Origin: Chalciporus piperatus
Taxonomy: Eukaryota > Basidiomycota > Agaricomycetes > Boletales > Boletaceae
Length of the DNA: 51,357 nt
Reading direction: 5' to 3'
Assembly (NCBI GenBank): GCA_038093975.1
Contig: JBBPTG010000174.1
Location: forward strand, 1 to 51,357
The notes under the pieces are model-generated. The model was given only the letters and a program-made list of their open reading frames with translations, had not been told where the DNA came from and ran no database searches. The position numbers and the translations under genes are program-made. This document shows positions 1 through 51,357 of this stretch, piece after piece (the stretch's first letter is position 1; every line of letters starts with the position of its first letter).

Positions 1-253
1 CACGCTTACTCATTCCGCAGTAGAGCTAGTTACGCCATTGGCTAGTAGTCAGTATGAGTCATACCCAGTCATATACGATAAGGTTTAGCCACAACATGTA
101 CAAACATTGACAATAGTATATAAACCCGGGTCGACAAGCACTGGACTCCCCAGTCTTGTTCTCCTGGAGTTTCCTCATCGAACCTCAGCCAAGTTCATCG
201 GCTCGCTATTGTCTAGTGTGAGTCTTAGCTCTTAGTTGAGTTGAGTCGTTTCA
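1..253 (+). repeat. gypsy-1 5' LTR, partial
   Basis: The stretch matches 7499-7751 almost base for base and ends in the same GTCGTTTCA. It contains a TATA box, the presumed transcription start region and the R/U5 part. One TGAGTCA (bZIP-type) site is at 55-61. The upstream 224 bp of this LTR are outside the window. Confidence 0.95.
117..124 (+). promoter_or_regulatory. TATA box of the gypsy-1 LTR
   Basis: TATATAAA is followed about 30 bp later by the sequence used as self-primer (152-162), which is where a Pol II transcript would be expected to begin. The same box occurs in the 3' LTR (near 7615-7622) and in the solo LTR (near 13387-13394). Confidence 0.7.
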
Positions 254-266
254 TTAGAACAAGACT
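152..266 (+). promoter_or_regulatory. Self-primer and primer-binding site of gypsy-1
   Basis: AGTCTTGTTCT at 152-162, about where the mRNA should start, is the exact reverse complement of AGAACAAGACT at 256-266, which lies 2 nt after the LTR end where a primer-binding site belongs. Pairing stops on both sides, so the match is exactly 11 nt. No tRNA-type TGG primer-binding site is present. This is the arrangement known from Tf1-type self-primed elements; that it works this way here is inferred from sequence. Confidence 0.75.
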
Positions 267-286
267 AATATTTTCTTTTGTCTTAG
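218..286 (+). other. Candidate intron across the LTR/PBS junction
   Basis: A GTGAGT donor at 218-223, a GACTAAT branch-like motif at 263-269, a pyrimidine-rich tract (TTTTCTTTTGTCT) and an AG at 285-286 make a typical 69-bp fungal intron. Removing it would delete the primer-binding site and the U5 end from the RNA. Sequence inference only. Confidence 0.35.
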
Positions 287-340
287 CGTCTCGTCGCTAC
301 CACACGTGTTCTTGTACGCCACTTCAACCGTTGATCACTA

Positions 341-397
341 GTGGGTACCGCGCTGCTTGTTCGCGCCTTGTCATTGCTGACCTTGTTTCTGAATAAG
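341..397 (+). other. Candidate intron whose removal creates the ORF0 start codon
   Basis: Donor GTGGGT follows A340; a CTGAC branch-like motif lies near 376-380; the acceptor AG ends at 397. Joining A340 to TG at 398-399 makes an ATG in frame with ORF0. The unspliced ORF0 frame has a stop (394-396) immediately before it and contains no methionine codon, so a spliced start is the simplest explanation. Length 57 bp, within the usual range for this genome. Confidence 0.4.
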
Positions 398-1362
398 TGT
401 CGAGCAACCCCGCCGCATCTCAGCGCGCCGCGTCCCCTGTACCTTCCATCCAGTGGAACGGTATACTTGATCTCCCCGCCGTCGAGAACAACCTCGACTT
501 CACTAGCGTCATCAGAAACCTCGAACGAGCTGCAGAGGTCTATCCCGGCTTCACCAGCATCATCGACGACCTTGAGCGAGAGAACGCTCGTGTTCAAGAA
601 GACTACGCTCGTACACAGGCATTACACGCCGAAAGACAGAGGGAGACCATTGAGAAGTACTCAGCGCCGATAGTCCCAGAGCCAGACTATTCGGATCTCT
701 ACGTTGATTGGTTGGAACCCCCGGTAATTCCCTCTTACCCATACCATCTACCCTCTGAGGTTTACATTCACCCTCTCGGTACCCTCCGGTTACCTCATCA
801 TCCCGCCAATCTCCAGATCGGCACTCGTCGACTTCCGTCGCTCCCTCCCATCGAGGCTATTCGGGCACCGTTGCCGCCCAACCCCCAGCAGATACTAGCC
901 GACGCCTTCGGCGTTGAAGAGTTATATTATCGTGCCTCCTCCATCCCCAGAGCCCCAACTCCGCTCGCGGAGCCCGTTGATTGGACAGCCGTCGACGAGG
1001 ATCTTCTTGCTCTTCAACACCAATTCCCCATTGGAGTCTCTGGTCGTACGGAAAGTTTCCGCCGCGCTCTCTATCACACGCTTATATCCCCGGCAGGTGA
1101 GAAATCGATTCGAGAGAACATTGACGCTCGGGTACGTGAACGCCGACGAAGCGACAGGTTACTTAGAGGTATCCCTGAGAACGCCGGTACTCGTATTAAG
1201 GAAAGAGTATCAACCCCGCGTCCTACTCGCCGCACTCGCCGCCCTAAGCCTCTCGTCCCTCTTAGGAAAATTCGCCCAGTACAGCTTACAGGCCTTCCTA
1301 CTACTTTCATACCTCATCTTCGGCCACGTAATTCTCTCAGACGACCTTCGCGTTACCTTTGA
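398..1362 (+). CDS. gypsy-1 ORF0, unknown protein upstream of gag
   Basis: This is an open frame of about 321 codons between the LTR and gag. The function is not recognised. The product would be proline- and arginine-rich: the N-terminal third has an acidic, coiled-coil-like stretch (around residues 45-90), the middle is Pro-rich, and the last 70 residues are strongly basic (Arg/Pro/Lys), which would suit nucleic-acid binding. There is no methionine codon anywhere in the frame; the start is probably supplied by splicing at 341-397. The frame ends 336 bp before gag, and a second frame (914-1654) overlaps its last 450 bp. It has no counterpart in standard Ty3/gypsy gene orders. That it is translated is an inference from its length and the splice-created ATG. 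Confidence 0.45.
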
Positions 1363-1654
1363 TTTCGCATATATCCTCGTATCTCACAGGAATCGTCCAG
1401 TAGCATTACCTACCCCTCCCCCTTCCCCTGTTGTATCACAAGCAGAGTTAGAAGAAGACGAAGAATCGGTACCAGGATTAGTAGAATCAGATAGTGAAGA
1501 CGAAGGGGGACTAAGAGAGACAAACGTACCAGGAGTGCAACTGTACTATCCCGCGCCTCATTCCATCAGAAGAAGCATTCCACCGCCACCTTATCAAAGA
1601 GACGCCCCTGCTTCGTTATCAGGAGAAACCCTTGAAGGATCTCAGGAGATCTGA
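1300..1654 (+). CDS. Possible second exon or overlapping frame between ORF0 and gag
   Basis: The +1 frame relative to ORF0 is open from 914 to 1654. Its part beyond the end of ORF0 reads like a real low-complexity protein: Pro-rich, then an acidic Glu/Asp/Ser stretch, then a PPPPY motif. It ends with TGA 44 bp before the gag start. It may be the C-terminal part of ORF0 reached by splicing or frameshifting, but I could not find a splice pair that joins the two frames. The hydrophobic run within the overlapped part (about 1210-1330) may be fortuitous. Confidence 0.3.
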
Positions 1655-1697
1655 AATAAAAATCTAGTTTTACCCCTTCCATTCTAGTGCATCAAGA

Positions 1698-2897
1698 ATG
1701 TCGGTTCTCGCCCCAGACTTAGCAGCTGCCTTAACAGGCATTCTCGGACATCGTGACGCGTCCATACGGGATCTTGGAACGCAGTTGAGACTCGCGTTGG
1801 AAACCATGACGGATCAACTTACCAACGCTCAAAGAGTAAATCAAAATCTAAACAATAATATCTTGCAGCTTGAAGCGCAAGTACAAGCCATTCAAGTGCC
1901 TGGCGCACTACCAGCTCCTACGGTCGGACCTAGTGGACCTAAGCTATCCAAAATCGTCAAAGATCCAGGAGACTATGACGGATCCAGAGGAAAGAAGTTC
2001 GAAGAATGGTGGACAAGGGTCCGCGCATGGCTAGATGAAAACAACACCGTGTTAACCGGAATGACGGCGATCAGAGCTATCCTTAGTCGAATGACAGGAG
2101 GAGACGCCGCTACTTTCTCACGAGCCATGACACACGACATCTTGGAAAATGGAACCACGTATACTTCCGCCGAATTCCATAAACGAATTACCGATCAATT
2201 CCGCTCGGGTAATGAAGTGGAATATCACCGCAATCAGATCAAGAATCTGAAACAGGGCAAGATGTCTATGGAAAAATTCCTTACCACGTTCCAGACTCAT
2301 CGCCTTATGGACGATTGGAGTGATGCGCGACACATCGAACTTCTAGAACTAAATGCAGATCCAGAGATCACACATCGGATCTTTATGGATAAAGGACGGT
2401 TCGACAAATATGACACATACATCGAAGAACTACGCCTCCTTGCAGGAAGGAAACAGCTTATCTCCATGATCAAGACAGGAACCGCAGGTGATACCCCGCG
2501 ATATAAATATACCAACACGGGCACACAACCAGGTCGTGGTGCCCCAATGGATATAGGTTCTGCCGAAATCGAAGAAGGAGAAATTGTGGAAGAAGAAGAA
2601 GCATCATCTGCCGTAAAAGCGGCCACAAGCAATTCCAAAGAAAAGAAACAAGGAAATTGTTGGAACTGTGGGAAACCGGGACATCCGAAACAGCAATGTC
2701 CGGTGCCTAGTACCAAATGCAAGGGCTGTGGCTGGTCACGAGGCGAACACAAACGTGTCTGCAAACTTCAGAAGAGACAAGTGAGAGAACTGTCTACCGA
2801 ATCTAGTGCTCTTGAAGGCCGATCATTCGACGAAATGAAGGCATACTTCTACGATATGAAAGATATCGAAATGAAGGGAAAAGGCAAAGCGGCCTGA
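1698..2897 (+). CDS. gag: gypsy-1 Gag
   Basis: 399 aa. An N-terminal coiled-coil-like part (residues 1-75) is followed by the Ty3/gypsy Gag core (about residues 90-260, with the W..R.W and FL..F patterns of retrotransposon gag domains), an acidic Glu-rich linker (about 285-310) and a CCHC zinc knuckle CWNCGKPGHPKQQC from residue 321. A second, incomplete Cys cluster follows. Gag forms the particle and binds element RNA in the cytoplasm. The ATG at 1698 is the first good start after ORF0. The last codons contain the GGGAAAA heptamer, and pol lies in the -1 frame, so a Gag-Pol fusion by ribosomal frameshifting is likely. Confidence 0.9.
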   Translation: MSVLAPDLAAALTGILGHRDASIRDLGTQLRLALETMTDQLTNAQRVNQNLNNNILQLEAQVQAIQVPGALPAPTVGPSGPKLSKIVKDPGDYDGSRGKKFEEWWTRVRAWLDENNTVLTGMTAIRAILSRMTGGDAATFSRAMTHDILENGTTYTSAEFHKRITDQFRSGNEVEYHRNQIKNLKQGKMSMEKFLTTFQTHRLMDDWSDARHIELLELNADPEITHRIFMDKGRFDKYDTYIEELRLLAGRKQLISMIKTGTAGDTPRYKYTNTGTQPGRGAPMDIGSAEIEEGEIVEEEEASSAVKAATSNSKEKKQGNCWNCGKPGHPKQQCPVPSTKCKGCGWSRGEHKRVCKLQKRQVRELSTESSALEGRSFDEMKAYFYDMKDIEMKGKGKAA

Positions 2898-2919
2898 ATG
2901 ATCTGGGCAAACGGACCGC
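2876..2919 (+). promoter_or_regulatory. Probable -1 ribosomal frameshift site between gag and pol
   Basis: G GGA AAA at 2876-2882 is a canonical X XXY YYZ heptamer in the gag frame, four codons before the gag stop (2895-2897). The -1 frame is open from there through pol with no stop. Six nt downstream, GCGGCC (2889-2894) can pair with GGACCGC (2913-2919, one bulged A). The inverted fragment at 7943-8549 keeps the heptamer, the stem and the open -1 frame despite other substitutions. Confidence 0.65.
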
Positions 2920-3007
2920 AACTAACTCGTTAGGAAAATCTGTAAACTATTCACACAGTCAAACGGGGTCTCATGTTGATCATGAGCTTGGCCTGGACTC
3001 TAGTCAG

Positions 3008-6000
3008 GTGCTTAATTCCGTTTCCATAATCCGATATCTTTCCGAAAACCCAGGACCACGTTTTATTCGCACGACGGATCGAGAATTGAAGCTATCCACT
3101 TCCATTGCCTCACAACGCCTCCCGTCTGCTTTCACACGAGCAGAAGCACTTCTTGATTCAGGAGCTAACGCTATCTTCGTTGATCGGAGATGGGCTGATA
3201 AAATCAAATTACCCCTCGTGCAACTCAGACATCCACTTACGGTATACAACGTGGACGGAACACATAACTCCGCTGGACAGATAACACACTGTGCGGAAAT
3301 CATTATCCATTTCAACGGACATCGTGAGAAAGCCATTGCAGAAGTCACTGATCTCGGAAAGAATCAGGTGATATTAGGATACGCATGGCTGAAGCAACAC
3401 AATCCGGAAATAGATTGGAACAAAGGAACGGTCCACATGACACGTTGTCCCTGGTCTTGTTCCGTTTTGCGAGATAAACCACCGTTCGCACGTCAGCTAG
3501 ATGATGAAGAACGAAATTCTCTTCGTCACATCAATGCCGCAAAGAAGGATGTACCTGAACCAAAGATGGAAAAGACTCCAGAAGAGCTTGTTCCAAAAGA
3601 ATATCACAAGTATATTCACCTGTTCAAGAAAAAGGAATCTGAACGCATGCCAACCCGTAAGCCGTGGGATCATGCAATTGACCTGAAAGACACCTATAAG
3701 CCGAAGAAGGGTCGTCTTATCCCGCTCTCTGTCACGGAGCAAGAAGAAGTCAGCGCATTCATTGATGATCAGCTCAAGAAAGGATACATTCGCCCTTCTA
3801 AATCTGAGCAGACTTCTCCCGTGTTCTTCGTTCCTAAGAAGGATGGCAAGAAACGCATGGTTCAAGATTACCGCTATCTGAATGAACACACGGTGAAAAA
3901 CAATTATCCGTTACCCCTCATTTCCCAATTGGTTGATAAACTGAAAGGCGCAAAACTGTTTACCAAAATGGACTTGCGCTGGGGATACAACAACATCCGC
4001 ATCAAAGAAGGCGATGAATCTAAAGCCGCATTCGTGTGCTTCCGTGGCGCCTTCGAACCCCTGGTCATGTACTTCGGATTATGCAATTCTCCTGCGACAT
4101 TTCAAACCATGATGAACGACATCTTCTCGGATATGGAAGACGCCGTTGTTGTCTACATTGATGACATCATGATCTTTACCAAATCCGACGATCCTGCTGT
4201 CCATGCCAAGATAGTCAGAGAAGTTCTTCGTCGCCTAGAGGAGAATGACCTTTTCGTCAAACCAGAGAAATGTGTCTTCCATACCAAAGAAGTAGAATTC
4301 TTGGGGATGACAATTACTCCCGAGGGAATCAGGATGGATGACGATAAGGTCAAGGCAATCACTGAATGGCCAACTCCGACAAATGTCAGAGGTGTCAGAA
4401 GCTTCCTTGGGTTAGCAAACTTCTATCGCCGCTTCATTCAGGATTACGCCCAAGTGGCTAGACCCTTGAATGACCTTACCAAGAAGGATGTGAAATTCGC
4501 ATGGGAAGACGCACAGCGAAACGCCTTCAACACGTTGAAACAGAAGTTCATCACCGCTCCCATACTCGCTTTCCCAGACAATGACAAACGCTTTCGTCTA
4601 GAATCGGACGCATCTAATTATGCCACGGGTGCTGTTCTATCTATAGAACAAGGAGACAAATGGCATCCCGTCGCATTCTCTTCCCACTCCATGTCACCGG
4701 AAGAACGCAACTACCCCATAGCGGATAAAGAGATGCTAAGTGTTATCAGAAGTCTAGAACAATGGAGGCATTATCTGGAAGGTTCCAAGCACGAGTTTGA
4801 AATTTGGAACGATCACGCGAACCTTCAGTTCTTCATGACTCGGCAAGATTTAAATCGTCGCCAAGCACGTTGGTCTCAATATCTTAGCCGATTCAATTTC
4901 AAATGGTTACACAAGGCCGGTTCCCAAATGGGGAAAGCCGATGCTTTATCAAGAAGAGAAGATCACGCAATCGGTATCGAAGCAGATAACAAAGCTGTCC
5001 TGGTAATATCTCCGGACAGAATAGCTGCCACGTCAACGGTTCAACTCTCAACCGATTCCGATCTGATCAAGAACAAAATCAGAAAAGCAACCTTCAAAAT
5101 ACGTGAGACAGAAGTCATGAAACTCTGTAAGGAACACGGCATTTGTGAAGAATCTGATGGAATTCTGATTGATAAGAAAGGAAGACTATACGTTCCTGAA
5201 GAAGAAGATCTCCGCATGGAGATTATTCGACTTCATCACGATACACCCCTTGCTGGGCATCCCGGATATGAGAAGACAATTGAACTGCTACAGCGCAGTT
5301 ATGCCTGGCCAGGAATGGCTACACTTGTAAAAGACTACGTCTCACGCTGTGACAGATGTGCACGTTTCAAAGGGATAAACTATGCTCCTTCTGGAAAGCT
5401 TCGCCCCCTTGAAGTGCCGGATCTTCCCTGGGAACATATCTCTGCAGATTTCACTACCGATCTGCCACTCTCGAATGGATTCGATTCTATTCTTGTCGTC
5501 GTTGACAGATTCTCCAAGGAAGTCGAATTCATTCCCTGCAACAAGACGGTTACCGCTCTCGACACCGCCCGTCTCTACTTAACCCATGTATGGAAACATC
5601 ATGGACTTCCTAAAACCATCATATCGGACCGAGGTCCGCAATTCGCATCTCAAGTGATGAAAGACATATGCAAACGTCTTGGCATTACGCCCAAACTCTC
5701 CACCGCCTTTCATCCCCAAACTGATGGACAAACTGAACGTATGAATCGAGATCTACAACAGTATCTCCGTCTATTCACGTCAGAAAAACAAGAAGAATGG
5801 ACTGATTGGTTACCAATTGCGCAATTCTCATACAACTCGAAGAAGCAAGCTTCTACATCCAAGGCACCTTTCAACGTCACGCACACATATTCCCCGAGAA
5901 TGGGAATAGAGAATTACACGTCTAAAGCACCCGCTGCTACGGACTTTGTTGACACGCTTGCCAACACGTTGAAAGAAACCAAGGATAACATAATAGAAGC

Positions 6001-6610
6001 TCAGAAGCGTATGAAGGCGCAGGCCGACAAACACCGCTCTGAATCACCATCTTACGAAATTGGTCAGAAAGTCTGGTTGTCTACAACTAATCTCCGCCTG
6101 GCGCAGAGATCTAAGAAACTTTCCCCACGATGGTTGGGCCCTTACGAAATCACAACCCTGATTGGACGGAACGCACTACGTTTGAAGCTTCCGCGTACCA
6201 TGAAAATTCACCCCGTCGTTAATGTTTCACGTGTCAAACCATATAAGGACAGGTTACGGAAGCAAACCGTTGACAAGCCTGGGCCTGTGATTGTGACAGA
6301 AGACAGAGATGATGAATATGAGGTGGATTACATCGTTGATTCTCGTTTACAGGGAAAAACCCTGAAATACCTCGTGCACTGGAAAGGCTATGCGGAATCT
6401 GATCGGACATGGGAACCAAAATCGAATCTCAAGAATGCACAGGATGCAATAAGGGAATTCAACAAGATACATCCGTCCGCTCCACGATTCCTTCGCATGT
6501 CACGGAGTCTATTCGAGTCACTATTCCAGCCGTATGACAACTTAACGAGTCAGGTGGATGATGGACAAATCAATTGGTTGAATACCGTGCCGGATACCGA
6601 AAGGGTATAA
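3008..6610 (+). CDS. pol: gypsy-1 Pol: protease, RT, RNase H, integrase, chromodomain
   Basis: 1200 aa as an open frame from 3008; if made by -1 frameshifting the Pol part really starts near 2876. Aspartic protease LLDSGAN near residue 50; RT with FTKMDLRWGYNNIRI and the YIDD catalytic box at about 383; RNase H with LESDASNYATGAV near 533; integrase HHCC zinc finger about 740-785, then D (about 813, SADF), D (about 873, ISDRG) and E (about 909, TDGQTERMNRD); chromodomain about 1104-1155 (YLVHWKGYAESDRTWEP). All catalytic residues are present and no stop interrupts it, so it may be functional. The chromodomain suggests targeting to methylated-histone chromatin (known for chromoviruses, not tested here). 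Confidence 0.95.
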   Translation: MLNSVSIIRYLSENPGPRFIRTTDRELKLSTSIASQRLPSAFTRAEALLDSGANAIFVDRRWADKIKLPLVQLRHPLTVYNVDGTHNSAGQITHCAEIIIHFNGHREKAIAEVTDLGKNQVILGYAWLKQHNPEIDWNKGTVHMTRCPWSCSVLRDKPPFARQLDDEERNSLRHINAAKKDVPEPKMEKTPEELVPKEYHKYIHLFKKKESERMPTRKPWDHAIDLKDTYKPKKGRLIPLSVTEQEEVSAFIDDQLKKGYIRPSKSEQTSPVFFVPKKDGKKRMVQDYRYLNEHTVKNNYPLPLISQLVDKLKGAKLFTKMDLRWGYNNIRIKEGDESKAAFVCFRGAFEPLVMYFGLCNSPATFQTMMNDIFSDMEDAVVVYIDDIMIFTKSDDPAVHAKIVREVLRRLEENDLFVKPEKCVFHTKEVEFLGMTITPEGIRMDDDKVKAITEWPTPTNVRGVRSFLGLANFYRRFIQDYAQVARPLNDLTKKDVKFAWEDAQRNAFNTLKQKFITAPILAFPDNDKRFRLESDASNYATGAVLSIEQGDKWHPVAFSSHSMSPEERNYPIADKEMLSVIRSLEQWRHYLEGSKHEFEIWNDHANLQFFMTRQDLNRRQARWSQYLSRFNFKWLHKAGSQMGKADALSRREDHAIGIEADNKAVLVISPDRIAATSTVQLSTDSDLIKNKIRKATFKIRETEVMKLCKEHGICEESDGILIDKKGRLYVPEEEDLRMEIIRLHHDTPLAGHPGYEKTIELLQRSYAWPGMATLVKDYVSRCDRCARFKGINYAPSGKLRPLEVPDLPWEHISADFTTDLPLSNGFDSILVVVDRFSKEVEFIPCNKTVTALDTARLYLTHVWKHHGLPKTIISDRGPQFASQVMKDICKRLGITPKLSTAFHPQTDGQTERMNRDLQQYLRLFTSEKQEEWTDWLPIAQFSYNSKKQASTSKAPFNVTHTYSPRMGIENYTSKAPAATDFVDTLANTLKETKDNIIEAQKRMKAQADKHRSESPSYEIGQKVWLSTTNLRLAQRSKKLSPRWLGPYEITTLIGRNALRLKLPRTMKIHPVVNVSRVKPYKDRLRKQTVDKPGPVIVTEDRDDEYEVDYIVDSRLQGKTLKYLVHWKGYAESDRTWEPKSNLKNAQDAIREFNKIHPSAPRFLRMSRSLFESLFQPYDNLTSQVDDGQINWLNTVPDTERV

Positions 6611-6673
6611 AAGACCGATGTTTGACGGTCTTCACTCTCACGGTTTTTCTTCCACAAACCACCATCATCACCA

Positions 6674-7240
6674 ATGGATCTCAACGACGTCTACGCTTGG
6701 GAGAATGTCCTCCGCGACATCTTTGTTCGCAACTTTACTCGGGATCGAGGCAACTTCGTCCTCTCCCTGCTCTTTATGCTCTTCATCATCTGCAACGGTT
6801 GGATTCTCCGCATGCTCATTCCCTCCCTCCTCGCTTTCACCACCATCGTCGTCATCACCATCGCCATTCAGTATCTCATGTTCGCGCGGATGATCGTGAC
6901 TAGACGGTCCACGTCTATCGAAGTTAACTGGGACTGGACAACAAGGTGGATGAAGATCGTCGTATGGCATCCGGATCTGAGCAAGTGGGACAACGTGATG
7001 GAGGTACAACAGGAGAACCCTGATCAGCAGGAATGGCCCACGAACTGGCCTGATCTCGCTCAACCTCCTATTCCCGACCCTGCACTCGTAGGTGCTCCCC
7101 ACCCTATTCCTGTCGATGAAAACGATGGTAACCCATTCGAACCACCAGTGACCTGGACGAACAACAACCTTCAGGTCGCTACTGCTCCGCCGGCGAATGG
7201 AGTACCGTGGATGAATCAAGGTCCACTTGTCGAAGTTTGA
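6674..7240 (+). CDS. gypsy-1 extra 3' ORF: two-helix membrane protein in env position
   Basis: 188 aa, ATG in good context, 63 bp after the pol stop and ending 34 bp before the 3' LTR. Residues about 25-75 form two closely spaced hydrophobic helices (VLSLLFMLFIICNGWILRML and LAFTTIVVITIAIQYLMFA), followed by a charged Trp/Pro-rich tail without further hydrophobic segments. There is no obvious cleaved signal peptide, Cys-rich ectodomain, or fusion-peptide or furin-like site, so similarity to known envelope proteins is positional only. It could be a small membrane anchor or viroporin-like protein, or a captured host gene. The family is not recognised. Its intact frame in a young element argues that it is maintained. 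Confidence 0.65.
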   Translation: MDLNDVYAWENVLRDIFVRNFTRDRGNFVLSLLFMLFIICNGWILRMLIPSLLAFTTIVVITIAIQYLMFARMIVTRRSTSIEVNWDWTTRWMKIVVWHPDLSKWDNVMEVQQENPDQQEWPTNWPDLAQPPIPDPALVGAPHPIPVDENDGNPFEPPVTWTNNNLQVATAPPANGVPWMNQGPLVEV

Positions 7241-7261
7241 TCGTCTAGGAATACGATCCAT

Positions 7262-7274
7262 AGAGAGGGGGTAG
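7262..7274 (+). other. gypsy-1 polypurine tract
   Basis: AGAGAGGGGGTAG lies directly before the TG of the 3' LTR, the expected plus-strand priming site in reverse transcription. Confidence 0.8.
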
Positions 7275-7751
7275 TGTTACGAACGCTCCATTTCCTTATC
7301 CTAATCATCCCTACATTCCATTACGCTTACTAGGTTTCTCTTCGTCTCGTGGACTTAGTCGTTTCACTTTCTCTTTTGTTATCTTATCTTATCGCATCAC
7401 GTGACTTACTTACATAAGCTAGGTCTAGACCTTCGCTTACTAACTGATGACTCACCGCTCACTCGTCAGCATCAGTCAGCATTACTCATCATATGACTCA
7501 CGCTTACTCATTCCGCAGTAGAGCTAGTTACGCCATTGGCTAGTAGTCAGTATGAGTCATACCCAGTCACCTACGATAAGGTTTAGCCACAACATGTACA
7601 AACATTGACAATAGTATATAAACCCGGGTCGACAAGCACTGGACTCCCCAGTCTTGTTCTCCTGGAGTTTCCTCATCGAACCTCAGCCAAGTTCATCGGC
7701 TCGCTATTGTCTAGTGTGAGTCTTAGCTCTTAGTTGAGTTGAGTCGTTTCA
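7275..7751 (+). repeat. gypsy-1 3' LTR
   Basis: 477 bp, TG...CA ends. It contains three TGACTCA/TGAGTCA sites (7448-7454, 7494-7500, 7553-7559), a TATA box and the R sequence used for self-priming. The U3 part is shorter than in the solo LTR at 12986, which has an expanded cluster of the same sites. Confidence 0.95.
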
Positions 7752-7942
7752 GTATGCTCGTAGGCACTGTGTAGTCACGAGAAATCTAATTCCCGAAACC
7801 CTGAGTGGCTGTGATTACCTGAGCAGGCACCTCGGCAACTGTGATTACCTGAGCAGGCACCTTGGCAACTGTGAATCACTGTACACTGTGCTGTAATCAT
7901 CTAAGTGAATGTGTCACTGTCCCAAAATCAGGGATTTGCTGA
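7752..7942. repeat. Short tandem repeat and orphan CTGATG terminus
   Basis: A 30-bp unit beginning GTGATTACCTGAGCAGGCAC is repeated about 2.3 times (7811, 7841). The stretch ends TTTGCTGATG at 7942, close to the right terminus (CTTGCTGATG) of the CATCAG elements at 22387 and 44535. It may be the right end of such an element into which gypsy-1 inserted; the left end would lie outside the window. Confidence 0.35.
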
Positions 7943-8549
7943 TGGACTTCAGCAATGGCCTTCTCACGATGTCCGTTGAAATGGATAATGATCTCCGCAC
8001 AGTGTGTTATCTGTCCAGCGGAGTTATGTGTTCCGTCCACGTTGTATACCGTAAGTGGATGTCTGAGTTGTACAAGAGATAATTTGATTTTATCAGCCCA
8101 TCTTCGATCAACGAAGATGGCATTGGCTCCAGAGTCGAGAAGCGCTTCTGCGCGTGTGAAGGTAGACGGGAGACGTTGCGAAGCGATAGAAGTCAATAAC
8201 TTCAATTCTCAATCTGTTGTGCGGATGTAGTGTGGTCCTGGGTTTTCGGAAAGATATCGGATTATGGAAACGGAATTAAGCACCTGACTAGAGTCCAGGC
8301 CAAGCTCATGATCAACATGAGACCCCGTTTGACTGTGTGAATAGTTTACAGATTTTCCTAATGAATTAGTTGCGGTCCGTTTGCCCACATCATTCAGGCC
8401 GCTTTGCCTTTTCCCTTCATTCCGATATCTTTCATATCGTAGAAGTAAGCCTTCATTTTGTCGAATGAACGGCCTTCAAGAGTGCTAGATTTGGTGGACA
8501 GTTCTCTCACTTGTCTCTTCTGAAGTTTGCAGGTACGTTTGTGCTCGCC
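7943..8549 (-). pseudogene. Inverted gypsy-1-family fragment (end of gag to protease)
   Basis: On the minus strand the sequence corresponds to about 2744-3345 of gypsy-1: the Gag C-terminus after the zinc knuckle (CKLQKRQVRELS..., ending KGKGKAA), the gag-pol junction with the GGGAAAA heptamer, and the protease with DSGANAIFVDRRWADKI. Both ends are abrupt and carry no LTR, so it is a broken piece. It differs from gypsy-1 by scattered substitutions, so it derives from a different copy. Confidence 0.88.
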
Positions 8550-8806
8550 TGCAGCACCCAAACCAGGGACATCTCCTCCAGCTAGATGACCACGGGTTAG
8601 TCGGTCCTGTAACCAACCATGAAATAAATGACCGTCGTACAAGAGGCGGGGCCATCGGCCCTGGACGCAAGAACACTTGAGGCTTCGGGCATCATGTGTT
8701 CGGGTCTTCATCTGCAAAAAAGGATTATGGCTGTAGCACACTGCACAGCTCTGTAGCCAAAATAGTGTGATATTTGTCAGAATGTCCAGTGCGTGAGAAT
8801 AACTTC
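8550..8806. other. Unassigned spacer
   Basis: No convincing gene or repeat. A minus-strand frame runs through it only because it is joined to the Gag fragment. Confidence 0.5.
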
Positions 8807-9420
8807 CTATCTATGACTACAGTAGCACAGGTGAGTTGCTACCAAGTCTATATAGAGCTTAAAAGTGTAGCAAAGTATATAGCAGGGATTGGATGTATCA
8901 AAGTGTACAAAAAAGCGTACTAAAACTGTGCTCAAAAGTGTCAAAGTGTATTGGGATTGAGTGTAGCAAAACTGTACAAAAAAGCGTACTAAAACTATAC
9001 TCAAAAGTGTAGCAAAGGGTATTAGGATTGGGTGTAGCGCAAAACTGGACAAAAAAGCGTACTAAAACTGTACAAAAAAGTGTATGGAGGTGTATTGGGA
9101 TTGTGTAGCTTAAAGTGTGCAAAAAAGTGTACTAACACTGTACCAAAAGTGTAGCAAAGTGTGGGATTGATGAGTGTAGCTAATGTGTACAAAAAAGTGT
9201 ACTGAGTGTAGCAAAAAGTGTAGCAAAGTGTATGAGCATTGAGTGTAGCAAAAGTGTATAAAAAAGTGTACTAACAATGTACCAAAAGTGTAGCAAAGTG
9301 TGGGATAGATGGGTGTAGCTAATGTGTACAAAAAAGCGTACTAAGTGTAGTAAAAAAATGTAGTATTAGTAGTGTAGGAGATCCTAATAATGTGTAGCCA
9401 TTCCTCATGCTCGGACTTGT
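8807..9420. repeat. AT-rich minisatellite with GTGTACAAAAAAGCGTACT-type units
   Basis: Degenerate tandem units of roughly 20-40 bp built from GTGTAGC, AAAAGTGTAC and AAAAAAGCGTACTAAAAC. The reverse complement of the same array occurs at 16611-16980 inside the element at 15252-17200, in the same order relative to the GC-rich array. Minus-strand open frames here are repeat artefacts. Confidence 0.8.
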
Positions 9421-9975
9421 ACAAAAATCGCGAAAACGGATCACGTGACCGTGTTGAACTCGCCACGTCGCCGTTTTCGAGTCCTTCACCAAACCTCAAC
9501 CTAACTTCAACCACAACAACACGGCCGGCGTGGGCTCAACAGCCCCGCCGGCATCAGAAGGTGAGTTTTAGTTCGCCAATCAACCCGTCCGCTCACCTCG
9601 TACACAGCCGCGCGAGCTGTTTGCCCCACCACCACTTCACACCACCTCCTACCTCAATCTCAACACCATCTCAACGCAAAAACACGGCCGGCGTGGGCTC
9701 AACAGCCCCGCCGGCATCAGAAGGTGAGTATTTATTCACGAACCAACCCGACCGCTCACCTCGTTCACAGCCGCGTGCGCTGTTTCCCTACCTCATCCTC
9801 CCACCTCATCCTCCCACCTCATCCTCAATAACACAGCCGGCGTGGGCTCAACAGCCCCACCGGCATCAGAAGGTCAGTTTTTACTCGCAAACGAACCTGA
9901 CCGCTCACCTCGTATGCAGTCGTGTGCGCTGTTCGCCCAACTTCCCACCGCATCTAACCATCAGCCCCACCTTTT
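9421..9975. repeat. GC-rich hairpin array (left copy), split by copia
   Basis: Three units about 150-163 bp apart (9523, 9686, 9835) each carry GCCGGCGTGGGCTCAACAGC followed by CCCGCCGGC, a near-perfect 13-bp hairpin with a CAAC loop, then AGAAGGTGAG. Between them are CAGCCGCG...GCTGTT motifs. The copia element inserted at the right edge (TSD CTTTT); related sequence resumes at 18205. Confidence 0.75.
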
Positions 9976-10159
9976 TGTTGAACGTAGCGTACATTCTTAG
10001 TATAGAAGGTAGTTACCACGCTTGTTCTATATCACATTCGGACTCAGTCGATCTGAGTTCCAATACAACTTGACTTGTAATCACAACGTTCGAAGTTACT
10101 CAACAACCTCACTGCTAGGTAAGCACCAGAAGTAGTTCCTCATCGGAACCCTCTCAACA
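9976..10159 (+). repeat. copia 5' LTR
   Basis: 184 bp, TGTTGAAC...CTCAACA. It differs from the 3' LTR at two positions. Preceded by the target duplication CTTTT. Confidence 0.95.
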
Positions 10160-10173
10160 GGTTATGAGCCCTG
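10160..10173 (+). promoter_or_regulatory. copia primer-binding site matching the initiator tRNA anticodon arm
   Basis: GGTTATGAGCCCTG directly follows the LTR. Its reverse complement CAGGGCTCATAACC is the anticodon stem-loop of eukaryotic initiator tRNA-Met (CAU anticodon), not the tRNA 3' end. This is the half-tRNA priming arrangement known from Drosophila copia. Confidence 0.75.
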
Positions 10174-10448
10174 GGTAGCTCAGCTGTGCGCGAAAGCGCC
10201 GCTGACTACTCTGGTGTTCTTGCCTAACAAGAACGTTTGGTCGCTCTGCGCGGTTTTACCGCCGGGCATCTCTCTGATGCGGTCAGGCTCAGAAGAGACA
10301 TGACCACAATGAGTCAGATCCCATGGGGAAACTATGTCCCCCTAGGATATGGGCTCTGAGCGTTCACGCTGACGCGGTCCCACCCGCTCCCTTTTCTCCT
10401 CTTCGATTAAAGGCAACGCTGACGCCTCATCCCGCTAGATACTCCACT

Positions 10449-12985
10449 ATGTCTTCCGCACTCAAAGAAATCGCTCGCCTGAACGGGACCAACTACACTC
10501 GCTGGGCCGAAGAGATGCAGGATTATATCCGCTCTCAAGGCTTGTGGCAGAAGGTTATGGTCCGCGCCATGCCCGCTGCCACTGATGTCCCGCCTGCAAC
10601 CCAGGCGCAGATCGATGCGTGGCAGGACGACGATGACAAGGTCCTCGGCTCCATGCGCATGCGCCTTGAAACGCACGTCGCAAGCCAGTTCCCTCTCGCT
10701 ACTTATCCCGACTCCGCTCAACTCTGGAACGCGATCAAAACGCGTTACGACTCTACGTCGGACGCCGCCGCTTACTCGGAGATTCAGAAGATGCTCACCA
10801 TCAACTTCCCCAAGGAAGATCATCTGGGGAAGACCTTCGCCGCTCTCAACAGCTCGTTCGCGAAGCTGAACACTCTGACGTATACGATCCCAGACAACAT
10901 CCAGCGGATGTTCGTGTTGGCCAAGCTCCCCGCCTACGCCGACTACGTCGTGAAATCAGTCAACGAGAGATCCGTCCCAACCGTCGTCACCACCACTCCC
11001 GCCGTCGCTGCACCTACGTTGGTGCAAATCGAACAACGCGTCGTCGCTGCCTACCAGCAGCACATCTCCCGACGTGTGCCGAAGAATGCGCAGCCTGCTC
11101 AGCAGGCAAACCAGATCTCCGCTGTTAAGCGGAAGGGGGACGACCCCAAGTTTAATCAACAACAGGAGTCCTCTGCCTCGCAGAAGCCGGAAGGCGAGCA
11201 GAAGAAGAAGAAGCGCAGAGAAGGTAAGCGCTCGGAAAAGGGGAAGAAGAAGCGCGACGAACGTCGCGCAAATGCGAACGATGCATCTGCGTCCTTCGCC
11301 TTCTCCTCTTTCTCCAATGCTCCGGTGCTTAGCCCGGCCTCCACGATCTTCACCTCCCCCGTTGTCGACCCTCGTACTCTTGCGCACACCACTGGCGCCC
11401 ACCAATATGGGCCTCTCGCATTTCCACACACCCAGAACGCCATTTCCCTAGCGGACCGGCTGGGTGTTACACCTACCATCGAGACAGTCCGTACGCTCGA
11501 CCCCGTGGCTAACCGCCACATCGACTACGAGACCAACGTCTCTCTCCCGCGTTCGCCCTTCTACAAGAAGGATGGCGCCTCTATGTCCTATCCGGTCAAT
11601 GACCATAGGACTCTCCAAAACCAGCTCAGTGCGGCCTACTTCGGCCCCTCTGGTTTTTCCCGTATTCACGAGACCCCCTCCCGCTCTCTTCTAGAGCGCC
11701 TGGAGGAAACAATTGAAGACGCGGAGATGGAGATCGCTTCCATCATGCCCCTCGACGAGGAGTATGAAGCGGAAAATGAGGATACCGTCTCCTTGGGCGA
11801 CGAACAACCTGACGAGTTCATCTCGCAGTACTTCGACTTTGGGGCCGCTGACTTTTGGCAAGTCCCATTCCCGCTCTTTCTCTACACAGACACTGATGTG
11901 CGGCCTTCGCCTCAGAAAAATGCATTTTATCATTACATGTCTGATGTAGTAGATAGTAATAAATCTACTGCTACCCCGTTCTCACTGTGTGATAACTGTT
12001 CGAAGAACGATAAGGGCAAGCAAAAGAGCGATGTGTATGATACACCAGCAGATCTCTGGCTGCTAGATTCAGGGGCTTCGGCCCATTTTACAAATAATAT
12101 GAACGATTTCGCCGAGTACAACGCTTTTACCAAGCCTGAGTACTCACAGACAGCGAACGGTCGTGCACCAATTCTTGGCATCGGCACAGTGATTGTGGAG
12201 TTCAATGGAAACACCGTGCGGTTATCGCCGACCATATATATGCCCACTTGTAACATCAAGCTTATCTCGATGGGTACATTACTCAAAGATCAGTGTCTTA
12301 CACTGAAAGCTGTTCCGAACGGTATCGAATTTCAAAATACCTGCATTAAAAAGACCATACTATCGTTTCACTCACATGGTCGTGATACCATGTACTGGAT
12401 CAAAGCGCCAACCGTCAAACCACATGCCAAGCCTATTAGCATGGCCGCTGTGGATTACGACTTGCTACACCACCGCCTCGGTCATCCCTCGCGTGACGTG
12501 CTCAAAGCCGCACGCAAACATCTTAAAGATTTCCCGGATGTTGATATTCCGTCCAATCCTCCCATTTGTCCCAGTTGCGAACTCGGCAAACAGCCAAACA
12601 GGACGTTTCCTCATACTGAGACGCGCGCAAGTGCTCCTTTTGAGTTGATTCACTCTGATCTCAAGTCGTTTGAGATAGAATCGTACCATAAGTTTAAATA
12701 CGCGGTCGTATTCTACGATGACTTCACATCGATGTCCTGGCTCGCCCTTATACGCACCAAGGACCAGACCCTTAAAATGGTCAAACAATTTATTGCTTTC
12801 GTCCGCACACAGTACAACGCCAAAGTAAAGGCTTGGAAATCCGATGCAGGAGGCGAATATACCTCCAAGGCATTCACGGAATACATGCGCGATGAAGGCA
12901 TCCGTATTCAACAGTCCGCCCCATACGCACATCAGCAGAACGGGCGTGTGGAACGCTTAATCCGCACATTAATGGACAAAGCACA
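10449..12985 (+). pseudogene. copia Gag-Pol, first segment (Gag, protease, most of integrase)
   Basis: The frame is open from 10323, but the ATG at 10449 begins the usual copia Gag N-terminus (residues LNGTNYTRWAEEMQDYI), so I place the start there. Gag is followed by a Lys/Arg-rich tract (about 11195-11265) instead of a CCHC zinc knuckle. Protease LLDSGASAHF lies near 12062. Integrase: H..H..C..C zinc finger (LLHHRLGHPS to CPSCELGK), then D (HSDLKS), D (KSDAGGEY) and E (QNGRVERLIR). The frame is cut at 12985 by the solo LTR and resumes in the same phase after the duplicated GCACA. Confidence 0.92.
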
Positions 12986-13578
12986 TGTTACGAACGCTCA
13001 GTTCCTTATCCTAGTCTTTCCTAGACTTCACTACGCTTACTACGTTTCTCTTTCACTTTTGGACTTAGTCGCTTTCTCTCCCTTTTCTGTTATCTTATCT
13101 TATCAAGATCACATCACGTGACCCGCTGACATCAGCTAGGTCTAGCCTTTCGCTTACGTAACGTGGCTGTGCGTGGCTGTGCATCTTCCCCACTGTCCAT
13201 GACTCATACCGAGTCACCATGACTCAGACTCTTATTGACTCATTATGACTCACCGTGACTCATACTGACTCATCTCACTTCCTAGTCATATACGCTATTG
13301 GCTGTTACTCGCCATGACTCATATCTAGTCATACCTAGTCATATAGTTAAGGTTTAGCCACAACATGTACAAACACTGTCAATAGTATATAAACCCGGGT
13401 TGACAAGCACTGGCTCCCCAGTCTTGTTCTCCTGGAGTTTCCTCTTCTTGAACTTCATGGGCCAAGCGCTCCTGCTTGCCTAGTCTGATCCTCAGCTCTA
13501 GTTACTGAGTTGATGTGGTTTCGCTAGGGCATGTTGTCTGATGATAGCGCTAGCTCTTGATTGAGTTGAGTCGTTTCA
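12986..13578 (+). repeat. Solo LTR of the gypsy-1 family inserted in copia integrase
   Basis: 593 bp with TGTTACGAACGCTC...GTCGTTTCA ends, flanked by the 5-bp duplication GCACA (12981-12985 and 13579-13583). It shares TATA box, R and U5 with gypsy-1 but has a longer U3 holding seven TGACTCA sites at 13200-13321. A solo LTR implies insertion of a full element followed by LTR-LTR recombination. Confidence 0.95.
13200..13321 (+). promoter_or_regulatory. Cluster of seven TGACTCA (Gcn4/AP-1 type) sites, four phased at 10 bp
   Basis: Perfect TGACTCA heptamers start at 13200, 13220, 13236, 13246, 13256, 13266 and 13315. The four at 13236-13272 are exactly 10 bp apart, so they face the same side of the helix. 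TGACTCA is the known site of fungal Gcn4/CpcA bZIP activators of the amino-acid starvation response. Binding is inferred. Confidence 0.6.
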
Positions 13579-15251
13579 GCACAGGCGATGCGTTTACACG
13601 CTTGCCTACCCGATTCTTACTGGGAATTCGCTTTAACGCATGCATCCCATGTGTACAATCGTACACCAATGGCTAGGTTGAACTGGAAGACTCCTATGGA
13701 GAAACTTACAGGGGAACAATCCTCCGTCTCCCACCTAAGAGTATATGTGGTGCATACGTGCATCTTCCCGATGAAACAAGGAAAGGGAAACTACAACCAA
13801 AGTCCCAATTGATGGTTTATCTCGGTGTTGCCCCTGGTAGTGAGCGCAACTACATTTTCATGCGCCCCAACAACTCCATGCATACGTCGGCACATGCCAT
13901 CTTTGATGAGCATCTGTTTCCTAGGTGTCCCGGTGCACGCCCTCACAGGCCTGTAAGTCACCCACCCACTGAAGCACATCGACACACCGATGATGAAAAA
14001 GAGTCTTCAGACTCTGACTCCTCTGACGATCAGTCTGATGCGGTTAAACCCGCCCCTGATCCCCAGCCAGCACGCCCGGAAACCCCACCGGCACCTCCAC
14101 CTGCACCTCCAGTCACACCGCCATCTGCTCGTCCACCAGCTGGACCGCCCGACGCTCCACCTCGCCGATCTCAACGTGAACGCCGACCCCCTACTCGTCC
14201 TGGGAACGTCTATGGCGAAGATCGTCATCCTTTACAACAAATTAAGGACATTGAGAAGAGATCTCGCTGGGAAAAGCTTATTGGACACGGCGAACCATCA
14301 CGAGAACCGCAGCGTGAACAACCGATCCCAGGTTCCATGCCCGACTCTAATCCTTCGGAAGACGAGATCGAACGCATAACCAGGGAAGGGGGAGAGGCAT
14401 TGATTAACTATCTTTGCTCTCGTGCTTATATTCCGGATGAAATGAGTAATCCCAACTATCGCGAATGGAAATTCCGTGATATACTCAAACTTCCTGCCGA
14501 GGAACAAAAACTCTGGCGACAAGCCTGCGAAACAGAGCTTCAGATGCTCAAAGATCGCAAGGTTTACGAGATTGTAGATCGACCAGCTGATCGTAAGATC
14601 ATTAAAAATCGCTGGGTATTCGACGTCAAGTCTGACGGTCGTAAACGCGCTCGCCTAGTAGCCAAAGGCTTCTCACAGGTTGAAGGCGTAGACTACGATC
14701 AGATCTTCTCCCCAGTTGTACGATACGAAACGGTGCGGTGCATGCTCGCCCTTTCTACACTAGAGGACTGGTACATCACCGGCCTCGATGTACGATCTGC
14801 CTATCTATACGGCAAACTGGAAGAGGAACTCTACATGGAGTTTCCTGAGGGTTATACGCCACCCGATAAAAAAGGCAAAGTCCTAAGACTACTACGTGCA
14901 ATATACGGCCTCAAACAAGCAGGATTATCCTGGTGGCGCACGTTAGACAAGTCCATGGCTGAACTTGGCTTCACAAGGCTCAAGACTGACGCCGGCCTGT
15001 TCATATACCGCAATGGAAATGATATCGTCATTGCAATTGTTTACGTTGATGACGCCCTCTTCTGTGGACCTAACAAAGCTGTCGTAAACAAGCTAAAGGC
15101 CACATTCATGAAGACATGGGAATGTCGAGACCTCGGGGAACCCAAAGAGTTCCTTGGGATGAATCTTCGTCGAGAAGGCAGAAAGCTGCACATTGATCAG
15201 TGCAAATACCTCGACAAGGTGCTTGAACGCTTCGGCATGACGAATGCTAAA
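13579..15251 (+). pseudogene. copia Pol, middle segment (integrase C-terminus, RT)
   Basis: It continues the integrase after the solo LTR (ACLPDSYWEFALTHASHVYN...). A 2-bp insertion in the TGTGG run at 13747-13750 shifts the frame; the main frame then runs from about 13758. A Pro-rich linker (about 14030-14190) precedes the RT: RLVAKGFSQVEGVDYDQ, LDVRSAYLYGKLEEELYM, AIYGLKQAGLSWW and the YVDD box at about 15043. The frame is interrupted at 15251 by the CATCAG element; the last copia codon before it is AAA at 15249-15251. Confidence 0.92.
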
Positions 15252-15621
15252 CATCAGGAAAAACCTCCCGTGGATAATTCTCTAGAATACTAAGAATTCT
15301 TAAGAAAAAGCAACTATTATCACAATTTGTATGAATTTGTTGGATTTGTTTGAAATCTGGATAATTCTCCGGTCCCCTTTTGTCATTTGGAGTATTTTGT
15401 AGATTTACTTCATAATATATCATAATATATCACTATTACTGTAGTGATTCTGCAGCTATTCACTACTCTTCTTGCAGTTGCACTTCACATAAATCAAGCA
15501 TAGAGACAGATAAATCAAATAGATTGACATATAGCAAGTACATGACATGTCCTAATCTACTACTGACTACAATGATGGGAGGGGTTGGGGCAAACTATGA
15601 ATGCTGGTGTTAGTAAGAAGA

Positions 15622-15654
<33 letters not shown>
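15622..15654. repeat. (GAT)11 microsatellite
   Basis: Eleven perfect GAT repeats inside the CATCAG element. Confidence 0.95.
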
Positions 15655-15655
<1 letters not shown>

Positions 15656-15719
15656 TCACTGAGAGGATGAAGGTGCCATGAGTGAAGGAGGTATGGGTGA
15701 GTGTTGTTCGAGTTGAAGA

Positions 15720-16500
15720 TGGGAGGTGGTGATGGGGTTTGAAACAGCCCGAGCGGCTGTATACGAGGTGAGCGAGTGTGATGGTAGACGCATGAAAACT
15801 AACCTCGTGATGCCGGCGGGGCTATTGAGCCCACGCCGGCCTTGTGTTGTTCGAGTGGGTCTGAGGTGGGAGGTGGTGGTGGGCAGACAGCCCCGAGCGG
15901 CTGCTAACAAGGTGAGTGGATGAGATGGTGGGTGAACTGGCAGTACTCACATCGTGATGCCGGCGGGGGCTGTTGAGCCCACGCCGGCTTTGTTTTTCCA
16001 GTTGAGAGTGGGTGAGGTGAGAGGTGGTGATGGTGGTGAGGCCAACAGCCCGAGCGGCTGCGAACGAGGTGAGCGGATGGTGTGGTGGGTAAGTTTTCAC
16101 TTACATCGTGAGGCCGGCGGGGCTGTTGAGCCCGCGTCGGCCGTGTTTGGGTGTCGAGTTGAAGGTGGGAGGTGGTGGTGGGGCAAACAGCCCGAGCGGC
16201 TGGGTCTGAGGTGAGTAGCTGGGTCCGTTGGTGAAAAATACACGCACCTGATGAAGCCGGCGGGGCTGTTGAGCCCACGCCGGCTGCGTTTTCATGTCAT
16301 GAAGGTGAGGTGGAGATGGTGGGCAAACAGCCCGAGCGGCTGTTTGTCGCGTTTTCGGGTTGTTGTGTGAATGTGATGGTGGGAGGTAGACTCGGATGAA
16401 GGTGGTGGGTGAGTGAAAACTCACCTGTCAAAGCTGGCGGGGCTGTTGAGCCCACGCCGGCTTTGTTTTCGAGTCGAGTGAGGTGGTGTAGGTGGTGAGA
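15720..16500. repeat. GC-rich hairpin array (right copy)
   Basis: Five units about 143-178 bp apart (near 15812, 15959, 16113, 16256, 16434) carry GCCGGCGGGGCTGTTGAGCC followed by CACGCCGGC, the reverse complement of the motif at 9523-9870, alternating with AGCCCGAGCGGCT palindromes. Each can form a stable hairpin or cruciform. The open frames crossing it are repeat artefacts. Confidence 0.8.
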
Positions 16501-16610
16501 ACACAAGTCGAAAGTGCTGACGACGCGGCAAGTTCAACGTAGTCACGTGACTTGCTCGCGCGGATTTTTGACAAGTCCAACGATTAGGGAATGAGGCTAC
16601 ACTTCATTAG

Positions 16611-16980
16611 GCAATTTTTGTACACTTTTTGTACACTTTGCTACACTCAATTATTACACACTTTAAGTACACTTTGTACACTCAATTACTAAACACTTTA
16701 CTACACTTTTAAGTATGCTTTGGTACGCTTTTTTGTACACTTTGGTACACTCAATTATTACACACTTTGGTACACTTTTAAGTACACTTTTACTACGCTT
16801 TTTGTACACTTTTGCTACACTAATCCCTACACCTTTACTACACTTTTGACTACTGTTTTACTACGCTTTTTTGTACACTTTACTACACTAATCAAAACAC
16901 ACTTTCCCACACTTTTGACTACACTTTTAGTACGCTTTTTTGTACACTTTACTATACTCAATCCTAACACACATTTCCAT
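16611..16980. repeat. TGTACACTTT-type minisatellite (right copy)
   Basis: Degenerate units such as TTTTTTGTACACTTTACTACACT, the inverse of the array at 8807-9420. Confidence 0.8.
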
Positions 16981-17200
16981 GAATGCATAGTAAAATGTCA
17001 CTAATATCAACAAATCTGAAGAATACAAAGAATTCTGTGAAATTTTGACAAATATCATCTAATACACATCCTGGGAGGTTCAAGTATTTATCACAAATAT
17101 CAACAAATCTGAAGAATACAAGGAATTCTGTGAAAATTTTAACTTTTTCTGGAAATTGTTAGTATTCCAGAGAATTATCCACGGGAGGTTTTTCCTGATG

Positions 17201-17949
17201 AAGCTGCACCCACTCCACTTCCTCAGGGTTATTACCCAGAGAAGAATGTTGCCCCCGTTAACTTCGAATTGCGGACGCGTTTTCAAACGGTGATAGGCTC
17301 GTTATTATACCTAATGTTAGGTACACGCCCAGACATCGCCTACGCAGTTACCCAACTTGCAAGGCAGTCTGCCAATCCTACTAAGGAACACCTGGACAGG
17401 GCCATGTACGTATGTCGATACCTCGTTGGTACTCGTCTATACTCCCTTACCTTTAATGGTGCATCTGGCAACGGCATTTTTGCCTGTACCGACTCTGATT
17501 GGGGACAAGACCCCATCACTAGACACTCGCAGACAGGATTTTTCCTGAAACTTGCGGACGGTGCTTTCCTTTGGAATTCACACTTGCAGAGCTCTACCGC
17601 CCTCAACTCTACAGAAGCTGAGTATATGGCCTTGAGTGATTGCACACGACAAGTATCCTGGATACACCACATGTTCTCAGAACTAGGTTATAAGCTGAAA
17701 GCTATACCAGTCTGTGGTGACAACCAAGGATCACTATTTATGGGTGAAAATCCCGTTACCGAGAAGCGTAATAAACATATTCCACTACAGTACTTCTTTA
17801 TACGTGATGCCGTAATGAAGTGGAAAGAAGTAGAACTCTTCTACATCCCTGGAACTGACAATCCCGCGGATATGTTGACGAAGAACCTCGGACATGTCAA
17901 GTTCGAGAAGTTCCGCTCCGAACTCGGCCTGGTATTCTACACCAGTTGA
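17201..17949 (+). pseudogene. copia Pol, last segment (end of RT, RNase H)
   Basis: It resumes the copia frame after the CATCAG element and runs to a TGA at 17947-17949. Motifs are IGSLLYLMLGTRPDIAYAV, then RNase H with DSDWGQDPITRHSQTGF, STAEAEYMAL-type STEAEYMALSD and DNQGSLFM, and the usual copia end LTKNLGHVKF. It is intact in itself but separated from the rest. Confidence 0.93.
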
Positions 17950-18008
17950 TCTCGCCGATACCTATCGTGTGGAAGTCCTCATTTATGCTTACGTGTCTCC
18001 GTACACTT

Positions 18009-18020
18009 AGCAAGGGGGAG
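18009..18020 (+). other. copia polypurine tract
   Basis: AGCAAGGGGGAG directly precedes the TG of the 3' LTR. Confidence 0.8.
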
Positions 18021-18204
18021 TGTTGAACATAGCGTACATTCTTAGTATAGAAGGTAGTTACCACGCTTGTTCTATATCACATTCGGACTCAGTCGATCTG
18101 AGTTCCAATACAACTTCACTTGTAATCACAACGTTCGAAGTTACTCAACAACCTCACTGCTAGGTAAGCACCAGAAGTAGTTCCTCATCGGAACCCTCTC
18201 AACA
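18021..18204 (+). repeat. copia 3' LTR
   Basis: 184 bp, same ends as the 5' LTR; followed by CTTTT, the second copy of the target duplication. Confidence 0.95.
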
Positions 18205-18440
18205 CTTTTTACGAGCACGACCGCTCCTCGCTCGTGGACGGTGCCACCTCACACCACCCCACCACCCTTCCCCACCTGTTTATGAGCACTGATTGTGCTC
18301 GCTCGTGGATGCTGCTGCCAGTCCAGTCCCCATCTCCACCTTTTCGTGCTCGTGCATGCCGCCACCTCACTCGCTCGTGCATGCCACCATCCCACCCTCG
18401 TGATCCCATCAGCAGTGAGCAGAGTATACTAGTATGTAGT
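18205..18440. repeat. Right part of the repeat element split by copia
   Basis: GC-rich sequence with repeated GCTCGCTCGTG and GCATGCCGCCACCTCACTCG-like motifs; composition matches the left flank of copia. A clear terminus was not found. Confidence 0.45.
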
Positions 18441-18975
18441 ACATAGCTTGCAAATGTGTAGTGTTACCAAGAAATTGAATTGGTTTATTATGTCCTTTGT
18501 TTCACGTGTGATGAGCCGAAATTTGAGCCAATAAGTATCTATAATTTGGTACATGGGCATCTGAGGTACTACATTGCTCTACAGAAAGTACTGATCCCTG
18601 AGCTATGTAGGTTATGTACTAGGGGGAAGACTACAATAGCTACCATTGTAATATCGACTATGTTGTGCTACAGGAGGAAACCTTTTTTCCTGATGTTGAC
18701 ACGACGCCAGAGGCAGGAATGTCACTATCTGAGAGTGGACATCCGATTAGCTACGACAGTTGTCAGACGAAGGACCATCCTACGAGGGCTATGTCAATCA
18801 GCATCGCCAAGAGATATTGAATCGGTGGATGATTCGTCGGGGGGCGTGCAACAACTGTCGTGCGTGAACGTAGATGGTTGTTCTGGGTCAATTCGAAGGG
18901 GCCCATCAACGGAGAATCCCATCACTTGTTCGTTCGCGGCGATCTCCGTGGCTACACTTCTGAATCAGAAATTTG
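18441..18975. other. Spacer without a supported gene
   Basis: A 172-codon plus-strand frame (18480-18998) crosses it but shows no recognisable motif and overlaps the minus-strand gene at 18976-19547. I do not call it. Confidence 0.5.
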
Positions 18976-19547
18976 TTATAACGTGGTTAAAGGGCTGAGG
19001 AAACCTTCGACTTCGTTTACTCGAGCGTTTGCAACTCTGAAGGCTTGAAGTTCCTTCCAAACATTGTTAGAAATTGTCTGATAATGTTGTTAGTTTTCTC
19101 CCTTAGCATCCACTATGTTGTTACCTTGACTGAGCCAAAAACTGCGTTTCCGGTCCTGTACAGATCCTCTGCGCTCTCTCGGATCTGATTTCGCTTGGTA
19201 AAGTTAAACACGTTGGTGTTGTCTTGTTCGCACAGCAGCCTTTCCAGTTCTGCTCTCATGCTTCAATCCATTGGTTAGTCACTGAAGAACACATACGGAA
19301 ACCGAGGCACTCACAAATGATGTTGCCATTCAAGGTTATCGAAACCATCCGGATAATCACATTGGAGCTCTCCCACTATGTTGCGAACTCTGAGGAGTTC
19401 ATCCGATGTCATTCGGAGTAATAGGAAACCGTCGCTCAACGATCCCTCCTTGGGCTCCGACCTGACGAACCGGTTGGTGATCTTGAATTTGCCTGCTGAA
19501 CCGAGCCCACCAGGGAAAAAAACGTTGAGTCGGTTTCGTGAGGACAT
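18976..19547 (-). CDS. Small three-exon gene of unknown function
   Basis: Exons on the minus strand: 19547-19315, 19260-19125 and 19077-18976, giving 156 aa. Introns are 54 and 47 bp, with donors GTGAGT and GTAACA and CTAAC branch motifs in both; phases agree. The product is a mixed-charge, mainly helical protein (for example MTSDELLRVRNIVGEL and KTISNNVWKELQAFRVANAR) with no signal peptide, membrane helix or known motif. The frame is open about 16 codons upstream of the chosen ATG, so the N-terminus may be longer or truncated. A plus-strand frame on the opposite strand (to 19048) is probably its shadow. The function is not recognised. Confidence 0.5.
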
Positions 19548-19782
19548 GACAATGGGGTGATGGTATCTTAAGGGCGTGCATATCCATATCTCGTTTTAAG
19601 TAAGGACTGCGTGGAAAAGAACCATTAATCGAATGGAAGAACAACTGAGATCTGAACAACGATTTGGGAGTTTACTTCCGCTCAAGTTAATAACTCCGCG
19701 AAGATTATGGGTGCTTGGGGGTCCACACCTGTCCATACTTGGGTATGTTTACTTCAACACGAGGTTGGCAACCAACCGGACC

Positions 19783-21134
19783 ATGGAGGGACACTTGGGC
19801 CAAGAACATGGACAAGACAGAGCTCAGTCTGAGCCCCAAGAGCCCGGTGAGGTTCAACAACCCCACCCCGACATTTCCCCTTTTGAGGCGTGGTGGTACC
19901 ATCGTTATGAATGGTTCAAGGAGCGTGGATATCTTCTACGATCGCGGTATTCGCCGGGTTGGAGTCCTTCGTGGATTGGAACCAATAAAAGTAGATGGAA
20001 GTGCGCGGATGGCTATCCATCCATGGTAAGCTTTCCGTAACTCCGGGCTGTCAACGCTCGATTCACAGAAAGTATAGTATGCAGCCCGACTACTCGATGC
20101 TACACGTCTCGCAGACGGGGTGCATGTTGTGCTGAAACGGGTTAACAGATCCGTCCATCCGTTTGAAGTCGAGATTGCTCAATTCTTCTCCTCCGAGCGA
20201 CTGATTGGCTCGAGTGACAACTATTGCGTCCAAATCTACGAAGTACTCCACGCCGTTCCCGCAGACGAGGAGATCGATATAATTGTTATGCCACTTCTAT
20301 TACACTACCTTCAACCTCCGTTTGATACAATCGGAGAAGCTGTGGAATGTTCTCGTCAATTATTCGAGGTGGGCAAGTTTTCTTCATCACCGTCATCCGC
20401 TAAATTTCGGTAGGGTCTTTTATTCATGCATAAACATCGTGTTGCCCATCGGTGCGTGTTATTTGACGGACGTGCCTCGTTACTAATCCTTAGTATCCTT
20501 AACAGAGATTGCACGTCTCACAATGTTATGGTAGACCCAACTCACATCGCCATCGATCAATTCCACCCTCTCGACCCAGTGAAGACGCGAGACTACTCAG
20601 GCCGTGCGCGGTTCAAAACTCGGACTGAAGGTCACCCAAGATATATGTTCATCGATTTCGGGTTATCACGTCGCTACGACCCCTCGGTGTTAGAACCCAG
20701 AGAACTACCGATTGTGGGGGGAGATAAGGAAGTTCCAGAGTTCTTGAAATCCGACGAACCCTGTGATCCGTTCCCTACAGACGTCTTCTACATCGGGAAT
20801 ATGATTAGGAAGGATTTCCTCGAGGTGAGCATTGATGCACCCGTGTGACTTCGCTAAGCAACTCTTCCAGACCATGAAGGGACTTGACTTCATGCGGCCT
20901 CTGATAACTGATATGGTGCAGGAAGACCCATCGAAACGTCCGACGATGCAGCAGGTTACGGATCGATTTCAAGCGATTCGAGCTGGCCTCGACACACGGA
21001 AGTTACGTTCGAGTGTTGTTAAGAAGACAGGGGAGAGTCTGCTCGGTGGTATCATCCACAGTGTCTCGCACTGGATGCGACAAATTAGGTTCATGATTAT
21101 GGGTCTTCCTGCTGTACCGACGCCCTCATCGTGA
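19783..21134 (+). CDS. Ser/Thr protein kinase-like protein (Agaricomycete family)
   Basis: Five exons: 19783-20025, 20078-20368, 20414-20451, 20506-20824, 20871-21134; 384 aa; introns 45-54 bp, all GT..AG with matching phases. The N-terminus has the conserved W..R..WF..RGY..RSRY.PGW.PSW leader seen in this lineage-specific family. Kinase core: VAIK-type lysine in HVVLKRV (about K101), catalytic loop HRDCTSHN (H190, R191, D192, N197), DFG at 241-243, F-helix Asp in TDVFYIGN and KRPTMQQV near the end. The glycine loop is poor and the APE motif is only VPEF. All key catalytic residues are present, so activity is possible. The C-terminus has a hydrophobic stretch (SVSHWMRQIRFMIMGLPAV). The substrate is unknown. 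Start: first in-frame ATG before the conserved leader. Confidence 0.85.
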
Positions 21135-21548
21135 TTTTCTCCACGTTCTGGGTCCGTTGCGCGTTTTCCAGTTGTCTTGTTCTGCTAAAATTGTTGCAAC
21201 TCCGAGTCATTGCAATTACGTTTGATTCCAGCTGTCCAATGGTCAGGAAAGCAGTCTGAACTACTTACGAATAGATCCTTTCTGCCACCCCTCATCGATC
21301 ATCATGGGATTCGATACTTCTTCAGGACCCCTGGACCCGCGCCCACTGAGCCAAACACAATCATTTCGAGGGTTACAATTTCACAGTGGCCTTGTCCAAC
21401 TTGTGGTCGCAACAGTACCTTGGTAATGCCCCGAACTTCGAAGTCCATTGTGTGATGCAGTGCCCTATCCCGATAGGTAGTACACCGTCAACCTGCTGTG
21501 TCGGCGCGTTAATCCCGCTTCCGATCCACAATTTGCAACTTTGATTAC
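21135..21548 (-). pseudogene. 3' part of a minus-strand host gene cut by gypsy-2
   Basis: When gypsy-2 is removed, a 53-nt intron appears on the minus strand: GTAATC at the insertion point, GATTAAC branch-like motif, then CACAG ending near 21496. The next coding stretch reads QVDGVLPIGIGHCITQWTSK, ending at a possible donor (GTACTG, near 21421). The upstream exons are at about 30649-31260. The gene family is not recognised and the downstream exons were not resolved. Confidence 0.35.
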
Positions 21549-21745
21549 TGTAACGAATCATATCACGCGGCCGCCGAACCTAGCTGTCAAAGCTAGGTCT
21601 CGTCTTACTCAGCAGACCAGATAGCAGTATATAAAGATCCTGTCTGTGACTTCGTATCCCCAGTCAATCTACCAGTGCTTTACCCTGTCTGTGTAGAGTT
21701 GGCTCTTCGTGCGACTTCACTTCCTCTTTGGTAGCTGAAGTTACA
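21549..21745 (+). repeat. gypsy-2 5' LTR
   Basis: 197 bp, TGTAACGAATC...GAAGTTACA. TATA box TATATAAA at 21628-21635. Identical to the 3' LTR by eye. Confidence 0.95.
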
Positions 21746-21927
21746 TCTTTTTTGACATCACAAAGTCACTTTCTTAGAACTCTTCTCTTACTTTTAACCT
21801 CTTCGTCGATAATCGATTGACCTAACGGCTAAGGCCCACCTGGAACGTCTCTCGATCTATCGACTTCTACCAAAATCTCAAAACAGTTCTCTATCGAACA
21901 AAAAACCCAACTACCTCGATCTTCGAC

Positions 21928-22386
21928 ATGTCCAGATACAACCTGCGCCCCCGCACTATCGCACTCACCGTGAACCCGAGACGTCGGGCGAACAGTGAGT
22001 CCTCTCCATTGGCAACCCTTCCTTCTACTCCTCCAGAACTCGGACTCCCAAGTCCTCGAGTCGGGGAAGGGCTGGCCGACGCGTCGCGATCGTATCGCGA
22101 TGTCGTCGCTGCCGGAACGCAACCCCACCTTTATCGGTGGATGGTAGCGAGTACGGTGCGGGCATTCCAGTTGCTTTGGCGACCATGTCTGTAGATCCAA
22201 ATGAGAACAACTTTGTTACCCCTACACGTGTGATACCTGGAGGATTCCAGACGAGCCCTGTACCTGATGGTCAGGGAGAGTGGTCGGTAGTTCAGCGCCC
22301 AAGACAGCGCACTACCGCCGCTAGCGTATCGGATAACGAACGCGTCGTTTCGTCGCCGACGTCGACCGTTCGAAGGGCTGAAAAAA
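21928..22386 (+). pseudogene. gypsy-2 Gag N-terminal segment, frameshifted and cut off by the MITE
   Basis: It begins MSRYNLRPRTIALTVNPRRR, the usual start of Gag in this gypsy lineage, with SYRDVVAAGT around 22093-22122. A 1-2 nt indel near 22125 moves the frame; the rest (GAGIPVALATMSVDPNENNF... EWSVVQRPRQ) is in the second frame. The frame then runs into the MITE at 22387 and meets a stop inside it. Assuming a 2-bp AA target duplication, the reading frame continues exactly at 22650. Confidence 0.75.
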
Positions 22387-22647
22387 CATCAGCAAGACTG
22401 TAAAAAGTCTGAAATGACTTGACTGGGTGACTAGATGACTGGATGACTGAGACTACTGAGGTTACTGGAGCACTGACTCACTGGACTACTGGATGACTGA
22501 GACTATTGGATGACTGGAACACTTGGTTACTGGATGACTGAGACTACTGGATGCCTGGGGCACTTGGCTACTGGCTCACTTGTCTGACTGGCTCCAGTCA
22601 GACAAGTAAGCTCCAGTCATTTCAGACTTTTTACAGTCTTGCTGATG
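22387..22647. mobile_element. 261-bp CATCAG MITE inside gypsy-2 gag
   Basis: Inverted ends start CATCAGCAAGACTGTAAAAA (about 33 bp perfect). The 2-bp AA duplication (22385-22386, 22648-22649) restores the gag frame when removed. The right-hand ~230 bp is nearly identical to the right end of the 4.17-kb element (48475-48704), so this is an internal-deletion derivative of that family. It holds no coding sequence. Because the host gypsy-2 has identical LTRs, this family moved very recently. Confidence 0.92.
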
Positions 22648-22675
22648 AAGCCTGAGTGCCGATGATCAACGCCGG

Positions 22676-25600
22676 ATGGCTAAGCGTAGCCAGGCCGAGG
22701 CATCCGCTCGCGACGCAAACAGCGAAAGTACGTCGGTGTCTGACGACGAGGTCGTCGACAAAGGCAAAGGAGCGGACCCTCGAAATTGGGGTCAGCTCAA
22801 CGTCGATCAAGAAGAAATAGACCTTGATTGTCAACGTGCCGAGCTGAATCATTGGGCACGACAAGGAGAGGCGGGGCCCTCTTTATCCGTACCGATCGAT
22901 GAGCACCCTGAATCGTCGGATGAGGACGAAGGATCGTTCGTCGCCACTGAACCTCAAGAAAAACACCGCTCGAAGCGAGACAAACGCCGTGAATCGCGAT
23001 ATCGGCGTAGAAAGGAGGATGGGCCCTCGGCTCGAGGACGACAACCGCTCGAGGCCAGCACCCCTAATCCTATTAAAAAGTTGATCAGTACTGCGATCAG
23101 CATGAAAGGAAGGAAGCCCAGGACGTCTACCGTCCGGGTAATTGAGCCCTCGCAGCAGATCGCACCTGATAGTTACCTAGGTCGAGCGCTTGGTCGAATC
23201 CAGCCTACTAAACCGAACCGGAGCTGTTCAAGCCGAAAGGCGAAGCAACGAGACGATCCTTCTGATTCGTCAGATTCGAGCGATGAGAGTAGCGATTCAG
23301 ATGGGTCCGCTTCATCGTCGAATGACGATCAGTCCTCGTCGTCGAGCTCGTCTACTATCTCGTCAGGTGACAACCGGCGACGTCGAGGACATCGATCCCA
23401 TAAGCGTCGTAAGCACAATGGAACCGGTCATAGGAAAGCCCCCCGGCAAAGGTCGAGGGGGTCGGGCTACGGGAGACTGAAACCTATCCCACCCAACAAA
23501 TATAACGGAGCTCCGGACTCGAGAGCATTCCATCGATTCGTGACGGAAGGGACCGCCTACGTTCAGACTGGACAAGTGCGGCGACGGGATCAAGTCTTCG
23601 TACTGTCTCATTCGTTGACTGAGAAAGCACATGAATTCTATATTCAAGAAGTAGCCGGAAACCCGCATGCTTGGCGTCTAGGGGATTTCTTCCTCGAGAT
23701 GTTCAATCACTGCTTCCCCATTGACTTTCGCACTAAACAACGAGAAAAGTTGAAACGCACATTCCAGAACGAGCGATCGGTTCGAGAATACATTTCCAAT
23801 CTGACCGAACTTTGGAATCTAATTGGTGATGTTAGCGAACGAGACCAAGTGATGAAGCTATGGTTCGGGTTTGCTACTTACATTCAGAGCGAATTGTGGA
23901 AGGACCGACTCAACCCAGAGAAATCTTCCCTTCGGGAAGTCATCGCGGCGGCGGAAGTGATTGAGATTGCTCACTCGGTCACCGCTGGACGGTCAGAGCA
24001 CCGCGACAAACGCCGAAACCGCCATGGCGGTGACACAGCGATTCCTGAAGTCGCGGTTAGCCAGGTGAAGGAAAATAGTCACCATGATCGCCGGACTAAC
24101 CCTAAGACGAGGGGACAACGCCCAACTCGAGGAGGATTCAGAGGACGTCGGAATGAGGGTCGACCTCACACTACCCACAACCCGCGTGGAGCGAGGCCTG
24201 GGACTCGGGTCAGTGATCAATTCCCTTTGAGTAAAGAGGAACACGACCGGCGAGTCGCTGAGCGTCTATGCTTCAAATGTGGGGAACCTGGGCATGTCTC
24301 GAATGCTTGTCCTAAGGGAAGGACAGTCGCCGGGGGATCTTCTGCTAGGCCCCCAGGAGTGCCTTCTTACAGTATGTCCGTAGGGGATAGCATCGGGGCC
24401 CTGGAGGCGATGGTTGCAGCAACCGAGTCGATGGATACCTTGACTCTTAACTCGGTCCGAGTGGAGGAAGACACGGGGAGACCTGACTACATCTCAGAAC
24501 CAGGAGTAATGGGAGAACCACTAGGCTTACGAGCTTGCGAAGTATTGTGGAAAAGCGCCCCATTTCCGGGTGACGATACCTCCAACCTCAACGTATACGC
24601 GCGCGATCGCTTCGTGGTGTCGCGATGTTCACCTATTCACCACGTAGTGAGCGATCACGCGAGGGGGAGAGATCAAGAATGGGCTACTGAAATCGAAACC
24701 AGGTTGCTGCTGAATCGGGATTTCCGAGTGGGAGATTGGTACGCCAAGCAGATGGTTCTGAAGGGATATGGTACTGAGGCTCAACGACGAGTCCGGCAGC
24801 GAGGATATCCTATGGCTGCGCCAGTGGCCCAACGAGTGGAGCGAATCTTGCGAGAGACCTATGATCCTGAATGGTCATATCGTAGTGATCGAGAATCTCG
24901 GTATGACTGTTCTACTATCGAAACTAGGAATGATTATTGGTTCCAAATCGAGGATAATCAGACTCACTTGACATTGGAGTTGCCCCTTCAATTGGCGCTG
25001 AGACCGCGCTTGAACGTCGCGGAATGGTATCGCGTTACCATCGAAAGACGGGACCGCGCGCTGCACCAAATCCTTTGGGAACTACACTCGGAGAGAGAGG
25101 TTCCCGAATGGTTCTACCAGCAGACTCAGGAACGACAAAGAGATCACAATCAAGTCGACCACGTACTATTGAGTGTGGCACAGATTCCGAGGAATACATA
25201 CCCAGCGCTGGAACGCAACTCGTCCGCGACGAAAGATTTCAAACGACTTATTCCTAAGCCAGTCGTGGTAATGGTTCGGGTCAATGACCGCCCCGCCCGA
25301 GCGTTACTAGATACTGGTTCACTAGCTGACTTTATGTCGTCAACCTTGGCGGAGCAGATCAAAGTAAAGCGAATGGAGTTAGCGAAACCGCTTACAGTCC
25401 AACTAGCCGTTCAAGGGTCGAAGTCGAAAGTGAACTTCGGGACGAAGGCTCGTCTGGAGTACCAAGGCATCAATTGTGAACGATACTTTGATATTATCAA
25501 CTTACAAAGTTATGACCTGATCCTGGGGACACCGTTCTTGTTTCAACACCAAGTAAGCGTCGGATTCAATGAATCGAGCGTGATCGTCGGTAGTTCAGCT

Positions 25601-28600
25601 CCCTTGCCCCTGAAAGGACCGCAAATTCAGGTGCTTGAATCGAGGGCAGCTGACTTACTGGATGACCGGATCGAGGAGGCTCGTCGACAACTGCATCAGG
25701 TTGCCCAGCCACTGTGCGCGAAAGCTAGTCAGACCGGGTTGCCTCCCCTACGAGCCATGAATCATACCATACCACTAATCGACGAAAGTCGCATCTACCC
25801 TTGGAGGCCCTGTCGTTGTCCAGAGGCGTTGAGACCCCAGTGGGTAGAAAAGAGGAACGCTTACCTAGCGTCTGGCCGCTGGAAAGTAACCAGTATAGGC
25901 AATACGGTGCCCATGTTGTTGATCAAGAAACCAGGGACAGATAAGCTGAGAACGGTAGTTGACCTTCGCGAACGCAATAAGAATACTCGCAAGCTGTCCG
26001 CCCCCTTGCCGGACATTGACGGAATCTTGAGGCGGGCATGCACTGGGAAATACCGATCGATCATCGACGGACAGGATGCATACGAACAGATTCGTATCAT
26101 TCCTGAGCATGTTGAGCGATCCGCAGTAACTACCCCTGACGGAAATCTGATTAGCACGGTTATCCAAATCGGGGATTGCAACGCGCCATCGACTTACCAA
26201 GCCTTGATGAATCACCTGTTCGGGGAGTATATTGGGCGTTGGATGGACGTATACCTGGACGATATCATCGTATACTCGAAGACCCTGGACGAACATGTTC
26301 AACACGTTAAGATCGTCCTTGAAATCCTGAAACGGGAAAGACTTTACCTGAGTGAAAATAAACTTCAGTTTCTTTGCAAGGAACTGAAAGTGCTGGGACG
26401 GATCATCGACGATTCCGGCATCAGGATGGACCCTGCAAAAGTGGATCGCGTTCTGAACTGGAAAGTACCTACTAACCGCGACTTGCTTCGCGGATTCATC
26501 GGGAGTGCAGGATACCTGGCTGACGACATTTATCGAGTGCGAGTTCCACTCGGAGTCCTGTCAGCGGTAACGGGAGATGCTACCCCGTTTCGCTGGACCG
26601 ACACCGAACTGAGAGCGTTTGAAGAAGTTAAACAATACGTTCAGAACTGTGCCACTCACAGTCGGGTCCCTATCAACTACGGAAAGGAGGCTTCTCCCAT
26701 TTGGCTGATGACTGACGCTTGCTACAATGGCATTGCGGCGGTCGTTGCGCAAGGGGCAGATTGGAAAACAGCTAAGATTGCTGCATTTTTCAGCGCCAAA
26801 TTGAATACTACTCAACAGAATTACCCAGTTCACGAGCAAGAGATGCTCGCCGGGGTAGAGGGGATGCTGCGCCATCGAGATATCTTGCAGGGGGCAAGAT
26901 TTACTTGGCTAACAGACCATAAAGGACTGATCCACCTGTATAACCAGAAGAACCTGTCAGGACGACAGGCGAGGTGGATAGAAAAAATCGGAGAATTTGA
27001 CTTCGAGATTCAGTACTTACCTGGCGTGGAGAATATCCTGCCTGATGCTCTATCGCGCCTGTACTCGAACGATGCGAGAGGGACAGTGCGCTCTTCGTCA
27101 GAATATGTACATCTCGCCGAGGAGGGCATGAACGTACGCCTGGCGGGCTTGATGACCATGCCTGTACTCGTGGGAGACGAGGCGAAGGGAATTGGTCTTC
27201 GTCGTAGCACGCGAGTAGCCAGTAAAGAGCGGAGAGCTCTGGGCGACGTTGACACTAGTAGGGCGGGGACGAGCAGGACGACTGCGAAACCACCCGTGAA
27301 GGCGGCAGCGAAAGCACCTGCGCTGCCTGGGGGTCAGAGCATTGCAGGAGGCTCGAAGCCAACGACTACTATTCGCGGCTCTAGGCCGTCGCGGAGCGAA
27401 AAATTGGCTGGCTCGAAGCCAGAGGGGGAGTCACGAAAGGCGCCAGTGGCGCCAGCCGAGACGGGAAGGCCAGAGACGAGCGCCGAGTTCGCTCGTCGGG
27501 TGCGAAACAGGTTCGTTCTTCGGGGACCACGAGAACGACCGGAGGGGGGAATGTCGGGAAAGGAGACAGAGAACCCTTCTACTCGGACTACTCAGCTGAA
27601 TGAATATGCAGCAGATGGAACGGAGCCTGACTTACCTCTGATGTTTCTCGATCATGATAACGTTCTGGGGAAGATTAAGGGCCGTTATAGCGAGGACTCC
27701 TTCTTTCGCATAATCGTTGAGGATCCCACTCAATTCCGTAACTTCGAAGAACGAGATGGATATTTCCGACTTAGGACGGGAGGGCGCGTGGTCATATGCG
27801 TCCCGGACGTCAGCATCGAAGGACGAAAGGCTAGGGAGTTAATTATCTCCCAGGCACATTCATTATTGGCTCACCTCGGAACTGCGCGGACACTGGCATA
27901 CCTCCGAGATTCCGTTTGGTGGAAAGATATGGTGAAGGATGTGCAGCGCTATTGCGAAACTTGCCAGACATGCAAGAGGAGTAAACCTTCGAATCAGAAG
28001 CCGTATGGCTTGCTAAACCCCTTGGCGGTGCCTACACGACCATGGGAATCCATTGGTATTGACTTCGTGGGACCGTTACCTCTATCAAAGAACAGGGACG
28101 GCGAGTTCGATTCAATCACCGTCGTTATCGACCTGTTGACCGGAATGGTTCACTTGGTGCCAAGCCGAGTAAATTACTCCGCGCGAGACGTGGCCGAGCT
28201 GATCTTCGCGGAGGTATACAAGCACCATGGGTTACCTAAGAACATAGTTAGTGATCGAGATGTGCTGTTTACCAGCGCGTTTTGGACTCACCTATGCTCG
28301 CTAGTTGGGACTTCTCCTAGAATGTCGAGCGCATATCACCCCCAGTCGGACGGATCCACCGAGCGGGCTAATCGGACTGTCGGGCAAATGCTCCGAGCAT
28401 GCATATCACCTAATCAGAAAGATTGGGTTAGCCGAATACCAGCGATCGAGTTCGCCATCAATATTGCCAGGTCTGAATCCACAGGATATTCCCCGTTCTT
28501 CCTGAACACTGGGAGACAGCCTCGCACGTTCGTCTGGAACGATGCCTCTACGACCGAGTATCCCAGTGTGCGAGCTTTCGCGCAACGCATGAAACAAGCG

Positions 28601-30415
28601 ATCATGGCCGCGCACGATGCTATTCTCGAAGCGAGGGTGAAACAGACTAGACAAGCTAATAAACGTCGTCAAATTAGTCCCTTCAGATCGGGAGATCTTG
28701 CTTACGTATCAACAAAGAATATGTCGTTACCGAAGGGACACGCTCGGAAGCTGATCCCGAAATACATTGGTCCCTACAAAATTATTGAGGACTTTAGAAA
28801 CAATTCGTATAAGCTAGACTTACCGGCTCGATTAAAGCAGCGGGGGATTCACCCCGTTTTCCACTCGTCCGTGTTGAGGATCCACGAGCCCAATGACGAT
28901 CGATTGTTCCCGGGACGCCTTGAAGACCAAGTCGCGGATTTCGGAGAGCTTGGGCCTGAGTGGACTATTGACCGTATATTGAGACACGAAGGGACAGGTG
29001 TAGACGCCTTGTTCCAGGTGAAGTGGACCTCCGGCGATGAGACATGGCTGCCGCTGTACCAGATAGACCACCTAGATTGTTTATCCGAATATTTGCAGCT
29101 CATGGGAGTGAGACAGATCGAGGACCTTCCTCGCGGCGCGGGCCGCCCGCCCGCAGACGACCCTCAGGTATATAATGCCGGATGCCATATCCATTGCCAA
29201 CCCCACCGAGTCACATCGTGCCCACAATCTCCTGTCATGCCACGTCACTTCTCGTCTCGTCGTATCAACACTCACCAGTCTTCCCCTCATGCGAAGCATG
29301 TATTGAGAGGGTTTACCGCCGTTGGAGACGATTTCATCGTGGACGACGACATCGCCGGCGCGAAGCGCTACATCACCAAGGATCAGTTGCTCAAATGCAT
29401 CCAGCACAGCGCTGCGATCCGCAACCGCAACCCGGCCGATCCCTTTCCTGTCGAGCCGCTAGGCTACCTCAATATTTCCCATGCCTTCAACGCTGAGGGT
29501 CACCCCGCGTATCGATTCTCTACGATCGACGCAGACGGTCATCGTCACTTCCGCGGAAAAGGAGAGCCTCACCCTTCTGCGTTCTGGGACCAGGTTCCCG
29601 AAGCAAGCGCTGACACTAGCGAGCGTCGTACTCTCGACGCCCTAGGACGGCACTTCGTTAATCAGCAGTTAAAATGGGATCGCCAGCGCGAACAGCGCGA
29701 CGCTGAGAAGGCTAAGCAGCGCGCCAGGAAGGCGATGGGATGGGAAGCTGGGGAAGGAGGACGTTCGAAGAAGACTAATGGGAGTCAGCAGAGGAGAGGA
29801 AGAGGAGGCCGAAACAGGAAGGAACTTACGGCCGATGAACAGGAGGGCAGCTCCAGCGGGCAACGCATCGACGTCGTCGATTGGAACATGGAGGTGGACG
29901 ACTACCACATCGCCGAGCTCTTCGCTGAGCCTAAGTCGTCGACCACGCCCTGTCGTGCAGGCGGAGCGACTCAGCAAGCGGCCTCGAGGACCCAGGACTT
30001 CATTAAGGGCAACCAGCCAGGTAGCGCTAACCGGTCGGCTAATTACACTGCCACCGGGACTATCGCCGCGTTGCCTGATCTCGACCCATCGCCTACTTCT
30101 CCTGTCCACAGCGTCTCTGCAGCACATGTCGACATCGTCGACTTTGGCGACCTCGCTCAATACCTTAGCGATGCTCCTCCCATCACTCTTCCGTCTACGC
30201 CTGTCCCCGTGACCCCTACCACGATCAACACTACTACCACTACCCATGTCCGTCCTTCGGACGACGAGGTATTCGGGGACGCCGTCTTAGTCAATCATGG
30301 ACCAGATGGCATTGAAACAGCTGAAGAAGAATCCTTCGACCTAGTCGACTTCGGGACGGAGGGTCTCGGAGAGAGCGAAGGGTCGGGTGACGTCGAAGAC
30401 GTCGGAACCAACTAA
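22676..30415 (+). CDS. gypsy-2 Gag-Pol polyprotein with long C-terminal extension
   Basis: 2579 aa from ATG 22676; the frame is open back to the MITE edge at 22649. Gag core about residues 260-430; CCHC zinc knuckle CFKCGEPGHVSNAC near 531; protease LLDTGS near 877; RT with IDGQDAYEQIRI and YLDD near 1191; RNase H (WLMTDACYNGIAAVVAQG) about 1345-1460; integrase HHCC about 1726-1765, D about 1794 (GIDFVG), D about 1858 (VSDRD), E about 1895 (DGSTERANR); chromodomain-like segment about 2092-2140 (LFQVKWTSGDETWLPLYQI). Residues about 2145-2579 extend past the usual end with a folded-looking part, a basic coiled-coil-like KAKQRARK region and an acidic Ser/Thr tail; function unknown. Enzyme motifs are complete. 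Confidence 0.95.
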   Translation: MAKRSQAEASARDANSESTSVSDDEVVDKGKGADPRNWGQLNVDQEEIDLDCQRAELNHWARQGEAGPSLSVPIDEHPESSDEDEGSFVATEPQEKHRSKRDKRRESRYRRRKEDGPSARGRQPLEASTPNPIKKLISTAISMKGRKPRTSTVRVIEPSQQIAPDSYLGRALGRIQPTKPNRSCSSRKAKQRDDPSDSSDSSDESSDSDGSASSSNDDQSSSSSSSTISSGDNRRRRGHRSHKRRKHNGTGHRKAPRQRSRGSGYGRLKPIPPNKYNGAPDSRAFHRFVTEGTAYVQTGQVRRRDQVFVLSHSLTEKAHEFYIQEVAGNPHAWRLGDFFLEMFNHCFPIDFRTKQREKLKRTFQNERSVREYISNLTELWNLIGDVSERDQVMKLWFGFATYIQSELWKDRLNPEKSSLREVIAAAEVIEIAHSVTAGRSEHRDKRRNRHGGDTAIPEVAVSQVKENSHHDRRTNPKTRGQRPTRGGFRGRRNEGRPHTTHNPRGARPGTRVSDQFPLSKEEHDRRVAERLCFKCGEPGHVSNACPKGRTVAGGSSARPPGVPSYSMSVGDSIGALEAMVAATESMDTLTLNSVRVEEDTGRPDYISEPGVMGEPLGLRACEVLWKSAPFPGDDTSNLNVYARDRFVVSRCSPIHHVVSDHARGRDQEWATEIETRLLLNRDFRVGDWYAKQMVLKGYGTEAQRRVRQRGYPMAAPVAQRVERILRETYDPEWSYRSDRESRYDCSTIETRNDYWFQIEDNQTHLTLELPLQLALRPRLNVAEWYRVTIERRDRALHQILWELHSEREVPEWFYQQTQERQRDHNQVDHVLLSVAQIPRNTYPALERNSSATKDFKRLIPKPVVVMVRVNDRPARALLDTGSLADFMSSTLAEQIKVKRMELAKPLTVQLAVQGSKSKVNFGTKARLEYQGINCERYFDIINLQSYDLILGTPFLFQHQVSVGFNESSVIVGSSAPLPLKGPQIQVLESRAADLLDDRIEEARRQLHQVAQPLCAKASQTGLPPLRAMNHTIPLIDESRIYPWRPCRCPEALRPQWVEKRNAYLASGRWKVTSIGNTVPMLLIKKPGTDKLRTVVDLRERNKNTRKLSAPLPDIDGILRRACTGKYRSIIDGQDAYEQIRIIPEHVERSAVTTPDGNLISTVIQIGDCNAPSTYQALMNHLFGEYIGRWMDVYLDDIIVYSKTLDEHVQHVKIVLEILKRERLYLSENKLQFLCKELKVLGRIIDDSGIRMDPAKVDRVLNWKVPTNRDLLRGFIGSAGYLADDIYRVRVPLGVLSAVTGDATPFRWTDTELRAFEEVKQYVQNCATHSRVPINYGKEASPIWLMTDACYNGIAAVVAQGADWKTAKIAAFFSAKLNTTQQNYPVHEQEMLAGVEGMLRHRDILQGARFTWLTDHKGLIHLYNQKNLSGRQARWIEKIGEFDFEIQYLPGVENILPDALSRLYSNDARGTVRSSSEYVHLAEEGMNVRLAGLMTMPVLVGDEAKGIGLRRSTRVASKERRALGDVDTSRAGTSRTTAKPPVKAAAKAPALPGGQSIAGGSKPTTTIRGSRPSRSEKLAGSKPEGESRKAPVAPAETGRPETSAEFARRVRNRFVLRGPRERPEGGMSGKETENPSTRTTQLNEYAADGTEPDLPLMFLDHDNVLGKIKGRYSEDSFFRIIVEDPTQFRNFEERDGYFRLRTGGRVVICVPDVSIEGRKARELIISQAHSLLAHLGTARTLAYLRDSVWWKDMVKDVQRYCETCQTCKRSKPSNQKPYGLLNPLAVPTRPWESIGIDFVGPLPLSKNRDGEFDSITVVIDLLTGMVHLVPSRVNYSARDVAELIFAEVYKHHGLPKNIVSDRDVLFTSAFWTHLCSLVGTSPRMSSAYHPQSDGSTERANRTVGQMLRACISPNQKDWVSRIPAIEFAINIARSESTGYSPFFLNTGRQPRTFVWNDASTTEYPSVRAFAQRMKQAIMAAHDAILEARVKQTRQANKRRQISPFRSGDLAYVSTKNMSLPKGHARKLIPKYIGPYKIIEDFRNNSYKLDLPARLKQRGIHPVFHSSVLRIHEPNDDRLFPGRLEDQVADFGELGPEWTIDRILRHEGTGVDALFQVKWTSGDETWLPLYQIDHLDCLSEYLQLMGVRQIEDLPRGAGRPPADDPQVYNAGCHIHCQPHRVTSCPQSPVMPRHFSSRRINTHQSSPHAKHVLRGFTAVGDDFIVDDDIAGAKRYITKDQLLKCIQHSAAIRNRNPADPFPVEPLGYLNISHAFNAEGHPAYRFSTIDADGHRHFRGKGEPHPSAFWDQVPEASADTSERRTLDALGRHFVNQQLKWDRQREQRDAEKAKQRARKAMGWEAGEGGRSKKTNGSQQRRGRGGRNRKELTADEQEGSSSGQRIDVVDWNMEVDDYHIAELFAEPKSSTTPCRAGGATQQAASRTQDFIKGNQPGSANRSANYTATGTIAALPDLDPSPTSPVHSVSAAHVDIVDFGDLAQYLSDAPPITLPSTPVPVTPTTINTTTTTHVRPSDDEVFGDAVLVNHGPDGIETAEEESFDLVDFGTEGLGESEGSGDVEDVGTN

Positions 30416-30431
30416 AACGAGCTTGGACGCT

Positions 30432-30446
30432 CGCTGGAGGGGGGGA
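30432..30446 (+). other. gypsy-2 polypurine tract
   Basis: GCTGGAGGGGGGGA lies directly before the 3' LTR. Confidence 0.8.
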
Positions 30447-30643
30447 TGTAACGAATCATATCACGCGGCCGCCGAACCTAGCTGTCAAAGCTAGGTCTCG
30501 TCTTACTCAGCAGACCAGATAGCAGTATATAAAGATCCTGTCTGTGACTTCGTATCCCCAGTCAATCTACCAGTGCTTTACCCTGTCTGTGTAGAGTTGG
30601 CTCTTCGTGCGACTTCACTTCCTCTTTGGTAGCTGAAGTTACA
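30447..30643 (+). repeat. gypsy-2 3' LTR
   Basis: 197 bp, identical to the 5' LTR as far as I can read; followed by the ATTAC duplication. Confidence 0.95.
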
Positions 30644-31260
30644 ATTACCTCCAGCTGGGGCCGCGGAGGTCGAAAACGGCAAGGATTGTTGTGTACCAAT
30701 TGTGTACCGTAATTCTCCCGAATGAATTGAAGGTTGCCCACTGACAACTTGAAGTTGGCGCCTTCGATGATTAGGAACCACGTCTTGCGAGTCCTTCCCA
30801 AGGGGCTGCCTACGGACTACTATACTACTATAGTATTTGCCTTGGCAAGACAGCCGGGCGACGTATTGATGTAGTTTCCCCTAGGCAGATCAAACAGTCG
30901 GGATGAAGAGTCAAGACAGTCGTTCGTCCTCCAGTACTGGTTGTCAACCCTGATCGAGTCAATGATCCATGGCCAGGTTTTTTATTGTCACCTCAACGCT
31001 CATGCACACAAAGCTAGCCTCGTTCCGTCAAGTTCCACGCACATTTTTGTTCTTGTCTCCGATATAATGATCGAATTCGAATGGGGTAAGCACGCGGATT
31101 GATGGGGCTTTCCATACAGTAATGGAGGCTACGAGCCCGGAAGTATTTGACAACAATTGTCGAGAGACAATACATTTGGTGGGGGCATGTAGGTCCTTGG
31201 TGTGAATGTGCACCCTCACCGCTTCACAGCAAGTTGGTAACGCTGCTCTCAACCCAGGCG
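30644..31260 (-). pseudogene. 5' part of the minus-strand host gene cut by gypsy-2
   Basis: Three protein-like stretches read on the minus strand: about 31250-31055 (RVHIHTKDLHAPTKCIVSRQ...), about 30975-30820 (SIRVDNQYWRTNDCLDSSSR...) and about 30800-30649 (TRKTWFLIIEGANFKLSVGN..., ending LE just before GTAAT). The last exon meets a GT donor exactly at the gypsy-2 target duplication. I could not fit all exon phases, so the model is partial. Family not recognised. Confidence 0.4.
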
Positions 31261-31357
31261 ATTCCGCCTAGCAACAAGCCATAGACTCGAGCATAAATGG
31301 CGTCACTTAGGAGTGATTCAGCATCCATTTTTCTTCCTATATTTCAATCTTCCCGCC

Positions 31358-32944
31358 ATGTCTTATGCTTCAGCTGATTACTTCGTCCAAGCTAAACAGC
31401 GTTTGAGAGAGGTTCTGAGGCAGCTTGACGCCAACCAGAATGAACATGATCAGAAGCTCAGATTGAACACAGAGGCCGTGCTCAGGTACATGGATCAGGA
31501 GAACAGGTATGTCATGTGGCGGTTACGAGGACATTGGTACAAAAACAGATCACGACTGACGACCGCAATAGTCTTTCGGAATTGATCAAGGCCCAAGAAC
31601 CGAAGGATCCTTCGCGCCTTTTCAACTGGATTTCGGGGACAAATCCCGGCCAGGATCTACGCAACGACGCTGACATTCTCTTGAAATCTGTCAAAGTCAG
31701 TCCATAAGTTTACCCTCGTGCTACCTTGGTCCTAACCCCTGTTCGTTCAGTCTGACATCACGAGGGTTGTCATCAGAGCCAAACTCGCTGAGGGCGTGAA
31801 TAATTCCCTACAGGTTACTGGGACGGGGCAGAGCCCTATTACCAATACAATGAATACAACGACTCTTGAAACGGATCTCTCGCGATCAAACTCTAAGGCG
31901 CACACCTCGACCGGTAAGCACTATGGGTCTTCTGGTCTTCTCACTGCCGACCTTGGCTTTGTTCCAGTCACAGGGAGTAGACGAACATCTCCCTTACCAA
32001 GTCGTCCATTGACCCCGGAATCGATGCGATTAAGGACATCGTCCATGAGCGCCGATCTCGTAGACGACGCGTCGCACGCCGAGGGGAAATCCTCGTGGAC
32101 TGATAATGTACCCATGTCTCGTGGTATGTGTAACTTTTTATCTCGTTGCATACTTGCACTGATCTTCGGTTCAGAGCATTCCAGTGACCAAAGCAGTAAG
32201 TCTGCTGGGCACCACAAGTCTTCAAGGAGACCTTCTCCTCCAACACCAAGGACCCGTTCGACCAAACCAAAGATCCCCAAGGCCGACGGTGAGCTTGATT
32301 GTTTCCCCTCAGAAGTATGCTGACCCTGATATCAGCAGCGCTTGATGATCAAACAATGGACGCTCCTGAACAGCGCCAGTCTCCCCGAAAGGCTCCGTCA
32401 CCACTCCCGCAGATTGCAACCGAGCGGTCGATACAGTCAACAGCTGCTCGTACCGTGCAAACTCACGCTAGTAGTGAATATTTATCCCCGCAATCTGCAG
32501 CTTCCCGCATGTCCCGCGGTCTGTCTAGTTATTATTTTCGCTTCGCGTCCCACTGAGTTACCATTCTAGAACCTTCAAGCGACCGGGAAAGAACCAGCTC
32601 TAGACACAGTGAAAGGTCCCGGAGGAGTGTTGATTTCCTGCCAGTGGAGGGTGCAGACAACATGAGGGCATCTTCATCTCGCCGCTCTACCGATGCCCTT
32701 CACGGTCCAGTGTCTCACTATTTGAACGTCCATGGCCTTCAGGCTTCCAAGTCGATTGGTATGACGATCAACAACGGTGGGCAAGGTAACACCGGTAGCG
32801 GTATGTCCTTGCTACAAGCTCGTTTTCTGCCATGGTCTGACCGTAAATATCTGGGACGCATGGGTAGCCATCAACTTTATGGGATATCCGCCGGATTCAT
32901 TGGGTCCAACCATGCCAAGGGAACCCACCTTCCCGCAGGCGTGA
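31358..32944 (+). CDS. Eight-exon gene, 396-aa protein of unknown function
   Basis: Exons: 31358-31506, 31572-31695, 31751-31913, 31974-32123, 32175-32288, 32336-32518, 32570-32800, 32868-32944; introns 47-67 bp, all GT..AG, phases consistent, stop TGA at 32942-32944. The first 90 residues look structured and helical (FVQAKQRLREVLRQLDANQN; LSELIKAQEPKDPSRLFNWI). The remaining 300 are Ser/Pro/Arg-rich and probably disordered, with SP and RS motifs that could be phosphorylated. There is no signal peptide, membrane helix or known motif. The regular intron structure argues for a real expressed host gene rather than transposon debris. Confidence 0.72.
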
Positions 32945-33629
32945 ATGGCATCTGAATGTTAATATCAGTTCTCAGACTCTCCCGTATTACTACTATTGCT
33001 GCTCCTCATGTGATTGTCTCTCACGAATTGGATGTCAAGATGGAACAACCATCCTGTGCCGCTGTAAATACAAGATAGCACCGAAGGTCGAGGCATGGTA
33101 CCTGGTACGTGAATGGCAGGCAACGCCTGGAGAAACACCATGATTTCGATCGTCTGGACACGCTGGTACCGTCATTCACGCCGCCTTCCCCAGCGAATCT
33201 CGGATAGTCTACCCCACCATCACTCAGGCCGACAATGAATAGAAAAGGGACAAATCATTCGTACGAGCGAGAGAACGAAAATTGTACACGCGCATGCTAC
33301 AGATGTATATGATGCGGAGGCGGACTAGGAAAACGTGATGAGGAACGAGACGATGGACAAGCCAAGAAAACAAGCGAAAAAAAAGAAATATTCAACGCGA
33401 GATGTGCACATCGTTGATCTTCGACCCCTGGGACCTAGTCTCCTGTGGGCAGCCCCTGAGCTAGTGGGAAGACAATTGTTCTTACTCTCGTGGAACCCGG
33501 ACCGGCAGCCCATCGCATCCCATGTAGATTTAGTGTAAGCCTAATATTCCCCACTGGTCATAAACGAAGAAAACACCCCATACAATGAATGTCCTGTAGT
33601 TTCCTCCGAATCCGAATTCCCGAGTCACG
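32945..33629. other. Intergenic spacer
   Basis: No supported gene. A 67-codon frame (33335-33538) has no recognisable feature. Confidence 0.5.
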
Positions 33630-34094
33630 TCAAGCAACAGACAACGGCCCACCAGTCTGCGACCCTTTCCGAAGCCACTCCTCCTCAAAGGCTGGAACAC
33701 ACGTGTCTATACCCTCCCTACAAGCTTTGCGCTCCATCCACGCGAGCGCCTTCTGAGCCGTAAGTCGCTCGGATGGCTCCGGTTTCCAAAGATTCTGGAT
33801 AAACTCCCACATCTCGAGCAAGATTTGACCCTCTCGGAACGGCGGTAGTTTTTGAGACACAACTCTAGCCGGAATCAATTCTGGACTAACGCCATGGAAG
33901 GGGTGGTTACCAGTGTAGGTCTACACAACATTCGATGAAACCTGTCATCCCAAGACGGTCGCGAGTTACTTACTGCGTAGATCGTACAGCCCAAAGAGTA
34001 CATGTTGCTCCATCGCTTGTTCACCTTGCGGTTATCCTCCTCAGTTTCTGCGTTGAAGATTTCTGGGGCCGTATAATTCCGTGTGCCGATCATC
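33630..34094 (-). pseudogene. Protein kinase gene, 3' part only, truncated by the LINE
   Basis: Minus-strand exons 34094-33974 and 33920-33630 with a 53-bp intron (GTAAGT donor). The product is the C-terminal kinase lobe: activation segment end MIGTRNYTAPEIF, F-helix region (WSNMYSLGCTIYA; D replaced by N in the usual D-x-Y/W-S-L-G), then PFREGQILLEMWEFI and ERLTAQKALAWME. Everything before the activation loop, including the HRD and DFG motifs, is missing. The break is exactly at the LINE poly(A), and the 5' half is not found beyond the LINE in this window. Confidence 0.8.
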
Positions 34095-34118
34095 TTTTTT
34101 TTTTTTTTTTTTTTTTTT
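34095..34118 (-). other. LINE poly(A) tail (24 nt)
   Basis: An uninterrupted T run on the plus strand at the junction with the truncated kinase exon. An uninterrupted run of this length suggests a young insertion. Confidence 0.9.
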
Positions 34119-34693
34119 GAATCCATTATTGTCCCGTGTGGGGTAAGACTACCCTATGTAGGACAAATCTAATCTAGGTACTGGGGGGCACCCGTGCCCC
34201 CACCGCATCCCCAGTCGTGTGAATGCCCCAACGAGCGAGACCTGAGTCCCCCCGTCAGTCCTGTCGTTCACGCCGACAGTTTTAGACACACCGACCTTCC
34301 AATCAGCGGTTGTGCCTTTTGCTCCATAACGTTTGGGAGTGAAGTTGCTGACGAGGTTTTCTAAGTAACATGTACTCGGACCGCCGAGGCGACCGGGTAC
34401 GGAGGGGAATAAGGGTGCGGCATGAAAGAAAATAAGGAGGGGGGAGTCGTGGTTGTGGGCGAGCAGGCTGTAGAGTAATAGAGGTTCCGTTGGTAACGAG
34501 GGCTTGTGGTACTTCGGTTTTGGCGATAAGAGGCTGCTTTTGCGAAACACTTCCAGACTCCCGTAACTCCCTGCCGACTTGTCCCTCAGAGCGTCAGGAA
34601 GACGAATCCCATCCGTCAACGAGTAAGTGAGTGTTTGGGTAGCTCGGATGCGTCATATTGTTCGACGTGTCTTGTCGCACCTGCGGGCGAGTT

Positions 34694-37600
34694 TCAGTCT
34701 GTCCGATGGGATACTACTCTGACATCACCGAGAGGGTCCTTAAATCGCCCGGTACTGTGGACGAAGCGCAGCAGATGAGGCACGGCGCCTGCGTTCGCGA
34801 GTAAGTGGGAGATTTGAAGTGACTTCTTTCTTAGCTTCGCGGCGAGTTTGTGTCGTTCTCTTTGGTGGTACGGACAAAGGAGGAGAAAGTGAAGTACAGT
34901 TTCGCGGACGCCGTGGCAATACGGACAATCTGGAGACGGGGATTTTGTCAGCCGGTGAAGGTGAGCATTGAGAGCAGCGTGGCCGGAACGTAGCCATATC
35001 AGTGCGCTGGTGTTTCTCTTTGCCAGCGTTGCCGCCATTTTCACGAAAGACCCTCTCAGCATCTTTCCGTCGATCTCCGTTTGCGCCCTATATCTTGGCG
35101 ACTTGGACCATATCGCCTCCCATCGAGTAAGCTCCGTCTTCTTTTGCTGCAGCCGGAGTGCAGTGAGGCTAAGGGGTAGTGGTTTTTTGCGGAGGTAGGG
35201 TGGAACCTTCGGTCTCGGGCTCGACTTGCCGTGATTGGTCGCAGCTAACTTCGCTTCTTCATCGGCTTTTTCGTTGCCTTCTACATCCTTATGGCCCGCC
35301 ACCCAACAGATTACGATGTCTGATCGTTTGCAGTTGTACTCTCGTTGAATTAAGCGGAGTGATCTAACAAATCGGTCGATCAGGTAGTGCCCGGACTTTG
35401 TTGCGAATACGTCACCAGATTTGATGGCAGCCTGATTGTCCACATATATGTGAACCGGGAACTCGAGGTCCGGCTCTGTGGTCAATAGGTGAGCTGCCAT
35501 CATTAGGCCAACTGCTTCCGCTTCGTAGACGGTGTGTTCCTCATCCGTTCCGAGGTGGTACCTGATCGATCTCAGGTTTCTGTCCCCTTTGTAGAGTACT
35601 GCTGACGCTCCCACTCCTCCGTCAATCATGGAGCCATCTGTGTAGACCCTGAAGCGTGCGGTGTCCTCATTGTGTTCGGTGACAGATTGGTCCTTGGATT
35701 TTGCTATCCGGGTGATGAAGGGTGAGGTTGCATTGGGACGTCGACGGCACGCTCGAATAGGTTCAAGCTCCGTTGGGGTTACGTGGAAGGCATGCGTGAG
35801 GTGGTGTAGGGAGGAGCGGTGATGACGAACGTATGTTTTTGCCGCTCGGGTCACAAGTGGAGGCAGGGGGTGCGTGGACGGAAGAGATGCGAGTCGAGTG
35901 ATGGCCCTGTGACATAGCGTTTGGATCCGTTGTGCTACCGGCATGAGCTTCGAGTGGGTTTCGAGTACGTCGTTGGCGGTTGAGCGCATTGCTCCAGTAA
36001 TGGCAATCATTGCTACGCGTTGCACCCGGCCTAGCCGTTTAGATGGGCCGACTGATCCTCTGTTAGTGGTGATGGCATTGGTGTCGTGGTATAGTGGACG
36101 GAACCACAGATCAACTGCGTATAGCATCTTCGGGAGAGCTACTGAGGTGTACATTTGTCGCATCAGTGATAGAGGAATTCCACCAGAGGAGCGGGAGATT
36201 CGACGTAGCTGAAGCACGTAAGCAGTGCCTTTTCCTACAGCGTAGTTGACATGAGCGTTCCACCGTAGTTCGTCGTCAACTATGACCCCGAGGAACTTGT
36301 GGGACCGGGCTGGCGTGATTAGGGTGTCGCGGATTTTGAGTGGGGGGCGTTCCTTCGTTCGATTCATTGAGAAGTCCAATAAGGCGAATTTTGTAGTTTC
36401 GAACTTTGAGTTGTGATCGTTTGACCATTCGAATCCACCGCCTCGTCTTCCGAGCATATCCGCCAAGATTCGATGGGTTGTGACGAAATCCGGCCCCGAG
36501 GCGATAAAGGCAGTATCATCTACGAACGCCAGTGTGACCTCGTTCTTGCCTTTGGCCACCTCGACCAGGTCCGAGTTGTAAATGATGTAGAGTACCATCG
36601 ACAGAGGGTCCCCCTGTTCTATTCCGTTCATGATGGGTATCCATTCCGAGAGGTATCCGTCGAAGTGAAGCCGTGTTCGCCTCCCCTGGAGCATGATCTC
36701 GGTGAATTTGACATATACCTCCGGTATTCGCCGCTTTCGCATGTTGTGTAGCAGTCGGTCCGTGACCGCGTTGGGAAAGGCGCCTTCTATATCCAGGAAT
36801 AAGGCCGAGACTACGCGCCCTTTTCTCCATTCATTTTTGACCGTGGCTTCGAGTAGATGTAGAGAGTCGGTTGTTGATCTTCCGGGGCGTCCGCCGAAAT
36901 GAGTAGAGGGGAGAAGCTGATGGTGTTCAATGAGGTAGGAGAGTTGGTCTGCTATCACCGCTGTGAGGATCTTCCCGGTCGTGTTTAAAAGGGCAATGGG
37001 GCGATAAGCCTTGGGGACTGTGTAGTCAGGGCGGCCTGGCTTGCGAAGTACAACGGTAGTGAATTCTTTCCAGGGATCATGATAAGTACGCAGGCGGATA
37101 ACGGCACGGAATAGACGTAGCATTTGCGGGACCAGTGATCCCTGACAACGCTTGAACACGATGTTTCGGATACCATCTGGTCCCGGTGCTTTGAGCGCGC
37201 TTAGTTTGGATATGCATCTCTCGATTTGTTCGCCCGTAATAGGTATTGCGTCCGAGACGGCGTCGGGGTATAGAAAGTCCTCAGGTACAGTAGAAACGGC
37301 GGGAGGCGGGGGGAAGAAGGCTTTGGCTAGCACAGAGCTCTTCTCCTCGTTTGTCTCCGCAAGGGTGGGGACACCGTGTTTATCTTTGGTTTTAAGAGTG
37401 GGTATGCGAGATGGTCCTCCGTCGCTGGGCTCTGAGTTGAGGTATTTGTTCGCTATCCAGATCTCGTCGCTGTTCATGTTGTCCAGCCAGTCTAGCCAGT
37501 GTTGCTTCTTGGTGCGTTTTATTGCTTCCGCGTAGCGGTTGCGCGCGATCCGATGCCCCTCGTGGGATGGGTGGTCTTCGAGGGCCCTCATTTTGTATGA

Positions 37601-38632
37601 GAGGGCGGCCAGCCGTGACACCTCTTTCTTCATGTCGGTGAGGTCGCGGTTCCACCACCTCTTCGAGTGGGGACTTGGTTTTGATATGGGGACATGTAGT
37701 TGGATAGCTTTTTGAATAGCCGCGGTAACGCCGTTAGCCGTAGTCTGGAACTCTTCCTCAGTGACGATCGGGGAGTCAGTAGAATACGCAGCTAGTTCCC
37801 TCTGCAGCGTGGTGTTGAACTTCTTCCAATCTACGTCATTGAAGTTTTTGGTTTCGGGTAGTTTGACTCGTGCAGTGGGCATTTCCAGTACGGTGAGGAT
37901 AGGGACGTGGTCAGTGCGGGCTCCTCGCGCTCTGGGTTCCGTGTAGCATTGCGTGATAAGCTCTGCCGCCGAGTCTGAGCTGAAAACGTTGTCGGGCCTC
38001 GTCCAGTTTTTGATTGCTAGCGCTTGAAGGGTAGGTATGCCCTTGGGGAGTAAAGAGATCATGCCGTATTCCGCTAATAGCATGATGAGGGGTTGAGCGG
38101 CGTCGAGATATCGAGGGGTGAGTAGATGTGAGTTTTGATCGTCTTCCCATAGGGGGTGGTGGCGGTTAAAGTCACCAATCCAGAACATATGATCGTTGTC
38201 CGTCCTGCGGACGTTTTGGATGTTCGCCTCGAGATATTGCTGTAGTGCGTCTAGCGAGTGGTCATGCTTGCAGTCATTATATATGTTAAAAATTACGCAG
38301 CTTCCGTGAGTCCCCTTCACTCGGATGGCCACCACATCCGGTGAGGGGAACGGCACTTGTGTCCATGCGTTCGTGTCCAGTTCCGTGGAGACTAACATGG
38401 CTGCGCGGTATTGTAGGTTACTCGATGCGTAACGTGGCGTTGGGTAGAGAACGTGGAACTTTCTATTAGATGTGGTGTTGCCCCACGAGTTGATATGAGG
38501 TTCTTGGAGCGCTAATATGTCCCAGTCACTGGGCGAGGTAGTATTAAGTAGAGCGTGTTGTGTAGTGAGAGATGCGTTCAAGTTCTGCTGCCATATACGT
38601 AGCGTTTTAATGGGATCGTGTTGTACGTTCAT
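34694..38632 (-). CDS. LINE ORF2: endonuclease, reverse transcriptase, RNase H
   Basis: 1312 aa. An APE-type endonuclease occupies about residues 10-230 (ILALQEPHIN near 40; WIGDFNRHHPLWED). RT about 450-750 has GPDGIRN, YRPIALLNTTGK, ALFLDIEGAFPN, NGIEQGDPLS and the FVDD box near 700. RNase H about 990-1125 has VYTDGSMIDGG, YEAEAVGLM and YVDNQAAI. A CPYC...H....C zinc finger lies near 1240. All catalytic motifs are intact with no stop. The enzyme nicks target DNA and primes reverse transcription from it. The ATG overlaps the ORF1 stop as ATGA (38632-38629), suggesting coupled translation. Confidence 0.95.
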   Translation of the reverse strand: MNVQHDPIKTLRIWQQNLNASLTTQHALLNTTSPSDWDILALQEPHINSWGNTTSNRKFHVLYPTPRYASSNLQYRAAMLVSTELDTNAWTQVPFPSPDVVAIRVKGTHGSCVIFNIYNDCKHDHSLDALQQYLEANIQNVRRTDNDHMFWIGDFNRHHPLWEDDQNSHLLTPRYLDAAQPLIMLLAEYGMISLLPKGIPTLQALAIKNWTRPDNVFSSDSAAELITQCYTEPRARGARTDHVPILTVLEMPTARVKLPETKNFNDVDWKKFNTTLQRELAAYSTDSPIVTEEEFQTTANGVTAAIQKAIQLHVPISKPSPHSKRWWNRDLTDMKKEVSRLAALSYKMRALEDHPSHEGHRIARNRYAEAIKRTKKQHWLDWLDNMNSDEIWIANKYLNSEPSDGGPSRIPTLKTKDKHGVPTLAETNEEKSSVLAKAFFPPPPAVSTVPEDFLYPDAVSDAIPITGEQIERCISKLSALKAPGPDGIRNIVFKRCQGSLVPQMLRLFRAVIRLRTYHDPWKEFTTVVLRKPGRPDYTVPKAYRPIALLNTTGKILTAVIADQLSYLIEHHQLLPSTHFGGRPGRSTTDSLHLLEATVKNEWRKGRVVSALFLDIEGAFPNAVTDRLLHNMRKRRIPEVYVKFTEIMLQGRRTRLHFDGYLSEWIPIMNGIEQGDPLSMVLYIIYNSDLVEVAKGKNEVTLAFVDDTAFIASGPDFVTTHRILADMLGRRGGGFEWSNDHNSKFETTKFALLDFSMNRTKERPPLKIRDTLITPARSHKFLGVIVDDELRWNAHVNYAVGKGTAYVLQLRRISRSSGGIPLSLMRQMYTSVALPKMLYAVDLWFRPLYHDTNAITTNRGSVGPSKRLGRVQRVAMIAITGAMRSTANDVLETHSKLMPVAQRIQTLCHRAITRLASLPSTHPLPPLVTRAAKTYVRHHRSSLHHLTHAFHVTPTELEPIRACRRRPNATSPFITRIAKSKDQSVTEHNEDTARFRVYTDGSMIDGGVGASAVLYKGDRNLRSIRYHLGTDEEHTVYEAEAVGLMMAAHLLTTEPDLEFPVHIYVDNQAAIKSGDVFATKSGHYLIDRFVRSLRLIQREYNCKRSDIVICWVAGHKDVEGNEKADEEAKLAATNHGKSSPRPKVPPYLRKKPLPLSLTALRLQQKKTELTRWEAIWSKSPRYRAQTEIDGKMLRGSFVKMAATLAKRNTSALIWLRSGHAALNAHLHRLTKSPSPDCPYCHGVRETVLHFLLLCPYHQRERHKLAAKLRKKSLQISHLLANAGAVPHLLRFVHSTGRFKDPLGDVRVVSHRTD

Positions 38633-40086
38633 TGGGAGGGGGTGAAGAAGGCGGTGGTGTCGTCTTCGCGCGCCGGCGTCTTAGGTTGGGATGGGGGGAA
38701 AGGGAAAGGAGGGGATGACTGCCGTCGCGCTCTGTGGACGGGAATAGCATTCGCCGATGTTGCTATGTGCGGGGTGACCGCACAGCCAGTCGATGAGCCC
38801 CCTCGACCTCTGGGTCCACCTCGGAAGTCCAGGGTCGATTGACGTAGTGGTGGTGGCTTCTCCCTAACGGTACACGTCTGGTAGGGGATATTAGACTTCT
38901 GGTTGGCTGGGGCCGTAGGCTTTGGTGGGAGCATCACGTGGGTCCATTCTTCGTCAGTTGGGAAGTAGGGCATGGAGTTTTCTGGATAGCGTGCGTCCAT
39001 CTCTGCGCATTTGATGATGAATGTCGGGCAGTGGGGGTCGTTACTGCCGTGACCATCGTTTTTGCAGTTCGCGCAGTGAAGTGATTGTTCCGTGCAGTTT
39101 TCTACTCTGTGACCTCCCGCGCACCCGGCACATGTGTCGCGGCTGTGTTTGCAGCTCTTCGCTATGTGGCCCCAGCCTTGGCACCGCATGCAGCGCAGTG
39201 GGTCCCTTTTCTCCTTCCGTGGGTGAAGCCTTTCTTTGCAGACGTATAAGCCGTCTCTGAGTAGGGTATTAGCTGCGGAAGGGACGTTGAAATGGAACAT
39301 AGCGTGAGCGACGCGCTGGCCTTCTCTTCTCCTGTCCGCTTGCTTTATCCATTTAATCCATTCAATTGATCCTTCCTCTAGACCGTTTTCCATTTCTATG
39401 GCTCGGTGCCAGTTTGTATCGTGGACGGGTGATGACGTGGGGAGGAAGGGCACGACGAGTTGATAGCTGCGTCGCTTTATGGTCGCGGGGGTGGGGAGGT
39501 TCGTTAAGAAGCTCTTGCTGCTTTCTCCGCTTTGTAGCCATTTGGACGCTTGTGCCGTGTTGACCTCGACGATGAGGCCGCCGTTTCTCAGGCGCATGAT
39601 CGATTTCACCTCTATCGCGGGTGAGTCCGGGTTATCCTTCGTTGTTGCATCAATGGCTTTCTGGATCTTGCTCGCGATGGACGTTGTTGTCTCTGTCTCG
39701 ACGTGGAGCGATTGGCCCTCAGGTGGGTCGAGAAGGATTTGGCGATCACGGATATTTGCCCTGGCAATTGCGGTGGTTATAGGCGCATTGGAGTAGTTCT
39801 GCGTCGATTTTACGGCTGCGCTGTAGGATTTGGGTGTCCCGGGTTCGTGTATTGTAGCGGGGGTGAGCTTGTCTGCTGTGCTGTTTATGTTTTCGGTGGC
39901 TTGTAGGATAGAGGCGATTTGCGGGGAAATGGCGGCTACTACGTGATTGGTGATTTCCTTAGCGACGGAGTCCTTGATATGGGCGATTATTGCGTCTGCG
40001 GCTTGGGATGAGGCTTCGTCTTCTAGGACGAAGGCGACTGAACGAATGGCTTCTATCGCTGGTCTTGGGATCCCTTTTATCTGCAT
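38629..40086 (-). CDS. LINE ORF1: zinc-knuckle RNA-binding protein
   Basis: 485 aa. The N-terminal half has helical regions (AADAIIAHIKDSVAKEITNHV) and a central part typical of LINE ORF1. Three CCHC-type knuckles occupy about residues 298-345 (CMRCQGWGHIAKSC, then CAGCAGGHRVENC, then CANCKNDGHGSNDPHC). The tail is Pro/Arg-rich. It presumably forms the RNP with element RNA. The start ATG 40086 is the first in frame and lies close to the presumed 5' end of the element. Confidence 0.9.
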   Translation of the reverse strand: MQIKGIPRPAIEAIRSVAFVLEDEASSQAADAIIAHIKDSVAKEITNHVVAAISPQIASILQATENINSTADKLTPATIHEPGTPKSYSAAVKSTQNYSNAPITTAIARANIRDRQILLDPPEGQSLHVETETTTSIASKIQKAIDATTKDNPDSPAIEVKSIMRLRNGGLIVEVNTAQASKWLQSGESSKSFLTNLPTPATIKRRSYQLVVPFLPTSSPVHDTNWHRAIEMENGLEEGSIEWIKWIKQADRRREGQRVAHAMFHFNVPSAANTLLRDGLYVCKERLHPRKEKRDPLRCMRCQGWGHIAKSCKHSRDTCAGCAGGHRVENCTEQSLHCANCKNDGHGSNDPHCPTFIIKCAEMDARYPENSMPYFPTDEEWTHVMLPPKPTAPANQKSNIPYQTCTVREKPPPLRQSTLDFRGGPRGRGGSSTGCAVTPHIATSANAIPVHRARRQSSPPFPFPPSQPKTPAREDDTTAFFTPSQ

Positions 40087-40100
40087 GATACATCTGGAAA

Positions 40101-40478
40101 CGCCTCTGTCCTACATAGCATGCCCGATGCTACATAGGCAAACATAGTCACATGCCTGCTATGTAGCCCAATATAGCCATCCATCTACTACGCGCTACTA
40201 GCGGGACTACCCGGCCTTCATCTGCCATGAAGGCTTTCGACCTGCCAACACCACACCCTTCATCAATCTCGCCTAGAAATCATAGCCCGCCTAGCCATGT
40301 AGGCCATGCCGCCGCACTGGCAGGATCCCAGTGGCGACCCGGGCCGTGGGTTGCTACTATATGTTCGTCGGACTCGGCCGTGAAGACCAAACTGTCGAGC
40401 GGACTTCACGTGGTACTTCGTCTACACTTTCAAGTTTTTTCAAGTCCTCACAGTCCCACGTAGCGGCTTACTTCTACC
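40101..40478. other. Spacer between LINE and next gene
   Basis: It contains small inverted motifs (CTACATAGCATGCCCGATGC; GGCTACATAG-like repeats up to about 40310). No gene supported. Confidence 0.45.
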
Positions 40479-41325
40479 ATGAGCGGCTCCTCCACACACG
40501 GCCAAACCCGCTCCTATCCAGCTACACCTCTCTCCTCGCCAGGCTCAGCCTATGAAGTGTTCGAGTCGGACTTCTCGTCTCCCGATCGCCATGCCACGGG
40601 CTCGCCTCTTGACGACCACATCTCAGACATCCCAGTACCAAGCTCTGTCAGCCGTTCTCCTTCCAGCAGTGCTCTATGACCTGCAAATCATACTCACAAA
40701 ACTTTTAGGTGCGATTTGCCCTCACGATATTCAATCAATCCGTGATATCCATCAGCAACCCATCACTCGATATTCCCCCGAACCTGATGCGCTGCCGCAG
40801 CCTGCACATCTTCGATCATGTAAGTCATCCCCATACTCTCTCCTATCAATCGGCTACATAGTCGTTTAGTGTGATCATCGCCATCTCTTTATTGCAGAGG
40901 CGTACGTTAGCGACCGTCGTGGTGATATCCCCATGTCATTCTGGCGAAGCCCTCCCGTTGTGATAGACACGTGGGGTTCAGGCGATCCCGATCCCCGCCC
41001 TTCTTGGTGCGACTATCAACTCAACATCGTCTTGCCTGAGAACTGTCTTGCCCACCACATCATCAAGAATTTCACGTTGCTGGCCTTCGAAGAAGTGCTC
41101 AATCATGCCAATGTACGTCTGATGCTCCGTTGTGAATCCCGCGCAAGACTGACCTTTTCACACAGCAAATCCCACTCATCCGATGGTGTGCCGCCGTCGA
41201 TGTATGTACATGTCACCGCTGTGTAACTAACCTGCTAACTCTACTCACAGCGCTCCCTCCACCTCCAAGCGCTTCAGCGTGTTGTGCACCTCCGAGCACT
41301 TCAGACCATTCTGACAGATGATTAG
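40479..41325 (+). CDS. Uncertain multi-exon gene convergent with the Plavaka gene
   Basis: A Ser/Pro-rich first exon starts at ATG 40479. The 3' half is clearer: about 40898-41114 (FWRSPPVVIDTWGSGDPDPR... FEEVLNHAN), an intron with GTACGT donor ending near 41165, a short exon (QIPLIRWCAAVD), a second intron with GTATGT donor and CTAAC branch, and a last exon ending TAG at 41325 (HLQALQRVVHLRALQTILTD). The junction between the halves (GTAAGT at 40820 to AG at 40897) would create an in-frame TAG, so either my model or the gene is faulty. No known domain. It ends 27 bp from the 3' end of the transposase gene on the other strand and may be a second gene of that transposon. Confidence 0.4.
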
Positions 41326-41352
41326 TAGTATCCATGTCATGTTCCGTGTCGT

Positions 41353-44300
41353 CTAAATGCAATTGTGTCGTCCCAACTTGATTAAACTGAACATGTGTGT
41401 GTCTATGTAAGGATTGACGAAAAAGCGGTCGCATGCCATTGCTACATTAACTGTTGACCAGCCTGGGTCCTTCTCGTGTCCAAAATCTGGTATTAGATGG
41501 CAACTCCGTACAATGTTCTCGACAGGAATCACCTCTCCGTGTCGTTGGTGCATCCGTGACGACCGCGAAACCATGTACATCCCGCTATGTGGGTCCTTGG
41601 CCCTGAATGGCGTGAACCATTCGATGTATGCTAATGGCTGCTTGATGGTTGATTGGGCCGCAGCAGGATAATAATCGGGAATGGCGAAGATGGCGCAAAT
41701 TTGTGCAATGCGAAGTCCTGAAGAGAGCATCGTTATCACACAAATACCGCCAGCGAGCGGTTAGGTCCACTTACCTTCGAGTGCTGTGCCCTCCGTGGCA
41801 CGATTAGCTTCTGGTGAACGAACAAGGGCAAAGTCCAGGTGAGCAGGCTCTGCAGCACATCGCAAACGAGCTGGACGTGGGGGTGATGCTCGTACAACAT
41901 TCATCAATTTGCTAGCTTGTGTCACTCCCGGGATTGCTGGGAGTTTGAAGACCAGCCGCGCGAAAAGGTTGAAGGTATCAAATGGCCGTGGAGTGAATGG
42001 GAGATGATGGGCTGCGAGGTAAGCTTGCAATGAGGAAAGGAACCGGGTGGCATGTTGGTCAGCAATTATTTTGCTTGCCGTAATATTACGAAGGTGAGGA
42101 GGATGGTGGCTCGGAACCTCCGATAACGTGATGCCTCGTGCTGCTGTGTTAGTCGCCCTTTGTGCGGCTACGGTCCCAACCACGACTGTCGTGTTGTCCA
42201 CCTCGCTGCTCTCCCCAACTTCCTCCATCAACTCATCCGCTATCTCCTCACCCTCACGACCGTCTGCTCCACCAGCCGCCGCTTCCAACCCGCTCCTTGT
42301 TTTTTGTCGACACCAATCCAGAAACAAAGCATAACGGTCCACCGCCTCTTGGCGACGCAACCAAACGGTCATTTGAATGATGAAGTCCTTCTTGTTAGTT
42401 GCGCGGTAGGCCTCTTTCGCATAATCGATATGCAAGCGTTCGGGAGATTCTGTGTTGAAACCGTCCGCTGACCCGAAACGTTTGATTAGGTCGACGTAGT
42501 GTTGCATGGCATGAATCTTCGGAATATTGAAATGCGTCGACTGCCGCCCCCCAAGCTCGATGAAGATGTCTTTGGACTCGTGAAAGGTATTCAGGGATGC
42601 TTGGAGAGCTGAAAGGGTCTCAGTGGTATGGCACTGCAGGCTGGAGTAGTAGACGAAGTCGACGACCGCGCGTGCGGCTTTCGTGAGACGTGCATCCTGG
42701 CCACTCGCCACTAACCCAACGAATACTTTCTGCATCTCCTTATGCTCCTTGCCTGTCCACTGCGATACTGACGAGATTCCGTTTTTGAAGTGTCGAAGGC
42801 CTGGATGCGACGTCATCGCTTTGAACCGTGCATCCACCTCCTTCTCCCCAATAATGGTCGTGCACCATTTAACGAGGTGATCCTTGAATACACCCTTATG
42901 CAACTGATGAAGTAGGTCCGGTGTAAATGCCGTGAAGATGTCGCAATATGGCATAAACATCCAAAACGGAGGGTAGATGGCTCGCAAACCGAGTGTCTTG
43001 AACACTTCCTTCGTCGTCGGGGTGGATGCGGAATCTTCCACGTGGTGTTGGAGTAGGCGTATTGTTGCTGTTTGATCGCGTTTAGGTGCTGGCACATTAT
43101 CCCCTCGAGCTGTAGGGCTGACCTCGCAGAGTGGACATCGGTTCTCCATACAACATGCGACGAGGCACTGCTCTGGGTAATCGGCCACATACGCGGCAAG
43201 GATTGGCCAGACATGTCTCACGACGGCATCAGCGCACGTCATGGTCAACCCCTGTTCTCCTGCCGTGGCAAGTGAGGTAAGCATCGTCTTCATGCAATAA
43301 TGAAACAGTCGATATTTGATTACCGACTTTGCCTTGTCTGAGAAGCCGTCAAGATGCGCGATCGGGAGATATCCCAAGAGGACGGTCGCATGTGCTGATG
43401 CGCCCCGCCGGACGTCCTTCGCAATGTTCCCTATGGTTAGGTAAACAGGCCAAGCAGCTTTGTCGCCTCGAAACTGAGAGAGCTGCGTTTTGTCAGATGA
43501 CAGTATCACAGGAACCACAGTAGCATTGTCTGGGAGGCGAGACTATAACCTTGCATCAGGCCTTTCAAACTATGTGATGGCAACGAGAACGAGGCATACC
43601 TGCATCTCCCACCACCAATCGGCAGTCCATGTTTCATCAACCACTCTACTCGTCCTGTCTGGACCAGTGTAAAGACGCTCGGGTGCGTACTTCATTGAGT
43701 CACGAAACATTGGGTTACCGAGGAGTTCGCGGATAGTTTCTACAGGGTCGCGATACCAGAGTTCCACGTCCTCGAGTTGGGGCATTCCTTCTTCGTCCAT
43801 AAGGTCCCCCGTAAGTGTAATGCTTTCGCATTGCCAAGGTACACCGGGGGGGAGCTGATCCACGGCCCGCAGAAATTCAGTCTTGTTGCGGAACGATGGC
43901 TGCACCTTGCCTTGAATCTTGGCGAACAATGTCTTAGAGCGGTGCGCCATCAATGGGGTGGATGTTTTACTCACTGCATTCAGCTTTAGAAACTGTTCAG
44001 TCTGATTCTGACCAACATTTTTAATCAACCACTTCGCAAGTTGCCATTCGTTATCATCCGCAAATGGGCCCAACAACCCTCCCGTGGTATGGAGTAGGTG
44101 GTCACGTATATTTTCGAACGAAGTTGTGGCCTGACCTATGCCTGCACCAGCACCACGGCTCGCCGCAAAGGCCTCGCGGTAAACCTCACCATTCCACCTC
44201 TCTGTCTCGACATCATCAATGTCCTCCCCTCGTGCTTGATGATCTGTGCCACTGTCAGTGGCAGCAAGGGGATCGGGAGCATAGTCATCTATGTCTTCAT

Positions 44301-44520
44301 TGTATACGAACTCAGGCGAGTGTGCCCGTTCGCTGCGATCATCTAGCTGGGCGGCGGGAGAGTCGGACACTGATGGCAGTCCGGCCAAAGGATTATTCTG
44401 AAAGTAATCTCGGCCTTTACGACAGGCTGGGGATTGTCCTTGGTGGTGTCGTACGGCAGTATGGTTGGCATATATGGCACCACAATATTGGCACTGGAAC
44501 GAAGATCGACTTGGAGTCAT
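41353..44520 (-). CDS. Plavaka-type DNA transposase, intact
   Basis: Minus-strand exons 44520-43600, 43542-41775 and 41717-41353; two 57-bp introns (GTATGC..TATAG and GTAAGT..TTCAG) with agreeing phases; 1017 aa. N-terminal C2H2-like finger CQYCGAIYANHTAVRHH..SPAC (residues 10-33). The core carries family signatures VILSSDKTQLSQFRGDKAAW (D324), TPDLLHQLHKGVFKDHLVKW (about 520) and NTESPERLHIDYAKEAYRAT (about 660), which I take as the probable D-D-E centre; the C-terminus has YIEWFTPF and LIPDFG motifs. Known from Agaricomycete Plavaka elements, distantly related to CACTA/KDZ transposases. A 4.17-kb CATCAG element sits 14 bp before the ATG. Terminal repeats belonging to this gene were not identified. 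Confidence 0.87.
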
Positions 44521-44534
44521 AGTGGCACGAACTA

Positions 44535-45481
44535 CATCAGCAAGACTGTAAAAAGTCTGAAATGACTGGAGCTTACTTGTCTGACTGGAGCCAGTCAGAC
44601 AAGTGAGCCAGTAGCCAAGTGCCCCAGGCATCCAGTAGTCTCAGTCATCCAGTAACCAAGTGTTCCAGTCATCCAATAGTCTCAGTCATCCAATAGTCCA
44701 GTGAGTCAGTGCTCCAGTAACCTCAGTAGTCTCAGTCATCCAGTCATCCAGACACCAAGTCATTTCAGTAGTCCCAGTCATCCAGTCATCCAGTCACCAA
44801 GTCATTTCAGTAGTCCCAGTGGCCCAGTGGCCAAGTGCTCCAATCATCCAGTCATCTCAGTCACCCAGTGGTCTAGTTGTCCAGTCACCCAGTCAATTCA
44901 GTGTGGCAGTGCTCCAGTCATCCAGTCACCCAGTCAATTCAGTGTGGCAGTGCTCCAGTCATCCAGCCATCCAGTAATATCAGTAGCCCAGTAGCCCAGT
45001 TATCCAGTTATCCAGTAGCCTAGTAGTCCAATTGACAAGTGATTCCAGTAGTCCAGTAGCCCAGTTATTCAGTAATCCAGTAGCCTAGTAGCCCAATTGA
45101 CAAGTGATTCCAGTAATCCAGTAATCCAGTAATCCAGTCACTCAGTGGTCCAGTAGTTCAGTTGGCAAGTGAATTCAGTGCTCCAGTAACTCAGTAATCC
45201 AGTAATCTAATAATCCAGTTATCTAGTAGCCCAGTTGACAAGTGATTCCAGTAGCCTAGTTATTCAGTATGACAGTCAGCCAGTCATCCAGTATACCGTT
45301 GGGCTCAGAAACCTAGTTACTCAGGAATCCAGAAACTCGAGTGTTCAAGAAGCCAATTATCTCAGAAGCCAAGTAATTCCAATCCTCGAGAAATCCCAAA
45401 GTCCTGGGAGGCCAATCCAGAATTCAATGTGCTAGTTTCAGACAAATATATATTTGTGTATCTAATACAATTATTTACAGG
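44535..45481. repeat. Left long terminal inverted repeat, CCAGT minisatellite
   Basis: About 947 bp of short units such as CCAGTCATCCAGTAACC, ending TACAATTATTTACAGG. The first ~280 bp match the inverse of the right end almost perfectly, then the two arms diverge by unit gains and losses. At 44575-44604 there is a 14-bp-arm palindrome (ACTTGTCTGACTGG AG and its inverse). Frames through it (44701-44994) are repeat artefacts. Confidence 0.88.
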
Positions 45482-45799
45482 TGGTTACATGGCAAGACTC
45501 GGAGGCACTGAGTTTAGCAAAGGCGTAATCTATGAGCACGAATGGTCAATTGCACGGACATGCAAGACAATGATTGAATACTTACCAATGACAGGAACCA
45601 CGGATACCAAGATGATATCAGCGGTGCCACTGGTCGTCGTCATCCAACTCCTCTTAAGCAACATAAGTGCACGAAGAGTGCGCATAGCACGATCCTCGAC
45701 ATCAGCCTGTGCTCAATCTCCTCAGTCTTAGTATCATCATCAAGCCCAATACACACAACAACATAGCCTTCGAGACATACTTGAGTTTGCTATAGTGGG

Positions 45800-45868
45800 G
45801 CAACAGTCAGCAGGTACGATATCACCAATCTTGAAGATCATCAGGATCAAGGTCCGCGGATTCGATCA
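45800..45868 (-). pseudogene. Plasma-membrane H+-ATPase fragment (actuator region)
   Basis: On the minus strand IESADLDPDD and, one frame over, FKIGDIVPADC match the conserved IESADLVPGD..FKIGDVVPAD region of fungal P-type proton pumps. Frameshifted and very short. Confidence 0.6.
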
Positions 45869-46069
45869 TAGAAGCAGGCGACATTGTGCTTACGTTCGTT
45901 TACCGGCATTGAGCACTTCATACAATACAAGGTGTCGATTTGTCGCGCGTGAGCGAAGCGCTAAAAGAAGAAAATGAGAGGAGGCATTTTTTGGCGAATG
46001 ACGCGCTTACACTGGATCGGGCGACACCACGTCGGCAATGGAGGAGGAGTGATGAAATGTTGGCGACGT

Positions 46070-46411
46070 GGTTAGCCACCGAGAGGAGCAGCGATCCTCG
46101 TCTCGTCAGCGAGAGTGATCCTGTTGTTGAAGAAGGGCAATGGCCGAGTCGAAGATGGCAGGGCACTCACCGGCGTGAACGTGGAGCTCGTGGGTGTCAA
46201 CGAGGTCGGTTTTTATTCCGGAAATGTAGGATGAGGAAAGCTCTCCAAGTGAAGGAAGTGACCGAGCTGGAATGATTCAGACTGTTGGGGAGTGCTGAGT
46301 TTTACTTACCGTGCCGAGGAGTGCTCTGGTGAAGGCGGGCTCATAGTTGACAGGATCCAGGAAGAAGTGGTACCGGTCACCGCGGCGGGCGAGAACGACG
46401 ACACCGAGAAC
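46070..46411 (-). pseudogene. Histidine acid phosphatase fragment
   Basis: Minus-strand pieces VLGVVVLARRGDRYHFFLDP, YISGIKTDLVDTHELHVHAG, IFDSAIALLQ and NRITLADETRIAAPLGG match, in order, the N-terminal region of fungal histidine acid phosphatases; the catalytic RHG is changed to RRG. Several frameshifts and a stop separate the pieces. It is captured host sequence without function. Confidence 0.65.
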
Positions 46412-46454
46412 GTCAGTCGTGGTGGTTAGTGAGAGGTGTCACATACTTCGAGGA

Positions 46455-46640
46455 GTGGCTGGAAGTGAAGTGCGGCTACTGTCGGAGAAACCGATGGTGG
46501 AGTCGGCGAAGAAGGACGATACCGAGCAATCCTGCGAGTCTGGGTTGGTGGCGTTCTTCCTGCTCGAGCTTCAAGTTGGGACCGAACAACCCCGGCGACG
46601 AGAGCTGACGACGAGCAACGTTGTTGAGCGAGGAGCGAGG
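46455..46640 (-). pseudogene. Plasma-membrane H+-ATPase fragment (N-terminal region), minus strand
   Basis: Minus-strand LFGPNLKLEQEERHQP, then LLGIVLL and, in another frame, DSTIGFSDS correspond to the LFGPNKLEQEE ... GIVLLLFINSTIGFYEE block of fungal proton pumps. The same block occurs on the plus strand at about 47120-47310, so the element holds two inverted, diverged copies. Confidence 0.6.
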
Positions 46641-46734
46641 AGTTTTGCGCATGAAGATTATGTAAGCTCTTGGTAAGCTCACCGCACGTCAAACACGTCT
46701 AACTACGACTTTACTACAACCCAACCAAAACTCC

Positions 46735-46996
46735 AACGCTCGTGGTCACCACATCGAATAACTCTCTGAGGTCGCCCTTGTCCTCCCCGCTTCCAGAGAG
46801 TCCCTCAACTTGAAGACCAAGGAAGCCGTCGCCCTCCTCAAGAGTCTTAACGCCCACGCAGACGTTGTCAGGTTTCCAACTCTCGCAAGGTGCGCAACTG
46901 CAGTTACCGCCAATGCCGTGGTCCGCTCATCGTTTACAACGAGGGCAGTGCAAATATAATCAACCCCGACGTCACCCGCTTCATCAACAGTACAGA
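46735..46996 (+). pseudogene. 60S ribosomal protein L4 fragment
   Basis: RGHHIE, then LKTKEAVALLKSLNAHADVV, then (after a 1-nt deletion) SNSRKVRNCSYRQCRGPLIV followed by YNE, and finally NPDVTRFINSTE after a deletion of about 80 residues, matching the order in fungal uL4. Cys replaces two conserved Arg in the R-rich stretch. It abuts the H+-ATPase fragment directly. Confidence 0.75.
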
Positions 46997-47017
46997 AACA
47001 TTCACGCGTACAAAAGG

Positions 47018-47750
47018 TAAGGCCGGAGACTTGTACGATAAGGAGAAGGTTGACCTAAAGACGATCATGATAGCTGCTCCAGTGCGACGAGAACGGTTTG
47101 TCGCCAGAGGAGGCACAGCGCCACATCGAGTTGGTCGGCCCCAACAGGCTCAAGCAGGCAGAACAAAATATGTTCCCCAAGTGAGTCTTGTTGCCATCGT
47201 CTTGTCAAACGGCGACCGCTAACCCCCAGACTGACAGGATTTGTCAGAATCGTACTCCTGCTCTTCATCGACTCAACCATCAGTTTCTACGAAGATCGTA
47301 ATGCCGGTCACACGCTCAAGGCTCTCATGGTCCGTGAGTCATGGACTTTCCTGCTCCCAAGGCCAAGGTCATGCGCAGCGCGTGTGCATTGTTGAAGGTG
47401 CCACCGGCGCTGCCCGTGCCAGTGGTGCCACTGACATCGTCTTGACTGAGCCTGGTCGCTCCACTATCGTTCACGCTACCCGCGGTTCCCGTATCATTTT
47501 CTAACGTACGTGCAACTACTCCATCTACGCCTGCGCTGAGACCATCTGTATCGTCGTCTGCTCCGCTATCTTGGCCTTTGCGTTCCGCTTCGACTTCCCT
47601 CCCTTCATGGTTCTGATCCTCGCCCTCTTGAACAATGGTATCATCATGACGCTCTATGTTGACTGTGTGTGAGCGCCCGTCTATTGCTCTCATGGTCGTG
47701 TTCTGTATTGCTCAGCTGATCTCGTCGATCATTGCCGCCTATGGTAACTG
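47018..47750 (+). pseudogene. Plasma-membrane H+-ATPase (PMA1-type) fragments, plus strand
   Basis: In order: AGDLYDKEKVDLKTI, DENGLSPEEAQRHIELVGPN, LVAIVLSNG, FVRIVLLLFIDSTISFYEDR followed by NAGHTLKALM, APKAKVMRS; then a jump of several hundred residues to VEGATGAARASGATDIVLTE, GSRIIF, NYSIYACAETICIVVCSAIL, FDFPPFMVLILALLNNGIIM and AQLISSIIAAYGN. These are the N-terminal and the hinge-to-membrane parts of fungal plasma-membrane proton pumps. The phosphorylation domain (DKTGT) is deleted, and frameshifts and stops occur. Confidence 0.88.
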
Positions 47751-47831
47751 TAGTACCAGTCGTGCGCTGCTTCGATCCATGAGTCCATGTATTCTAACTG
47801 TGTTTCCTTCATTCGTTGTACATTAGAACTA

Positions 47832-48704
47832 CCCTGTAAATAATTGTACTAGATAAACAAATATATAATTGTCCGAAAACTAGCCTGTTGTATTACTGAA
47901 TATTGGCCTGATGGATGATTGATTTCGGGATTTTCTAAGCACTGGAGTCACTTGGCTTCTGGGATAATTGACTTCTCAAGTACTGGAGTTGCTGGATTAC
48001 TGGCTGGCTGACATACTGAGTAACTAGGCTACTGGACTACTGGGCTACTAGATGACTGGATTATTAGATTACTGGATTACTGAGTTACTGGAGCACTGAA
48101 TTCACTTGCCAACTGAACTACTGGACCACTGAGTAACTGGATTACTGGATTACTGGAATCACTTGTCAATTGGGCTACTAGGCTACTGGATTACTGAATA
48201 ACTGGGCTACTGGACTACTGGAATCACTTGTCAATTGGACTACTAGGCTACTGGATAACTGGATAACTGGGCTACTGGGCTACTGATATTACTGGATGGC
48301 TGGATGACTGGAGCACTGCCACACTGAATTGACTGGGTGACTGGATGACTGAAGCACTGCCACACTGAATTGACTGGGTGACTGGATGACTGGAGCACTG
48401 CCACACTGAATTGACTGGATGACTGGACAAGAAATGACTTGGTGACTGGATGACTGGATGACTGGGACTACTGAAATGACTTGGTGTCTGGATGACTGGA
48501 TGACTGAGACTACTGAGGTTACTGGAGCACTGACTCACTGGACTATTGGATGACTGAGACTATTGGATGACTGGAACACTTGGTTACTGGATGACTGAGA
48601 CTACTGGATGCCTGGGGCACTTGGCTACTGGCTCACTTGTCTGACTGGCTCCAGTCAGACAAGTAAGCTCCAGTCATTTCAGACTTTTTACAGTCTTGCT
48701 GATG
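47832..48704. repeat. Right long terminal inverted repeat, CCAGT/ACTGG minisatellite
   Basis: About 873 bp, the inverse of 44535-45481. The outermost part is nearly identical to the left arm and to the MITE at 22387-22647. Confidence 0.88.
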
Positions 48705-48884
48705 CTACCAGGCAGTAAGATGTGTTGTAGTAAGTCAAGGTAACGTTCAAACAAGTTTCTTCATTCACCATGCTGACCAAGATTTGTCAGGTTATCCAAG
48801 TGAAAATTTCCTGGCACCTCTGACCAGCCTCACGCTGCCAGATCATCGAAAACTCCTTCCTTCGTTTGGCGCTGGAGTTTGGGG

Positions 48885-51275
48885 ATGGCAGGCCAGGGAT
48901 CATCTAACGATCGCTTGCATTCAGCTGACTTTGCGCTCAATCAACCCGAGCATCTGGGTCGGGGCAGTCGTGTGTCCCGTCCTACGGAACGCATGCAAGC
49001 AATGCGTAAGTTGATTTCCTTTGATCCAGTCTTCTTTGCCAGTGCGCGGGCTAATATAAGGACACGCCTCACTTGCAGAGGCCGCGCGAACTGCAAGAGA
49101 TGAGCGGCGCGGACAATATCCAGTCATCGGACCAAATTACTCACCGTCTCAAAACTGGAACATCATGGACTCGAATGTTGCTATTGGAATGGGTAGCTTG
49201 CAACAGTCTATGCCCTCCTATGGCAATTTTCACCAAACGCAGATCGCTAACCACAACGTGACTTTGTTACCCGGACGAGAGAACATGTTGGCAGCTGAGT
49301 CGCCACTAGTTGCACTCGATAACGGTCACGCTGGGCTGATTTCAAATGTCAGCCAAAAGGGGGCTTCTGCGAGAACCGCCGCCGATCTGCCACAGCCATC
49401 AGGACCGAGGCAGCTAGGCGTGCCTGTGGGTGGGCTCGAAGACACAGACTTGGATGCGACACCAACTTTTGATCAGACCCTGTCAACTGACGAGGCCTAT
49501 CTTGGCGGTGCGAGCCATCTTCCTCAAGGAATGTCTATGGTAAGTGTACGTACATCTGCTAACAATTCTGAGTTAACTATGTCAACAGTTCACGTCTCGG
49601 CAGTTGGTAACACCACAGCGCGCTACATCCGTTCAAGTCAGAGGCCAGTCCGTCACCCCAATCGGGGGTATGACTCCGATGGGCCAAGCTATGGCTGTCA
49701 CCAGTCATGCATTGGCCTCCATGAGTCCACGTCAGCCCATGCAAAGCTGGCAAAGCTCCGAGGCTCCTGGTCACGAACAGAGCTCTTTGTCTGTTCATCA
49801 AGCCGAGGGCCAGATCGACAGAGATCCGACTCGTTCGAGGAAGAAGGCTGATGGTGCCGTCAGAAGGGCAAATGAGGTGAGCCTTGGGCCTCGTGGCGTA
49901 GATTGACGAGCTGACTCGGGCCTGGTGTATGACGCCCGACATAGAATTCAGCTCCCAACTCCGATGGTGACGAAGAACGGGCGAGTAAAAAAACCAAAAT
50001 TTCCAAAGGCCGTGAACGGAGTGCACGCAATCTTACAGCCGACAACCAGCATGTTCTCAAGATTGCCTATGCGCACTTCAAGTGTAAGATGGCCACCAGG
50101 AACGCTTTTCCTGATGTCACTGGAGTAATTGATGTATACATCACGGAGTCCCTCAGAGAGGCATTGAGGCAGACGACAATGAACGTGCAGTTGGGCGCTG
50201 TGGAGTATGGACTGGTAAGTGTCGATAATCATGGAGACTTTGGGCTAAATGTTCTCGTAGGTTAAGAGCCGTGTCTCGCAGTTATGGGGGCAGCTTAAGA
50301 CTATCGCGCGCGATCACATGAAGGAGATCTATGGATTCGTCAGTCCTGATGATCTCGTAGGCGGTACTAGTCAGACTGCAGAAGATCTGGAGAAGCTTCG
50401 TCAAGAGAACCGTGCAAGAGTCGAGCGACTCAAGGACAAGTCAAGTTTCATATACATGGTCTGAAATCAAATCTTCCGTGGAGTCTTATTGACCATGTTG
50501 TAGGATCCTTCCAATCGAAACATTCCGAATTCGATGTGCAAGAATCGACTTATCAACAAAACGATCAACATCGTCTGGTTCAGCGATCTGCACGCGGACG
50601 GAGTGCGTTTTGCGCCATATTTCACGCCCTTCCACATGGAAACAGTCGCCTTTGTGCTGACCGCAGTAAGCCTCATTTGCTTCGGGTGTCGAGCGGCCTG
50701 TTCGTTGAACGTCTCACCTCCAGATCGAGTGTGCGATCGATGAATGGAGTACAGGGACACTCCGCAAAATCAATTTCGAAGGGAAACGGTATCATGCGGT
50801 ATACGAGGAACACGTCAACTATCTCGACAATTGGAGGAAGTTCTCGGAGAGCCATGCGAATAGGACGGGGGGGCAGACCTTGCTAAGGAACTGCTCAAAG
50901 AGATTCTGCAGAAGGGCAGGTGCGTAGTTGGCTGCACGTCTGTCAAGGATACACGTCTGAGGCTCAACTGATGATTGTCATCTTGCTAGGGAACATGCCG
51001 GAGTGCCTGTGCAAGCGAGCGACTCGGAGGGCGGCGACAAGGTGGTGCGATTGGACGCGATGGACTTTCTAGCCAACCTCGGGCCTGTGTCGCAGACTCC
51101 GAGTCTGCCACAGCGTGAACAGCCTGTCTCTGGCAGCGGGAGCGGGGGTCTCGGGGTTCAAGTTGGAACATCACAGGTGCTGGGGGCTGGGCTGCTGGGT
51201 AGTGCCTCGGAGAGTCTCAGTAGGGTTGGGATGTCAGAGTGGGATGCAGGATTCGGAGACTCTGATCAGCTCTAG
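48885..51275 (+). CDS. DUF6532-type protein, eight exons, one apparent frameshift
   Basis: Exons: 48885-49005, 49079-49539, 49589-49876, 49945-50214, 50261-50458, 50504-50665, 50724-50919, 50990-51275; introns 38-73 bp, GT..AG. The N-terminal half is low-complexity. From exon 4 on it has the DUF6532 signature of Agaricomycetes: a basic KKTKISKGRERSARNLTADN linker, then NAFPDVTGVIDVYITESLRE, FTPFHMETVAFVLTAIECAI and DEWSTGT. The exons sum to one nucleotide short of a whole frame. The gap maps to a run of seven G at 50867-50873, after which coding clearly continues one frame over (DLAKELLKEILQKG, then the last exon). One base missing in the assembly or a true mutation would both explain it. About 660 aa if intact; function unknown. 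Confidence 0.78.
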
Positions 51276-51357
51276 CAGGCTCGGATACGAGTAGAATGGT
51301 ACAGCTTGAATGAACCGCATACTTAATTAAGGCCCGTGTACCTGGATCGGGGGATGA
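51276..51357. other. Downstream flank
   Basis: No feature seen; probably the 3' UTR of the DUF6532 gene. Confidence 0.4.

Follow-up and report, generated by a model that had tools for sequence, protein, structure and literature searches.

The 51,357-nucleotide stretch of the Chalciporus piperatus genome analysed here (the window) carries a mobile element whose centre is largely derived from three genes of its own genome. The element entered the 5' end of a Plavaka gene as one unit, producing a 3-bp duplication, and its tips are common to a family. Very likely it is a PlavakaB-type DNA transposon, of the CACTA/EnSpm-related clade, that is non-autonomous, Pack-TYPE-like and equipped with foldback arms; this assessment includes the capture, arm copying and amplification proposed below. 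The original prediction of a transposon with pieces of three host genes is supported by an empty site, gene matches in the same genome and many sister elements.

An empty copy of the target is found on C367, where the flanks are joined with a 3-bp CTA overlap; the left flank (296/300 bp at 97%) and the right flank (300 bp at 99%) form one continuous stretch there. The element ends in CATCAG..CTGATG, and its arms are foldback minisatellites. Their ends (44535-44808 and 48431-48704) form a perfectly complementary (100%) stretch of 274 bp, and inner blocks, such as 44839-45154 with 48112-48427 at 93%, reach about 45480 and 47834, in agreement with the predicted inverted repeats of ~0.9 kb around the cargo. 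The element and its insertion site comprise the following features:

41761..44520, minus strand: Plavaka transposase gene of the target, outside the inserted element (PF18759; first ATG at 44518-44520)
44532..44534, plus strand: left target-site duplication, CTA (overlap of both flanks on the empty site, C367/L064)
44535..48704, no strand: whole element, probably non-autonomous and PlavakaB-like, 4,170 bp
44535..44561, plus strand: left tip CATCAGCAAGACTGTAAAAAGTCTGAA, 27 bp, exact at 58 genome places with its own copy counted
44535..45480, plus strand: left arm, a 274-bp perfect inverted repeat followed by an 8-bp-based CCAGTCAT minisatellite, with divergence growing inward
44571..44608, no strand: 38-bp palindrome near the left tip, with an identical one at 48631-48668
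47834..48704, minus strand: right arm, the inverted copy of the left arm
48678..48704, minus strand: right tip, the 27 bp of the left tip inverted
48705..48707, plus strand: right target-site duplication, CTA (empty-site alignment)

Read from the sequence, the insertion point precedes the first ATG in the target's Plavaka frame by 14 bp. A Plavaka transposase had been predicted next to the element and is indeed present, but it belongs to the insertion target and not to the element. No transposase was found within the element itself, where the longest fully internal frame has 152 aa; among eight inner frames compared with Pfam, the single match was to PF00690 (5.6e-6), and the other frames had none.

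Matches to three genes of the same genome, encoding the plasma-membrane H+-ATPase, ribosomal protein L4 and an acid phosphatase, make up 1,783 of the 4,170 bp. As had been expected of decayed fragments lying on both strands, these matches are broken into 13 pieces of 29-401 bp in both orientations:

45632-45729, 45762-45790 and 45794-45891, minus strand: three H+-ATPase (PMA1) pieces, 72-86% to the C32 gene
46073..46473, minus strand: histidine acid phosphatase piece, 74% to the C85 gene (L005 positions 1964-1501)
46482-46551 and 46553-46590, minus strand: two H+-ATPase pieces, matched in the same genome
46737-46950 and 46946-46998, plus strand: ribosomal protein L4 pieces, separated in the gene by about 245 bp that are absent here
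46997-47168 and 47187-47378, plus strand: H+-ATPase N-terminal pieces, with PF00690 at 47074-47181
47391-47668, 47671-47750 and 47753-47819, plus strand: H+-ATPase C-terminal pieces, 87-88%

Source genes with long open exons are present elsewhere in the genome, and the unique centre matches them on C32 (H+-ATPase), C67 (L4) and C85 (phosphatase). Identity reaches 87% to the H+-ATPase gene for 47391-47668 and 81% to the PF00573 (L4) gene for 46737-46950. Protein profiles identify the H+-ATPase (PF00690) and, weakly, the phosphatase: the C85 gene, spliced by hand, scored 8e-5 and 22.6 bits against PF00328, below the cut-off of 23.6, and matched prostatic acid phosphatase chains at 4e-6. Apart from this weak profile match, neither a failure of the protein matches nor host synteny without the repeats occurred. 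Judged by its sequence, the cargo of the window element shows no apparent sign of function.

The cargo derives from genomic DNA, because family members retain intron sequence. A look for introns in the cargo had been proposed as a check, and their remains occur in sister-element pieces of the phosphatase (C18), L4 (C2) and H+-ATPase (C84) genes. The source range of the phosphatase piece runs over 5' untranslated sequence as well as an intron, and base-by-base reading of the C18 copy recovered the former together with intron remains. Reverse transcription of mRNA has a published fungal precedent in hAT elements of Dothideomycetes, in which histone H3 was captured as a transcript and the copies were termed retrocopies (PMC6710886). 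Such an origin is highly improbable here: the retained introns, found for all three genes, contradict it, and the 5' untranslated sequence of the phosphatase piece also speaks against it.

Compared with the C32 gene, the H+-ATPase pieces of nine elements have dN/dS values of 0.14-0.47, so part of their divergence arose under coding constraint. Simple decay of a copied present-day gene would not yield such values, which counts against the favoured explanation. Today's C372 copy of the H+-ATPase gene was rejected as the source, since the pieces of the window element, C18, C226 and C84 are about equidistant from C32 and C372; those of C44, C2, C207, C316 and C483 are closer to C32 than to C372.

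The tips define a large family. The first 88 bp of the element have at least 40 full-length matches in the genome at 99-100%, both own ends counted (61 candidates, of which 40 were scored). Allowing three or fewer mismatches, the 27-bp tip has 318 matches, compared with none for a reversed control pattern, and its 58 exact occurrences yield 17 pairs. These pairs were selected by the CATCAG..CTGATG tip itself. Target-site duplications of 2 or 3 bp flank 10/17 of them and are lacking in 7/17; shuffled flanks gave a mean of 2.3 pairs with a duplication, and none of 50,000 shuffles reached 10. No duplication of 5 bp or more was accepted between any two of the 58 tips, the lone 6-bp match (C36b/C479) being judged chance. 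The smallest paired copy, on C254, is only 90 bp long, so a transposase would need little besides the tips; it provides a second empty site, with a 2-bp duplication.

All six testable elements that lack a duplication show mismatched flanks, joining unrelated sequences; flanks of this unrelated kind occur at C18, C84, C207, C259, C348 and C2. Chimeric contigs would look the same, and the window element might then be an assembly artefact, or ordinary host DNA between chance repeats. This is scarcely credible given two clean empty sites, the recurrence of the full element on C18 and the absence of N letters from the 20 stretches inspected.

CACTA (En/Spm) elements have CACTA/CACTG termini, FB/Galileo elements have long arms of short tandem repeats and duplications of 7-9 bp, and Helitrons are rolling-circle elements that are not known to have inverted repeats or a duplication. 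The CATCAG ends rule out CACTA (En/Spm) proper. The window element resembles Foldback elements (FB/Galileo) in its arms of short tandem repeats, but the family's duplications of 2-3 bp, not 7-9 bp, exclude membership. Inverted repeats and a 3-bp duplication likewise exclude the Helitrons, and the ends and duplication length exclude hAT.

One close likeness is to PlavakaB, described as having 5'-CATCA..TGATG-3' termini and target-site duplications of 2 or 3 bp (Kojima 2025, PMC12730594). Terminal sequence and duplication length agree with this description in the window element and, for its tip-selected pairs, the family; fungal EnSpm termini are given as 5'-CAC..GTG-3' (PMC12730594). The window element departs from PlavakaB as described there in its foldback arms of minisatellite and in its cargo, decayed pieces from several housekeeping genes; in contrast to autonomous PlavakaB members, no transposase was found in it. 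Terminal inverted repeats, captured coding sequence and a genomic-DNA source shown by sister introns, with no transposase found, are features of Pack-TYPE elements. Plant Pack-CACTA elements, as described in PMC8903248, are similarly non-autonomous, enclose gene fragments between inverted repeats and belong to the CACTA-related clade. In contrast, the present family is fungal, has CATCA rather than CACTA ends, and repeats the same three genes in many members, some with inverted cargo duplication. Ssk-FB4-type animal Pack-TIRs, in which capture is ascribed to gap filling or template switching (PMC8277862), share a TIR structure with a captured gene but differ in superfamily and duplication length.

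Gene capture was predicted to be new in a fungal element with such ends. It is already published for fungal DNA transposons (hAT, PMC6710886; Helitron, PMC4289320), and the CATCAG ends fit the PlavakaB lineage. The hAT case is alike in that a housekeeping gene was captured and multiplied, but that account concerns one gene and a transcript, whereas the present family holds a patchwork of genomic DNA from several genes between Plavaka-type ends. Pleurotus Helitrons are also basidiomycete mobile elements with captured genes (PMC4289320), unlike in being rolling-circle. What stands of the novelty claim is the multi-gene patchwork in a Plavaka element, of which none was found in the openly licensed literature searched.

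Pieces of the three genes occur at at least 36 loci (grouped by hand), 18 of which hold two or three of the genes. Tip-adjacency counts of 18/26, 15/20 and 10/14 come from an earlier grouping into 35 loci, in which C44 and C55 pieces were wrongly merged. C18 is the same element at another site, with different flanks (89.6% by BLAST; 234 substitutions in 4,142 aligned bases). Capture of the host genes is confirmed. The window copy did not itself do the capturing; its cargo is of old origin and common to family members. Other CATCAG-ended members carry different cargo, as had been suggested, namely a RAX2-like copy, a mannosyltransferase piece and an adaptin/coatomer-like piece.

There are even chances that a single capture in one ancestral element brought in large parts of all three genes, followed by deletion, inversion and inter-copy recombination; within the PlavakaB-type explanation, the competing view is that these genes were sampled afresh several times. 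The window element, C18 and C226 have two H+-ATPase junctions in common (2415-2417 joined to 2737-2741, and 2820 to 3069), and in these three and C44 the minus-strand pieces lie left and the plus-strand pieces right. Shared differences from the source gene exceed chance in 63/63 pairs, some barely, and changes on the source branch contribute. A single capture is harder to reconcile with gene segments in C84 and C44 that are missing from the window element and C226 and have other junctions, or with the three additional genes, each in a single member.

Under the favoured PlavakaB-type explanation, gene pieces would be gained when repair of a break or a stalled fork inside an element switches briefly to other genes as template. 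The long inverted arms could then allow repair to copy a new piece onto the opposite side, giving inverted duplicates, and could promote recombination between elements that scrambles cargo and flanks. Assembly of the patchwork would date to ancestral elements, in one event or a few, with transposition multiplying it afterwards. Neighbouring pieces abut within -15..+5 bp in 32/70 cases (seven elements, of which the window element and C18 are copies). In C2, one chimeric L4/H+-ATPase junction occurs twice, in inverted orientation, which suggests arm-to-arm copying. Against this, inverted cargo is scarce in several elements, at 131/2,370 bp in the window element, 0/2,425 in C18 and 71/8,730 in C226.

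We infer that a Plavaka transposase may recognise the tips in trans. A 14.5-kb pair on C170 has identical tips, a TA duplication and Plavaka domain matches inside, although that Plavaka might be a nested insertion. Across 90 Plavaka loci, collapsed by hand from 135 matches, there was no enrichment over chance of a positional link to tips: 2/90 lie between T-type and 2/90 between C-type tips, where chance would place about 1.3 in either group. Of the two T-type cases, one is simply the gene into which the window element was inserted, which leaves C170 alone between a pair. It is unlikely, though conceivable, that the family was moved instead by a spliced, unclassified DDE-like gene within a 10-kb element (C226:11965-21974). 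This element has exact tips and an AT duplication, and its long intron-bearing gene has, as read from the sequence, D..D..CxxH..E-like spacing and relatives on C183, C110, C95, C297 and C52; C95 also has H+-ATPase pieces ~2.6 kb off. However, comparison of the gene with Pfam gave no match and with PDB none of use, and exact tips, whether T-type or C-type, are absent from the contigs of its five relatives. The family's tips and duplication length agree with PlavakaB, and the CxxH of the gene differs from the C(2)C and H(3-4)H motifs of the Plavaka clade (PMC12730594).

These findings indicate that a fungal Plavaka lineage, in which families carrying a captured TET/JBP gene, a single epigenetic gene, have been described (PMC12730594), can gather and multiply genomic pieces of several housekeeping genes, comparable to plant Pack elements; plant transposons are where this behaviour is best known. 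Both arm-to-arm copying and rearrangement through the arms can be tested directly, thanks to the inverted duplicate of a new gene-gene junction and to the mismatched flanks. The H+-ATPase and L4 genes are essential. A speculative and improbable reading is that foldback Plavaka elements are self-renewing gene samplers, which retain pieces of essential genes for protection from homology-based silencing. The arms would fold, and captured pieces would be copied to the other side, producing partly palindromic pieces of essential genes; silencing by small RNA or methylation would then also strike the host's own essential genes. If true, this would account for the recurrence of the same set of three genes at 18 loci, each with two or three of them. 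Cargo of this kind may be mistaken by annotation pipelines for additional genes of H+-ATPase or L4.

The genome assembly comprises 35.5 Mb in 484 contigs, and the window is one complete contig, C174, whose genes read as fungal. The element at 44535-48704 begins with CATCAG at one boundary and ends with CTGATG at the other. The inverted repeats of about 0.9 kb noted around its centre are present, with 274 bp of perfectly complementary sequence followed by a diverging, 8-bp-based minisatellite, and a 38-bp palindrome starts 36 bp in from each end of the element, whose terminal 27 bp are called the tip. The empty site lies on contig C367, whose Plavaka relative is the closest by score. There, 296 of the 300 bp flanking the element on the left (97%) and the 300 bp flanking it on the right (99%) align to a single unbroken stretch and overlap by the 3 bp CTA. 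The uninterrupted stretch and this overlap identify 44535-48704 as an insertion. It precedes a Plavaka gene, 14 bp from that gene's first ATG. The transposase is a neighbour, as noted, but is part of the target, not of the inserted element. No transposase was found within the element by frame listing or by a Pfam search of eight inner frames.

The exact tip occurs at 58 places in the genome, a variant differing by one base (C at position 15) at 54, and tips with up to three mismatches at 318, positions being listed for 100 of these; a reversed control pattern gave none. The exact tips form 17 facing pairs on the same contig, spanning 90 bp to 14.5 kb, and 24 are unpaired when an exact match is required. 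Duplications of 2 bp (nine pairs) or 3 bp (one pair) flank 10 of the 17, against a mean of 2.3 when right flanks are shuffled; none of 50,000 shuffles reached ten. The loci discussed below are:

C32: source gene, H+-ATPase
C67: source gene, ribosomal protein L4
C85: source gene, acid phosphatase
C254:192-401 (L080), positions 61-150: smallest paired member, 90 bp, two tips back to back and nothing else
C170: pair spanning 14.5 kb, same tips, TA duplication, Plavaka domain matches at 24266-25435
C226, 11965-21974 (L061 and L042): pair spanning 10 kb, intron-bearing transposase-like gene inside
C372:6440-8990 (L087): second H+-ATPase copy, 92% identical, without part of the last large exon

The C254 copy splits a copia-like gene with a 2-bp duplication (TG), and an uninterrupted version lies in the window at 13837-13954 (92%). 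The C254 copy consists of tips alone yet has an empty site as well as a duplication, which puts a bound on the minimal mobile unit. Both it and the window element have transposed with duplication of 2–3 bp. The same tips also bound a 261-bp relative elsewhere in the window (22387-22647), which is flanked by an AA/AA duplication and stops 1 bp short of a Ty3-type polyprotein's stop-to-stop frame (22649-30415). This relative and the main element both lie at the 5' ends of transposon genes.

Seven of the 17 pairs have no duplication. For six of them (C18, C348, C259, C207, C84, and C2), a locus examined holds a relative of one flank that reaches the tip and, in every case, runs on into sequence absent from the opposite flank; at C348, the two bases next to the tip are different as well. 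Recombination between the arms of different copies would explain such mismatched flanks. Two tips on C152, separated by 33 kb (L074, 19586-19677; L075, 52751-52842), are flanked by the two sides of a single target in opposite orientation, overlapping by TA when compared with L064 (from C367); an inversion between arms would produce this arrangement.

Compared with this genome's own genes, the centre of the window element matches all three predicted sources, in 13 pieces of 29–401 bp that cover 1,783 of 4,170 bp; pieces to the left lie on the minus strand, those to the right on the plus strand. The protein identities stand for H+-ATPase and L4. Acid phosphatase is a weaker name: the hand-spliced C85 protein matches PF00328 at 8e-5, one bit under the cut-off, and prostatic acid phosphatase at 4e-6. 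Intron remains, a suggested check on the cargo, occur in sister copies. In C18, a shortened intron and 5' untranslated sequence lie within the phosphatase piece; C84 preserves sequence of an H+-ATPase intron, in which the donor has become ATAAGT, and C2 retains part of one L4 intron; in the window element, an H+-ATPase splice donor, read by eye, seems to survive beside a deletion. Because intron sequence is kept, the captured source was genomic DNA.

Searching the genome with each gene, which yields lower bounds, revealed pieces at at least 36 loci, the window element included (grouped by hand, excluding the source genes and the C372 copy). All three genes are represented at six loci, H+-ATPase with L4 at six, L4 with phosphatase at six, and one gene only at 14, 2 and 2; the two phosphatase-only loci, C149 and C52, may be paralogues. 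In an earlier grouping, an exact tip faced the pieces within 6 kb at 18 of 26 H+-ATPase, 15 of 20 L4, and 10 of 14 phosphatase loci; such space accounts for no more than 1.9% of the genome. Elements differ in the pieces they hold, and the window, C18, and C226 elements have two H+-ATPase junctions and overall order in common. Members with other cargo were also found. C226 carries a protein-mannosyltransferase piece (PF02366, 1.5e-29), and C170 carries a stretch, 2.2 kb long or more, from a RAX2-like gene (PF12768), about 91% identical to a RAX2-like gene on C12, either of which could be the source, together with an Adaptin_N piece (PF01602, barely above cut-off) that we would read as coatomer beta. 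Open frames of 370 aa on C44 (L063:1510-2619) and 218 aa on C2 (L060:3113-3766) read as a putative L4/H+-ATPase/L4 chimera and L4-H+-ATPase fusion, respectively.

Over 4,142 aligned bases, 234 substitutions separate the window copy from that on C18, and the window H+-ATPase pieces differ from the C32 gene by about 13%. Compared with its three source genes, the cargo of the window element has an excess of C-to-T/G-to-A changes at CpG (50 of 313, versus 37 of 646 other C/G). Pieces in the window, C18, C226, and C84 elements are equally or nearly equally distant from the C32 gene and the C372 copy, which looks like a decayed paralogue; those of C44, C2, C207, C316, and C483 are nearer to C32. Since dN/dS against C32 (0.14–0.47, pieces of nine elements) is below the expectation for pure decay, the pieces may derive from an older copy or one since lost, or part of the cargo may have remained coding for a time.

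The pieces were probably captured by short template switches while breaks or forks were being repaired, given that these are short and on both strands, that neighbours abut (within -15 to +5 bp in 32 of 70 pairs from seven elements, window and C18 being copies and not independent), and that models of capture have been proposed for animal Pack-TIRs (PMC8277862). Arm-to-arm copying would then duplicate cargo in inverted orientation. On C2, a 143–157-bp stretch with one L4/H+-ATPase junction occurs twice, inverted, at 82%. Centre bases matching their own reverse complement number 1,033 of 1,555 (C348), 1,256 of 1,740 (C338), 1,220 of 1,721 (C259), 984 of 2,091 (C207), 466 of 3,709 (C84), 321 of 1,934 (C2), 131 of 2,370 (window), 71 of 8,730 (C226), and 0 of 2,425 (C18); the nine centres were cut with hand-set arm lengths, and arm tails may supply part of these bases.

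The CATCAG ends, part of the combination suggested to be new, fit the 5'-CATCA..TGATG-3' termini given, along with 2- or 3-bp duplications, for PlavakaB families in a 2025 survey (PMC12730594), and the window element agrees in both motif and duplication length. The C170 pair, whose sequence itself was read for 16519-25200 (L062 and L085), encloses Plavaka domain matches. Because Plavaka genes are not enriched between tips genome-wide (exact tips 2 of 90, one-base variant 2 of 90, about 1.3 expected each), and one of the two exact-tip cases is the window element's own target gene, we only infer that a Plavaka transposase is the autonomous partner and moves the elements in trans. The main alternative is that the partner is instead the transposase-like gene inside the C226 pair, which has relatives on five contigs (C183, C110, C95, C297, and C52); it gave no Pfam match and no useful PDB match, and perhaps belongs with these relatives to an unclassified DDE-type family.

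The novelty originally claimed is narrowed. Gene capture by fungal transposons is already known from histone H3 in hAT elements (PMC6710886), Pleurotus Helitrons (PMC4289320), and TET/JBP genes in several transposon groups, Plavaka among them (PMC12730594). Plant Pack-CACTA (PMC8903248) and animal Pack-TIRs (PMC8277862) are close analogues. Among the open-licence papers listed by the searches, none showed a Plavaka element with a host-gene patchwork, and a patchwork of several host genes in a Plavaka-type element would be the new part.

A second structure with inverted arms, at 8860-16965 of the window, differs in the minisatellite of its arms (GTGTACAAAAAAGCGTACT); it also contains inner inverted repeats, and a copia-like element interrupts it. 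One arm has a 98% copy on C17, and short inner stretches (37–76 bp, 79–92%) recur in the C348, C338, and C259 centres and at two single-ended loci. Modules thus seem to be common to families with different ends.
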